Positions 1-41,419 of a stretch of 41,419 bases of DNA are shown here, piece by piece. Position numbers and translations under genes: made by a program. The stretch's first letter is position 1. Each line of letters opens with the position of its first letter. The stretch is from Microcystis elabens FACHB-917 (GTDB lineage: Bacteria; Cyanobacteriota; Cyanobacteriia; PCC-6307; Cyanobiaceae), in the NCBI RefSeq assembly GCF_014698445.1, contig NZ_JACJSZ010000029.1, positions 1 through 41,419 of the forward strand, written 5' to 3'. The notes below the pieces were generated by a model. The model worked only from the letters and a program-made list of their open reading frames with translations, had not been told where the DNA came from and searched no databases.

Positions 1-24
1 GGGCGAGAGGAGAGGAAGCCTTAT

Positions 25-78
25 TGCGAATGGCTCTCAACCTAGGGGAACCACCGCCACTTTTGCAAGCGATTCTCA
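25..78 (-). promoter_or_regulatory. Two Fur/Zur-type operator-like sites
   Basis: On the minus strand, 25-39 reads TGAGAGCCATTCGCA and 64-78 reads TGAGAATCGCTTGCA. Both resemble the 7-1-7 inverted repeat TGAGAATnATTCTCA typical of Fur-superfamily boxes: the first matches 11 of 14 defined positions, and the second matches the left half fully and the right half partly. They lie 39 bp apart, about four helical turns, in the gap after the convergent-free end of the urea transporter gene, so they would serve a minus-strand gene beyond the left edge. A Fur-family regulator is encoded at 2043-2513. The sites are inferred from sequence alone; which family member binds (Fur, Zur or PerR) cannot be told. 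Confidence 0.4.
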
Positions 79-131
79 ATAGCAGCTGGTGGTTGCGAAG
101 CCGCCCGACCGGAGCGGCGGCCCTCAGGCCC

Positions 132-1671
132 TCAGGTGAGCATCAACCGATCGAAGAACGCGTGCCAGGTCAGCCCGGACAGCTCAGGCCCGAACACCGC
201 CCGCCGCTCCAGCCGATTGAGGGGTGGCTGGCCGATGCTGCTCAGCAGCCGGTCCATCTCGCCGGGGTCGAGCAGCTCATCGCCATCCTCATCGTCGCGG
301 ATCAGGTAGCGCTTCAGCCGCTCCTGTCCGGCCCGGAGTCGGCGCAGACGCAGCATTACCTCGATGAACTCGGCCCTGCCCACCACCCCGTCGCCATCGA
401 GATCCATGGCCGCCAGCACCCTGGCCAGGGCCGCCGCAGGGTGGCCGGCTCAGCTGACCGTCGCGGTCACAGGGGAGGCGCTCGAACAGCTCCTCGAATC
501 GCCCCAGCAGCGCCGGATCCGCCGACGGGACCAGGCTGATCCAGCCGGCTCCGCCCACGGCCCCGCGCAGACGGGAGCGGAAATCGTTCAGCAGCCGCCG
601 GGTCACCAGGTAGCGCTGCCGATGCTCCTCCGGCGTGAGGATCGCGTGGAGCGCCACAGGAACAACGGTGGGCAGCGCCCGGCGCACCACCAGCAGGGTG
701 GCCAGGGTGGCGACGATGAAGGGAAGCGTGAGCACCGGCAATCCGAGCGGCATCAGCCGCCCCAGCGGCGCGTTGAGCAGGCTGGCGGTGAGGGCCGCCA
801 AGGCCGCCGCCCCCAGGCTGCGCCGGGTGGGGGCATGGAAGATGCCACCGATGGCAAGGGCGCTGAGAACACCGTTGTAGCTCCAAAGCCCCGACCGCCG
901 CGCCCATCAGCCCCACCCCTGCTGCCACTGGACTGGCGACGGCCGTGGCCGCCAGCACCAACCCGCCACTGGCCAGATCACCCCAGAAGAAGACCTGACA
1001 GAAGCCTCGCGGCAGGGCCAGCAGAAAGGCCTGCAGGGCGGAACCCGCCGGTGGCACCGTCGCGGGCTGTGGAGCTGCAGCGGCGGCACGTCCGCCACTG
1101 CGGCCAGCGCCAGCAACCCCCAGGTCACCAGGCAGAAAGGCAGCGTCATCGGGGGCAGGCCGGTCACGGCATGCAGCCGACGGCCCGGGCCGTGGACCAG
1201 CACGGAAGTCAGCGCCCCACCCCCCAGGGCCGCCAGGGTCCAGAGAAACGCAGCTCCGGGAGGACCCAGATCGGCGAAGGTGACCATGGCACTGCCGACC
1301 AGGGCTCCATTGAATCCATAGATGCCGTTGTGGCGGTCTTCCCAGGAGCTGCCGAGGGCCTTGGCCGCCAGGTGGGCCGCCAAGAGTCCGTCGGTGGCGA
1401 ACAGCGCCACCGACGGCGACTGAAGCAGCAGAGCCAGCAGCAGCAGGCCGCTGAGCGGATTGTTGATGAAGATCATCTGGCCCAGGCTGCGAAAGGCAGC
1501 CACCACGACAACGACGGCGCGCCGATGCCTCCAGTGGCTCGTGAGCTGGGGCAGGGTGCCGCTGCAGGGCAGCACCCGCTCGTACCAGCTGGCGACAGGG
1601 GCTTCGGTCGCCAGCTGGGAGAGAAGAACCTGATGAACGGGAAGGGAATCTGGGGGGCCGGTGCGGTTCAT
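132..1671 (-). pseudogene. Urea transporter fused to EF-hands, frame broken
   Basis: The translation follows the two-repeat fold of the urea transporter (UT) family, which passes urea through the membrane by facilitated diffusion. The first repeat has NNPLSG, YGFNGALVG and LPPMTLPF; the second has GFCQVFF, LWSYNGVL and LPVLTLPF. A soluble tail follows with EF-hand loops CDRDGQLS, DLDGDGVVGRAE and DEDGDELLDPGE, the last two complete 12-residue calcium-binding loops. No single frame holds the protein: it shifts near 1055-1085, near 885-900 and near 425-450. The start chosen is the ATG giving MNRTGPP at 1671; upstream sequence in frame does not look coding. Either the gene is dead or the assembly has small indels in GC-rich runs; conserved motifs on both sides of every break favour recent decay or sequencing error. 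The EF-hand tail suggests calcium control, which is inference. Confidence 0.75.
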
Positions 1672-2042
1672 GGCCAGGGAGCCGTCGATGGATGTGATTC
1701 GATCACGACGGCAGAGGCCGTCGAGCTCGGGAGGGCTGGATCTTCCCCCTCCCCTTCCTGGCACCTGAACGGTTTAGGGGGCTCGACGGGTCACGGCATC
1801 GGATCATCAGGTGCTGGGCACCTCCCGCCCGCCGGTGTCATCCACCGGTGTCATCCGCTGCCTGGAACCGTGCCATGGATCGCGCCGGCCCAGGGGACTG
1901 GCCCCAGCCTGGGGGCAGAACTCCCACCCCCTCCACACCATGCTCCGCATCCGTGGCGACCGCTCGAGCCTGCTGGCGGCGCTGGCGGCCCACTGGGCCG
2001 ATCAGCAGCTGCAACTGCCGGGGCTCCGCCCCGGTGCCCCCC
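1672..2042. other. Intergenic gap with no clear gene
   Basis: This 371-bp gap separates the Fur-family gene from the start of the urea transporter. It should hold the transporter promoter, but I cannot place a convincing -10/-35 pair. It contains a tandem direct repeat (1832-1857) and a short inverted repeat AGGTG/CACCT around 1810-1824. A plus-strand frame beginning with ATG at 1940 encodes about 50 residues (MLRIRGDRSS...) and runs over the 3' end of the Fur-family gene to 2092. Its composition is coding-like, but nothing else supports it, so it is not called. Confidence 0.5.
1832..1857. repeat. 13-bp tandem direct repeat
   Basis: Two adjacent copies of CCGGTGTCATCC plus one base (A in the first, G in the second) lie about 160 bp upstream of the urea transporter start. 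Such a pair could be a binding site for an activator of a nitrogen or urea gene, but no known motif is recognised and it could equally be a chance slippage product. Confidence 0.6.
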
Positions 2043-2513
2043 TCAGCCCTGCTCCTCAGCCGAGCAGGCTGGACAGAGGGCCCGCACGTTGAGGACGCAT
2101 TCCAGCAGCCGGAAGCCGAAGGCGCCGGCCGCCGCCTCGCCGGCCGCCAGCACGGCGCCGCTCTCGAACTCCTCGGTGCGGCCGCAGCGGACGCAGACCA
2201 GATGGTGATGGTCGCGGTGGGCGTCACCGGTCAGCTCGAAGCGGCGCCCCCCCTCCGGAAGCTCGAGCTCCTGCAGCAGCCCCATCGAACTCAGCAGCCG
2301 CAGGGTGCGGTAAATGGTCGCCAGCGACACCCGCTCCTGGCTGCGCAACAGGCGCTGGTGCACCTCCTCGGCGCTCAGGTGGCTGCCCTCGCCGATCCGC
2401 TCGAACAGATCCAGCACCCGCTGCCGCTGGGGCGTCAGCCGCTGGCCCCGGTCGTTGAGGGTGGTGCGCAGGCTGCGGGGCTGGGCCAGACCGGTGGGGG
2501 GAGTATTCACCAC
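2043..2513 (-). CDS. Fur-family metal-responsive transcriptional repressor
   Basis: A 156-residue cytoplasmic DNA-binding protein of the Fur superfamily, which represses metal-uptake or stress genes when metal-loaded. Residues 20-80 form the winged helix (RGQRLTPQRQRVLDLF, LSAEEVHQRL, VSLATIYRTLRLL). The C-terminal half carries the metal sites: HRDHHHLVC at 99-107, a first CxxC at 107/110 and a second at 147/150, the usual structural zinc site. Length is normal. The GTG at 2513 is taken as start, because it gives the customary short tail before the helices. It lies 28 bp downstream of the UPF0104 gene on the same strand and could be co-transcribed with it. Fur, Zur and PerR cannot be separated by eye. 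The operator-like sites at the left edge are possible targets. Confidence 0.9.
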   Translation of the reverse strand: MVNTPPTGLAQPRSLRTTLNDRGQRLTPQRQRVLDLFERIGEGSHLSAEEVHQRLLRSQERVSLATIYRTLRLLSSMGLLQELELPEGGRRFELTGDAHRDHHHLVCVRCGRTEEFESGAVLAAGEAAAGAFGFRLLECVLNVRALCPACSAEEQG

Positions 2514-2541
2514 GCGTTCCAGATCCTCGCAACACTAGGGC

Positions 2542-3588
2542 CTATTGAGAAGGGGTGTCCGGCGTGGGTGTGCTGGCCGACGTCGCCCGCCCGGCCGTCG
2601 CTCCCCGGGCCAGGCGGGCGTCGAGGGAGACCAGGGCAGCCCCCAGCAGATCGGTGAGGGTGACGATCAGCCGGTAGCTGAGGGCCACCGCCAGCAGTGG
2701 CGCCTCCGGCAGGGCCAGCCCCATTCGCAGCAGCAGCACCGCCTCGAACACCCCCAGGCCCCCCGGCGCCCCCGGTACCACCAGGCCGGCGGTCCAGGCC
2801 AGGGCGAATCCCGCCAGCCAGGCGGTGGCATCGCCGGCCAGCGGCAGATCAAAGGCCTGGATGCAGCAGCAGAAACCGGCGAAGCGCAGCAGCACGAAGG
2901 CCATCTCGGCCAGCAGCGGCGGCCAGGGATAGCCCCGCAGCCAGCTCGAGCGCTCCAGCGGCGTCTCCTGGCTGATCTCCTCCTCCAGGCCCAGGTCCCG
3001 CGCCCGGCGCCGCTCCAGCCGCTGCAGCAGGGGATCGAGCCAGCGGGGCAGCAGCAGGGCCAGGGGCAGCAGGCACACCAGCCCCAGCCCCCCCTGAAAG
3101 CCGCCGATGGGCACCAGGGCCAGCGCCGCGACCGCCGCCACCAGGGGATCGAGCAGCACTGCCACCAGCGCCATGGTGGTGCTGACCGGGGCGGCCAGGG
3201 GCGCACCCTCGCTGCGCAGCCGCTGCACCCGCGAAGCCAGATGCCAGATTCCCCCGGGCAGGAACTTGCGCAGGTTGGTGACCACATGCAGTTCCACCAC
3301 GGCGGCCCAGTCGGGCCGCAGCCCCAGCCAGCGCAGCACCACGCCCCAGGCCAGGCCGTTGACCACCAGGCTCAGCAGGCTCGCGCCGACGCCCAGGAGC
3401 AGCCACAGCCAGCCCTGGCCATCGAGCCGCAGCTGCACAAGCTGGCGCCCGTGGCTGAGCAGGGCCGCCATCACGAAACCGATGCTGCCCAGGGTGATCC
3501 AGGGGCGCAGGCCGCCGGGCAGTGAAGGCAGGGTGGGCAGGGCGGACCCCAGTCGCTGGCGAAGCTGCTGGCGAGACCAGGGGCTCAT
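2542..3588 (-). CDS. UPF0104 / LPG-synthase-TM-like membrane protein
   Basis: A 348-residue polytopic inner-membrane protein of the UPF0104 family, related to the flippase-like transmembrane half of lysylphosphatidylglycerol synthase (MprF). Recognisable family motifs are PGGIWHLASR near residue 111 and VPGAPGGLGVFEAVLL near residue 280. About eight hydrophobic segments are visible, starting with ITLGSIGFVMAALL. There is no C-terminal aminoacyl-transferase domain, so lipid or isoprenoid transport is likelier than lipid aminoacylation; the substrate is unknown. Its ATG overlaps the stop of larC in an ATGA tetranucleotide, so translation is coupled. The ending is low-complexity (ATSASTPTPDTPSQ) and probably cytoplasmic. 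Family assignment is firm; function is not. Confidence 0.8.
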   Translation of the reverse strand: MSPWSRQQLRQRLGSALPTLPSLPGGLRPWITLGSIGFVMAALLSHGRQLVQLRLDGQGWLWLLLGVGASLLSLVVNGLAWGVVLRWLGLRPDWAAVVELHVVTNLRKFLPGGIWHLASRVQRLRSEGAPLAAPVSTTMALVAVLLDPLVAAVAALALVPIGGFQGGLGLVCLLPLALLLPRWLDPLLQRLERRRARDLGLEEEISQETPLERSSWLRGYPWPPLLAEMAFVLLRFAGFCCCIQAFDLPLAGDATAWLAGFALAWTAGLVVPGAPGGLGVFEAVLLLRMGLALPEAPLLAVALSYRLIVTLTDLLGAALVSLDARLARGATAGRATSASTPTPDTPSQ

Positions 3589-4808
3589 GGGGCTTCCCCG
3601 CCGGAGGCCAGAGCCCGTCGCACCTCGTCGCGCACCTCCTCGATCGAGCGCTCCAGACGTCCCGCCAGCGCCTCGAGGTCAGCGTGCTCCGCCTTGGCCC
3701 GCCGACGGCCGTCGGGGAGGGTGGCCCACTTGATGCGCACCGGCCCGAACCGGGTGAACAGCGTCTCGCTCTGCCGCGGCAGGATCCAGCGGTCCTGCCG
3801 CTGCTCCCGCACCCCCAGCGTCGTGCCATGTCGCCACCACACACGGCGCAGCCGGGGCCCCAGCTCCGGGGGCATCAGGGCCGTCATCAGGGTGCCGGTG
3901 CGGCCCTTCTTCATCGCCACCGGCTGGCTGAACACCTCCAGCGCCCCGTCCCGGCGCAGGGCCTCGGCCAGGTAGGCCAGGTCCTCGGCCGTGGCGTCGT
4001 CGATCTGGGCCTGCTGCTGCAGCAGGGCTTCGCGCACCTCGCCCCCTTCGCTGTTCCCGCACGTCTCCGCCTCGCCCAGGGGCCGGGCCAGGGTGAGGCG
4101 CAGGAGGTTGGCCCGATCCAGCGTGCGGCTGCCCAGTCCCACTCCCACCCGCAGGGGCAGGGCCCCGGGAGAGGGGCCGAAGCGGTCGGCCCAGCAGGCC
4201 GCCAGAGCCATCCCGGTGGGGGTGGTGAGCTCACCGGCGGGGAACCCCTCGCTGGAGGCCAGCGGCAGGCCCCGGGAACGGGCGATCTCCAGCACCGCGG
4301 GGGCCGGGAGTGGCAGGGCCCCGTGGGCGGTGACGACAGTGCCGTGACCGGCGGGCGGCACGCCGCAGACGAGCCGGTCCACCCCCAGATGGAGCAGTCC
4401 GGCACAGACACCCACGATGTCCACCAGGGCATCGATCGCCCCCACCTCGTGGAATTCCACGGCCTCGGCGGGGTGGCCGTGGACCGCCGCCTCCGCCTCG
4501 GCCAGCAGACCGAACACCGCCAGCACCTTCTGCTCCAGCACCGGTTCCAGGCAGGCCGCCGCGATCTGTCGGCGCAACGCCCCCCAGGGGCGATGGTGCG
4601 GCTGGGGCTCGGTGGCCTCCACCGCCAGATGCAGTCCCCGCAACCCGGCGCTGTGGCGCTCCTCGATCCGCAGCCGGTAGCGGCCCTCCAGGCCAAGAGC
4701 GGCCAGGGGGGCCGCGATGGTCGCCTCGGTCACCCCGAGGTCCAGCACGGCCGCCAGCAGCATGTTGCCGGCCAGGCCGGTGGGGCAATCCAGCAGGGCC
4801 AGGGTCAT
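3585..4808 (-). CDS. larC: LarC, nickel-pincer cofactor synthesis protein
   Basis: A 407-residue LarC (DUF111/TIGR00299) protein, the CTP-dependent cyclometallase that inserts nickel into the pyridinium dithiocarboxylate mononucleotide cofactor of lactate racemase-type enzymes. The family start (LLDCPTGLAGNMLLAAVLDLGV) is clear, followed by EFHEVGAIDALVDIVG, PAGHGTVVTAHGALPLPAPA, ELTTPTGMALA and, near the end, KKGRTGTLMTALMPPE. The usual Asp in the GxAGDM motif is Asn here, which deserves checking. It is one continuous frame, without the programmed frameshift known from Lactobacillus larC. It overlaps its neighbours by 4 bp on both sides, in one operon with the FtsH-like peptidase and UPF0104 gene. 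larA, larB and larE are not in this window, so the client enzyme is unknown. Confidence 0.88.
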   Translation of the reverse strand: MTLALLDCPTGLAGNMLLAAVLDLGVTEATIAAPLAALGLEGRYRLRIEERHSAGLRGLHLAVEATEPQPHHRPWGALRRQIAAACLEPVLEQKVLAVFGLLAEAEAAVHGHPAEAVEFHEVGAIDALVDIVGVCAGLLHLGVDRLVCGVPPAGHGTVVTAHGALPLPAPAVLEIARSRGLPLASSEGFPAGELTTPTGMALAACWADRFGPSPGALPLRVGVGLGSRTLDRANLLRLTLARPLGEAETCGNSEGGEVREALLQQQAQIDDATAEDLAYLAEALRRDGALEVFSQPVAMKKGRTGTLMTALMPPELGPRLRRVWWRHGTTLGVREQRQDRWILPRQSETLFTRFGPVRIKWATLPDGRRRAKAEHADLEALAGRLERSIEEVRDEVRRALASGGEAP

Positions 4809-5446
4809 GGAAGGGGCCGGCGTCCGAGCCGGGGGGCCGCCGCCAGCAGCCGGTCGGCTTCGGCCTCGATCTCGGCGCGGCGGGCCCGCAGGGCCTGCTC
4901 CACCTCACGACGCGCCCGACGCTGCTCCAGCCTGGCCATCGCGGCATCGAAGCCGGAGAGGCCCCAGAGGCGGCCCAGCAGGGCCCGGTCGTCATCACCG
5001 CCGACGCTGTCGCCGTAGACCAGGGTTTCGGCCACCATGCCGGCCTGCAGCACCCGGCTCCAGCGGCGCAGGTCCTCGGCGGAGAGCCTGACGCTGTCGG
5101 GAAGGGCGAATTCGGTGCAGCCGCCGCTGTCGACGCCCGCCCGCAGACAGGCCAGGCTGCCCACCAGCACCCGCCGGACCGCCAGGCCATCGCTGTCCGC
5201 CGCCAGGGCATGGCCGGCCTCGTGCACGGCGATGCGGCGCAGGCGGCCCTCGCCTCCCGGCAGGGCTTCGGCCAGCAGATGGCCGCCCCGTCCGCCGAAA
5301 CGGGCCGCATCCACGGTGAGGGAACCCAGGCCCAGGATCACCAGCAGGCTGATCCACCAGGGGGAGAGCCCGACGAGCGGACCGGCCACGGCGGCAAGAC
5401 TGACCAGCAGCACCACGACCCCGGCCGTGAAGGCACCGCTGGTCAT
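4805..5446 (-). CDS. FtsH-like (M41) membrane peptidase lacking AAA domain
   Basis: A 213-residue membrane protein. Two hydrophobic segments cover residues 8-24 and 30-45, then a zinc-peptidase domain carries the HExxH motif as HEAGH at 75-79. A second conserved stretch, AGMVAETLVYG followed by GGDDD (136-153), matches the part of the FtsH peptidase domain that supplies the third zinc ligand. No Walker A, Walker B or second-region-of-homology sequence is present, so it cannot unfold substrates as FtsH does. Similar AAA-less proteins are commonly annotated as ATP-dependent Zn proteases in cyanobacteria. The C-terminal 40 residues are Arg/Glu-rich and probably helical. The ATG at 5446 starts one base after the upstream stop, and the end overlaps larC by 4 bp. 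Confidence 0.75.
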   Translation of the reverse strand: MTSGAFTAGVVVLLVSLAAVAGPLVGLSPWWISLLVILGLGSLTVDAARFGGRGGHLLAEALPGGEGRLRRIAVHEAGHALAADSDGLAVRRVLVGSLACLRAGVDSGGCTEFALPDSVRLSAEDLRRWSRVLQAGMVAETLVYGDSVGGDDDRALLGRLWGLSGFDAAMARLEQRRARREVEQALRARRAEIEAEADRLLAAAPRLGRRPLP

Positions 5447-5447
5447 C

Positions 5448-6143
5448 TCAGCGGCCCTGGCGGGTCACGGGCCGTCCGTGGCCCTTGGGCTTGGCCGGAC
5501 CTCCCTTGTCGGCCCCGGGTCGGCGGGCCCGGCCGCCACGGTTGCCTCGCTGGGCCACCGGGCCGATCACCTCGAAGCGCTCGACGGCAAGCTGCTGCCC
5601 CTGGCGGCGCAGGTCGAGAGCGACGAAGTGGCGCAGGTGCTCCAGGGGAATCTCCCCGCGCAGCTGGAGCTTGAAGGGCACCGGACGGTTGCCGTCGGGG
5701 CGGGGCTGCTGGCGCACCTTGATCACCAGGTCCCCGGTCTCGGGGCGTGTATAGATCAGCTCGCCGCGGATCGAGAAGTAGTCGTCACCCTCGGGGAGCT
5801 GGTCGGCGTCAGAGGGCGCCTCGGCGGTGGCCGGGGGCGCCTCGCCCCCTGGCGCCGAAAGGGTGCTGGGTTCCCACACGCCCACCATCTGCAGGTGGAG
5901 CTGGTTCTCCTCCCGGGAGCGGGGGTAGACGACCCACAGATGGGGGGTCGCCAGGTCGAGATGCCTGCGCATCAGGGTGAGCAGACGGCCGAGCACCACC
6001 GCTTCGATCTCGGTGCCCTCGGCCGTGCGGATCACTCCCCGGGTGAGCTGTTCAGGATCGGCGGGCACATAGGAACCGCGCACCACTCCGATGGCCCGGT
6101 ACTGGAGCGGCTCGGTGACCGGGGAAATGGGATGCTGGCGCAT
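5448..6143 (-). CDS. Conserved cyanobacterial protein of unknown function
   Basis: A 231-residue soluble protein that I recognise only as the kind of conserved hypothetical found in picocyanobacteria. The central part (YRAIGVVRGSYVP, IEAVVLGRLLTLM, DYFSIRGELIYT, FKLQLRGEIPL) alternates strands in a way that suggests a beta-rich, possibly OB-like fold. The tail is basic and low in complexity (RGNRGGRARRPGADKGG), a pattern often seen in RNA-binding proteins; this is inference. The start is the ATG at 6143 giving MRQHPIS; an in-frame extension runs further upstream but overlaps the divergent TPR gene and is not coding-like. It leads the minus-strand operon of peptidase, larC and UPF0104. Confidence 0.7.
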   Translation of the reverse strand: MRQHPISPVTEPLQYRAIGVVRGSYVPADPEQLTRGVIRTAEGTEIEAVVLGRLLTLMRRHLDLATPHLWVVYPRSREENQLHLQMVGVWEPSTLSAPGGEAPPATAEAPSDADQLPEGDDYFSIRGELIYTRPETGDLVIKVRQQPRPDGNRPVPFKLQLRGEIPLEHLRHFVALDLRRQGQQLAVERFEVIGPVAQRGNRGGRARRPGADKGGPAKPKGHGRPVTRQGR

Positions 6144-6260
6144 GGTGAAAGCAAAAACCCCGTGGCGGTACCTGGACGGGCTCGAGCCAATGTAAGCAGC
6201 AGCGGAAAGGCAGCGCCCAGGCCAGACTCGCTCGTGACCCCGAGCCCACACCGTCCGCGG

Positions 6261-7112
6261 ATGCCCTCCCCGAACCGAAGCCTGAATGGCCTCTGGTCGC
6301 TCCTGGCCGTCGGCCTGGTCGGGATCCTGGCTCTCGCAGGAGGCTGGTGGCTGGGGCACCGCCAGTCGGCCGCCCAGGCCAGCGCCGACCCGAAGCGGAC
6401 CCTGCTCACCAAGGAGGCCACCCGCCTGCAGCTGCGGCTCGACGCCGATGAAGCCACCCCGGCCGACCGCCAGCGGCTGCTGGAGCTGCTGATCGCCCTT
6501 GACCGCAAGGGGGAAGCCATCGCCCTGCTGGAGCCGATGGCCGACCGGGAGCCCGAGCGCTGGTCCCTGCGGCTGATGCTCGCGGAACTGCGCCGCGACC
6601 AGGGCGACCGCAGCGGCGCCGAACGGGAACTGCGCCAGATCCTCAACCTCCGCCCCACCCAGGTGGAGGCCCTGCAGTTGCTTAGCCTGCTGACCCTGGA
6701 GCAGGGCCGCGGCGAGGCTGCCGAGGCCCGCGTCAAGGCGGCCTATGGCATGGCGATCAAACCGGAGGTGCGGCCGGAAGCCCTCGGCATCGGCCTGCTG
6801 CTGGCGGAGCTTCAGCTCAAGCGCAGCCAGGCGGCGGCGGCGGCGGCCACCTACGGGCAGCTGGCCAACCTCTTCCCCCAGGACCAGCGTCCCCTGCTGG
6901 GTCTGGCGCTGCTGCGCCACGAACAGGGCGAGACCAAAGGGGCCCAGGAGGCTCTGGCCCAGGCGCGTCTGCGGAGCCCCGATCCCGAAAAGCCGGATCC
7001 GAGGCTCGACAAACTGGCGGCCAGCTGGGGCCTCGAGCCGCTCAGATCCCCTTCACCTGCCCGGCCGAGCCCGTCGGAGCCGGCGTCGGCGTCTTCGCGT
7101 CGAATTCCCTGA
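6261..7112 (+). CDS. Membrane-anchored TPR protein
   Basis: A 283-residue protein with an N-terminal transmembrane helix (LWSLLAVGLVGILALAGGWWLG, residues about 10-31) and a long helical body of tetratricopeptide-like repeats, for example AIALLEPMADREPERWSLRL, GAERELRQILNLRPTQVEAL and ATYGQLANLFPQDQRPLLGL. The domain order resembles cytochrome c biogenesis CcmI/NrfG-type and cyanobacterial TPR proteins that act as scaffolds at a membrane. No catalytic domain is seen. The start is the ATG at 6261 preceding the hydrophobic helix; a much longer upstream open frame antisense to neighbours is ignored. The last 71 bp overlap the convergent secreted-protein gene, and the Ser/Pro-rich tail lies in that overlap. 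Confidence 0.75.
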   Translation: MPSPNRSLNGLWSLLAVGLVGILALAGGWWLGHRQSAAQASADPKRTLLTKEATRLQLRLDADEATPADRQRLLELLIALDRKGEAIALLEPMADREPERWSLRLMLAELRRDQGDRSGAERELRQILNLRPTQVEALQLLSLLTLEQGRGEAAEARVKAAYGMAIKPEVRPEALGIGLLLAELQLKRSQAAAAAATYGQLANLFPQDQRPLLGLALLRHEQGETKGAQEALAQARLRSPDPEKPDPRLDKLAASWGLEPLRSPSPARPSPSEPASASSRRIP

Positions 7113-7389
7113 GGGCCTGATCGATGGCGGAACTGGGGGAGGTGGCGTCGTCGAGGGCGGTGCTGCGCTTCAGCTTGTTCATCAGGTCGAGGGGATTGGT
7201 GCTGTCGAGGATCGAACCGCTGCCGGATCCCGACCTGCCCGGCCCGTAGTCGTAGAGCTGACGCTCCTGGATGCTGGTGCCGAGGGTCTGGCCGTAGCCG
7301 GCCTGCTGCGCCCGGGCCTCGCCGGTCAGCAGCAGGGCGAGGGCGCCGGCGCCGGCGGTACAGACACGCAGGGCAATCGAACGGTTCAT
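7042..7389 (-). CDS. Small secreted protein of unknown function
   Basis: A 115-residue protein with a clear Sec signal peptide: basic start MNRSIALR, hydrophobic core AGALALLLTG, and an Ala-x-Ala site just before QQAGYG (about residue 27). The mature part is short, Ser/Gly/Pro-rich in places (GRSGSGSGS, TPTPAPTGSAG) and has one probable helix (PLDLMNKLKRSTAL). No domain is recognised. Its 3' end overlaps the convergent TPR gene by 71 bp. The signal peptide and normal codon use support a real gene. Confidence 0.65.
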   Translation of the reverse strand: MNRSIALRVCTAGAGALALLLTGEARAQQAGYGQTLGTSIQERQLYDYGPGRSGSGSGSILDSTNPLDLMNKLKRSTALDDATSPSSAIDQALREFDAKTPTPAPTGSAGQVKGI

Positions 7390-7469
7390 GGCTACCTCTG
7401 CCGGCGGAGGGACATCACACCAGGACGTCCATGATAAGGGCCCCCCAACCGGTTCCCGGCCCCGTCGCC

Positions 7470-8324
7470 ATGGCCCTGCGGATCGCCACCTGGAACGTCA
7501 ACTCGGTGCGCACCCGGCGCGATCAGGTCTGCGCCTGGCTGGCTGCCGAGGCGCCCGACGTGCTCTGCCTGCAGGAGACCAAGGTGGCCGATGAGCTCTT
7601 CCCCCTCGCCGCCTTCGAGGCCCTGGGCTACCGCGCCGTCATCAGTGGCCAGAAGTCCTACAACGGCGTGGCCATCCTCAGCCGGCGTCCGATCGAGGAC
7701 GTGCGGGTGGGATTCGCTGCCCTGCTGCCGGACGATCCGGCGGCGGTGGAGCTCGGTGAGCAGAAACGGGTGATCAGCGCCTGGATCGAGGGGGTGCGGG
7801 TGCTCAACCTCTACGTGCCCAACGGCTCGGCCCTGACCTCGGACAAGTACCCCTACAAGCTGGAATGGCTGGCCTGTCTGCGGCGCTACCTGAAGGCCCA
7901 GGACGCCGAAGGGGAACCCCTGGCCATGGTGGGGGACTTCAACATCGCCCTGGAGGCCCGCGACATCCACGACCCGGAGCGCCTCAGCGGCGGAATCATG
8001 GCCAGCGATCCGGAGCGCCAGGCCCTGAGGGACGCCCTGGGGGACCGGCTGGAGGACGTGTTCCGCGTCTTCGAACCGGATGCCGGACACTGGAGCTGGT
8101 GGGACTACCGCACCGGCGCCTGGGACCGGGACAGGGGCTGGCGGATCGACCACATCTATCTCTCCGAGGAGCTGCTGGCCTGCGCCACGGGTTGCGTGAT
8201 CCACAGGGACCAGCGGGGACATGAGCAGCCCAGCGACCATGCGCCGGTGACGGTGCACCTGGCCTGGCCGCCGGAAGCGGCCGAGGACGGGGATGGCGAG
8301 GCGGACGACGCCGGCCGGTGGTGA
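7470..8324 (+). CDS. xthA: Exodeoxyribonuclease III
   Basis: A 284-residue AP endonuclease/3'-5' exonuclease of the base-excision repair pathway. All family motifs are present in order: TWNVNSVRTR near residue 7, the metal-binding Glu in CLQETK, SYNGVAI, the GDFNIA motif, WSWWDYR, WRIDHIYLS, and the SDHAPV active-site His near residue 256. Length is normal. The ATG at 7470 places the first strand (MALRIATWNVN) immediately at the N-terminus as in the family; an earlier in-frame start at 7431 would add a proline-rich tail. It runs divergently from the small secreted protein, leaving 80 bp for both promoters. Confidence 0.95.
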   Translation: MALRIATWNVNSVRTRRDQVCAWLAAEAPDVLCLQETKVADELFPLAAFEALGYRAVISGQKSYNGVAILSRRPIEDVRVGFAALLPDDPAAVELGEQKRVISAWIEGVRVLNLYVPNGSALTSDKYPYKLEWLACLRRYLKAQDAEGEPLAMVGDFNIALEARDIHDPERLSGGIMASDPERQALRDALGDRLEDVFRVFEPDAGHWSWWDYRTGAWDRDRGWRIDHIYLSEELLACATGCVIHRDQRGHEQPSDHAPVTVHLAWPPEAAEDGDGEADDAGRW

Positions 8325-8357
8325 GGGGGGTGGGTCAAGGGTCGTCGCCCCCCGGCC

Positions 8358-8987
8358 TCAGTCGAGAAACGCCTCCAGGGCCAGATCCGGGCGCCGCACC
8401 AGGGCGAACAGGGTGCCGTTCTGGCCGCGGCTCACCCGGAGCTCGTCGTCGAGCACGGTGACATCGAGCCAGGCGGCAAAGCCCTGCCGCACCTCCCGGA
8501 ACAGCTGCAGCCGCTGCTCGGCGAACCTGGGGCCCCGCCAGCCGCCCCGCTCGAAGCGTACCGACACGCGCTGGTGGGGAGTCTCGGGGGCGACGGCGAT
8601 GCTGGCCTGGACGGCGATCCCCGCCAGGGGCCCGAGGCGTCCGGCCGGCCGCAGCAGATTCAGGGCGCGACCGGCGGCGGGATCCAGCAGCTGCAGGTTC
8701 TCCAGCCAGGGCCGGACCGCCAGATAGGGCTGGGTGCTGCTGCTCCAGCGCAGCTCCCACACCCCCGCCAGCTGGGCGGCCTGGGCCCGTAGATCGGCTG
8801 GCTGCAGGCGCTCCAGCCGCTCGATCAGGGCCTCGATGCGCCGGGCGGCCACGGAGGACGCCCCGGGGGATCCCCCCCGCAGCAGCCCCAGCAGTTCCTC
8901 CCGGCAGGCCGCGGCTTCGCCGGTGGCAGCGGCCGGGCCATCGGGGACGGCAGAGGGAGCCTGGGTCACTGCTCTCACCCGCGGCAC
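8358..8987 (-). CDS. PAP/fibrillin-family plastoglobulin-like protein
   Basis: A protein of about 209 residues with the plastid lipid-associated protein (PAP/fibrillin) fold, a lipocalin-like family restricted to oxygenic phototrophs and linked to lipid or carotenoid handling at thylakoids. The characteristic core LAGVWELRWSSS is near residue 75, followed by YLAVRPWLENLQLLDP and a beta-rich C-terminus ending LALEAFLD. An N-terminal helical part contains ELLGLLR and RIEALIERLERLQP. The start is uncertain: several in-frame GTG codons lie close together and 8987 is the first. It is divergent from mqo with about 107 bp between them. Confidence 0.8.
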   Translation of the reverse strand: MPRVRAVTQAPSAVPDGPAAATGEAAACREELLGLLRGGSPGASSVAARRIEALIERLERLQPADLRAQAAQLAGVWELRWSSSTQPYLAVRPWLENLQLLDPAAGRALNLLRPAGRLGPLAGIAVQASIAVAPETPHQRVSVRFERGGWRGPRFAEQRLQLFREVRQGFAAWLDVTVLDDELRVSRGQNGTLFALVRRPDLALEAFLD

Positions 8988-9094
8988 GGGAGCACAACAG
9001 AATCCATGCTGCCAGGCGCGACGGCCATCGGATACCGTGTCGCCCGGCCTGCTGGCCGCCCAGAGCCCGCCGCAGACCCCGTGACGCCGACCCC

Positions 9095-10582
9095 GTGACG
9101 CTCACCACCGTCGATGTGACCCTGGTCGGGGCGGGGATCATGGGCGCCACCCTGGGCAGCCTGCTGCGGCAGCTGCACCCGGAGCTGCGCCTGCTGCTGG
9201 TCGAGAGCCTCCCCCGGGAAGCCCAGGAGAGCTCCAGCGCCTGGAACAACGCCGGCACGGGCCATGCGGGGAACTGCGAACTCAACTACACGCCGATGGC
9301 GGCGGACGGCTCGATCAGCCTCACCAAGGCGCTCGAGATCAACGAGGCCTTCGACCTGTCGTGCCAGTTCTGGACCCATCTGGTGCGGGACGGGGCCCTG
9401 GGTCCCCCGGCGGCCTTCATCCAGAGCGTTCCCCACATGAGCTTCGTGGTGGGGGAGGAGCGGCGGGCCTACCTGCGGGAGCGCCATCGGCGGATGGCGG
9501 CCCACCACTGCTACGCGGGGATGGCCTACAGCGAGGACCGGAGCCAGCTGGCGGAGTGGGCGCCGCTGCTGATCGAAGGGCGCGATCCGGCCCAGGCGAT
9601 CGGCGCCACCCGCTTCACCGCCGGCACCGACGTCAATTTCGGAGCCCTCACCAGCCAGCTGCTGGATCAGCTGCGGGCCAGCGGGGCCTTCGAGGCGCGG
9701 TTCTTGACGGCGGTGCAATCACTGCGCCGGCGGCCGGAGGGTGGCTGGCGGCTCCAGACCCGCGAGCGGACCACCGGGGCAACCCGGCTGATCGATACGG
9801 GCACCGTTTTTCTCGGGGCCGGCGGCGGGGCCCTCACCCTGCTGCAGCAATCGGGGATCCCGGAAGGGCGCGGCTACGGCGGCTTTCCCGTCAGCGGTTT
9901 GTGGCTGCGCTGCGGCGACCCCGCCCTGGCCAGCCGCCACCACGCGAAGGTCTATGGGATGGCGGCCGCCGGCTCGCCGCCGATGTCGGTGCCCCACCTC
10001 GATACGCGCCTCGTGGACGGCAGGCACTGGATCCTGTTCGGGCCCTACGCCGGCTTCTCCAGCAAGTTCCTCAAGAGCGGCTCCCTGTGCGACTGGCCCC
10101 GCTCCCTGCGGGCCGGCAACCTCCTGCCGCTGCTGGCGGTGGCCCGGGACAACCTGCCCCTGACCGAATACCTGATCGGCCAGGTGTTCGCCAGCGCCGA
10201 GCAGCGCTTCGCGGCCCTCCGCGACTTCTATCCGAACGCCAGCCCCGGCGACTGGACCCTGGCGGTGGCCGGCCAGAGGGTGCAGATCATCAAGGCCGAT
10301 GCCAGACGCGGCGGGGTGCTGCAGTTCGGCACCGAGGTCGTTCACGCCGCCGACACCTCCCTGGTGGCCGTGCTGGGGGCCTCCCCCGGCGCGTCGGCCG
10401 CGGTGGCGATCGCCCTGGAGATCCTGCAGTCCTGCTTCCGCGAGAAGCTGCCCGACGGCTGGCAGGGGACCCTCAAGCGGATCCTGCCCTCCTACGGGGC
10501 CTCGATCCGCGACGATGCCGACCTCTGCCGGCGGATCCGCAGCGAGAGCGCCGAGGTGCTGGGGCTGGCGCCGCCGGCCTAG
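9095..10582 (+). CDS. mqo: Malate:quinone oxidoreductase
   Basis: A 495-residue FAD-dependent, membrane-associated enzyme that oxidises malate to oxaloacetate and passes electrons to the quinone pool. The FAD-binding Rossmann motif VGAGIMGATLG is at residues 11-21, and the family block SSAWNNAGTGHAGNCELNYTP follows. Further family blocks are GTDVNFGALTSQL, FLGAGGGALTLLQQSGIPE, YGGFPVSG and LGASPGASAAVAIALEIL. Length matches the family. The GTG at 9095 is chosen because it starts six codons before the Rossmann strand; another GTG lies 15 bp upstream. Its TAG stop sits inside the CTAG at 10579-10582, which on the other strand is the stop of crtL. Confidence 0.95.
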   Translation: MTLTTVDVTLVGAGIMGATLGSLLRQLHPELRLLLVESLPREAQESSSAWNNAGTGHAGNCELNYTPMAADGSISLTKALEINEAFDLSCQFWTHLVRDGALGPPAAFIQSVPHMSFVVGEERRAYLRERHRRMAAHHCYAGMAYSEDRSQLAEWAPLLIEGRDPAQAIGATRFTAGTDVNFGALTSQLLDQLRASGAFEARFLTAVQSLRRRPEGGWRLQTRERTTGATRLIDTGTVFLGAGGGALTLLQQSGIPEGRGYGGFPVSGLWLRCGDPALASRHHAKVYGMAAAGSPPMSVPHLDTRLVDGRHWILFGPYAGFSSKFLKSGSLCDWPRSLRAGNLLPLLAVARDNLPLTEYLIGQVFASAEQRFAALRDFYPNASPGDWTLAVAGQRVQIIKADARRGGVLQFGTEVVHAADTSLVAVLGASPGASAAVAIALEILQSCFREKLPDGWQGTLKRILPSYGASIRDDADLCRRIRSESAEVLGLAPPA

Positions 10583-11811
10583 GGCCGGCGCGGTGGCAGC
10601 AGCAGGCCCGCGCGCACGTCCCACGGGGACAGGGCGAAGAGGCGCAACATGGCCGCCAGCAGCTCCGGCACCGTGAGGGTGTTGGCCAGGAAGCCGTACC
10701 ACTGGGGGCCGCCCAGGGAAAAGAAGCTGGCGAAGAACCGGCGCAGCTCGGCCTCGGAGAAGCCCATCAGCTTGCCCAGCCCGAACTGGTAGAGGGCGTG
10801 CTTGCTGCGCAGCTCAGCGGGCCACAGGGCCTGCCAGCCGGCCCGGGCCAGCTGGGCCGAGGGGGCGGCGGCATCGGCCGTCGCCGCCGCCACCGCCGCC
10901 GCCACCGCCGGGGCCCGGCGCAGCAGGGCACCCACCATGTAGCCCGAGGCGGGGTGCACCATCGACGCCGAACCCCCGAAGCCCAGCACCGGCTGCTGCA
11001 GATCCGGCAGGGGCAGGTTCATCGGGAAGAGGCAGAACTCCTCGTGCTCCACCGTCAGCACCGTCACTCCGCGGTGGGCCAGGCGGCGGTGCAGGCGCTC
11101 TCGGAGCACCTCGAAGGGGACCGGGGGGGCCAGGGCCAGGGACGTCTCCTCGACGAAGAAGCGGCCATCGCCCAGGTCCATCGCATAAAGGAAGGTGGGG
11201 GGCTCGGCCCGCTCCGTCTCGGTGAGGTGGTCGGCGCGGTAGTCCATCAGCACGAACTGATCGGCCTGCACCGGCGGCGCCGAGAAGCGGCCGATGACGC
11301 CATAGGCCGACTGCCCGGCCACCGGCCCCCGGTCGGGCCGCTTCACCAGCAGCGGCCGATGGCCGGTGGCATCCACCACCAGCCGCGCCTGCAGCCGGCG
11401 CCCATCCGCCAGCGGCACCGCACTCAACGCTCCGGAGGCGTCACAGCCGCTGGCCTGCCCCTGGAGCAGCTCCACGTCGCCGCGCCCGCAGGCCTCCAGC
11501 CAGTGCCGCTGCAGGGCATGGCGATCGAACAGGCCGTAATCGCGTCCATGGGCCGTGGGCCGGTTGGCCGCCGCCGCCGGGTCAGGATCACCGGCGCCGA
11601 AGTAGCTGACCGTGTGGCTCCAGCGGTGCTCCAGCAGATGGCCCAGGCCCAGGGCATCCACCTCGTCACCCCAGATGCCGTAGGTGTTGGGCCAGAGGGC
11701 GCGCGGATCGTGGGGCGCCAGCAGCGCCACGGCGAGCCCCTCGTCCGCCAGGGCCGCCGCGATGCAGAGGGCGGCGGGGCCGCCACCGAGCACCAGCACG
11801 TCCCTCGCCAT
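10579..11811 (-). CDS. crtL: Lycopene cyclase, CrtL type
   Basis: A 410-residue flavoprotein that cyclises lycopene ends during carotenoid synthesis (beta-carotene, zeaxanthin). It begins with the dinucleotide-binding motif VLVLGGGPAALCIAAAL, then WPNTYGIWGDEVDALGLGHLLEHRW, the DATGHRP motif, YAMDLGDGRFFVEETSLA and FGGSASMVHPASGYMVG, all typical of plant and cyanobacterial CrtL-b/CrtL-e cyclases. Beta and epsilon types cannot be separated with certainty by eye. The ATG at 11811 (MARDVLVLGGG) is preferred over the one at 11835, because it gives the usual short lead before the FAD motif. It converges on mqo with a 4-bp overlap and follows gyrA on the same strand. Confidence 0.9.
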   Translation of the reverse strand: MARDVLVLGGGPAALCIAAALADEGLAVALLAPHDPRALWPNTYGIWGDEVDALGLGHLLEHRWSHTVSYFGAGDPDPAAAANRPTAHGRDYGLFDRHALQRHWLEACGRGDVELLQGQASGCDASGALSAVPLADGRRLQARLVVDATGHRPLLVKRPDRGPVAGQSAYGVIGRFSAPPVQADQFVLMDYRADHLTETERAEPPTFLYAMDLGDGRFFVEETSLALAPPVPFEVLRERLHRRLAHRGVTVLTVEHEEFCLFPMNLPLPDLQQPVLGFGGSASMVHPASGYMVGALLRRAPAVAAAVAAATADAAAPSAQLARAGWQALWPAELRSKHALYQFGLGKLMGFSEAELRRFFASFFSLGGPQWYGFLANTLTVPELLAAMLRLFALSPWDVRAGLLLPPRRP

Positions 11812-11919
11812 CTCCCCGGTACGGTGAGTGCCCATCCTGCACCGCAGCGATGCGCGGCTTTGCCCGCCGGCTGCTGGCGACGATGGCCGTCCTGGGCCAG
11901 CGCTGAGCCCGAAGGGTGC

Positions 11920-14616
<2,697 letters not shown>

Positions 14617-14649
14617 GCAAGACCGTATGGAGCACAACCCATCCTATCG

Positions 14650-15804
14650 ATGACCCTGCCGGCCCGGAGTGAAACGGCCCTGCGCCAGCGCCAGCGCAAG
14701 GGTGTGCTGCGGGTGAGGGCCGCCGCAGAGTTCCGCCGCCTGGTGGCCGAGGCCGGACTGGCGGAGGCCTACGCCAGCACCGACGTGGTGGTGGCCGCCA
14801 ACGCCGAATTCACCGATCAGGCCAGCCTCCACCTCAACATCGGCCCCAGCGATCCCCCGATCCGCTTCCGCGAAGCCCAGCTGGAGGGCCTGGCGGCCCA
14901 GGGCGGAGGCGGTGGCGGCGACCTCGTGCTGCCGATCGGCGGCGGACTCGGGGAAGCCCAGCGCCAGGGGGGAGCCCACCTGCTCTATCGACTGCTCCGG
15001 GGCGGCACCCTGACCCTCACAGCCTCCGGGGAGATCACCGCCCTGCACCCCCGCCGGGACCTGCAGGCCCTGCTGGATCTGGAACGGATCGGCTCCGGCC
15101 GCCTGCTGCTGCACCGGGGGATCACAGAGAACGGCCTGGTGGCGGCGAGCAGCGCCGAAGGGGTGCTGCGAAGCCCCTGGGGGCCGGTGCTGGGGCCGTT
15201 CGGCAATGCCCTGCACAGCTGCGGCGGCGCCGGCAGCATCGGCCTGACCATGCCGGGACTTGGACTGCTGGGGCCGGGATCACCGGTGCTGGTGGCGGGG
15301 ACCATCGGCTGGGTGGTGGGCAGCGGAAGCGGCCACCAGCCCGGTGTGCCGCGCTCCGCCGGCGGCCATGCCCTGAGCCCCGGCGCGGTGGCGGCCGTGA
15401 GCGTGGATCTGCACGGCCTGCGGCCCGAATGGCTGCGGCCCTGCTTCTTCGAGGGCCATGGCGCCGCCCTGCTGGTGGGCCTGGCGGCGCCGATCCCCCT
15501 GATCAACGAAGCGGTGGCCCGCCAGGCCGCCTGCGGCGACGAGGACCTGGAAGCGCCGGTGCTGGATGTCGCCATCCCGCGCCGCCTGCGGCCCCGTCTC
15601 GGTTCGGTGAGCTATGCCCGGCTCAGGTCCGGCCGGATCCAGGTGCAGGGCCGCCGGGTCACCGCCGCTCCAGCCCACAGCCCTCGGCTGGCGGAGGCGA
15701 TCGGCGCCGAGCTGATCAGCTGGCTGGAGGAGGACCGCTTCCCGCTGCGCTTGCCGGTCCGGCCCCTCTCCGGCCGCGGTGGGCTGATCCCGATCGACAG
15801 CTGA
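14650..15804 (+). CDS. Homocysteine-biosynthesis (DUF39) family protein
   Basis: A 384-residue protein with the hallmark of the HcyBio/DUF39 family, which in methanogens takes part in forming homocysteine from aspartate semialdehyde and sulfide. Visible blocks are ADVVVAANAEFTDQASLHLN with cysteines replaced, SCGGAGSIGLTMPGLGLLGPG, and VLVAGTIGWVVGSGSGHQP, which matches the glycine-rich family signature. No CBS or ferredoxin domain is attached. The ATG at 14650 lies 33 bp from the divergent gyrA start, so the two promoters must overlap or reach into coding sequence. Whether this cyanobacterial member has the methanogen activity is unknown; the homoserine dehydrogenase at 38269 uses the same aspartate semialdehyde pool. 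Confidence 0.7.
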   Translation: MTLPARSETALRQRQRKGVLRVRAAAEFRRLVAEAGLAEAYASTDVVVAANAEFTDQASLHLNIGPSDPPIRFREAQLEGLAAQGGGGGGDLVLPIGGGLGEAQRQGGAHLLYRLLRGGTLTLTASGEITALHPRRDLQALLDLERIGSGRLLLHRGITENGLVAASSAEGVLRSPWGPVLGPFGNALHSCGGAGSIGLTMPGLGLLGPGSPVLVAGTIGWVVGSGSGHQPGVPRSAGGHALSPGAVAAVSVDLHGLRPEWLRPCFFEGHGAALLVGLAAPIPLINEAVARQAACGDEDLEAPVLDVAIPRRLRPRLGSVSYARLRSGRIQVQGRRVTAAPAHSPRLAEAIGAELISWLEEDRFPLRLPVRPLSGRGGLIPIDS

Positions 15805-15816
15805 ACACCCTTCACA

Positions 15817-15870
15817 GCTCCGGGGCGGCGGAGGAAAACGGCCGTAAGCTCCGCCGTGAGCTTCCGGAGC
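15817..15870 (+). promoter_or_regulatory. Strong hairpin in 5' leader of CAAD gene
   Basis: Two nested perfect stems fill the 71-bp gap before the CAAD-domain gene. The outer stem pairs GCTCCGG (15817-15823) with CCGGAGC (15864-15870); the inner pairs CGGCGGAG (15826-15833) with CTCCGCCG (15849-15856). The 15-nt loop contains the palindrome ACGGCCGT. It ends 5 nt before the ATG at 15876 and has no T-run, so it is more likely a leader structure covering the start site than a terminator, though it could also mark the end of the upstream gene. Confidence 0.5.
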
Positions 15871-15875
15871 CTGCC

Positions 15876-16553
15876 ATGGCCGAGACCCCCTTCAGCCCCG
15901 AGCCCCCCTCCGGCCTCGAGCCACAGGAGAACGAACCTTCGGCGCAGCCGGGGGCGACGGAACCGGCCCTGACCGCGCCGGATGTCCAGGCCCCCGAGCC
16001 CGCCGGCATGGCCACCGAGCCGGATCCGGAACCCGTCCTGGCCGGGAATGAGCCGCTGGTTGAACCCGACGCCGAAACCGTCCAGCCGATGGCCGACCCT
16101 GAGCCGGCAGCCCCGCCGGCAGCCCCGCCGGCAGAAGCGCCAGCAGCACCGCCGGCAGTGGTGAGCGAGCCCGAACCGGGCATCGCCGCCACCCTGGAGG
16201 TGCCGCCCCTGGAGGGGACCGGCGAGCCGGGCGACGGCGGCGGCGAATTCGAGTTGCTGCTCCAGAAGATCAGGGACTGGGTCGGGAGCGGTGAGCTGCA
16301 GGCCCAGTGGCAGCGCTTCCGCGGGCCCCTCAAGGGGCTGGCGATCCTGATCGGGGCGGTGCTGCTGCTGCGGGTCTACGCCTCCCTGATCGGCACCCTC
16401 GACAGCCTGCCCCTGGTGGGCGGCCTGCTGGAGCTGGTGGGCCTGATCGCCGCGGTCCGGTTCACCGCCACCCGGCTGGTGCGCAAGAGCGACCGCGACC
16501 AGGTCTTCGCCGACTGGAGCCGCCGCTGGAACGACTTCCGCGGCCGGGGGTGA
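15876..16553 (+). CDS. CAAD-domain thylakoid membrane protein
   Basis: A 225-residue protein. Residues 1-130 are an acidic, Pro/Ala/Glu-rich disordered region (repeats such as PEPAAPPAAPPAEAPAAPP). The C-terminal 90 residues form a CAAD domain (cyanobacterial aminoacyl-tRNA synthetase appended domain): a short amphipathic helix, two transmembrane helices (GLAILIGAVLLLRVYASLIG and LPLVGGLLELVGLIAAVRF), then a charged tail. This module is also found in CURT1 proteins that bend thylakoid membranes at grana margins. No synthetase is attached, so it is a stand-alone CAAD/CURT1-like protein. The ATG at 15876 follows the leader hairpin directly, and no clean Shine-Dalgarno sequence is visible. Confidence 0.8.
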   Translation: MAETPFSPEPPSGLEPQENEPSAQPGATEPALTAPDVQAPEPAGMATEPDPEPVLAGNEPLVEPDAETVQPMADPEPAAPPAAPPAEAPAAPPAVVSEPEPGIAATLEVPPLEGTGEPGDGGGEFELLLQKIRDWVGSGELQAQWQRFRGPLKGLAILIGAVLLLRVYASLIGTLDSLPLVGGLLELVGLIAAVRFTATRLVRKSDRDQVFADWSRRWNDFRGRG

Positions 16554-16626
16554 TCCTCCGCCCGGTCTCGGCCCGGGGGCCGTCGCGGACCGGTTGATAG
16601 TTTGTGCCCACTGTGTCCGTCTAACG

Positions 16627-17790
16627 GTGAACATTCAGCTCGGTCGCTCCCGGACCGTACGCCGTGCCTATGGCATCGATGAGATCGCTCTGGTCCCGGG
16701 CGGTCGCACTGTCGATCCCGAGGTGACCGACAGCAGCTGGAGCCTGGGGGGGATCCAGCGGGAGATCCCGATCATCGCCAGCGCCATGGACGGGGTGGTG
16801 GATGTGGGCATGTGCATCGAGCTCACCCGCCTGGGGGCGCTCGGCGTGCTCAACCTCGAGGGGGTTCAGTGCCGCTACGACGATCCCGAACCGGTCCTGG
16901 AGAAGATCGCGTCGGTGGGCCGCGAGGAGTTCGTGAGCCTGATGCAGGAGCTCTACAGCCAGCCGGTCCGCGAGGACCTTGTGCGGCAGCGGATCAGGGA
17001 GATCAAGGCGGGCGGCGGCATCGCCGCCGTGAGCGCCACGCCGGCGGCCGCCCTGCGCTTCGGGGCCGCGGTGGCCGAATCGGGCGCCGATCTGTTCTTC
17101 GTGCAGGCCACGGTGGTCTCCACCGAGCACATCGGCCCCGAAGGCCGCCAGACCCTCGACCTGGCCGCCCTCTGCCGCGACCTGGGGGTGCCGGTGGTGA
17201 TCGGCAACTGCGTCACCTACGACGTCACGCTGCAGCTGATGCGGGCGGGGGCCGCCGGGGTGATGGTGGGCATCGGCCCCGGCGCCGCCTGCACCTCCCG
17301 GGGGGTGCTCGGCGTCGGCATCCCCCAGGCCACGGCCGTGGCCGACTGCGCCGCCGCCCGGGACGACCACGAACGGGAAAGCGGCCGCTACGTGCCGGTG
17401 GTGGCCGATGGCGGCATCGTCACCGGCGGGGACATCTGCAAGTGCCTGGCCTGCGGGGCCGACGCGGTGATGATCGGCTCCCCCATCGCCCGTGCCGCCG
17501 AAGCCCCCGGCCGCGGTTTCCACTGGGGCATGGCCACCCCCAGCCCCGTGCTGCCCCGGGGCACCCGCATCAAGGTGGGCACCACCGGCAGCCTCGAGAA
17601 GATCCTGCGCGGCCCGGCCGGCCTCGACGACGGCACCCAGAACCTGCTGGGGTGCATCCGCACCTCCATGGGCACCCTGGGGGCCCGCAACCTCAGGGAG
17701 ATGCGTGAGGTGGAGGTGGTGGTGGCGCCGTCCCTGCTGACGGAGGGCAAGGTGTACCAGAAGGCCCAGCAGCTGGGCATGGGCAAGTAA
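16627..17790 (+). CDS. guaB3: GuaB3-type IMP dehydrogenase/GMP reductase family protein
   Basis: A 387-residue TIM-barrel protein of the IMPDH/GMP reductase superfamily, without the CBS domains of true IMP dehydrogenase. The catalytic Cys loop is GIGPGAACTSR (Cys222), and phosphate-binding sequences VVADGGIVTGGDICKCLACGADAVMIGSP follow. The length and N-terminus (VNIQLGRSRTVRRAYGIDEIALVPG) match the GuaB3 class of cyanobacteria and actinobacteria. A cyanobacterial GuaB3 has been characterised as a GMP reductase, so purine salvage is the likelier role; this is from memory. The GTG at 16627 is used because sequence before it is not conserved-looking. A terminator lies about 95 bp downstream. 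Confidence 0.88.
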   Translation: MNIQLGRSRTVRRAYGIDEIALVPGGRTVDPEVTDSSWSLGGIQREIPIIASAMDGVVDVGMCIELTRLGALGVLNLEGVQCRYDDPEPVLEKIASVGREEFVSLMQELYSQPVREDLVRQRIREIKAGGGIAAVSATPAAALRFGAAVAESGADLFFVQATVVSTEHIGPEGRQTLDLAALCRDLGVPVVIGNCVTYDVTLQLMRAGAAGVMVGIGPGAACTSRGVLGVGIPQATAVADCAAARDDHERESGRYVPVVADGGIVTGGDICKCLACGADAVMIGSPIARAAEAPGRGFHWGMATPSPVLPRGTRIKVGTTGSLEKILRGPAGLDDGTQNLLGCIRTSMGTLGARNLREMREVEVVVAPSLLTEGKVYQKAQQLGMGK

Positions 17791-17884
17791 GTCGTCCCAG
17801 GTCTGGACGCCACGGCCTCAGGGCGAGATGGAGGCTAACCTCGTGATGTGGGGGCTCCGGCTCGCACACTCCTCACACCCCCCG

Positions 17885-17906
17885 GCCCGGCGTGTCCGGG
17901 CTTTTT
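17885..17906 (+). terminator. Rho-independent terminator after guaB3
   Basis: A 6-bp GC stem, GCCCGG (17885-17890) with CCGGGC (17896-17901), loop CGTGT, followed directly by five T residues. It is 95 bp after the guaB3 stop and 155 bp before trxA, so it separates the two transcripts. Confidence 0.8.
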
Positions 17907-18028
17907 GTCTTCTCCTGCCACTCCCCCCTCTCCTGCCGCTTCCCGGAGGAGCCGTCCGGCCCGGGCGATCGCTTCCGCTACGGCCTGCAACGCTGGGCCC
18001 ACTCCCTGGAGGAGCGGCGGAACCCGGT

Positions 18029-18037
18029 TGCTAGATT
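18029..18037 (+). promoter_or_regulatory. Possible extended -10 of trxA
   Basis: TGCTAGATT lies 25 bp upstream of the trxA ATG, reading as an extended -10 (TGn TAGATT). No good -35 is seen at 17 bp. The terminator at 17885-17906 means trxA needs its own promoter in this gap, which supports the assignment weakly. Confidence 0.3.
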
Positions 18038-18061
18038 CATCGGATCCCGAGTCTGCAAGGA

Positions 18062-18385
<324 letters not shown>

Positions 18386-19477
18386 CACCGCTCCGCTGAC
18401 GCCGCCCCTCTCCCCGAATCCCCCGCCGGCGGCGGGCATCAGCCCCCTGCAGGCCCTCGCTGAGGCCCTCCGCGGCCACCCACAGCGCCGCCAGATCGAG
18501 CGTGCCGTGGTCTCCCTGCTCCAGGTGGCCCGCCAGGAGCAGGAGGAGGAGGAGTGGCGCCTGATCGCCGGCTGCCTGGCCGACATCAGCGAGGCACTGG
18601 AGGTCTTCCGTCCCAGGCGCAGTGCCCGCAAGATCAGCGTCTTCGGCTCCGCCCGCACGCGCCGTGACGATCCCTGCTACCTGCTGGCCGAGGAGGTGGC
18701 CCGTCAGGCGGTGGGGGCCGGCTTCGAGGTGATGACGGGCGCCGGGGCCGGCATCATGGAGGGAGCCAACAGTGGGGCGGGCTGCGATCACAGCATCGGG
18801 CTCAACGTGGATCTGCCCTTCGAGCAGCATCCCAACCCCTACGTGAGCGCCTGCGAGGGACGCCTTCTCTACTTCCGCTACTTCTTCACCCGCAAGCTGT
18901 TCTTCCTGATGGAGAGCGATGCGCTGGTGGTGATGCCCGGGGGATTCGGCACCCTCGATGAGCTGTTCGAATGTCTCACTCTCATTCAGACCGGGCGCAC
19001 CTCGCCGATTCCCATGGTGCTGCTCGCCCCGGAGGGTGACGACTTCTGGAAGGTCTGGAAACGCAATGTGCACCAGGAGCTCGTCACCCGGGGCCTCATC
19101 TCTCCGGAGGACGTGGACCTGATGGTGGAAGCCTCGCGCGCCGAGGAGGCCGTGGCCCACATCTGCCGCTTCTACCGGGTGTTCCACAGCGCCCAGCTGG
19201 GACAGGACCGCATCGAGTTGCTGCTCAACGCCGAGGTGCCCCGCGCCCTCCTGCCGGAGCTCAACCGCCGCTTCGCCGACCTGCTGGAGGAAGGCGCCAT
19301 CCAGACCGGTGAGGGCGTCGACGACAACGGTCTGCTGCGGCCGTGCCTGTGGCTGCGCTTCGACAAGCGCCGCGTCGGCCGGCTCTACCAGTTCATCGAC
19401 CACCTCAACGGCCTCGACCTGCCGGCCTCACCGGCCCTGGAGCATCCGGCCGAGCGCGTCCCGAGCATCAGCCAGCC

Positions 19478-20101
19478 ATGAGCCGCATCGGCCTGATCGA
19501 CTACGGCATGGGCAACCTGCATTCGGTGCAGCGCACCTTTGCGCGGCTCGGTGCCGAGCTGGTGGGCGTGCACGGCCCTGCCGACGTGGAGGCCTGCGAC
19601 GCCCTGGTGCTGCCGGGGGTGGGCTCCTTCGACCCTGCCATGGAGCGGCTGCGCTCGGCCGGGCTGGAGCCGGCCCTGCGCCGTTCCTGCGCCGGCGGCC
19701 GTCCGCTGCTCGGGATCTGCCTGGGGCTGCAGCTGCTGTTCGAGACCAGCGAGGAGGGCCGCGCGGAAGGACTTGGCGTGCTGGCCGGCCACGTGCGATC
19801 CCTGCCCCGGCTGGCGGGCCACCCCCTGCCCCACATGGGCTGGGCCCCCCTGATCCCTGCCACCGCCAGCCCGCTGCTGCCGGCCGCCACGCCGGAGGCC
19901 TGGGTCTACTTCGTGCACTCCTTCGCCGCCGAGCCGGCCGACGCCACGGCCGCCACGGCCCTCGTCGACTACGGCGGCATCCCCGTCACGGCGGCCGTCT
20001 GGCAGGGGACCATCGCCGCCTGCCAGTTCCACCCGGAGAAGTCCGGGCCGGTGGGGGAAGCGATGCTGCGCCGCTGGCTCGACTGGGTCGGTGCCCAGTG
20101 A
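19478..20101 (+). CDS. hisH: Imidazole glycerol phosphate synthase glutaminase subunit HisH
   Basis: A 207-residue class I glutamine amidotransferase. It supplies ammonia to HisF in the fifth step of histidine synthesis. The nucleophile is Cys81 in GICLGLQLLF, and the His-Glu pair is in QFHPEKSG near the C-terminus; IGLIDYGMGNLHSV opens the fold and HMGW is present. Length is normal. The ATG overlaps the LOG stop (ATGA), and its own end overlaps the rsmD start, so three genes are translationally coupled. hisF is not in the window. Confidence 0.96.
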   Translation: MSRIGLIDYGMGNLHSVQRTFARLGAELVGVHGPADVEACDALVLPGVGSFDPAMERLRSAGLEPALRRSCAGGRPLLGICLGLQLLFETSEEGRAEGLGVLAGHVRSLPRLAGHPLPHMGWAPLIPATASPLLPAATPEAWVYFVHSFAAEPADATAATALVDYGGIPVTAAVWQGTIAACQFHPEKSGPVGEAMLRRWLDWVGAQ

Positions 20102-20670
20102 CACTGCGGCTGAGCGGGGGGCGCCGGCTGCAGAGCCCCCCCGGCAGCACCGCCCGGCCCACCGCCGCCCGGGTGCGGCTGGCGGTGATGAACCTGCTGG
20201 CGGCCAGGGTCCCCGGCAGCCGCTGGCTGGATCTCTGCTGCGGCAGCGGCGTGATGGCCTGCGAGGCTCTGCAGCGAGGAGCTTCACAGGTGGTGGCGGT
20301 GGAGCGGGATCGCCGTGTGGCCGCGGTGGCCAGGGCCAATCTGGAGCTGGTGCGGCTGGGCCGGACGGCGGCGTCGCCCGAAACGGAGGCTCCCCGCTGC
20401 TCGGTGGTGTGCGACGAGGTGCTGCGCTGGCTCGGCCGGCCCTGCGGGGCAGCGTTCGATCTGATCTACGTGGATCCGCCCTATGCCGCGGGGCTTTACA
20501 TCCCGATCGCGGAGGGGGTGCGGCGAGGGGGCTGGCTGGCACCCGGTGGACTTCTGGTGTGGGAATGCGCCAGCGATGCGGTGCCGGAGCCGCCGGATGG
20601 ATGGCAGGGCCGCGATCAGCGGCGCTACGGGGGGAGCACGGTGGTGCTGCTGGGGGTGGCGATCTGCTGA
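20098..20670 (+). CDS. rsmD: 16S rRNA (guanine966-N2)-methyltransferase RsmD
   Basis: A 190-residue SAM-dependent methyltransferase. The N-terminal RLSGGRRLQSP and RPTAARVRLAVMNLL, the SAM-binding WLDLCCGSGVMACEALQRGA and the catalytic DPPY motif (YVDPPYAAG) identify RsmD, which modifies G966 of 16S rRNA during 30S assembly. The GTG start at 20098 overlaps the hisH stop by 4 bp. It ends the LOG-hisH-rsmD unit; a pair of hairpins follows 30 bp downstream. The family is firm; the exact target is by analogy. Confidence 0.88.
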   Translation: MTLRLSGGRRLQSPPGSTARPTAARVRLAVMNLLAARVPGSRWLDLCCGSGVMACEALQRGASQVVAVERDRRVAAVARANLELVRLGRTAASPETEAPRCSVVCDEVLRWLGRPCGAAFDLIYVDPPYAAGLYIPIAEGVRRGGWLAPGGLLVWECASDAVPEPPDGWQGRDQRRYGGSTVVLLGVAIC

Positions 20671-20700
20671 CGGACGGTCACGCCAGTCCAACAATCTTCA

Positions 20701-20739
20701 TCGGCGATTCGCCGATCTGCTGCACATCGGCAGCAGATC
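20701..20739. promoter_or_regulatory. Tandem hairpins downstream of rsmD
   Basis: Two adjacent perfect inverted repeats: TCGGCG (20701-20706) with CGCCGA (20710-20715), and GATCTGCTGC (20714-20723) with GCAGCAGATC (20730-20739) around a 6-nt loop. They overlap by two bases, so only one can form at a time. No T-run follows. They lie 30 bp past rsmD and 80 bp before the secreted-protein start. They could stabilise the rsmD mRNA end or act as an alternative-structure leader for the next gene. Confidence 0.5.
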
Positions 20740-20818
20740 AGAAGTAAGCGCGCCTGATGACACCTTTCAGCTCGGATTTGGATGGTATTCAGGTAAGGAT
20801 CCACCGGCACTTCCTGTC

Positions 20819-21523
20819 ATGCCACTCCATCAATTCATCTCCTCCAGACCATCCACCACCTCCCGACTGGGCGTGAAGCGCCTCCTGCCGCGGGCCCTGA
20901 TGGCTGCCGCCCTGATCGGTGGCGCCGGCGCAGTGCTCTCGGCGGGATCGGCCGAAGCCGCAACAGACTGCGGAGCTCGGATCTCCTGGACAGACTGGGT
21001 TGGCGGCCATGCCCTCACTTGCGGCGACAAACAATTCACGTGGAAATCCACCATCGCAATTGGCGATCTTGCCTCATCGACTGTCTCCGCAATTGAACCT
21101 CTCTCGGGCATCTATCTCTTCAATCTGGACTTGCCAGATTTCACACGCACGCCCTTCGACTTCACCTACACAGCGTCGATCACCGACCCACACAAAGCTT
21201 TCTCTGTCGTTGACCTTGATTCCGACGCCGTCCCTATTGCCAATCCCCCCAGTATCCTGACAGCCACCTTCATTGGCGGCAGTTCTGATGTCACATTAAC
21301 GAGCACGAATGGATCAACAGATGCTAAGGATGTATTCGGACGTCCCACCATCTTGCACGTGAACAACGTTTACAACGGCAATGGTGCCATTGACTCCATC
21401 GAGAACAGCTACCAGCAAGTCGACAAAGTCCCCGGCCCGCTGCCCATCCTCGGCGCCGGTGTGGCCTTCGGCTTCAGCCGCAAGCTGCGCCGTCGCATCC
21501 AGGGGGATCACGTCAAGGCCTGA
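20819..21523 (+). CDS. Secreted protein with PEP-CTERM-like sorting tag
   Basis: A 234-residue exported protein. Residues 1-48 are a signal peptide: basic RLGVKRLLPR, hydrophobic ALMAAALIGGAGAVLSAG, cleavage after AEA. The mature body is a beta-rich Ser/Thr/Asp-containing domain that I do not recognise. The C-terminus is a tripartite sorting signal: VPGPLP, a hydrophobic stretch ILGAGVAFGF, then the basic cluster SRKLRRRI. This matches the PEP/PFE-CTERM class processed by (cyano)exosortases, giving transit to or anchoring at the cell surface. The signal peptide and tag are GC-rich like the host, but the body is noticeably richer in A and T. The same tag ends the protein at 30076-30816. A strong terminator follows. 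Confidence 0.75.
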   Translation: MPLHQFISSRPSTTSRLGVKRLLPRALMAAALIGGAGAVLSAGSAEAATDCGARISWTDWVGGHALTCGDKQFTWKSTIAIGDLASSTVSAIEPLSGIYLFNLDLPDFTRTPFDFTYTASITDPHKAFSVVDLDSDAVPIANPPSILTATFIGGSSDVTLTSTNGSTDAKDVFGRPTILHVNNVYNGNGAIDSIENSYQQVDKVPGPLPILGAGVAFGFSRKLRRRIQGDHVKA

Positions 21524-21547
21524 CGGCCCCTCTTGAGAACGTTTCGC

Positions 21548-21575
21548 GGCCCTGCCTTCCGGCAGGGCCTTTTTT
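21548..21575 (+). terminator. Rho-independent terminator of PEP-CTERM gene
   Basis: A perfect 9-bp stem, GGCCCTGCC (21548-21556) with GGCAGGGCC (21561-21569), a TTCC tetraloop and six T residues, 25 bp after the stop codon. It is one of the clearest terminators in the window. Confidence 0.93.
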
Positions 21576-21626
21576 GTCCCCTTTCCATCCCACGTCCGAC
21601 CCACGCCCCCTCCTCCCGCCTCCGCC

Positions 21627-22508
21627 ATGGCTGCCTCATCGACGCGTTTCGATCCACGCTCCGACGACTCCCGACAGATGGCCTTCCAGGTCGGTCTGCT
21701 GGCCGTCTGTCTGCTGATCCTGTAGGGGCTGGTGGTGCTGGCCTCCATCCTGCCGCCGCGGCTGCTGGATCCGGCCTGGCAGCTGCGCTTCACCAATGCC
21801 CTGGTCAACAACGGTTTTCTGGCCCTGCTCGGGCTGGCCCTGGTCCACCTGGCCGCCTATCTCGACCCCGCCAATCCCCATCTGCAGCGCCGCCGCGACA
21901 ACTTCGCCGCCCTGGCCCTGGCCGCCGTGCTGGGCTTTCTGCTGCTGATCCCCCTGCAGGGCTATGCGGTCTGGCGCGGCATCGGCAACGCCAACAGCCA
22001 GCAGAGCAGCCAGCTGCGTCAGGTGACCGGCAGGATCTCGGCCGTGCGGAAAGCCATCAACAGCGCCACCAGCTCCCAGGATCTGCAGCGCCGCCTGCGG
22101 GGACTGCAGGTTCCGCCCCTGGCCGCCGCCGACCTCGAGCAGCCGCTGCCGGTGCTGCGCAAGAGCATGCTGGATACGCTGGAGCAGGCGGAGATCCGCG
22201 CCGGCGACCAGCTCCGGGGCGTACAGCAGACGGGGCTGTGGGCGATCATCCAGGGCAGCATCCGAGCGGTCCTTTCCTCCCTCGTTCTGGTGGTCGGCTT
22301 CGCCGCCTTCGGCCAGCGTCGCGACTGGTCGATGACCCTGCTGCAGAGCTGGCTGACGCGGTTCGATCGTCCCCGGGGCGGTTCCGGCCGCGGCCGCAGG
22401 AGGGTGTTTGCGCGGCATGGCCGCGGCAAAGCCGATGCCTTTCTGAAGAGCCTCTGCGACGAAGCGACACCCCCGGCAGGGCCGTCAACCTCCCAGTCGA
22501 ATCCCTGA
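21627..22508 (+). pseudogene. HpsJ-family membrane protein with in-frame amber stop
   Basis: The frame from ATG 21627 to 22508 encodes about 293 residues but is interrupted by TAG at 21723-21725 (codon 33), in the middle of the first hydrophobic segment (AFQVGLLAVCLLIL-stop-GLVVLASILPP). The remainder resembles HpsJ-family proteins, associated in cyanobacteria with exopolysaccharide and cyanoexosortase systems: LASILPPRLLDPAWQL, a second helix FLALLGLALVHLAAYL, a third LALAAVLGFLLLIPLQGYAVW, a coiled stretch, and a last helix AVLSSLVLVVGFAAF. A GTG at 21732 could restart translation but would lose part of helix 1. Its position next to a PEP-CTERM-like gene fits the association. It may be a recent nonsense mutation or a base-call error. 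Confidence 0.65.
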
Positions 22509-22517
22509 GCATTCAGA

Positions 22518-22564
22518 TAGCTGTTCGGGCACCGGCTTTGGAAATCCGGCGCCCGAACTGGCTA
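22518..22564. terminator. Hairpin between convergent HpsJ-like gene and petG
   Basis: A long inverted repeat: GTTCGGGC (22523-22530) pairs perfectly with GCCCGAAC (22551-22558), CCGG pairs inside it, and TAGC/GCTA extends it outside. It sits between two convergent genes, so it probably ends or protects both transcripts. There is no T-run on either strand, so it is not a classical intrinsic terminator. Confidence 0.55.
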
Positions 22565-22584
22565 GGGTGCGTGAAAACGAACGC

Positions 22585-22698
22585 TCAGCCCCCGAGAGCA
22601 CTGCCTCGGCGGTACTGATTCCAGGCCGCCACGAACAGCCCCACAAGCGTCACGGGGATCAGTCCAAGCACGATGCCGCAGAGGAGGGGTTCGATCAT
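22585..22698 (-). CDS. petG: Cytochrome b6f complex subunit 5 (PetG)
   Basis: A 37-residue single-helix protein of the cytochrome b6f complex, required for its assembly in the thylakoid membrane. It begins [20 protein letters not shown], continues [13 protein letters not shown] and ends ALGG, matching PetG along its whole length. One transmembrane helix spans residues 5-26, with the NQYRRG stromal tail after it. The start is the ATG at 22698; longer in-frame extensions upstream are shadow sequence. It is divergent from cytM with 75 bp between starts, so the two electron-transport genes may share a regulatory region. Confidence 0.95.
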
Positions 22699-22773
22699 GG
22701 AGGGGCTGGCGGTTCTGGCGATGCACAATTCTTCCACGACCAGCGCCGGCCACGCGAGACCCACCGCAACACT

Positions 22774-23199
22774 GTGATCAGTCCGTCCTCCACCCCACCG
22801 GCCGCCGCGGCGCCCTCCCCCGTCGCCGGGGACCAGCAACCTCCTGCCCAGCGCCGCAGCCTGGCGGCGGCCCTGGCGACCCTGGCGGCGGTGGCCTGCA
22901 TCCTGCTGGTGGTCGTGGTGCTGCCGGCGGCCCGCAGCGATCCCTACACCCGCCAGACCCTCGAGCTCACCGGCTCGGCCACCGATGGGGGCCGGCTGTT
23001 CCGGCTCAACTGCGCCGGCTGCCACGGGCTGGCCGCCCAGGGGCTGGTGGGCCCGGATCTGCACGGCGTCGAGCGGCGCAAGAACGATCGCCAGCTGATC
23101 CAGCAGGTGGTCAGCGGCCGCACCCCGCCCATGCCCAGCTTCCAGCCCGAACCCCAGGCCATGGCCGATCTGCTGGCCTTCCTGCACTCCCTGCCTTGA
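22774..23199 (+). CDS. cytM: Membrane-anchored cytochrome c, CytM type
   Basis: A c-type cytochrome of about 141 residues. An N-terminal Pro/Ala-rich lead and one transmembrane helix ([17 protein letters not shown], about 37-53) anchor a small haem domain with CAGCH (Cys80, Cys83, His84) and an axial Met in PPMPSFQ (Met120). The blocks [13 protein letters not shown] and [12 protein letters not shown] match cytochrome cM, a conserved cyanobacterial cytochrome linked to regulation of electron flow between photosynthesis and respiration. The start is taken as GTG at 22774; in-frame sequence upstream overlaps petG on the other strand. Its stop overlaps the TTG start of the methyltransferase gene. 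Confidence 0.85.
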
Positions 23200-23954
23200 G
23201 CCCCACGCTGGTCCTGGTGGAACCGGGCGGCCCCCTGAACGTGGGCAGCGTGGCCCGGCTCTGCCGCAGCTACGGCATCGAGGATCTGCGCCTGGTGGCC
23301 CCCCGCTGCGATCCCCTCGGTGAGGAGGCCCGGCTCATGGCCGTCAAGGGGCTGCCCCTGCTGCAGCGGGCGACCGTCTTCCCCACCCTGGCCGCGGCCC
23401 TGGCCGACTGCGGGCGGGTGGTGGCCGCCACGGGCCGTCCGGAGGGGGAGCCCCTGCCCCTGGAGGACCCCGATGACGCCCTGGCCTGGCTGCTGGCCGG
23501 CGAGCGGGCCCTGCCGTCGGCCCTGGTGTTCGGCCGGGAGGACCGGGGGCTGAGCAACGACGAACTGCTGCAGGCGGGCCGGCTGCTGCAGATTCCCACC
23601 CCCACCCCCCACGGCTCCCTCAACCTCTCCCATGCCGTGGCGGTGGTGCTGCACGACCTGCACCGCCTCGAACGGCGCGGCCCGACGTCGGCGCTGGCCC
23701 CGGCCCCGCAGGCTCCGGTCGGGGAAGGCCCCTGCCCCCGGGGGGTGCTCGAAGCCATGCTCGACGACGCCCGGGAGCTGCTGCTGGAGGTCGGCTTCCT
23801 GCTGCCCCACACCGCCGCCGCCCGGATGGCCAAGCTGCGGGCCCTGCTGCAGCGCGGTCAGGTCAGTGGCCCGGAGGTGGCCCTGCTGCGGGGCATGGTG
23901 TGCCAGTTGCGCTGGGCGAGCCGCCGCCCTTTCCCTTCCTGCCAGGAGCACTAG
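23196..23954 (+). CDS. SPOUT-family RNA 2'-O-methyltransferase, TrmJ/TrmH-like
   Basis: A 252-residue SPOUT methyltransferase. The three SAM-knot motifs are visible: [37 protein letters not shown], and [23 protein letters not shown]. The layout (N-terminal catalytic domain and a helical C-terminal region) matches TrmJ-type enzymes that methylate position 32 of tRNAs, although the substrate cannot be read from sequence. The start appears to be TTG at 23196, overlapping the cytM stop as TTGA; no ATG or GTG gives the complete first strand ([12 protein letters not shown]). Confidence 0.85.
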
Positions 23955-23984
23955 CTTCGGGCATCGCCCCAACGTCCTGCATCC

Positions 23985-25058
23985 GTGAGCGCTGGCCGTC
24001 CATCCCGTCCCCGCAGCAGCAACCCCTGGCTTCGCCCGGTGGGGCTGGTGCTGCGGCTGATCGTGCTGGGCGTGGGTCTGGGGGTGATCGTGGGCACCGC
24101 CCTCAAGCTGATGGCGCCGCGGCTGGTCCAGGGGGCGATCGGCACCCCCGCACCGGCGACACCGATGGCGCCCACGGTGAAGAAACCCGGCAGCGGCCCC
24201 ATGGCCCTGGGACGCTTCGAACCGCGCCAGGAGCTGGTGGGGCTCAGCCAGCAGTGGGCCCGGCTGGCGGCGGCCCAGAAGGCGCTGACCGCCAGCGCCT
24301 TCCTGCTGGTGCTCGACGACGGTCGCTTCGCCCAGCTGCAGCCGGACCTGCCCCTGTCGGCGGCCAGTTCCATCAAGGTGCCGATCCTGCTGGCCAGCCT
24401 GGAGGATCTCGATGGCGGCAAGCTGCGCTGGAACGAGCCCATGCCGCTCACCAAGGAGGTGGTGGGGGGCGGCGCCGGCTGGATGGCCAACAAGCCCCTG
24501 GGCACCCGCTTCCCCTTCTTCGAGGCCGCCACGGAGATGATCCGGGTGAGCGACAACACCGCCACCAACCTGCTGATCCGCCGTCTGGGCGGCAAGACCA
24601 CCCTCAACACGCGCTTCCGCAGCCTCGGCCTGACGGCCACGGTGGTGAACAACTGGCTGCCGGACCTGGACGGCACCAACACCACCAGTTCCCGCGACCT
24701 CGCCCGCTCCATCGCCCTGGTGGACACCGGCGACAAGCTCACGCCCCGGGCCCGTGACCTGTTCCGGGAGATCATGGCCACCTCCCGCACCAACACCCTC
24801 ATTCCCCTCGGCCTGCTGATGGGGATGGGCAAGGACTCCTCCGATCCCGACAGCGAGCTGCTGCCCGAGGGCATCACCGTCTACAACAAGACCGGCGACA
24901 TCGGCATCGCCTACTCCGACGCCGCCCTGATCCAGCTGCCCAACGGCCAGCGGGCCGTCCTGGCCCTGATGGTGAAGGGTCCCTTCAACGATCCCCGCTC
25001 CGCCGAGCTGATCAGGGCGATGGCCGGGGCCGTCACCAAAACCCTCGTCAAACGCTGA
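23985..25058 (+). CDS. Class A beta-lactamase-like serine hydrolase
   Basis: A 357-residue exported or membrane-tethered serine hydrolase. An N-terminal transmembrane helix (LVLRLIVLGVGLGVIVGTAL, about 21-40) is followed by a Pro-rich linker and a penicillin-binding/class A beta-lactamase fold: SxxK as SSIK at 128-131, SDN at 189-191, and KTG in YNKTGDIG near residue 302. Such proteins in cyanobacteria may act on peptidoglycan peptides rather than antibiotics; the omega-loop Glu of class A lactamases is not obvious. The GTG at 23985 is the start. Its stop overlaps the next ATG by one base (TGATG), and it leads the run DUF3370-chlI-ruvC. Confidence 0.85.
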   Translation: MSAGRPSRPRSSNPWLRPVGLVLRLIVLGVGLGVIVGTALKLMAPRLVQGAIGTPAPATPMAPTVKKPGSGPMALGRFEPRQELVGLSQQWARLAAAQKALTASAFLLVLDDGRFAQLQPDLPLSAASSIKVPILLASLEDLDGGKLRWNEPMPLTKEVVGGGAGWMANKPLGTRFPFFEAATEMIRVSDNTATNLLIRRLGGKTTLNTRFRSLGLTATVVNNWLPDLDGTNTTSSRDLARSIALVDTGDKLTPRARDLFREIMATSRTNTLIPLGLLMGMGKDSSDPDSELLPEGITVYNKTGDIGIAYSDAALIQLPNGQRAVLALMVKGPFNDPRSAELIRAMAGAVTKTLVKR

Positions 25059-26563
25059 TGAACGCCCCCATCCGCGCCCTGGTGCTGCCCGTTCTGGGGC
25101 TGGCCGCCCTGGGCGGCCCCCTGCTCGCCCAGCCGCAACCCGCCCCCGCCCCGGCGCCGAAGCCCGCCCCAGCTCCCCCGGTGCTGCGCCCGGGCACGGT
25201 GGCGCCCCTGCCGGGCCGGCTCGACGCGGTGCCGATGGTGAACGACAACAACCCCGAGGTGATCAAGGGGCCCGGCATCCTGGTGTCCACCTTCGATGGC
25301 CAGCGGGGGTTCGACGGGCGCCCCCTGGGGGTGCCGGCGGCACACCTGAACGCGGCCGTCAGCGGCCCCTTCGAACTGTTCAGCCATCACATCTACGCCG
25401 GAACCCCCGAGAGCCTCGACTCCACCCTCTGGCTGGCGGTGGTGGCGGCCCCGCGGGGCACCGTCCCGGTGAAGCTTCGGACTGTGGCGGGCTCCACCGC
25501 CCTCTCCCAGTCGGTGGACCCGAACCAGCCCTCGGCCCCCTTCCTGCCCCTGCCGGCCCTCATGGAGCAGGGCACCACACCGATCTGGGCGGGCCCCGGC
25601 AGCCGGGTGGCCACCGAGCTGCTGGCGCGGCAGCGCAGCCCCCTGGTGCCGGAGGGCTGGACCCTGCCGACGGGACAGCTCAGCACCCTGCTGGTGCTGC
25701 CGCTGCCGGTGCGCGGTCTCGATCCCCTGCTCAACGGCCTCAACCTGCAGCTGCGGCTCAACAGCGACGGTCCGGTGGATGTGGCCACTCTGGCGGCCTT
25801 CGGCCCCGTGGATCGCCCGCCGGATCCCGCCGTCTGGCAGCGGCTGCTGCAGGGCGGCCTCAGCCCGAAGGAGCACAGCCCCAGCCCCCGGGGGGCCGGC
25901 GGGCCGATGATCTATTCCCGCGTCAGCGGCGTTCAGGAGGGCAGCGCCTGGGTGGGGCGGATCACCGATCCGGGCCGCCCGACCCTCTCGGTGAGCCGGG
26001 CCCCGATCTCCTGGCCGATCGCGTCGCTGGAGCGGGGCACCCTCGGCACCGGCCAGGTGCAGACGGCCCCCCTGCGGGCCTTCTACCCCGGCACCGCCTG
26101 GGCGGCCCACGGCAACTACGGCGTCACCTACGACCTCAGCCTGCCGCTGCTTAACGACACGTCCCGGCCAGTGCAGCTCGCCCTGGCCCTGGAATCACCG
26201 ATCAAGACCGAGCAGGCCCTGGGCGGGCTGCGCTTCAACACCACCCCGGCGCGGGCGGTGATGTTCCGGGGCACGGTGGAGGTCAGCGGCCTCGACAACG
26301 ACACCGGCGGCCCGGGGGGACGGCGGCGGTTCCACCTGGTGCTGCGGGCCGGCCAGGAGGGCCCGCCCCTGGGCACGGTCAGCCTGCGGCCCGGCCAGGA
26401 GCGGCAGCTGCGGGTGCGGCTCATCTACCCGGCCGACGCCACCCCCCCCCAGGTGCTTTCGCTGCTCCCGGTGGTGACGCCGGTGGCCCCGGGAACCAGT
26501 CCGGGGGCGGCCCCAGGGGCGGCTGTGAAACAATCCGGGGCACCGCCCGCAAGCCGTCCGTGA
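25058..26563 (+). CDS. DUF3370-family secreted protein
   Basis: A 501-residue protein with a signal peptide (ALVLPVLGLAALGGPLLA, cleavage before QPQPAP), a Pro/Ala linker of about 20 residues and a large beta-rich domain of the cyanobacteria-specific DUF3370 family (PLPGRLDAVPMVNDNNPEVIKGPGIL, HHIYAG, HGNYGVTYDLSLPLLN). The function is unknown; a periplasmic or outer-envelope role is likely from the signal peptide. It is locked between the serine hydrolase (1-bp overlap) and chlI (GTGA overlap), so its expression is coupled to both. Confidence 0.8.
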   Translation: MNAPIRALVLPVLGLAALGGPLLAQPQPAPAPAPKPAPAPPVLRPGTVAPLPGRLDAVPMVNDNNPEVIKGPGILVSTFDGQRGFDGRPLGVPAAHLNAAVSGPFELFSHHIYAGTPESLDSTLWLAVVAAPRGTVPVKLRTVAGSTALSQSVDPNQPSAPFLPLPALMEQGTTPIWAGPGSRVATELLARQRSPLVPEGWTLPTGQLSTLLVLPLPVRGLDPLLNGLNLQLRLNSDGPVDVATLAAFGPVDRPPDPAVWQRLLQGGLSPKEHSPSPRGAGGPMIYSRVSGVQEGSAWVGRITDPGRPTLSVSRAPISWPIASLERGTLGTGQVQTAPLRAFYPGTAWAAHGNYGVTYDLSLPLLNDTSRPVQLALALESPIKTEQALGGLRFNTTPARAVMFRGTVEVSGLDNDTGGPGGRRRFHLVLRAGQEGPPLGTVSLRPGQERQLRVRLIYPADATPPQVLSLLPVVTPVAPGTSPGAAPGAAVKQSGAPPASRP

Positions 26564-27645
26564 CGCCAACCAGGAAGCGCAGGGTCTTCCCCTTCACCGC
26601 CATCGTGGGGCAGGAGGAGATGAAGCTGGCGCTGCTGCTCAACGTGATCGATCCCCGCATCGGCGGGGTGATGATCATGGGCGACCGGGGCACGGGCAAA
26701 TCCACCACCATCCGAGCCCTCGCCGATCTGCTGCCGGCGATCGACGTGGTGGCCGGCGACCCCTACAACAGCTCGCCCAGCGACCCCGACCTGCAGAGCG
26801 CCGAGGTGCGCCAGCGGGCCGAGCGGGGCGAGGAGCTGCCGGTGGAGGCCCGCCAGGTGCCGATGGTCGACCTGCCGCTGGGGGCCACCGAAGACCGCCT
26901 CTGCGGCACGATCGACATCGAGAAGGCCCTCAGCGAGGGGGTGCGGGCCTTCGAGCCGGGGCTGCTGGCCAAGGCCAACCGCGGCCTGCTGTACGTGGAT
27001 GAGGTGAACCTGCTCGACGACCACCTGGTGGACGTGCTGCTGGATTCGGCCGCCTCGGGCTGGAACACGGTGGAGCGGGAGGGCGTGAGCGTGCGGCACC
27101 CGGCCCGCTTCGTGCTGATCGGCTCCGGCAACCCGGAGGAGGGGGAGCTGCGGCCCCAGCTGCTGGATCGCTTCGGCATGAGCGTGGAGGTGCGCACCGT
27201 ACGCGATCCGGAGCTGCGGGTGCAGGTGGTGGACCAGCGCACCAGCTTCGATGCCGATCCCGACAGCTTCAGCGACCGGCTGCAGAGCACCCAGGACGCC
27301 CTGCAGGCCCGGGTGGTGGAGGCCCAGGAGCGGCTGCCCCAGGTGGCCATCGACGACGACCTGCGCATCCGCATCTCGGCGGTCTGCGGCGAACTGGACG
27401 TGGACGGCCTGCGGGGCGACATCGTCACCAACCGGGCCGCCCGGGCCCTGGCGGCCTTCGAGGGCCATCTGGAGGTGAGCGACGACGATGTGGCCCGGGT
27501 GGTGGCCTGCTGCCTGCGCCACCGGCTGCGCAAGGACCCCCTCGAGCAGATCGACTCCGGCGAGCGGGTCGTGAAGACGTTCTGCAAGGTGTTCGACAGT
27601 ACCGCCGACGACCCCTCCGCCTTCCAGCTGGCCCTGGCGGGGTGA
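26560..27645 (+). CDS. chlI: Magnesium chelatase ATPase subunit I
   Basis: A 361-residue AAA+ ATPase that, with ChlD and ChlH, inserts Mg into protoporphyrin IX, the first committed step of chlorophyll synthesis. Walker A is GDRGTGKST at residues 41-49; [15 protein letters not shown] is the Walker B region; [23 protein letters not shown] carries sensor 1 and the arginine finger. The N-terminus [20 protein letters not shown] is typical. Length is normal. Translation starts at a GTG overlapping the DUF3370 stop and ends in a GTGA overlap with ruvC. Confidence 0.97.
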
Positions 27646-28124
27646 GGATTCTTGGCATCGATCCCGGGCTGGCGCGCGTCGGCTACGGGGTGATCGATGT
27701 GGAAGGCCGCTCCGCCGCGGGCGGCGGTCACCGGCGCCTGCTCGACTGCGGCATGATCCGCACCGAACCCGGCCGCAGCGACGGCGATCGCATGGTGGAG
27801 ATCGCCCGCGATCTGCGGGTGATCGTGCGCCGCTGGCGGCCCCAGCTGGCGGCGGTGGAGAAGTTCTTCTTCTATCGCTCCAGCACCACGATCGCGGTGG
27901 TGCAGGCCCGCGGGGTGGTGATGATGACCCTGGCGCGCTTCGCCATTCCGGTGGTGGAGTACCCGCCGATGCAGATCAAGCTGGCCCTGGCGGGGTCGGG
28001 CCACGCCGAGAAGGACGAGGTGCTGGCGGCTGTGATGCGGGAGCTGGAGCTGGAGCATCCCCCCCGCCCCGACGACGCCGCCGATGCCCTGGCGGTGGCC
28101 CTGACCGGCTGGTTTCAGCGGTGA
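27642..28124 (+). CDS. ruvC: Crossover junction endodeoxyribonuclease RuvC
   Basis: A 160-residue Holliday-junction resolvase acting with RuvAB. The four catalytic acids of the RNase H-like fold are placed as expected: Asp7 in [12 protein letters not shown], Glu73 in AVEKFFF, and Asp145/Asp148 in [19 protein letters not shown] is also present. A short insertion ([11 protein letters not shown], about 22-32) separates the first two strands. The GTG start overlaps the chlI stop. RuvC following chlI is an order I associate with picocyanobacteria. Confidence 0.96.
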
Positions 28125-28170
28125 GGGGCGGCCGGCGGGCGATCCTGAGCCTCATGCGCTGGAGACGGGG

Positions 28171-28812
28171 ATGGAGGCGTCGGAGAAAGACCGGCTGCGG
28201 CGGCTCTATCGCCGGATACGCCGGCTGAGCCTGCCATCGGCAGCTGACGCCATCCTGGCGGTCGCCCGCAGGGAGCTGCCCGGCCAGATCCACCCCAGCC
28301 GGCACCTGGGGCTCTACTGGCCCCTCGCCCAGGAGCCGGACCTCAGAAGCCTGGCGAAGCAGGCGCTTGGGCCCCTGGCCCTGCCCGCAGTCCGCGCCGG
28401 ATCAGGCCTGATCTATCTCCCCTGGAGGCCGGGGGATCCCTTGGGCGCCGATGCCTGCGGCATCAGCGCACCATTGGAGGGCACCCCGTTGGAGCCGGAG
28501 GCCTTGGCCCTGCTCCTGGTTCCGGCGCTGGCGGTATCCCCCACCGGCATACGGCTCGGCTCGGGGGGGGGCTGGTACGACCGGCTGCGGGCCGATCCCC
28601 GCTGGCGGGCCGTGCCGGCGCTGGCGGTTCTGCCGGCGGCCTGCGTCGCCGCCAGGGTTCCTCCGGATCCCTGGGATGTTCCCTTCTCCGGCTGGATTGA
28701 CGAGGGGGGTCTGCACTGGGCCCAGACGCCAGCCGGGAACGTTGCAAGCGATGAACCAAGGGCGCGGGGGGAAGCGGAAACAACCACTGACTGCGAAGAT
28801 CTGGGAAGTTAA
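28171..28812 (+). CDS. 5-formyltetrahydrofolate cyclo-ligase family protein
   Basis: A 213-residue protein of the 5-FTHF cyclo-ligase family (MTHFS/YgfA), which converts 5-formyl-THF to 5,10-methenyl-THF with ATP. The N-terminal basic helix KDRLRRLYRRIRRLSL, the strands LGLYWPLAQEPDL and ALLLVPALAVSPTGIRLGSGGGWYDR (the G-x-GGGWYDR motif) and the C-terminal DVPFSGWI match the family. The last 30 residues (DEPRARGEAETTTDC) are a low-complexity tail. It begins 46 bp after ruvC on the same strand and may share its transcript. Confidence 0.88.
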   Translation: MEASEKDRLRRLYRRIRRLSLPSAADAILAVARRELPGQIHPSRHLGLYWPLAQEPDLRSLAKQALGPLALPAVRAGSGLIYLPWRPGDPLGADACGISAPLEGTPLEPEALALLLVPALAVSPTGIRLGSGGGWYDRLRADPRWRAVPALAVLPAACVAARVPPDPWDVPFSGWIDEGGLHWAQTPAGNVASDEPRARGEAETTTDCEDLGS

Positions 28813-28820
28813 TTCTTCCG

Positions 28821-29030
28821 ATGTTGGACCTGACCTCCAGAAGCTGCCGATCCTGGGCAGACTCCAGCCGGATTGACCATCGCCTGACCCTCACCGCCGC
28901 CGAACGTGTGCTCGCGGCCGAACTTCAGAGCCGCAGCGACGAGAACAGCGCCCTCTCGATGATGGTGAGGTCCATGGCGAGGATGGTACAGGCAGGCAAA
29001 ATGGGTGATAGTCGTTGGAAAGCGACCTGA
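28821..29030 (+). CDS. Possible small protein, weak evidence
   Basis: An ATG-initiated 69-codon frame in the gap between the cyclo-ligase and the CbiL/NikL-like gene. Its second half (LTLTAAERVLAAELQSRSDE and onward) reads as an amphipathic helix with GC-rich third positions, as expected for a host gene, but the first 20 residues look random. The minus strand here is also partly open. No family is recognised. It may be a genuine small protein or only the leader of the next gene. Confidence 0.25.
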   Translation: MLDLTSRSCRSWADSSRIDHRLTLTAAERVLAAELQSRSDENSALSMMVRSMARMVQAGKMGDSRWKAT

Positions 29031-29038
29031 ACGGTTCC

Positions 29039-29527
29039 ATGGCCCGACGTCTCCTGGTTCTGGCGATCGTGGGCGGGGCCGCCGCCCTAGGGCCCCCAGC
29101 GGCACGGGCCCACGGCATCCAGAGCACGCTCGACTACTTTCCGTCGGCCACCGGCGGAGAAATGAAGCTCGAAAGCCACTTTTCCAGCGGCGATCCGGCC
29201 CGCGATGCCACTGTGCGCCTTCTGCCGCCGGATGGGGGTGAAGCCATCGCAATCGGCAGGACCGGTCCCGACGGCCGGCTCGTCTTCACCCTCCCACCCC
29301 AGCTCCAGAACGGCTGGGAGATACAGGTCGATGCGGGACCGGGACACCGGGACTACCTCTCGCCTGACGATGCCAAACGCTCCCCAGCCCCTGCCGGCTT
29401 CACCGGTCAGGCCGCCGGGCAGGTCCGCCGTCTGCACCGCTGGAGTGATCCGCTTCCCTGGGCCCTCACCGGCCTCGCCCTGATCACTGGTCTGGGCATT
29501 GCCGCACATCGTGGGAGCAGGTCCTGA
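29039..29527 (+). CDS. CbiL/NikL-like exported protein with C-terminal anchor
   Basis: A 162-residue envelope protein. The signal peptide (ARRLLVLAIVGGAAALGPPAARA) is cut before HGIQS, leaving a His as the second-site residue of the mature N-terminus. A beta-sandwich-like body (MKLESHFSSGDPARDATVRLL, GRTGPDGRLVFTLP) and a C-terminal transmembrane helix (LPWALTGLALITGLGIAA) follow. This architecture, with an N-terminal His after cleavage, a carboxypeptidase-regulatory-like fold and a C-terminal helix, resembles the CbiL/NikL components of nickel or cobalt ECF transporters. No transporter genes adjoin it, so the metal role is inference. The ATG at 29039 is preferred to a start 8 codons upstream. 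Confidence 0.55.
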   Translation: MARRLLVLAIVGGAAALGPPAARAHGIQSTLDYFPSATGGEMKLESHFSSGDPARDATVRLLPPDGGEAIAIGRTGPDGRLVFTLPPQLQNGWEIQVDAGPGHRDYLSPDDAKRSPAPAGFTGQAAGQVRRLHRWSDPLPWALTGLALITGLGIAAHRGSRS

Positions 29528-29544
29528 ATCGATAGGATCATTTG

Positions 29545-29967
29545 ATGACTTACGGCAGTGCGGCTCTCGATCGTCTGGTGGATCGCCTGAGCAGCACCCA
29601 GGACCCCAAACGCCGCTACGAATTCCTGCTCTGGCTGGCCCGAAAGCTGCCACCTCTGCCGGAGGACTTCCGGCAGGATGCCTTCAAGGTGAAGGGCTGT
29701 GTCTCCCAGGTGTACGTGGTGGGGCAGCTCAGCGGTGGCACCGTGCACTGGCTGGGGGATTCCGACGCCCAGATCACCAAGGGATTGCTGGCCTTGCTGA
29801 TCGAAGGGATGGAGGATCTGACCCCGGAGCAGGTCACGGCGATCGACCCCGCCGTGCTGGCCGCCACTGGGCTGCAGACCAGCCTCACCCCCTCCCGGGC
29901 CAATGGCTTTCTGAACATTTTCCGCATGATGCAGGCTCAGGCAGCACGGCTGGCTCCCGCCGACTGA
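29545..29967 (+). CDS. sufE: SufE, sulfur acceptor for cysteine desulfurase
   Basis: A 140-residue SufE protein that accepts persulfide sulfur from SufS and delivers it to the SufBCD scaffold for iron-sulfur cluster assembly. The active-site Cys is C52 in VKGCVSQVYV; RYEFLLWLARKLPPLPE before it and LTPSRANGFLNIFRMMQAQA after it are typical. The ATG at 29545 is taken; a TTG directly before it is in frame. A bidirectional-looking hairpin follows at 30008-30036. This is the last core gene before the accessory island. Confidence 0.94.
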   Translation: MTYGSAALDRLVDRLSSTQDPKRRYEFLLWLARKLPPLPEDFRQDAFKVKGCVSQVYVVGQLSGGTVHWLGDSDAQITKGLLALLIEGMEDLTPEQVTAIDPAVLAATGLQTSLTPSRANGFLNIFRMMQAQAARLAPAD

Positions 29968-30007
29968 GTACTGAATCCCCCGTCTGGGCCCATCCCCTGG
30001 TTGGCAT

Positions 30008-30036
30008 AAAAAACCCTGCTCTATCGAGCAGGGTTT
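30008..30036 (-). terminator. Terminator of the minus-strand PEP-CTERM gene
   Basis: A perfect 11-bp stem, AAACCCTGCTC (30011-30021) with GAGCAGGGTTT (30026-30036), and a 4-nt loop. On the minus strand the stem is followed by a run of T (30008-30013 read in reverse), giving a canonical intrinsic terminator for the gene at 30076-30816. On the plus strand the T-run is only three, so it would be weaker for sufE. Confidence 0.88.
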
Positions 30037-30075
30037 GGAGCTGCAGTTCAGGTCTGGGGGTGCACCAGGGATGGT

Positions 30076-30816
30076 TCAGGCGGAAGCAGGGACCGACTTG
30101 ACACGCTTGCGCAGACGGCGGGAATAGCCGAAAGCAACTCCAGCACCGAGGATGGGGAGGGGACCGGGGACCTTGTCCACCTCGAGACGCTCCACGTTGA
30201 CCTGGGCGGAATAGGAGCCACCAGTGGGTTGAGTCGTATCGTTAAAGGTGAAGGCACCGGCCACAACCGTTGGATTAGCGCCTGGTAAACCCGAGACGAA
30301 ACCAGTGAGATCAGCGGCGAAGTTTTGTGTCACTTCCACTTGAACAGCTGTTGCACTTTGGGACACCAAGAACTGGACCCCACCAAAGATCCCCACCGTG
30401 ACACCGTTACTGAAGGAGAAGGAAGTGTCGCTATCCAGTGTATAAAGGGCCTGGAATGGACTTACCGGGGCTAGATAGGTAAAGTTTGCTGTGACCGCTG
30501 AGACGGCAATGGGGGCTGAGGGGGGCGCTGAAATGAAAGGAGGAACAAAAATACCGCCAGCTCCGGTCACCAAGCTTATGGGGGCGTCACCGGTGTTGAA
30601 CAGAACGCTGAATGTGTCGAAGGCATCGGTTATGTCCACTTGGCTGGCGAAGTCACCTGTGCCATTGGCCCATTCGAGGTTACCGACCTGAAGAGCGTGA
30701 GCGGAAGGAGCTCCAAAAGCCAGGATGCCAGAAAAGGCAGCGGCTGGAAGGATGGCCCTGAGTGGATCTCTACCTTTACACAGAAAATGGAAGGTGGCAC
30801 CCATAAGAGTGGTCAT
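30076..30816 (-). CDS. Secreted protein with PEP-CTERM-like sorting tag, second copy of tag
   Basis: A 246-residue exported protein. The signal peptide (LRAILPAAAFSGILAFGAPSAHA) is followed by a beta-rich domain with VGNLEWANGTGDFASQVDITDAFDTFSVLF, reminiscent of choice-of-anchor-type adhesin-like domains, unrelated to the body of the protein at 20819. The C-terminus carries the same tag: VDKVPGPLPILGAGVAFGY, then SRRLRKRVK, differing from the other copy in only a few conservative residues. This indicates a shared exosortase-type sorting route. Two starts are possible (30816 or 30804); the first is used. The DNA is less GC-rich than core genes. It opens the accessory island and reads toward sufE. 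Confidence 0.75.
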   Translation of the reverse strand: MTTLMGATFHFLCKGRDPLRAILPAAAFSGILAFGAPSAHALQVGNLEWANGTGDFASQVDITDAFDTFSVLFNTGDAPISLVTGAGGIFVPPFISAPPSAPIAVSAVTANFTYLAPVSPFQALYTLDSDTSFSFSNGVTVGIFGGVQFLVSQSATAVQVEVTQNFAADLTGFVSGLPGANPTVVAGAFTFNDTTQPTGGSYSAQVNVERLEVDKVPGPLPILGAGVAFGYSRRLRKRVKSVPASA

Positions 30817-31044
30817 TCATTACTGAACGTTCAAATTCTAAGGCATGAATGGAACCATAACCGATCTGCTGGAAGCCTGTTAGGGAACCGCAACACCCTG
30901 AGAGGCTGCCAACCAACCATTTCTGGACGACGACTGGCAATCGGGGGGCCTTGCGGCTCGGCCCACTGACAGTCCGGCTTGGGCGGCCATCCGCCTGCCG
31001 TTACCGAATCTCACCTCCAGCTCCGCCTGTCCATGAAGCAGCTA

Positions 31045-31935
31045 ATGCAGTAGCTTAGCAAGTTGGTTGTGGGTGTCAGCCTTGGAGGTATGGGGCCAGC
31101 CATAGGCCACGGGATGCCCGCGACTGTCTTGGGTCCGCTGGCAAGCCGGAGCCGCCCGTTCCTGGAGGCTCACATCCCGTAGGGCATCACCTGCATCCGT
31201 CGCTCCTGCAGCTTTCTCCCCACCAATGCTGTTCTGCAGACCTGGGACGGGCAGGAGGTGCGTTTGTCGCCGGGCACCAGAAGGCATTCGATTCCCTGGC
31301 CGTTGAACCACCACCCCAGCCCAAGGCTCGGAAAGCCCGCAGCGGTCAGCCCACTTTCGTCAGGCAACACCCCCGCAGCAGACAGGCGGGGCGCGTCATC
31401 CACCGCCAGAAGAACTGTTAAAAACCGGCTCCATGTCAGCCTGAGCTGCTCTTGTGCGGATCTGCGATGACCCGGTGGCCGACCGGCTCGAACCAGGCCA
31501 GCTGCCACTCCTTCACAAAATCCTGCCTGTGGGGAGGCACGGGCTTGGGAGGGGCCAAGCGATCCGATCCGAGCAGATTCGTCGCCTGCCCGCAGGTGGT
31601 GATGCCAGCAGCAGCCCCCCGCGTAGCCGAACCGATCTGACGATTGATTCCGCTGATAACCAAGGCGGATGAGCAGGACCTTGCGGAACTCGGCTGGCAG
31701 CTTTTTCAGCAGCTTCCAAGGTTTCAAGACGGATCATGTCACCGGGTTGCTCCGACTGGTTTCGCCGCACCGGCAGAGTGGGGTCGAAGTTGTGCAGCCG
31801 GTTCAGCCCTCGGCGCAACATCAGCCGGGCCAAAACCCAGAACTCCACGGCTTGCTGCAGTTGCTGCCGATCGGGCGTCCGCCATGGCTGATGTCCCGCC
31901 GGTAAGACAACACCAGCGCTTTGAGGGCGGTGCAC
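31045..31935 (-). pseudogene. Degenerate IS481-family transposase
   Basis: Pieces of an IS481-type transposase appear in order in different minus-strand frames: GLNRLHNFDPTLPVRRNQSE and PGDMIRLETLE (about 31830-31715), AWFEPVGHRVIADPHKSSSG (about 31505-31445), TVLLAVDDAPRL, VLPDESGLTAAG and GWWFNGQGIE (about 31420-31280), and a tail resembling YNHxRPHTxLGG (about 31120-31060). Between the first and second parts about 200 bp of unrelated sequence is inserted (about 31510-31710). At least three frame changes and lost DDE residues make it inactive. Terminal inverted repeats were not found. Confidence 0.7.
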
Positions 31936-32077
31936 TCACCGATCCCGTGGTCAGCGACCTGCTGCGGGAGGCTCCTGCCCCCATGGGGATGCTGACCGAT
32001 CAGGAGCTCCCGACGAGGAACTGTTCAGGGGGGGGGCTTCGGGGCAGTTCCGCTATTGACAGACCTCTGAAACCAGC

Positions 32078-32551
32078 TTGGTTCTCAGGCAGAGACTGCC
32101 CGAGATGCTTCCACCACCTGCCATCAGTTATGAGAATAACTGGGAGGCGAGATCGCCAACCGTGAGAACCCTGGTGGGCCAGCTGATCACCAAGCTGGAA
32201 GAGCAGATGGGCCGCAACTCCAGGAACTCCTCAAACCCTCCATCCAGTGACGGCAGCGGTTTTGAGCCCACAGTCATCCCCACGCCAACCGGTCTGCAGA
32301 TGGTGGCCGTGGGTCCTGCAACAGATCCACGGCCGCGGGTCTCTGACGTCTACCTATGCGACCATGAGAATGATATCCTGTCACCGGAGGGAATCTGGGG
32401 CCCGCTGACCAAGACCCGAGAAGCCCTTGACGCGAATGGGAATCTGGTGGTGTCCACACCCGTCACCACCAACCATGGCCGAGGTCCCATGATTAACAGT
32501 TTGGCGGGCATCTACTTTCTCGCCATGGCCCACGGCCCTGTCATAAAGTGA
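32078..32551 (+). pseudogene. IS66 N-terminal fragment joined to unknown sequence
   Basis: One open frame joins two unrelated parts. The stretch 32165-32270 encodes LVGQLITKLEEQMGRNSRNS then SNPPSSDGSGFE, which is the N-terminal coiled coil and Asn/Ser/Pro motif of IS66 transposases. The rest (to 32551) encodes about 95 residues (DPRPRVSDVYLCDHENDILS, VVSTPVTTNHGRGPMINSLA) that I do not recognise and that do not belong to IS66. It may be a fragment of a host gene captured or left behind by rearrangement. Nothing suggests the chimera is expressed. Confidence 0.55.
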
Positions 32552-32680
32552 TCCTCCTGATCGGAGGGAAAGAAGACTGAATTCACCACCAAAACAAAGG
32601 AGTGGCTGGAAGAAATCCAACAACTTTTCAATGTGTCTGTTCGAGGAAGTTCCTGAGATTCATTCTGGATTTTTGAAGGC

Positions 32681-33928
32681 TCAGACCACCCGAAGAATAG
32701 CTCCTGCAGCCGTCAGCCCCGGTCCAAAGACAATCGTGATAATCAGGGTGCCCGAGTGAACGGTGTGATCCGAGAGGATCTCAGCCCACATGTGAGGAGC
32801 GGTCGCCGAGGAGAGGTTGCCACGTTCCAGCAGAATCCTGCGTGACCAGGCCATTCTCTCTTCCGTAACGTTCAGTGCATCCCTGACCTTGTCGAGAATG
32901 CTTGGACCACCCGGATGCACTGCCAGAATAGAATCAGGAAAATCACGGGATTTCACAAGGCCAGCGCGTTCATAGAGGCTGTGAACGAACGTGTTGACAT
33001 GCTGGGCAATCTGGTCGGGGATGGCTTTGTCCAGAATCATGTGCATGCCACTGTGAACAATGCTCCATTGCATCAGATCACTGGTATCAGGGATGATGAA
33101 TTCATGGGCAGCCAACAGTTCATAAGCTCGCAGTGATCCATGGGTCGCACCATCAGGGGACCACATTTTGTAGGCAATGACTCCATCACCAAAGAGACTG
33201 TGGCCAACGATCTGATCAGGGGTTCGTCGGACAGGATCTGCATGGAGGGTGTGGAGTTCTGTGTGCACAATGTCCACAGAGGCTTCCTCCGGCCTGCCCT
33301 GGGCCATGGCGCTGGCTACGAGACCGGAAGCGACACGCAGAGCGGGTACCGAGGCGTGGCAACCCTGGTGGTGCACCTGGGTGATATGGGTGGTGTTCCA
33401 GCCCTGGGAGCTGGCGAGGAGCTGGGGGGCGCTGGGCGACTCGTAAGCGGTGCAGGTGACGTGCAGGAGATTGGAAGGCGGCTGTCTCTGTCCGGCAAAG
33501 AGGTCATCGAAGATCTGCCTTGTGTAGCGCTTGAAGGCTTCACGGCGGCGGCCCCAGCCACCAAGGCTGAGGGGATCCCCAGGATCAAACACCGTCCATT
33601 CTTCGGGAGGCAACAGAAAATCCTCCGTGTAGGTGAATCGACGAGAAAGAAGCTTTGGGCTGCAGCCGTACCGGTCAAACAGTTTGGCGTAATGAGCCCT
33701 TGCGGACTCGATGTTAAAGTGATCTCCTTGGACAACAGCGGCCCGAGCGAAAATGTCGACTAAGAAGCTGAAAAGCCTTTCCTGGGGAATGGCAAAGGGT
33801 GGATCCACGATCCGGAAATTTCCGATCCTGCAAATAGCCGGGACCGATGTACGGCCGGGCTGGAGACTCCGTGCGGGAGAATGGCGAGCCGGTGCAGAGA
33901 CCGAAGCCTTAGAGAGAGTGGAAGTCAT
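32681..33928 (-). CDS. Type III polyketide synthase (chalcone/stilbene synthase-like)
   Basis: A 415-residue ketosynthase-only polyketide synthase that would condense malonyl-CoA onto an acyl-CoA starter. The catalytic triad is complete: Cys190 in VHHQGCHASVPALR, His338 in LAVHPGGPSILDKV, and Asn371 in LERGNLSSATAPHMW. The His-Asn spacing is 33, as in plant chalcone synthase. Further family blocks are DQIVGHSLFGDG and the terminal IVFGPGLTAAGAILRV. The motif around Cys (GCHASV) differs from the usual GCYAG/A. There is an N-terminal extension of about 30 residues, and no Shine-Dalgarno sequence precedes the ATG. No methyltransferase, oxidase or CoA-ligase partner adjoins it; both neighbours are transposon remnants. 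Base composition is lower in GC than core genes, consistent with transfer. The product cannot be predicted. Confidence 0.88.
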   Translation of the reverse strand: MTSTLSKASVSAPARHSPARSLQPGRTSVPAICRIGNFRIVDPPFAIPQERLFSFLVDIFARAAVVQGDHFNIESARAHYAKLFDRYGCSPKLLSRRFTYTEDFLLPPEEWTVFDPGDPLSLGGWGRRREAFKRYTRQIFDDLFAGQRQPPSNLLHVTCTAYESPSAPQLLASSQGWNTTHITQVHHQGCHASVPALRVASGLVASAMAQGRPEEASVDIVHTELHTLHADPVRRTPDQIVGHSLFGDGVIAYKMWSPDGATHGSLRAYELLAAHEFIIPDTSDLMQWSIVHSGMHMILDKAIPDQIAQHVNTFVHSLYERAGLVKSRDFPDSILAVHPGGPSILDKVRDALNVTEERMAWSRRILLERGNLSSATAPHMWAEILSDHTVHSGTLIITIVFGPGLTAAGAILRVV

Positions 33929-34184
33929 GGAGGAGGAAGAATGAAGTTGCTTGAGAAGCCAAGCAATTAGTTAGAGTTGGAATTCTGTGCGCTATGTTGT
34001 TATTTGAGTTTTTTCAAAATGTTACTAATCTTATCAGCGGCCAAGCCAGACGTCAAGTGTGCAGCCATGCCATTGGCACAGGATGATGGCGCGATTGCAC
34101 ATGAAGAAAATGTCCGATCAGTGACCGGGACGGCTTCCATCAGGCTTCTGCCCTGCTGAACCCTTGAAGGCAGCTCGATTCGCG
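33929..34184. other. AT-richer gap upstream of the polyketide synthase
   Basis: This 256-bp gap should hold the polyketide synthase promoter on the minus strand. The part nearest the gene (33940-34040) is the most AT-rich stretch in the island, with several TA-rich hexamers but no pair I would call a -35/-10. Toward 34184 it grades into the beginning of the IS66 remnant. No gene is seen. Confidence 0.4.
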
Positions 34185-34733
34185 GCTTGCAGACCTGCGA
34201 GAGCGAATAGGACGCGGCTCGCGTAACTCCTCCTAGCCGCAAGGATTCTGCGAAGCAGTGGCCGCCTTCCAGGAATAGCCCTGGCAACCGCTGCGCGGAA
34301 GCCCTTCGGGCCAAAAGCCGCCAGTGCGACGCAAGGGGAGAGGCCGTGAACGCGGCGGCCTGCCGGGACATCCTGAATCCGGGCCTGACCTGCTGCCGAT
34401 CGAGGGGATGGATGCGGTGGTGGAGCACCACCCTGATGACTAGCGCCGCAGCCATCGCCGACCGCACCGGGGCCAACGCCGAGTTCGCAGCCCAGCTGCT
34501 GGGCCTGCAGCACCAGCTGTTCGAGCACTGGCACCAATGAAAAGACGCTGCCGGCTGATCCAGTTGGCCTTTGAGCAGACGCTGCGGCGGGCGGTGGAGC
34601 TTGGTTTCCAGACCAGTGAGCGAACGCCGTGGGCCAGGGCGATGCGCACCTTTCAGCAGTTGCTGAGTCAGAAGCGGGCGCCTTGGACCTTCCTGGAACA
34701 CCCCGGAATTGAACCCACCAACAACACCGCTGC
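34185..34733 (+). pseudogene. IS66 transposase remnant with internal deletion
   Basis: The DNA matches the IS66 remnant at 39810-40658 collinearly over about 34185-34435 (shared GCGGAA-CCCTTCGGGC, CCGGGACA, GAGCACCACCC), corresponding to the transposase N-terminal region up to VVEHHPD. A large internal deletion then joins it to C-terminal parts in shifted frames: GANAEFAAQLLGLQHQLFEH and RRCRLIQLAFEQTLRRAVEL, ending TFLEHPGIEPTNNTAA, the catalytic-end motif of IS66 (usually NNxAERALR). The motif stops abruptly at 34733, where group II intron sequence begins. Several stops and frameshifts make it non-functional. Confidence 0.75.
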
Positions 34734-34734
34734 C

Positions 34735-34805
34735 GGGTAGCCCCGGGGAACTTCCCCCCGAGGCCCCCACAGATCCGGACGTGACACTCTCGCGTCATCC
34801 GGCTC
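34735..34805 (-). ncRNA. Group II intron 3' end: domains V and VI
   Basis: On the minus strand, 34805-34772 has the 34-nt form of group II intron domain V: it opens GAGCCGGATG, has a GAGA tetraloop region, and closes CACGTCCGGATC, with the two strands pairing around the usual bulge. Immediately downstream a second stem (CCTCGGGG with CCCCGGGG) and the terminal CTACCC fit domain VI with its branch-point A. The intron 3' end is near 34733-34738, exactly where the IS66 sequence stops. The maturase tail lies just upstream at 34896-35149. The intron's 5' ribozyme domains are not seen, so it cannot splice. Confidence 0.8.
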
Positions 34806-34895
34806 CTGTCATCCAGCCGCAACACCAACACCACGCTAGTGAGCAAAGAGATCCCGCCTCTCATGAGCGATCCTCGTCAGAACTTGCCGGCTGCG

Positions 34896-35149
34896 TCAGA
34901 AACACAGCCATGCGCTCAGGTGCTCATTAAGATAGCCAAATAGCTTGGCCCTCAGTTCAGTTGGATAAAAACGTCCGTAATACTGAATCCAACCCCACAG
35001 GATCGGATTCAGGAGCCGGGCGATCTCCTCCAAAGGCAAATACATCCGCCTACGCAAATGCATTTCCCTAATCCTCTCTCGCATGCGCTTAAGCGCCTGC
35101 GGACTCACCGCTGGGAGGAAGCTCGCGAAGATCTCCCCAAAGCGTTTCC
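34896..35149 (-). pseudogene. Group II intron maturase, C-terminal fragment
   Basis: The minus-strand frame from about 35149 to 34896 reads RKRFGEIFASFLPAVSPQAL, then KRMRERIREMHLRRRM, LEEIARLLNPILWGWIQYYG and LFGYLNEHLSAWLCF-stop. This is the maturase-specific (X/GIIM) domain of intron-encoded reverse transcriptases, with the diagnostic NPxxxGWxxYY motif. The reverse-transcriptase domain is missing: the frame is cut at the left end of the IS630 element at 35150. The expected WLRRKYKR ending is also truncated by a stop. It lies in the correct order and orientation before domain V. Confidence 0.85.
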
Positions 35150-36300
35150 TAGTGTTATGTCCCGCAGATAGCTGCTATAATACGAGACGTAATCGTACAG
35201 CGAGAGTCAATGCCTGTCGGAAGACCGATGCCTCCCTTGAAGCTTTCCGAGGAAGTGCTTCGTCAGCTGCAGAATATCACCAATTCACGTTCAATACCAC
35301 ACTCAATCGTGCAGCGAGCACAGATCGTGCTTGCCTGTGGGGCCGGTGAATCCAACACCGCCATCGCCAAGCGGATGGGTCTGACAGGGATGACGGTCGG
35401 GAAGTGGAGGAAGCGCTATCGAGAGTACGGCATCGAAGGTCTTCACGATGAACTTCGTCCCGGCCGCCCTCGTACCTATGAGGACGACAAGGTAGCCGAA
35501 GTCATCAATTGTGCACTGCAAACGAAACCCAGCGATGGCAGTACTCACTGGAGTGCACGCTCGCTTGCAGCTGAGACAGGAATCTCTAAGAGCACAGTCC
35601 ACCGCTGGCTGAAGATATTTGCCCTCCAGCCCCATCGGCAGAAGAACTTCTAGATCTCGACTGATCCTTTCTTTGTCGAGAAGGTCAGAGATATCGTCGG
35701 CCTCTACCTGAATCCCACTGACGACGCAGTGGTGCTGTGCGTGGACGAGATAACCCAGGTGCAGGCTCTTGATCGCACTCAGCAAGTGCTGCCGATGGGC
35801 CTGGGATACGTGGAGGGAGTCACCCACGACTATATTCGACACGGTACGACCACCTTATTTGCTGCTCTTGACGTGGCAACTGGCGAGGTAGTCACTCAGC
35901 GCAAGCCTCGCCATCGGCATCAAGAATTCCTCGCCTTTCTCAGGGATATTGAGAAATCAGTGCCTACTGAGCTTGACCTGCATTTGATTGTCGATAACTA
36001 GGCCACGCACAAACATCCCAAGGTCAAAGCCTGGCTGGCCCAGCGACCCCGTTTTCATATCCACTTCACCCCAACTTATGCTTCATGGCTGAACCAGGTT
36101 GAACGCTGGTTTGCCCTCATTACAGAACGAGCCATTCGCCGTGGGAGTTTTTCCAGTGTCAAGCAGCTGATCGCCAGGATCGAGCAGTTCGTGGCGGCAT
36201 ATATCAAGAACACAGCTCCATTCACTTGGACGGCCACGGCGGATTCAATCTTGGAAAAGGTTCAGCGTCTCTGCTCTCATATCTCTGGGACAGCACACTA
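35150..36300 (+). mobile_element. IS630-family element with terminal inverted repeats and TA target
   Basis: The left end 35149-35168 begins CTAGTGTTATGTCCC and the right end, read inward, begins CTAGTGTGCTGTCCC; 16 of the first 20 positions agree. Each end is flanked by TA (35150-35151 and 36299-36300), the target IS630/Tc1-mariner elements duplicate. The element is therefore about 1.15 kb and complete in outline. It sits inside the group II intron maturase frame. The right-hand TA also forms part of the transposase TAG stop. The transposase carries two nonsense codons, so it could move only with a helper enzyme. Confidence 0.85.
35176..35181 (+). promoter_or_regulatory. Consensus -10 box of IS630 transposase
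   Basis: A perfect TATAAT lies 34 bp upstream of the transposase start, preceded by a weak -35-like TGTTAT at 17-bp spacing that falls in the left inverted repeat. This is usual for IS elements, where the terminal repeat overlaps the transposase promoter. Confidence 0.55.
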
Positions 36301-36301
36301 G
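35210..36301 (+). pseudogene. IS630-family transposase with two amber codons
   Basis: One frame runs the entire 363-codon length, interrupted only by TAG at 35651-35653 and TAG at 35999-36001. It encodes an N-terminal helix-turn-helix pair (NTAIAKRMGLTGMTVGKWRKRY, PSDGSTHWSARSLAAETGIS) and a DDE domain: VVLCVDEITQVQALDR has the first Asp; LHLIVDN-stop-ATHKHP has the second, with Tyr expected at the stop; and PTYASWLNQVERWF holds the final acid. The C-terminus ISGTAH ends at the inverted repeat. Apart from the two nonsense codons it is undamaged, so decay is recent. A partial relative is at 39604-39822. Confidence 0.88.
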
Positions 36302-36447
36302 GAGCGTGTCGCACGTTTCTCAGCCATGGCAGACCCTCACCCGCCTCCTTTGGGGGAGTTCTGAGCGCTGCTCTCAGCGCCGGACCTGAGCGGCACTGAG
36401 CGGTGGCCCCTCCCTCAACTTGCTGCCAGCGCTGCTCTGTGCGGCGC
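36302..36447. other. Short gap between IS630 and IS3 elements
   Basis: These 146 bp should be the continuation of the group II intron or of whatever lay beside it. On the minus strand the maturase frame stays open across the junction (NVRHAP joins RKRFGEIF when IS630 is removed), but no reverse-transcriptase motif is recognisable. A GTGCGAC, the usual group II intron 5' start, occurs on the minus strand at 36313. The rest contains short GCTCAG repeats. No gene is called. Confidence 0.4.
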
Positions 36448-36515
36448 CTATCAGGAAAGAAGTCCGCTCGGGGTGCCGTGCTTGGCACCTCGCAAATACT
36501 ACTCCAAGTCGTAGG

Positions 36516-37631
36516 TTATGGGCTTCGGCTTCGTGAAAATACGGTCATCGAGCTCATGATCTTGTGCAGAGGATTGAGCGGCCGGCCCCCGGGCGGGCGA
36601 GGATGATTCACTTGCGCGATCTGTGGCTGAGACCAATCGCGTGGGGCTCTGGCCCAGCGGCGTGGATGACGTAGGCGAGCCTGCTCAGAGGTCTGCTGAT
36701 GGATCGAGCAGATCGCATCAGCCTCATCGTAGTGACGCTGGTTCGGCGTCACGTACTTGATGCCGCTGTGGCGGTGCTCAGCGCTGTACCACTCCACAAA
36801 GCCATCCACCCAGGCTCGCACTGCGAGAAGATCCCGGAAGCGCCTGTGTGGATAGCTCTGGTGATATTTCAACGTGCGGAATAACGACTCCGCATAGGCA
36901 TTGTCATTGCTCACGCCCGGCCGCGAGAATGACATCTCGATCCCCAGTTCAGCCAGCTTGGCGGCCAAGGTGTAGGAGCGCATCGGTGCTCCGTTATCGG
37001 CGTGCAGGATCGTGGACGACCCCGAGTTGATCCCTTCATCTCAGCAGACGCGAACAAAGAAATGCTTGGCCAGCTCGCCGCACCCCAGTTCATGCACCTC
37101 GACGCCAAGGATACGCCGGCTCCACACATCTAACACCATATAAAGGTAGTAGAATTGCCCCTTCGCCGGCCCGAGCAACAGGGTGATATCACAGGCCAGT
37201 ACTTGATGGATGCCCGTCGCCTCCAGCACGGGTGGCTCTCTTGGCTCCCGCGGCGGGCGGCTCCTGCCACGATGATGCAGCAGGCCCTACTGGCGCATGA
37301 TGCGGTAAATCGTGGATTCAGATCCCACATAAACTCCCTCCTCGGCAAGGATCGCCACGATCTGGATGGGTGTGAGATCGGCAAAACGTGGATCATTGAC
37401 AGTGGACAGCACCTGTTGGCGCTCTTCCTCGCTGAAACGATGCATGACATGCCTGGTTGCCCCCTTGCGTTGATCCCGGCTGAATCCCTGGGCTCGAATC
37501 ATCAAGCCCCATCGCCGCAGCGTGCGTGCAGCCAAGCCGAATAGATCAGCAATGGCCTTGGCCGAAACGCCACGACTGATGCCTTCCTCCAGCAGTGCGA
37601 CGATCGCACCGCGATCCTCAGAGGAGATCAA
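36516..37631 (-). pseudogene. IS3 transposase OrfB with two in-frame stops
   Basis: A single minus-strand frame of about 371 codons encodes an N-terminal HTH (GVSAKAIADLFGLAARTLRRW) and an rve-type integrase core: first Asp in LACDITLLLGPAKG, second in HADNGAPMRSYTL, and Glu in YAESLFRTLKYH, followed by WYSAEHRHSGIKYVTPNQRH. It is broken by TAG at 37287-37289 (after YRIMRQ) and TGA at 37041-37043 (after FVRVC); no frameshift is needed. The catalytic triad is retained, so the inactivation is by point mutations only. It begins at a TTG overlapping the orfA stop, the usual IS3 arrangement for coupled or frameshifted translation. Confidence 0.85.
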
Positions 37632-38137
37632 GGCTCCTCGTCCGGCTGAAAGATCTGGGAGAACTTTTTTGAGAGCATCAGAAACGTTGCTGCCTCCGTG
37701 AGTGCTTTTTCTTTCTTCTGCAATTCACGCTCCAGCTGACGATTTCGCCGGATCTGTTCTTGATCCTTTCGTTGCAGTTCCCGCTGATCCGCTATATTCG
37801 GAACGCTGGGGCCATTGGCATCCTCATCGGCCTGGCGCCAACGGGCAACCTGCTTGGGGTACAAACCCCGTTCCCTGCAGAACGAGCCGAGATCCGTTCC
37901 GCGCAGTCCTGCGGCCTGGATCACGGCCGCCAGCTTGTCGGCAGCGCTCCACTGCTCTGGTGGCTTGGGACTCGCAGGCAACAGCTGGCCCTGCTTCTGC
38001 CACTGGCTGCGCCAGTTGTAGATGGTCTGCGCCGTGATCCCCGTGTCCCGGGCGATCCCAGCCACGCTCTCACGGTTCGGAGGGCTCATCCGGAAGCGGA
38101 CGGCTTCCCGCAGAGCGGCGTCATAAGTGGGTTGCAT
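37628..38137 (-). CDS. IS3 transposase OrfA
   Basis: An intact 169-residue OrfA. The helix-turn-helix is SVAGIARDTGITAQTIYNWR, a second HTH-like segment is TDLGSFCRERGLYPKQVARW, and a long charged coiled coil with a leucine-zipper-like pattern (LQRKDQEQIRRNRQLERELQ) closes it. OrfA binds the terminal repeats and regulates or fuses with OrfB by frameshifting. It is longer than classical IS3 OrfA (about 100 residues). The ATG at 38137 lies 36 bp inside the right inverted repeat. Since OrfB is broken, the element is not autonomous. Confidence 0.85.
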   Translation of the reverse strand: MQPTYDAALREAVRFRMSPPNRESVAGIARDTGITAQTIYNWRSQWQKQGQLLPASPKPPEQWSAADKLAAVIQAAGLRGTDLGSFCRERGLYPKQVARWRQADEDANGPSVPNIADQRELQRKDQEQIRRNRQLERELQKKEKALTEAATFLMLSKKFSQIFQPDEEP

Positions 38138-38238
38138 GGTCGTCGGTTGGGCCCCCTGGTGGACGGGTCAGACCGAGTGGACTTCTTTGCTGACAGTGGG
38201 GGGGAACCGTGCCAGGCCGCTCAAGGTAGAAGGCTTTC

Positions 38239-38244
38239 TACTAT
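38239..38244 (+). promoter_or_regulatory. Possible -10 of hom
   Basis: TACTAT lies 25 bp before the hom ATG and partly inside a small hairpin (GTAGAA/TTCTAC). No -35 match is seen at 16-18 bp. Only 42 bp separate it from the IS3 right end, so any further upstream control of hom has been replaced by IS3 sequence. Confidence 0.3.
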
Positions 38245-38268
38245 GTGACGTCTCCTGGACTCCGGCCC

Positions 38269-39573
38269 ATGACCATCGGTGTTGGCCTGCTCGGACTGGG
38301 CACGGTGGGAGCCGGCGTGGCTTCCATCCTCACCAACCCCGAGGGGCGCCACCCGATGGTGGCGGAACTCGCCCTGCGCCGGGTGGCCGTTCGGGATCGG
38401 CAGCGCACCCGGCCCGTGAGCCTCGCCGCAGGGAGGCTGGTCACAGATCCCCTTCTGGTGGTGGATGACCCGACGGTGGAGATCGTGGTGGAGGTGATGG
38501 GGGGTCTGGAGCCAGCCCGGACGCTCATCCTGCGTGCCATCGCCGCCGGCAAGCCCGTGGTGACAGCCAACAAGGCGGTCATTGCCCGCCACGGCGAAGA
38601 GATCGCCGCCGCCGCCGCTGAGCGTGGCGTCTATGTGCTGATCGAAGCGGCCGTGGGTGGGGGAATTCCGATCATCGAGCCGCTCAAGCAGTCCCTCGGG
38701 GGGAACCGCATCCAGCGGGTGAGCGGCATCATCAACGGCACCACCAACTACATCCTCAGTCGCATGGCCGATGAAGGAGCGGCCTACGCCGACGTGCTGG
38801 CGGAGGCCCAGAGGCTGGGCTACGCCGAAGCGGATCCAGCCGCGGATGTGGAAGGCGGCGATGCTACCGACAAGATCGCCATCCTCGCCGGGCTTGCCTA
38901 CGGGGGAACCGTATCCCGTGCGGGAATCGCCACCGAAGGCATCGACCGGCTGGACGCCCGCGATTTGGCCTACGCCGCCCAGCTGGGCTTTGTGGTGAAG
39001 CTGCTGGCGGTGGCAGAACATGTGGGGGACAACGCCGATGGCAGTGCGTCGCTCGACGTGCGGGTGCATCCCACCCTCCTGCCGACGTCCCACCCCCTGG
39101 CTGGGGTCCATGGGGTGAACAACGCCATCCTTGTGGAAGGGGAACCAGTGGGTCGGGTGATGTTCTACGGGCCCGGGGCAGGGGCAGGCCCCACAGCCTC
39201 GGCAGTGGTGGCCGACATCCTCAACATCGCTGGCATCCGCAAGGTCAGTGGGTCCCAGGCGGGCCTTGATCCACTCCTGGCCGCGAACCGCTGGCGCCGC
39301 TGCACCCTTGTGGACGGCTCCCGCACCAGGCATCGCAACTACGTACGCCTGCGCACCCTCGACGAGGCCGGCGTCATCGGCAAGATCGGCACCTGTTTCG
39401 GCGATGCCGGGGTCTCGATCCAGTCGATCGTTCAGTTCCCCGGCCACGAGGGGGGCGCCGAAATCGTGACGATCACCCACGAAGTGCTGGAAGCCCGGTT
39501 CCGCGAAGCCCTCACCACCATCGAGGCCCTGCGGGAGGTTGAGGCGGTGGCCGCCTGCCTGAGGACCCTTTAG
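38269..39573 (+). CDS. hom: Homoserine dehydrogenase
   Basis: A 434-residue NAD(P)H-dependent enzyme converting aspartate semialdehyde to homoserine for threonine and methionine synthesis. The dinucleotide-binding motif GLLGLGTVGAG opens the protein; GKPVVTANKAVIARHG, the substrate site EAAVGGGIPIIEPL, GIINGTTNYILSRM and EADPAADVEGGDATDKIAILA follow. A C-terminal ACT domain (NYVRLRTLDEAGVIGKIGTCFGD and VSIQSIVQFPG, about 350-434) suggests feedback control by an amino acid, usually threonine. The ATG at 38269 is preferred over an in-frame GTG at 38245. It is flanked on both sides by mobile-element debris yet is intact, consistent with an essential gene. Confidence 0.97.
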   Translation: MTIGVGLLGLGTVGAGVASILTNPEGRHPMVAELALRRVAVRDRQRTRPVSLAAGRLVTDPLLVVDDPTVEIVVEVMGGLEPARTLILRAIAAGKPVVTANKAVIARHGEEIAAAAAERGVYVLIEAAVGGGIPIIEPLKQSLGGNRIQRVSGIINGTTNYILSRMADEGAAYADVLAEAQRLGYAEADPAADVEGGDATDKIAILAGLAYGGTVSRAGIATEGIDRLDARDLAYAAQLGFVVKLLAVAEHVGDNADGSASLDVRVHPTLLPTSHPLAGVHGVNNAILVEGEPVGRVMFYGPGAGAGPTASAVVADILNIAGIRKVSGSQAGLDPLLAANRWRRCTLVDGSRTRHRNYVRLRTLDEAGVIGKIGTCFGDAGVSIQSIVQFPGHEGGAEIVTITHEVLEARFREALTTIEALREVEAVAACLRTL

Positions 39574-39603
39574 CCGGTTCTGGATCTACCAGGAAGAGAC
39601 TTT

Positions 39604-39822
39604 CATGTAATGCAAGTGGGTCATCCCGGAGATTCGGCAAGAAAGTCTTTGCAGCTTCTCCATGATCGAGTCCGCAGTGGCGGTGCAGTTGAATGCAGCG
39701 GTGTTCTGATTTCAATCCGCCACGAACTGCTTGATTTTGGCGATCAGCTCCTGGACGTTCGAGAAGCTGCCACGCCGAATCGCTCTTTGGGTGATTCCAA
39801 ACCAGCGCTCATCCTGGCCCAG
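39604..39822 (-). pseudogene. IS630 transposase C-terminal remnant
   Basis: The minus strand reads ERWFGITQRAIRRGSFSNVQ, ELIAKIKQFVAD-stop, then NTAAFNCTATADSIMEKLQR and LSCRISGM. This is the C-terminal quarter of the same transposase type as at 35210-36301, with one residue deleted and a TGA stop. Its end resembles the IS630 right inverted repeat. The other end fuses directly to IS66 sequence near 39818, so the rest of the element is gone. Confidence 0.8.
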
Positions 39823-40658
39823 CAACAGGAGAACGATGATCTCCGCAGCCAGCTCAGTGCCCTCGCCACCGAGCTGGCCAGCTTGCGGGAGCGGATCGGC
39901 CGGAGCTCCGCAATTCCTCCTCGCAGCCAGGCTTCTGCGAATCGGTAGCCTCCCTCCAGCGATGGCCCTGGCCACCGCTGTGCGGAAACCCTTCGGGCTA
40001 CAAGCCTCCGGAGCGTCGCAATCGCAGCGGCCAGCCGGGACACCCCGAATCGGGGCCTGAGCTGCTGCCGATCGAGCGGGTTGATGAGGTGGTGGAGCAC
40101 CACCCCGATGCCTGCCGACACTGCGGCACCCTGCTGCAGGGAGAGGATCCAGCGCCCGTGCGCCATCAGGTGATCGAGATCCCGCCGATCATGCCTCTGG
40201 TGATGGAGCACCGGCTGCACCGGTTGGTCTGCCCCTGCTGTTCCACAAGCACCTGCGCCATGCTGCCGACTGATGTGGAAGCCAGCCGCTACAGTCCCCG
40301 GCCCAGTGCCCTGCTGAGGCTGCTGGGGGTCGAGATCAGTCATGAAGCGATTGCGACGATCCGCGAGCGACTGAGCAGCGCTCTGGCAGAACCGACGGCA
40401 GAAGCGCTGGCCTTTGCCCGTCAGCAGCCGGTGGCCTACGTCGTAGATGAAGTCTTTCGCGAAGCGGTTGGCAACAATCCCACGGGCAAGCGGGGCTGGC
40501 AGTGGGTCATGGTGACGCCGGTGGTGACGGTGTTCAGACAGGGCCTGAGCCGATCGACAGCTGCCGCCATCAAGCTTCTGGGCAGTGCCTTTGGCGGGAT
40601 TGTGGGGAGCGATCGCTTCTCGGCTTACAACCATCTACCCTTGGAGCAGCGGCAGCTG
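39810..40658 (+). pseudogene. IS66 transposase remnant, N-terminal two thirds
   Basis: The N-terminal coiled coil LILAQQQENDDLRSQLSALA, then TELASLRERIGRSS, is followed by a frame change near 39908. The second frame then stays open: KPPERRNRSGQPGHPESGPE, LLPIERVDEVVEHHPDACRH with the zinc-ribbon Cys pairs (CRHCG, CPCC), and the DDE start YVVDEVF, GWQWVMVTPVVTVF and IVGSDRFSAYNHLP. It stops after QRQL at about 40658, where the sequence of the next element begins; the rest of the catalytic domain is lost. The same lineage is represented at 34185-34733. Confidence 0.82.
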
Positions 40659-40790
40659 CCCGGTGTCAACTAGATAGGGCTTGCTGAGGAAGCCAGATCC
40701 GCTGCGGGGCAGTTGATTCCAGCGGCAGTCTCAGGCTAGGATGGATTCTAATCAGCCTTTTTTGGCTTAGAAGAATCGCCAGGCTCGCCA

Positions 40791-41419
40791 ATGTACGTCC
40801 TTCAGCACTCAGGTCAGCTCTCGATTGAAGAGTTCTATTCTCCCTTCGGTGGAAGGCTCGATCCCAATAATCGCTGGGTGCTGCTTCACAAGGTGATCCC
40901 GTGGATGGCACTGGAAAGCCACTATGCACCGCTGTTTAGTGCCAAGACAGGGGCCCCTGCCAAACCCTTCCAGATGGCGTTCGGGGCGGTCTACATCCAA
41001 CGACGCTTGGGCGTAACTGATCGTGAAACGGTGGAGCTGATTACGGAGTCACCATACCTCCAATTCTTTATCGGATTGAGTGGTTACCAGGCTCTGCCGC
41101 CATTTGACCCATCGATGATGGTGCACTTTCGCAAGCGCATTGGCCCTGATCTGATCAAGGTCTGCAATGACATGACCAAGGCCAGCGGAATCGCGATGAT
41201 TCAGGAGCTTCTGGCCACATCTCAGCAGGAGGACGGAACGGCTCCAGAAGAACAGAAGCAGCTGGCGGCCATCGAGGAAGCGCTCGGGGTGAAGCCAGCA
41301 TCACTGGAGCCTGGCAGTAACTGGGGAACCCTGATCCTTGATGCGACCTGTGTGCCCGATGACATCCCCTACCCAGTGGACTTGAGGCTGCTCGATGAAG
41401 CCCGAGAAACGACGGAGAA
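40791..41419 (+). CDS. IS5-type transposase, partial at window edge
   Basis: An open frame from ATG 40791 runs past the right edge with at least 209 residues. It has the N-terminal DUF772 domain of IS5/IS1182-type transposases (PFQMAFGAVYIQRRLGVTDR, ESPYLQFFIGLSGYQALPPF, SMMVHFRKRIG) and the beginning of the DDE domain with the first Asp in LILDATCVPDDI. The acidic spacer TSQQEDGTAPEEQKQL is variable in the family. No stop occurs within the window, so this may be an intact copy, unlike all others here. Its left end lies between about 40659 and 40690, where it interrupts IS66. Confidence 0.8.
   Translation, partial: MYVLQHSGQLSIEEFYSPFGGRLDPNNRWVLLHKVIPWMALESHYAPLFSAKTGAPAKPFQMAFGAVYIQRRLGVTDRETVELITESPYLQFFIGLSGYQALPPFDPSMMVHFRKRIGPDLIKVCNDMTKASGIAMIQELLATSQQEDGTAPEEQKQLAAIEEALGVKPASLEPGSNWGTLILDATCVPDDIPYPVDLRLLDEARETTE

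Follow-up and report, generated by a model that had tools for sequence, protein, structure and literature searches.

An intact type III polyketide synthase, predicted to make alkylresorcinols, and the remnant of its probable methyltransferase partner in a cyanobacterial sufE-hom insertion

An intact type III polyketide synthase (PKS) gene of Microcystis elabens FACHB-917 is best explained as an alkylresorcinol-type enzyme, probably from the side of the family that holds ArsB and ArsC, which arrived in an insertion along with a probable methylating partner; the partner was destroyed in this strain and the PKS was kept. We put the probability of this combined reading at roughly 0.6. The gene lies in a stretch of 41,419 nucleotides (the window), which was compared with the rest of its own genome (G000, 121 contigs) and with a closed genome of the same genus (G022, 3,342,364 bases), which we take to be Cyanobium gracile PCC 6307. 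L numbers denote loci. The features discussed are listed below in window coordinates, with the G022 methyltransferase last.

29542 to 29967, plus strand: sufE, left border of the island (Pfam)
30076 to 30816, minus strand: uncharacterized protein with a VPGPLPILG tail and a relative in G022 (no Pfam match)
32186 to 32254, plus strand: IS66-type N-terminal fragment, DUF6444 (Pfam; residues 37 to 59 of the open reading frame at 32078 to 32551)
32279 to 32539, plus strand: remnant of a SAM methyltransferase (residues 249 to 335 of the 374-amino-acid G022 gene), tail-to-tail with the PKS
32681 to 33928, minus strand: type III PKS, intact, 415 amino acids, with Cys190, His338, Asn371, and Trp288 (open reading frame list, Pfam, PDB, fold)
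34732 to 34807, minus strand: catalytic 3' end of a group II intron (RF00029)
35210 to 36001, plus strand: broken transposase, with an HTH part at 35210 to 35653 and a DDE_3 part at 35729 to 36001 (Pfam)
36516 to 38137, minus strand: transposase debris, with rve_3 at 36516 to 36983 and HTH parts at 37287 to 37631 and 37628 to 38137 (Pfam)
38245 to 39573, plus strand: hom (homoserine dehydrogenase), right border of the island (Pfam)
L058, 10701 to 11825, minus strand: intact SAM methyltransferase of G022, 374 amino acids (Methyltransf_2 and dimerization domains)

Identity and placement of the PKS

The PKS frame runs on the minus strand from ATG to TGA for 415 codons, a length reached by none of 2,000 mononucleotide shuffles of the 1.7 kb around it (longest-frame median, 128; maximum, 309). 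The first-pass annotation described a complete ketosynthase with a Cys190-His338-Asn371 triad, and the reading frame, Pfam, and the triad columns of a 65-row alignment (Cys in 65 of 65 rows, His and Asn each in 63 of 65) all agree. The two Pfam profiles that it proposed as a check score above the cutoff of 27 bits, Chal_sti_synt_C at 81.3 bits (E value of 9.6e-23) and Chal_sti_synt_N barely so, at 27.7 bits (2.3e-6). Among the best 60 of 100 matches in a PDB sequence search, the top entries were 3vs9 (2.8e-60) and 3vs8 (1.3e-58), which are mutant and wild-type ArsC of Azotobacter vinelandii, respectively; the next distinct enzyme followed at 1e-21, with other type III PKSs downward. An AlphaFold2 model built from 23 sequences (m5643bddf134e) had a mean pLDDT of 87.6, falling below 50 in the N-terminal stretch of residues 1 to 29. 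Foldseek ranks 1 to 14 with this model were all ArsC chains (E values of 1.0e-35 to 1.4e-33; TM scores to the query of 0.81 to 0.85, with 0.84 for 3vs8_E), and rank 15 was a chalcone synthase (2.3e-23). Judged by its profiles and modeled fold, the gene is a genuine type III PKS, predicted to condense an acyl group with malonyl-CoA. A PHROGs search gave no match, and a promoter and terminator scan stayed near shuffle means (1 versus 0.5 and 3 versus 2.4).

Contig searches with the single PKS protein found no relative, and an alignment query recovered 46 loci. A tree of 65 rows, selected from 110 hits, contained the window/G022 pair, 44 rows on the ArsB/ArsC (Ars) side, and 19 rows on the hid side, and it placed the pair on the Ars side with support of 100/100. 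In a second tree, from which nine long or short rows were omitted, the pair joined two Acidobacteriota (77/80) and the Ars/hid split again had support of 100/100. The stem of the pair is long, at 2.3 to 2.7 changes per column in the two trees, and an AU test did not reject a tree with the pair on the hid side of the deepest split (p 0.436), a result on which a firm tree placement inside the Ars side was given up. At diagnostic columns, defined as at least 85% conserved on one side and at most 10% on the other, the window PKS has 16 of 21 Ars-side residues and 3 of 28 hid-side residues. The Ars side is thus the best, though unproved, placement for this sequence.

The GCHASV motif around the nucleophile, first described as a departure from the usual one, falls inside family variation: His follows the Cys in 11 of 19 hid-side rows and 1 of 44 Ars-side rows, with Tyr in 41 of 44 of the latter. 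In two Chlorobiaceae loci, an intact type III PKS is followed downstream by another (L075, 1809 to 3083; L078, 8152 to 9429) that keeps the Cys but carries Gln and Tyr at the catalytic His and Asn positions; this downstream protein is possibly a non-condensing partner subunit. A very divergent type III PKS (L011, end branch of 2.62) occurs in another genome of the same genus, G020, with a methyltransferase nearby on the opposite strand.

Insertion between sufE and hom

Pfam identified both borders of the 8-kb island in which the PKS had been placed, and the gap from sufE to hom measures 8277 bp. At the corresponding site, G022 has a PKS that is 88% identical. To the left of the island, the DNA of the two genomes is about 90% identical, in two blocks (window positions 2937 to 20659 and 22553 to 29943), and over hom it is 95% identical, with no match past hom within the compared G022 stretch. 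Upstream of the PKS, the alignment is confined to about 23 bp before the start codon and one 32-bp patch. Within the approximately 90% identical region, positions 20660 to 22552 are without syntenic G022 DNA; their sole similarity is 222 bp at 69%, elsewhere in the compared stretch.

When hom was sought in 25 genus genomes, it was found, besides G000 and G022, in 21 (L112 to L132) and not in G004 and G016. sufE lies directly beside hom on the same strand in 20 of these 21 loci, with 34 to 593 bp between aligned ends, and in the remaining one (G013) the contig ends 479 bp before hom. The ancestral order was therefore sufE-hom and the island is an insertion, through which, on the evidence of gene order, the PKS entered the lineage of G000 and G022. 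Close copies of the PKS occur in 2 of 42 genus genomes, its own included, and the best match after these two in a class-wide search of 388 genomes was 33% identical. Absence from close relatives, with no expression, had been named in the first-pass annotation as something that would refute its proposal. It is indeed absent from most of the genus, but this rarity fits horizontal gain and not decay, because the other copy is intact at the same site.

The mobile debris reported on both sides of the PKS is borne out by the DUF6444 (IS66) fragment, the transposase parts, and the intron end; the IS481 label is not, because rve_3 alone leaves the IS family unsettled. Positions 33990 to 38210 have at least 40 further partial matches in the same genome (40 of 127 candidates scored), two of them within the window beyond hom, and the left stretch, 30820 to 32270, has only one. 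The protein at 30076 to 30816 could be either island content or an old neighbor and is kept apart from the PKS here. Short matches to its VPGPLP-type tail, perhaps a surface-sorting tail, occur near hom in 7 of 23 hom loci (L115, L118, L121, L125, L126, L128, and L130), and VPGPLP-like tails are also found in L058 at 5586 to 6422 and 13441 to 14334. The window genome is cyanobacterial, with 11 phycobilisome-family matches and a photosystem reaction-center protein, families that among 14 control genomes were matched only in Synechococcus elongatus.

A methyltransferase neighbor and its loss

In G022, the intact methyltransferase and the PKS stand tail-to-tail, 100 bp apart. The window retains 87 codons of the methyltransferase in the same arrangement, and the DUF6444 fragment stands directly before the remnant in the same open frame. 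The view that no tailoring gene adjoins the PKS was therefore mistaken about origins: with a remnant in the window and an intact gene in G022, the PKS is without a tailoring neighbor by loss and was not so originally. The remnant is the only match to the methyltransferase in the window genome at an E value of 0.001; a second candidate piece, the last 25 residues, was dropped as not significant (0.059). Among 60 relatives searched, close copies are confined to G022 and the G000 remnant. A tblastn search of 46 relatives' loci with the G022 methyltransferase returned nothing at 1e-3, and a plasmid search gave relatives of 25 to 28% identity (8 of 92 records listed). Its best PDB match by sequence is SibL, which we take to be a ring C-methyltransferase, followed by other methyltransferases. 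The methyltransferase of a similar planctomycete cluster is given as a probable C-methyltransferase in an excerpt of PMC10896814; the G022 enzyme may accordingly methylate either oxygen or carbon.

The PKS and the methyltransferase probably once acted in one pathway. If the PKS were a stand-alone alkylresorcinol synthase whose bare products were always released into membranes, the methyltransferase would be an unrelated neighbor. We regard this as rather unlikely, given the 100-bp spacing in G022 and the restriction of close methyltransferase copies to G022 and G000, which mirrors the 2 of 42 genomes with the PKS. The two G022 genes are, on the other hand, convergent and unequal in GC3 (0.65 for the PKS versus 0.81 for the methyltransferase); being outside an operon and of different composition, they may have arrived separately. 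Two planctomycetes likewise have a type III PKS without an adjacent methyltransferase or oxidoreductase, and for one of them, P. limnophila, no product is listed (excerpt of PMC10896814). Among the 13 nearest relatives of the PKS (the best phmmer matches after G022), nine have a methyltransferase in the locus, which speaks for a partnership, and four show none, two of these on contigs that end less than 600 bp past the PKS (L072 and L074).

The count of 9 of 13 compares with 0 of 35 other Ars-side loci in the same profile search. The profile was built from five of the nine, and the other four (L064, L068, L069, and L070) are independent hits; two of them were confirmed by Pfam, and the one in L064 lies about 3 kb from the PKS. 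These methyltransferases belong to Methyltransf_11, a different family from that of G022, and the profile also matches some hid-side loci. No FAD oxidoreductase was found by Pfam among the scanned island frames (10 window open reading frames and the G022 methyltransferase).

Predicted product

ArsB makes alkylresorcinols and ArsC makes alkylpyrones, with cyclization set by Trp281 in ArsB and Gly284 in ArsC; ArsB W281G loses the resorcinol and gains the pyrone, and in ArsC G284W pyrone output falls and resorcinol output rises (excerpt of PMC6274091). At this switch position, wild-type 3vs8 has Gly, mutant 3vs9 has Trp, and the window PKS has Trp288, an ArsB-type residue from which it is predicted to be an alkylresorcinol synthase. 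Trp occupies the position in all 13 nearest relatives, in 40 of the 44 rows on the Ars side, and in every one of the 19 on the hid side; because the hid side also has it, Trp288 favors a resorcinol and says nothing about Ars membership. The single Gly row is the A. vinelandii protein L083, presumably ArsC itself. Glu is found in L097 and L101 (Burkholderia/Paraburkholderia) and Leu in L080 at 7152 to 8441 (Beijerinckia mobilis), residues with which the product specificity of these enzymes may differ.

The expectation of a new lipid-like or phenolic product had no specific support as far as "new" is concerned: the PKS belongs to a known kind of enzyme, and Trp288 with an ArsC-like fold points to an alkylresorcinol. 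An alkylpyrone made by ArsC-like lactonization, or some shifted product, would be in keeping with ArsC as the closest solved structure and with the stem of 2.3 to 2.7 changes per column, which is long enough that specificity may have shifted. Such an outcome is nonetheless improbable, as Trp288 is the residue that favors resorcinol in the ArsB/ArsC swaps and the top rank of ArsC is uninformative about product, no ArsB structure being present among the best 60 of 100 PDB matches.

Selection on the PKS

Against G022, the PKS has a dN of 0.065 and a dS of 0.632, for a dN/dS of 0.103 (bootstrap range, 0.068 to 0.142; 1,000 codon resamples), as an average over both lineages since their split. The gene is under purifying selection, as the first-pass annotation had suspected from the intact frame; a ratio near 1 was the outcome it had named as contrary to its proposal. 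By the same method, the 87 codons of the methyltransferase remnant gave 0.556 (0.33 to 0.96). Further comparisons were hom (0.198), sufE (0.181), two other neighbors (0.239 and 0.440), and five flank open reading frames (0.078 to 0.374). The remnant thus serves as an internal control, in that one gene of the pair drifted and the other did not. A pairwise ratio cannot date the methyltransferase loss, because it averages both lineages since the split; selection on the PKS presumably continued after the break.

Other measures of constraint gave no consistent sign of acceleration after the loss, the window branch being shorter than that of G022 in one tree (0.058 versus 0.086) and longer in the other (0.082 versus 0.050). 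In columns at least 80% conserved, the window PKS has 2 lone deviations and the G022 PKS has 3 relative to the 44 Ars-side rows, and 2 and 1, respectively, relative to the 13 nearest relatives. At 95% columns, the counts are 1 and 0 for the Ars-side rows and 0 and 0 for the 13 nearest, the single change being Tyr186 to His in the window, four residues before the nucleophile. Synonymous divergence of the PKS (0.63) is about three or more times that of hom (0.14) and the five flank open reading frames (0.08 to 0.22) and is closer to that of sufE and its neighbors (0.36 to 0.59), which may reflect either older alleles or recombination in the flanks. GC3 of the window PKS (0.61) is below that of the measured flank genes (0.81 to 0.92) and the G022 methyltransferase (0.81).

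A dying gene, intact by chance and out of use in this strain after the loss of the methyltransferase, would suit the short upstream alignment with G022 (about 23 bp and the 32-bp patch), the many broken elements in the island, and the rarity of the gene in the genus (2 of 42). We consider this highly improbable in view of a dN/dS of 0.103 and a window branch that shows no consistent speedup; the lone-deviation counts, near even between the window and G022, point the same way in numbers too small to decide. Identity as a KAS III/FabH-type enzyme, suggested by a match of Pfam ACP_syn_III_C to the C terminus (39.6 bits), was rejected as scarcely conceivable, since the chalcone synthase profile reaches 81.3 bits over the same part, NCBIfam ranks DpgA, a type III PKS, first, with FabH models weak and far under their cutoff, and the best 50 fold matches are all to type III PKSs.

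Proposed pathway

Returning to the alkylresorcinol-type PKS with a lost methylating partner, we infer the substrate, the product, and the cause of the methyltransferase break as follows. A long acyl thioester from host fatty acid synthesis (acyl-ACP or acyl-CoA) would be loaded on Cys190, and His338 and Asn371 would drive three decarboxylative condensations with malonyl-CoA. Trp288 would narrow the cavity, such that the tetraketide would close by C2-C7 aldol condensation instead of lactonization and lose CO2 to yield a 5-alkylresorcinol. Before G000 and G022 diverged, the PKS would have stood in the sufE-hom insertion next to a SAM methyltransferase of COMT type, by which its product was probably methylated. 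A rearrangement in the window strain, probably linked to IS66, would have destroyed the methyltransferase while the PKS stayed under selection. With its methyltransferase gone and its PKS selected, this strain should make an unmethylated phenolic lipid.

Comparison with known systems

The window PKS resembles ArsB and ArsC of A. vinelandii in fold, triad, and 16 of 21 Ars-side diagnostic residues, and it shares with ArsB the Trp at the cyclization switch. It differs in sequence (about 30% identity) and in the low-confidence N-terminal stretch of residues 1 to 29 (pLDDT below 50). Between sufE and hom, neither the window nor G022 has an open reading frame longer than the 415-amino-acid PKS, so a type I FAS partner of the ArsA or ArsD kind is absent; with no frame of type I FAS/PKS size and a single PKS match in the island, membership in an ars operon (arsABCD) was rejected.

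The hidABC cluster for hierridin B in picocyanobacteria also combines a type III PKS with a methyltransferase, and HidC has the switch Trp. Unlike HidC, the window PKS falls on the other branch, with 3 of 28 hid-diagnostic residues (AU test p of 0.436 at the deepest branch), and the methyltransferase beside the G022 PKS is of another family than that of hidABC. Membership in a hid cluster was rejected by architecture. G022 has, in addition, a hid-type cluster (L151: methyltransferase, FAD enzyme, and PKS). By 29 to 33% matches alone, one of them partial, hid-type PKSs occur in 26 of 37 genus genomes, G022 among them, and the 121 contigs of the window genome gave no such match.

The nearest PKS-methyltransferase loci are the nine among the 13 relatives, from Acidobacteriota, Myxococcota, Fibrobacterota, Chlamydiota, and one unplaced proteobacterium (L107, L065, L064, L068, L069, L070, L067, L077, and L066). 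They are alike in a PKS 35 to 41% identical to that of the window (best tblastn segment), the equivalent of Trp288, and a methyltransferase in the locus; they are unlike in having the Methyltransf_11 type and, in L107 and L065, a FAD_binding_3 protein. The layout of these two loci resembles the methyltransferase-oxidoreductase-PKS operons of hierridin producers and planctomycetes, as outlined in an excerpt of PMC10896814, on another PKS branch.

C. gracile PCC 6307 has two type III PKS clusters, and clade 3.221, composed of ArsB, ArsC, and unknown cyanobacterial enzymes, is described as one whose reaction is hard to predict (excerpt of Larsen et al. 2021, PMC8086630). The G022 PKS is probably one of those two clusters. 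The text on clade 3.221 in that excerpt names no cyanobacterial strain, methyltransferase partner, or loss, and among the titles listed in literature searches outside subscription journals, none concerns this PKS gene or the loss of its partner. Hierridins and (7.7)paracyclophanes were the only cyanobacterial type III PKS products isolated by 2021, according to the same excerpt (PMC8086630).

Against this background, the locus gives a clade of unpredicted reaction a testable product, an alkylresorcinol by virtue of Trp288, together with a candidate partner methyltransferase. We suggest, tentatively and as a possibility short of our expectation, that the genus has, besides hierridins, another way of making phenolic lipids, brought in from elsewhere, strongly diverged (stem of more than 2 changes per column), and with its own COMT-type methyltransferase, and that the window strain is in effect a naturally occurring tailoring mutant whose core enzyme stayed in use once the partner was gone, with the bare alkylresorcinol as the selected product. 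G000 and G022 form a natural pair of strains without and with the partner, in which the value of the core lipid can be separated from the value of its methylation.
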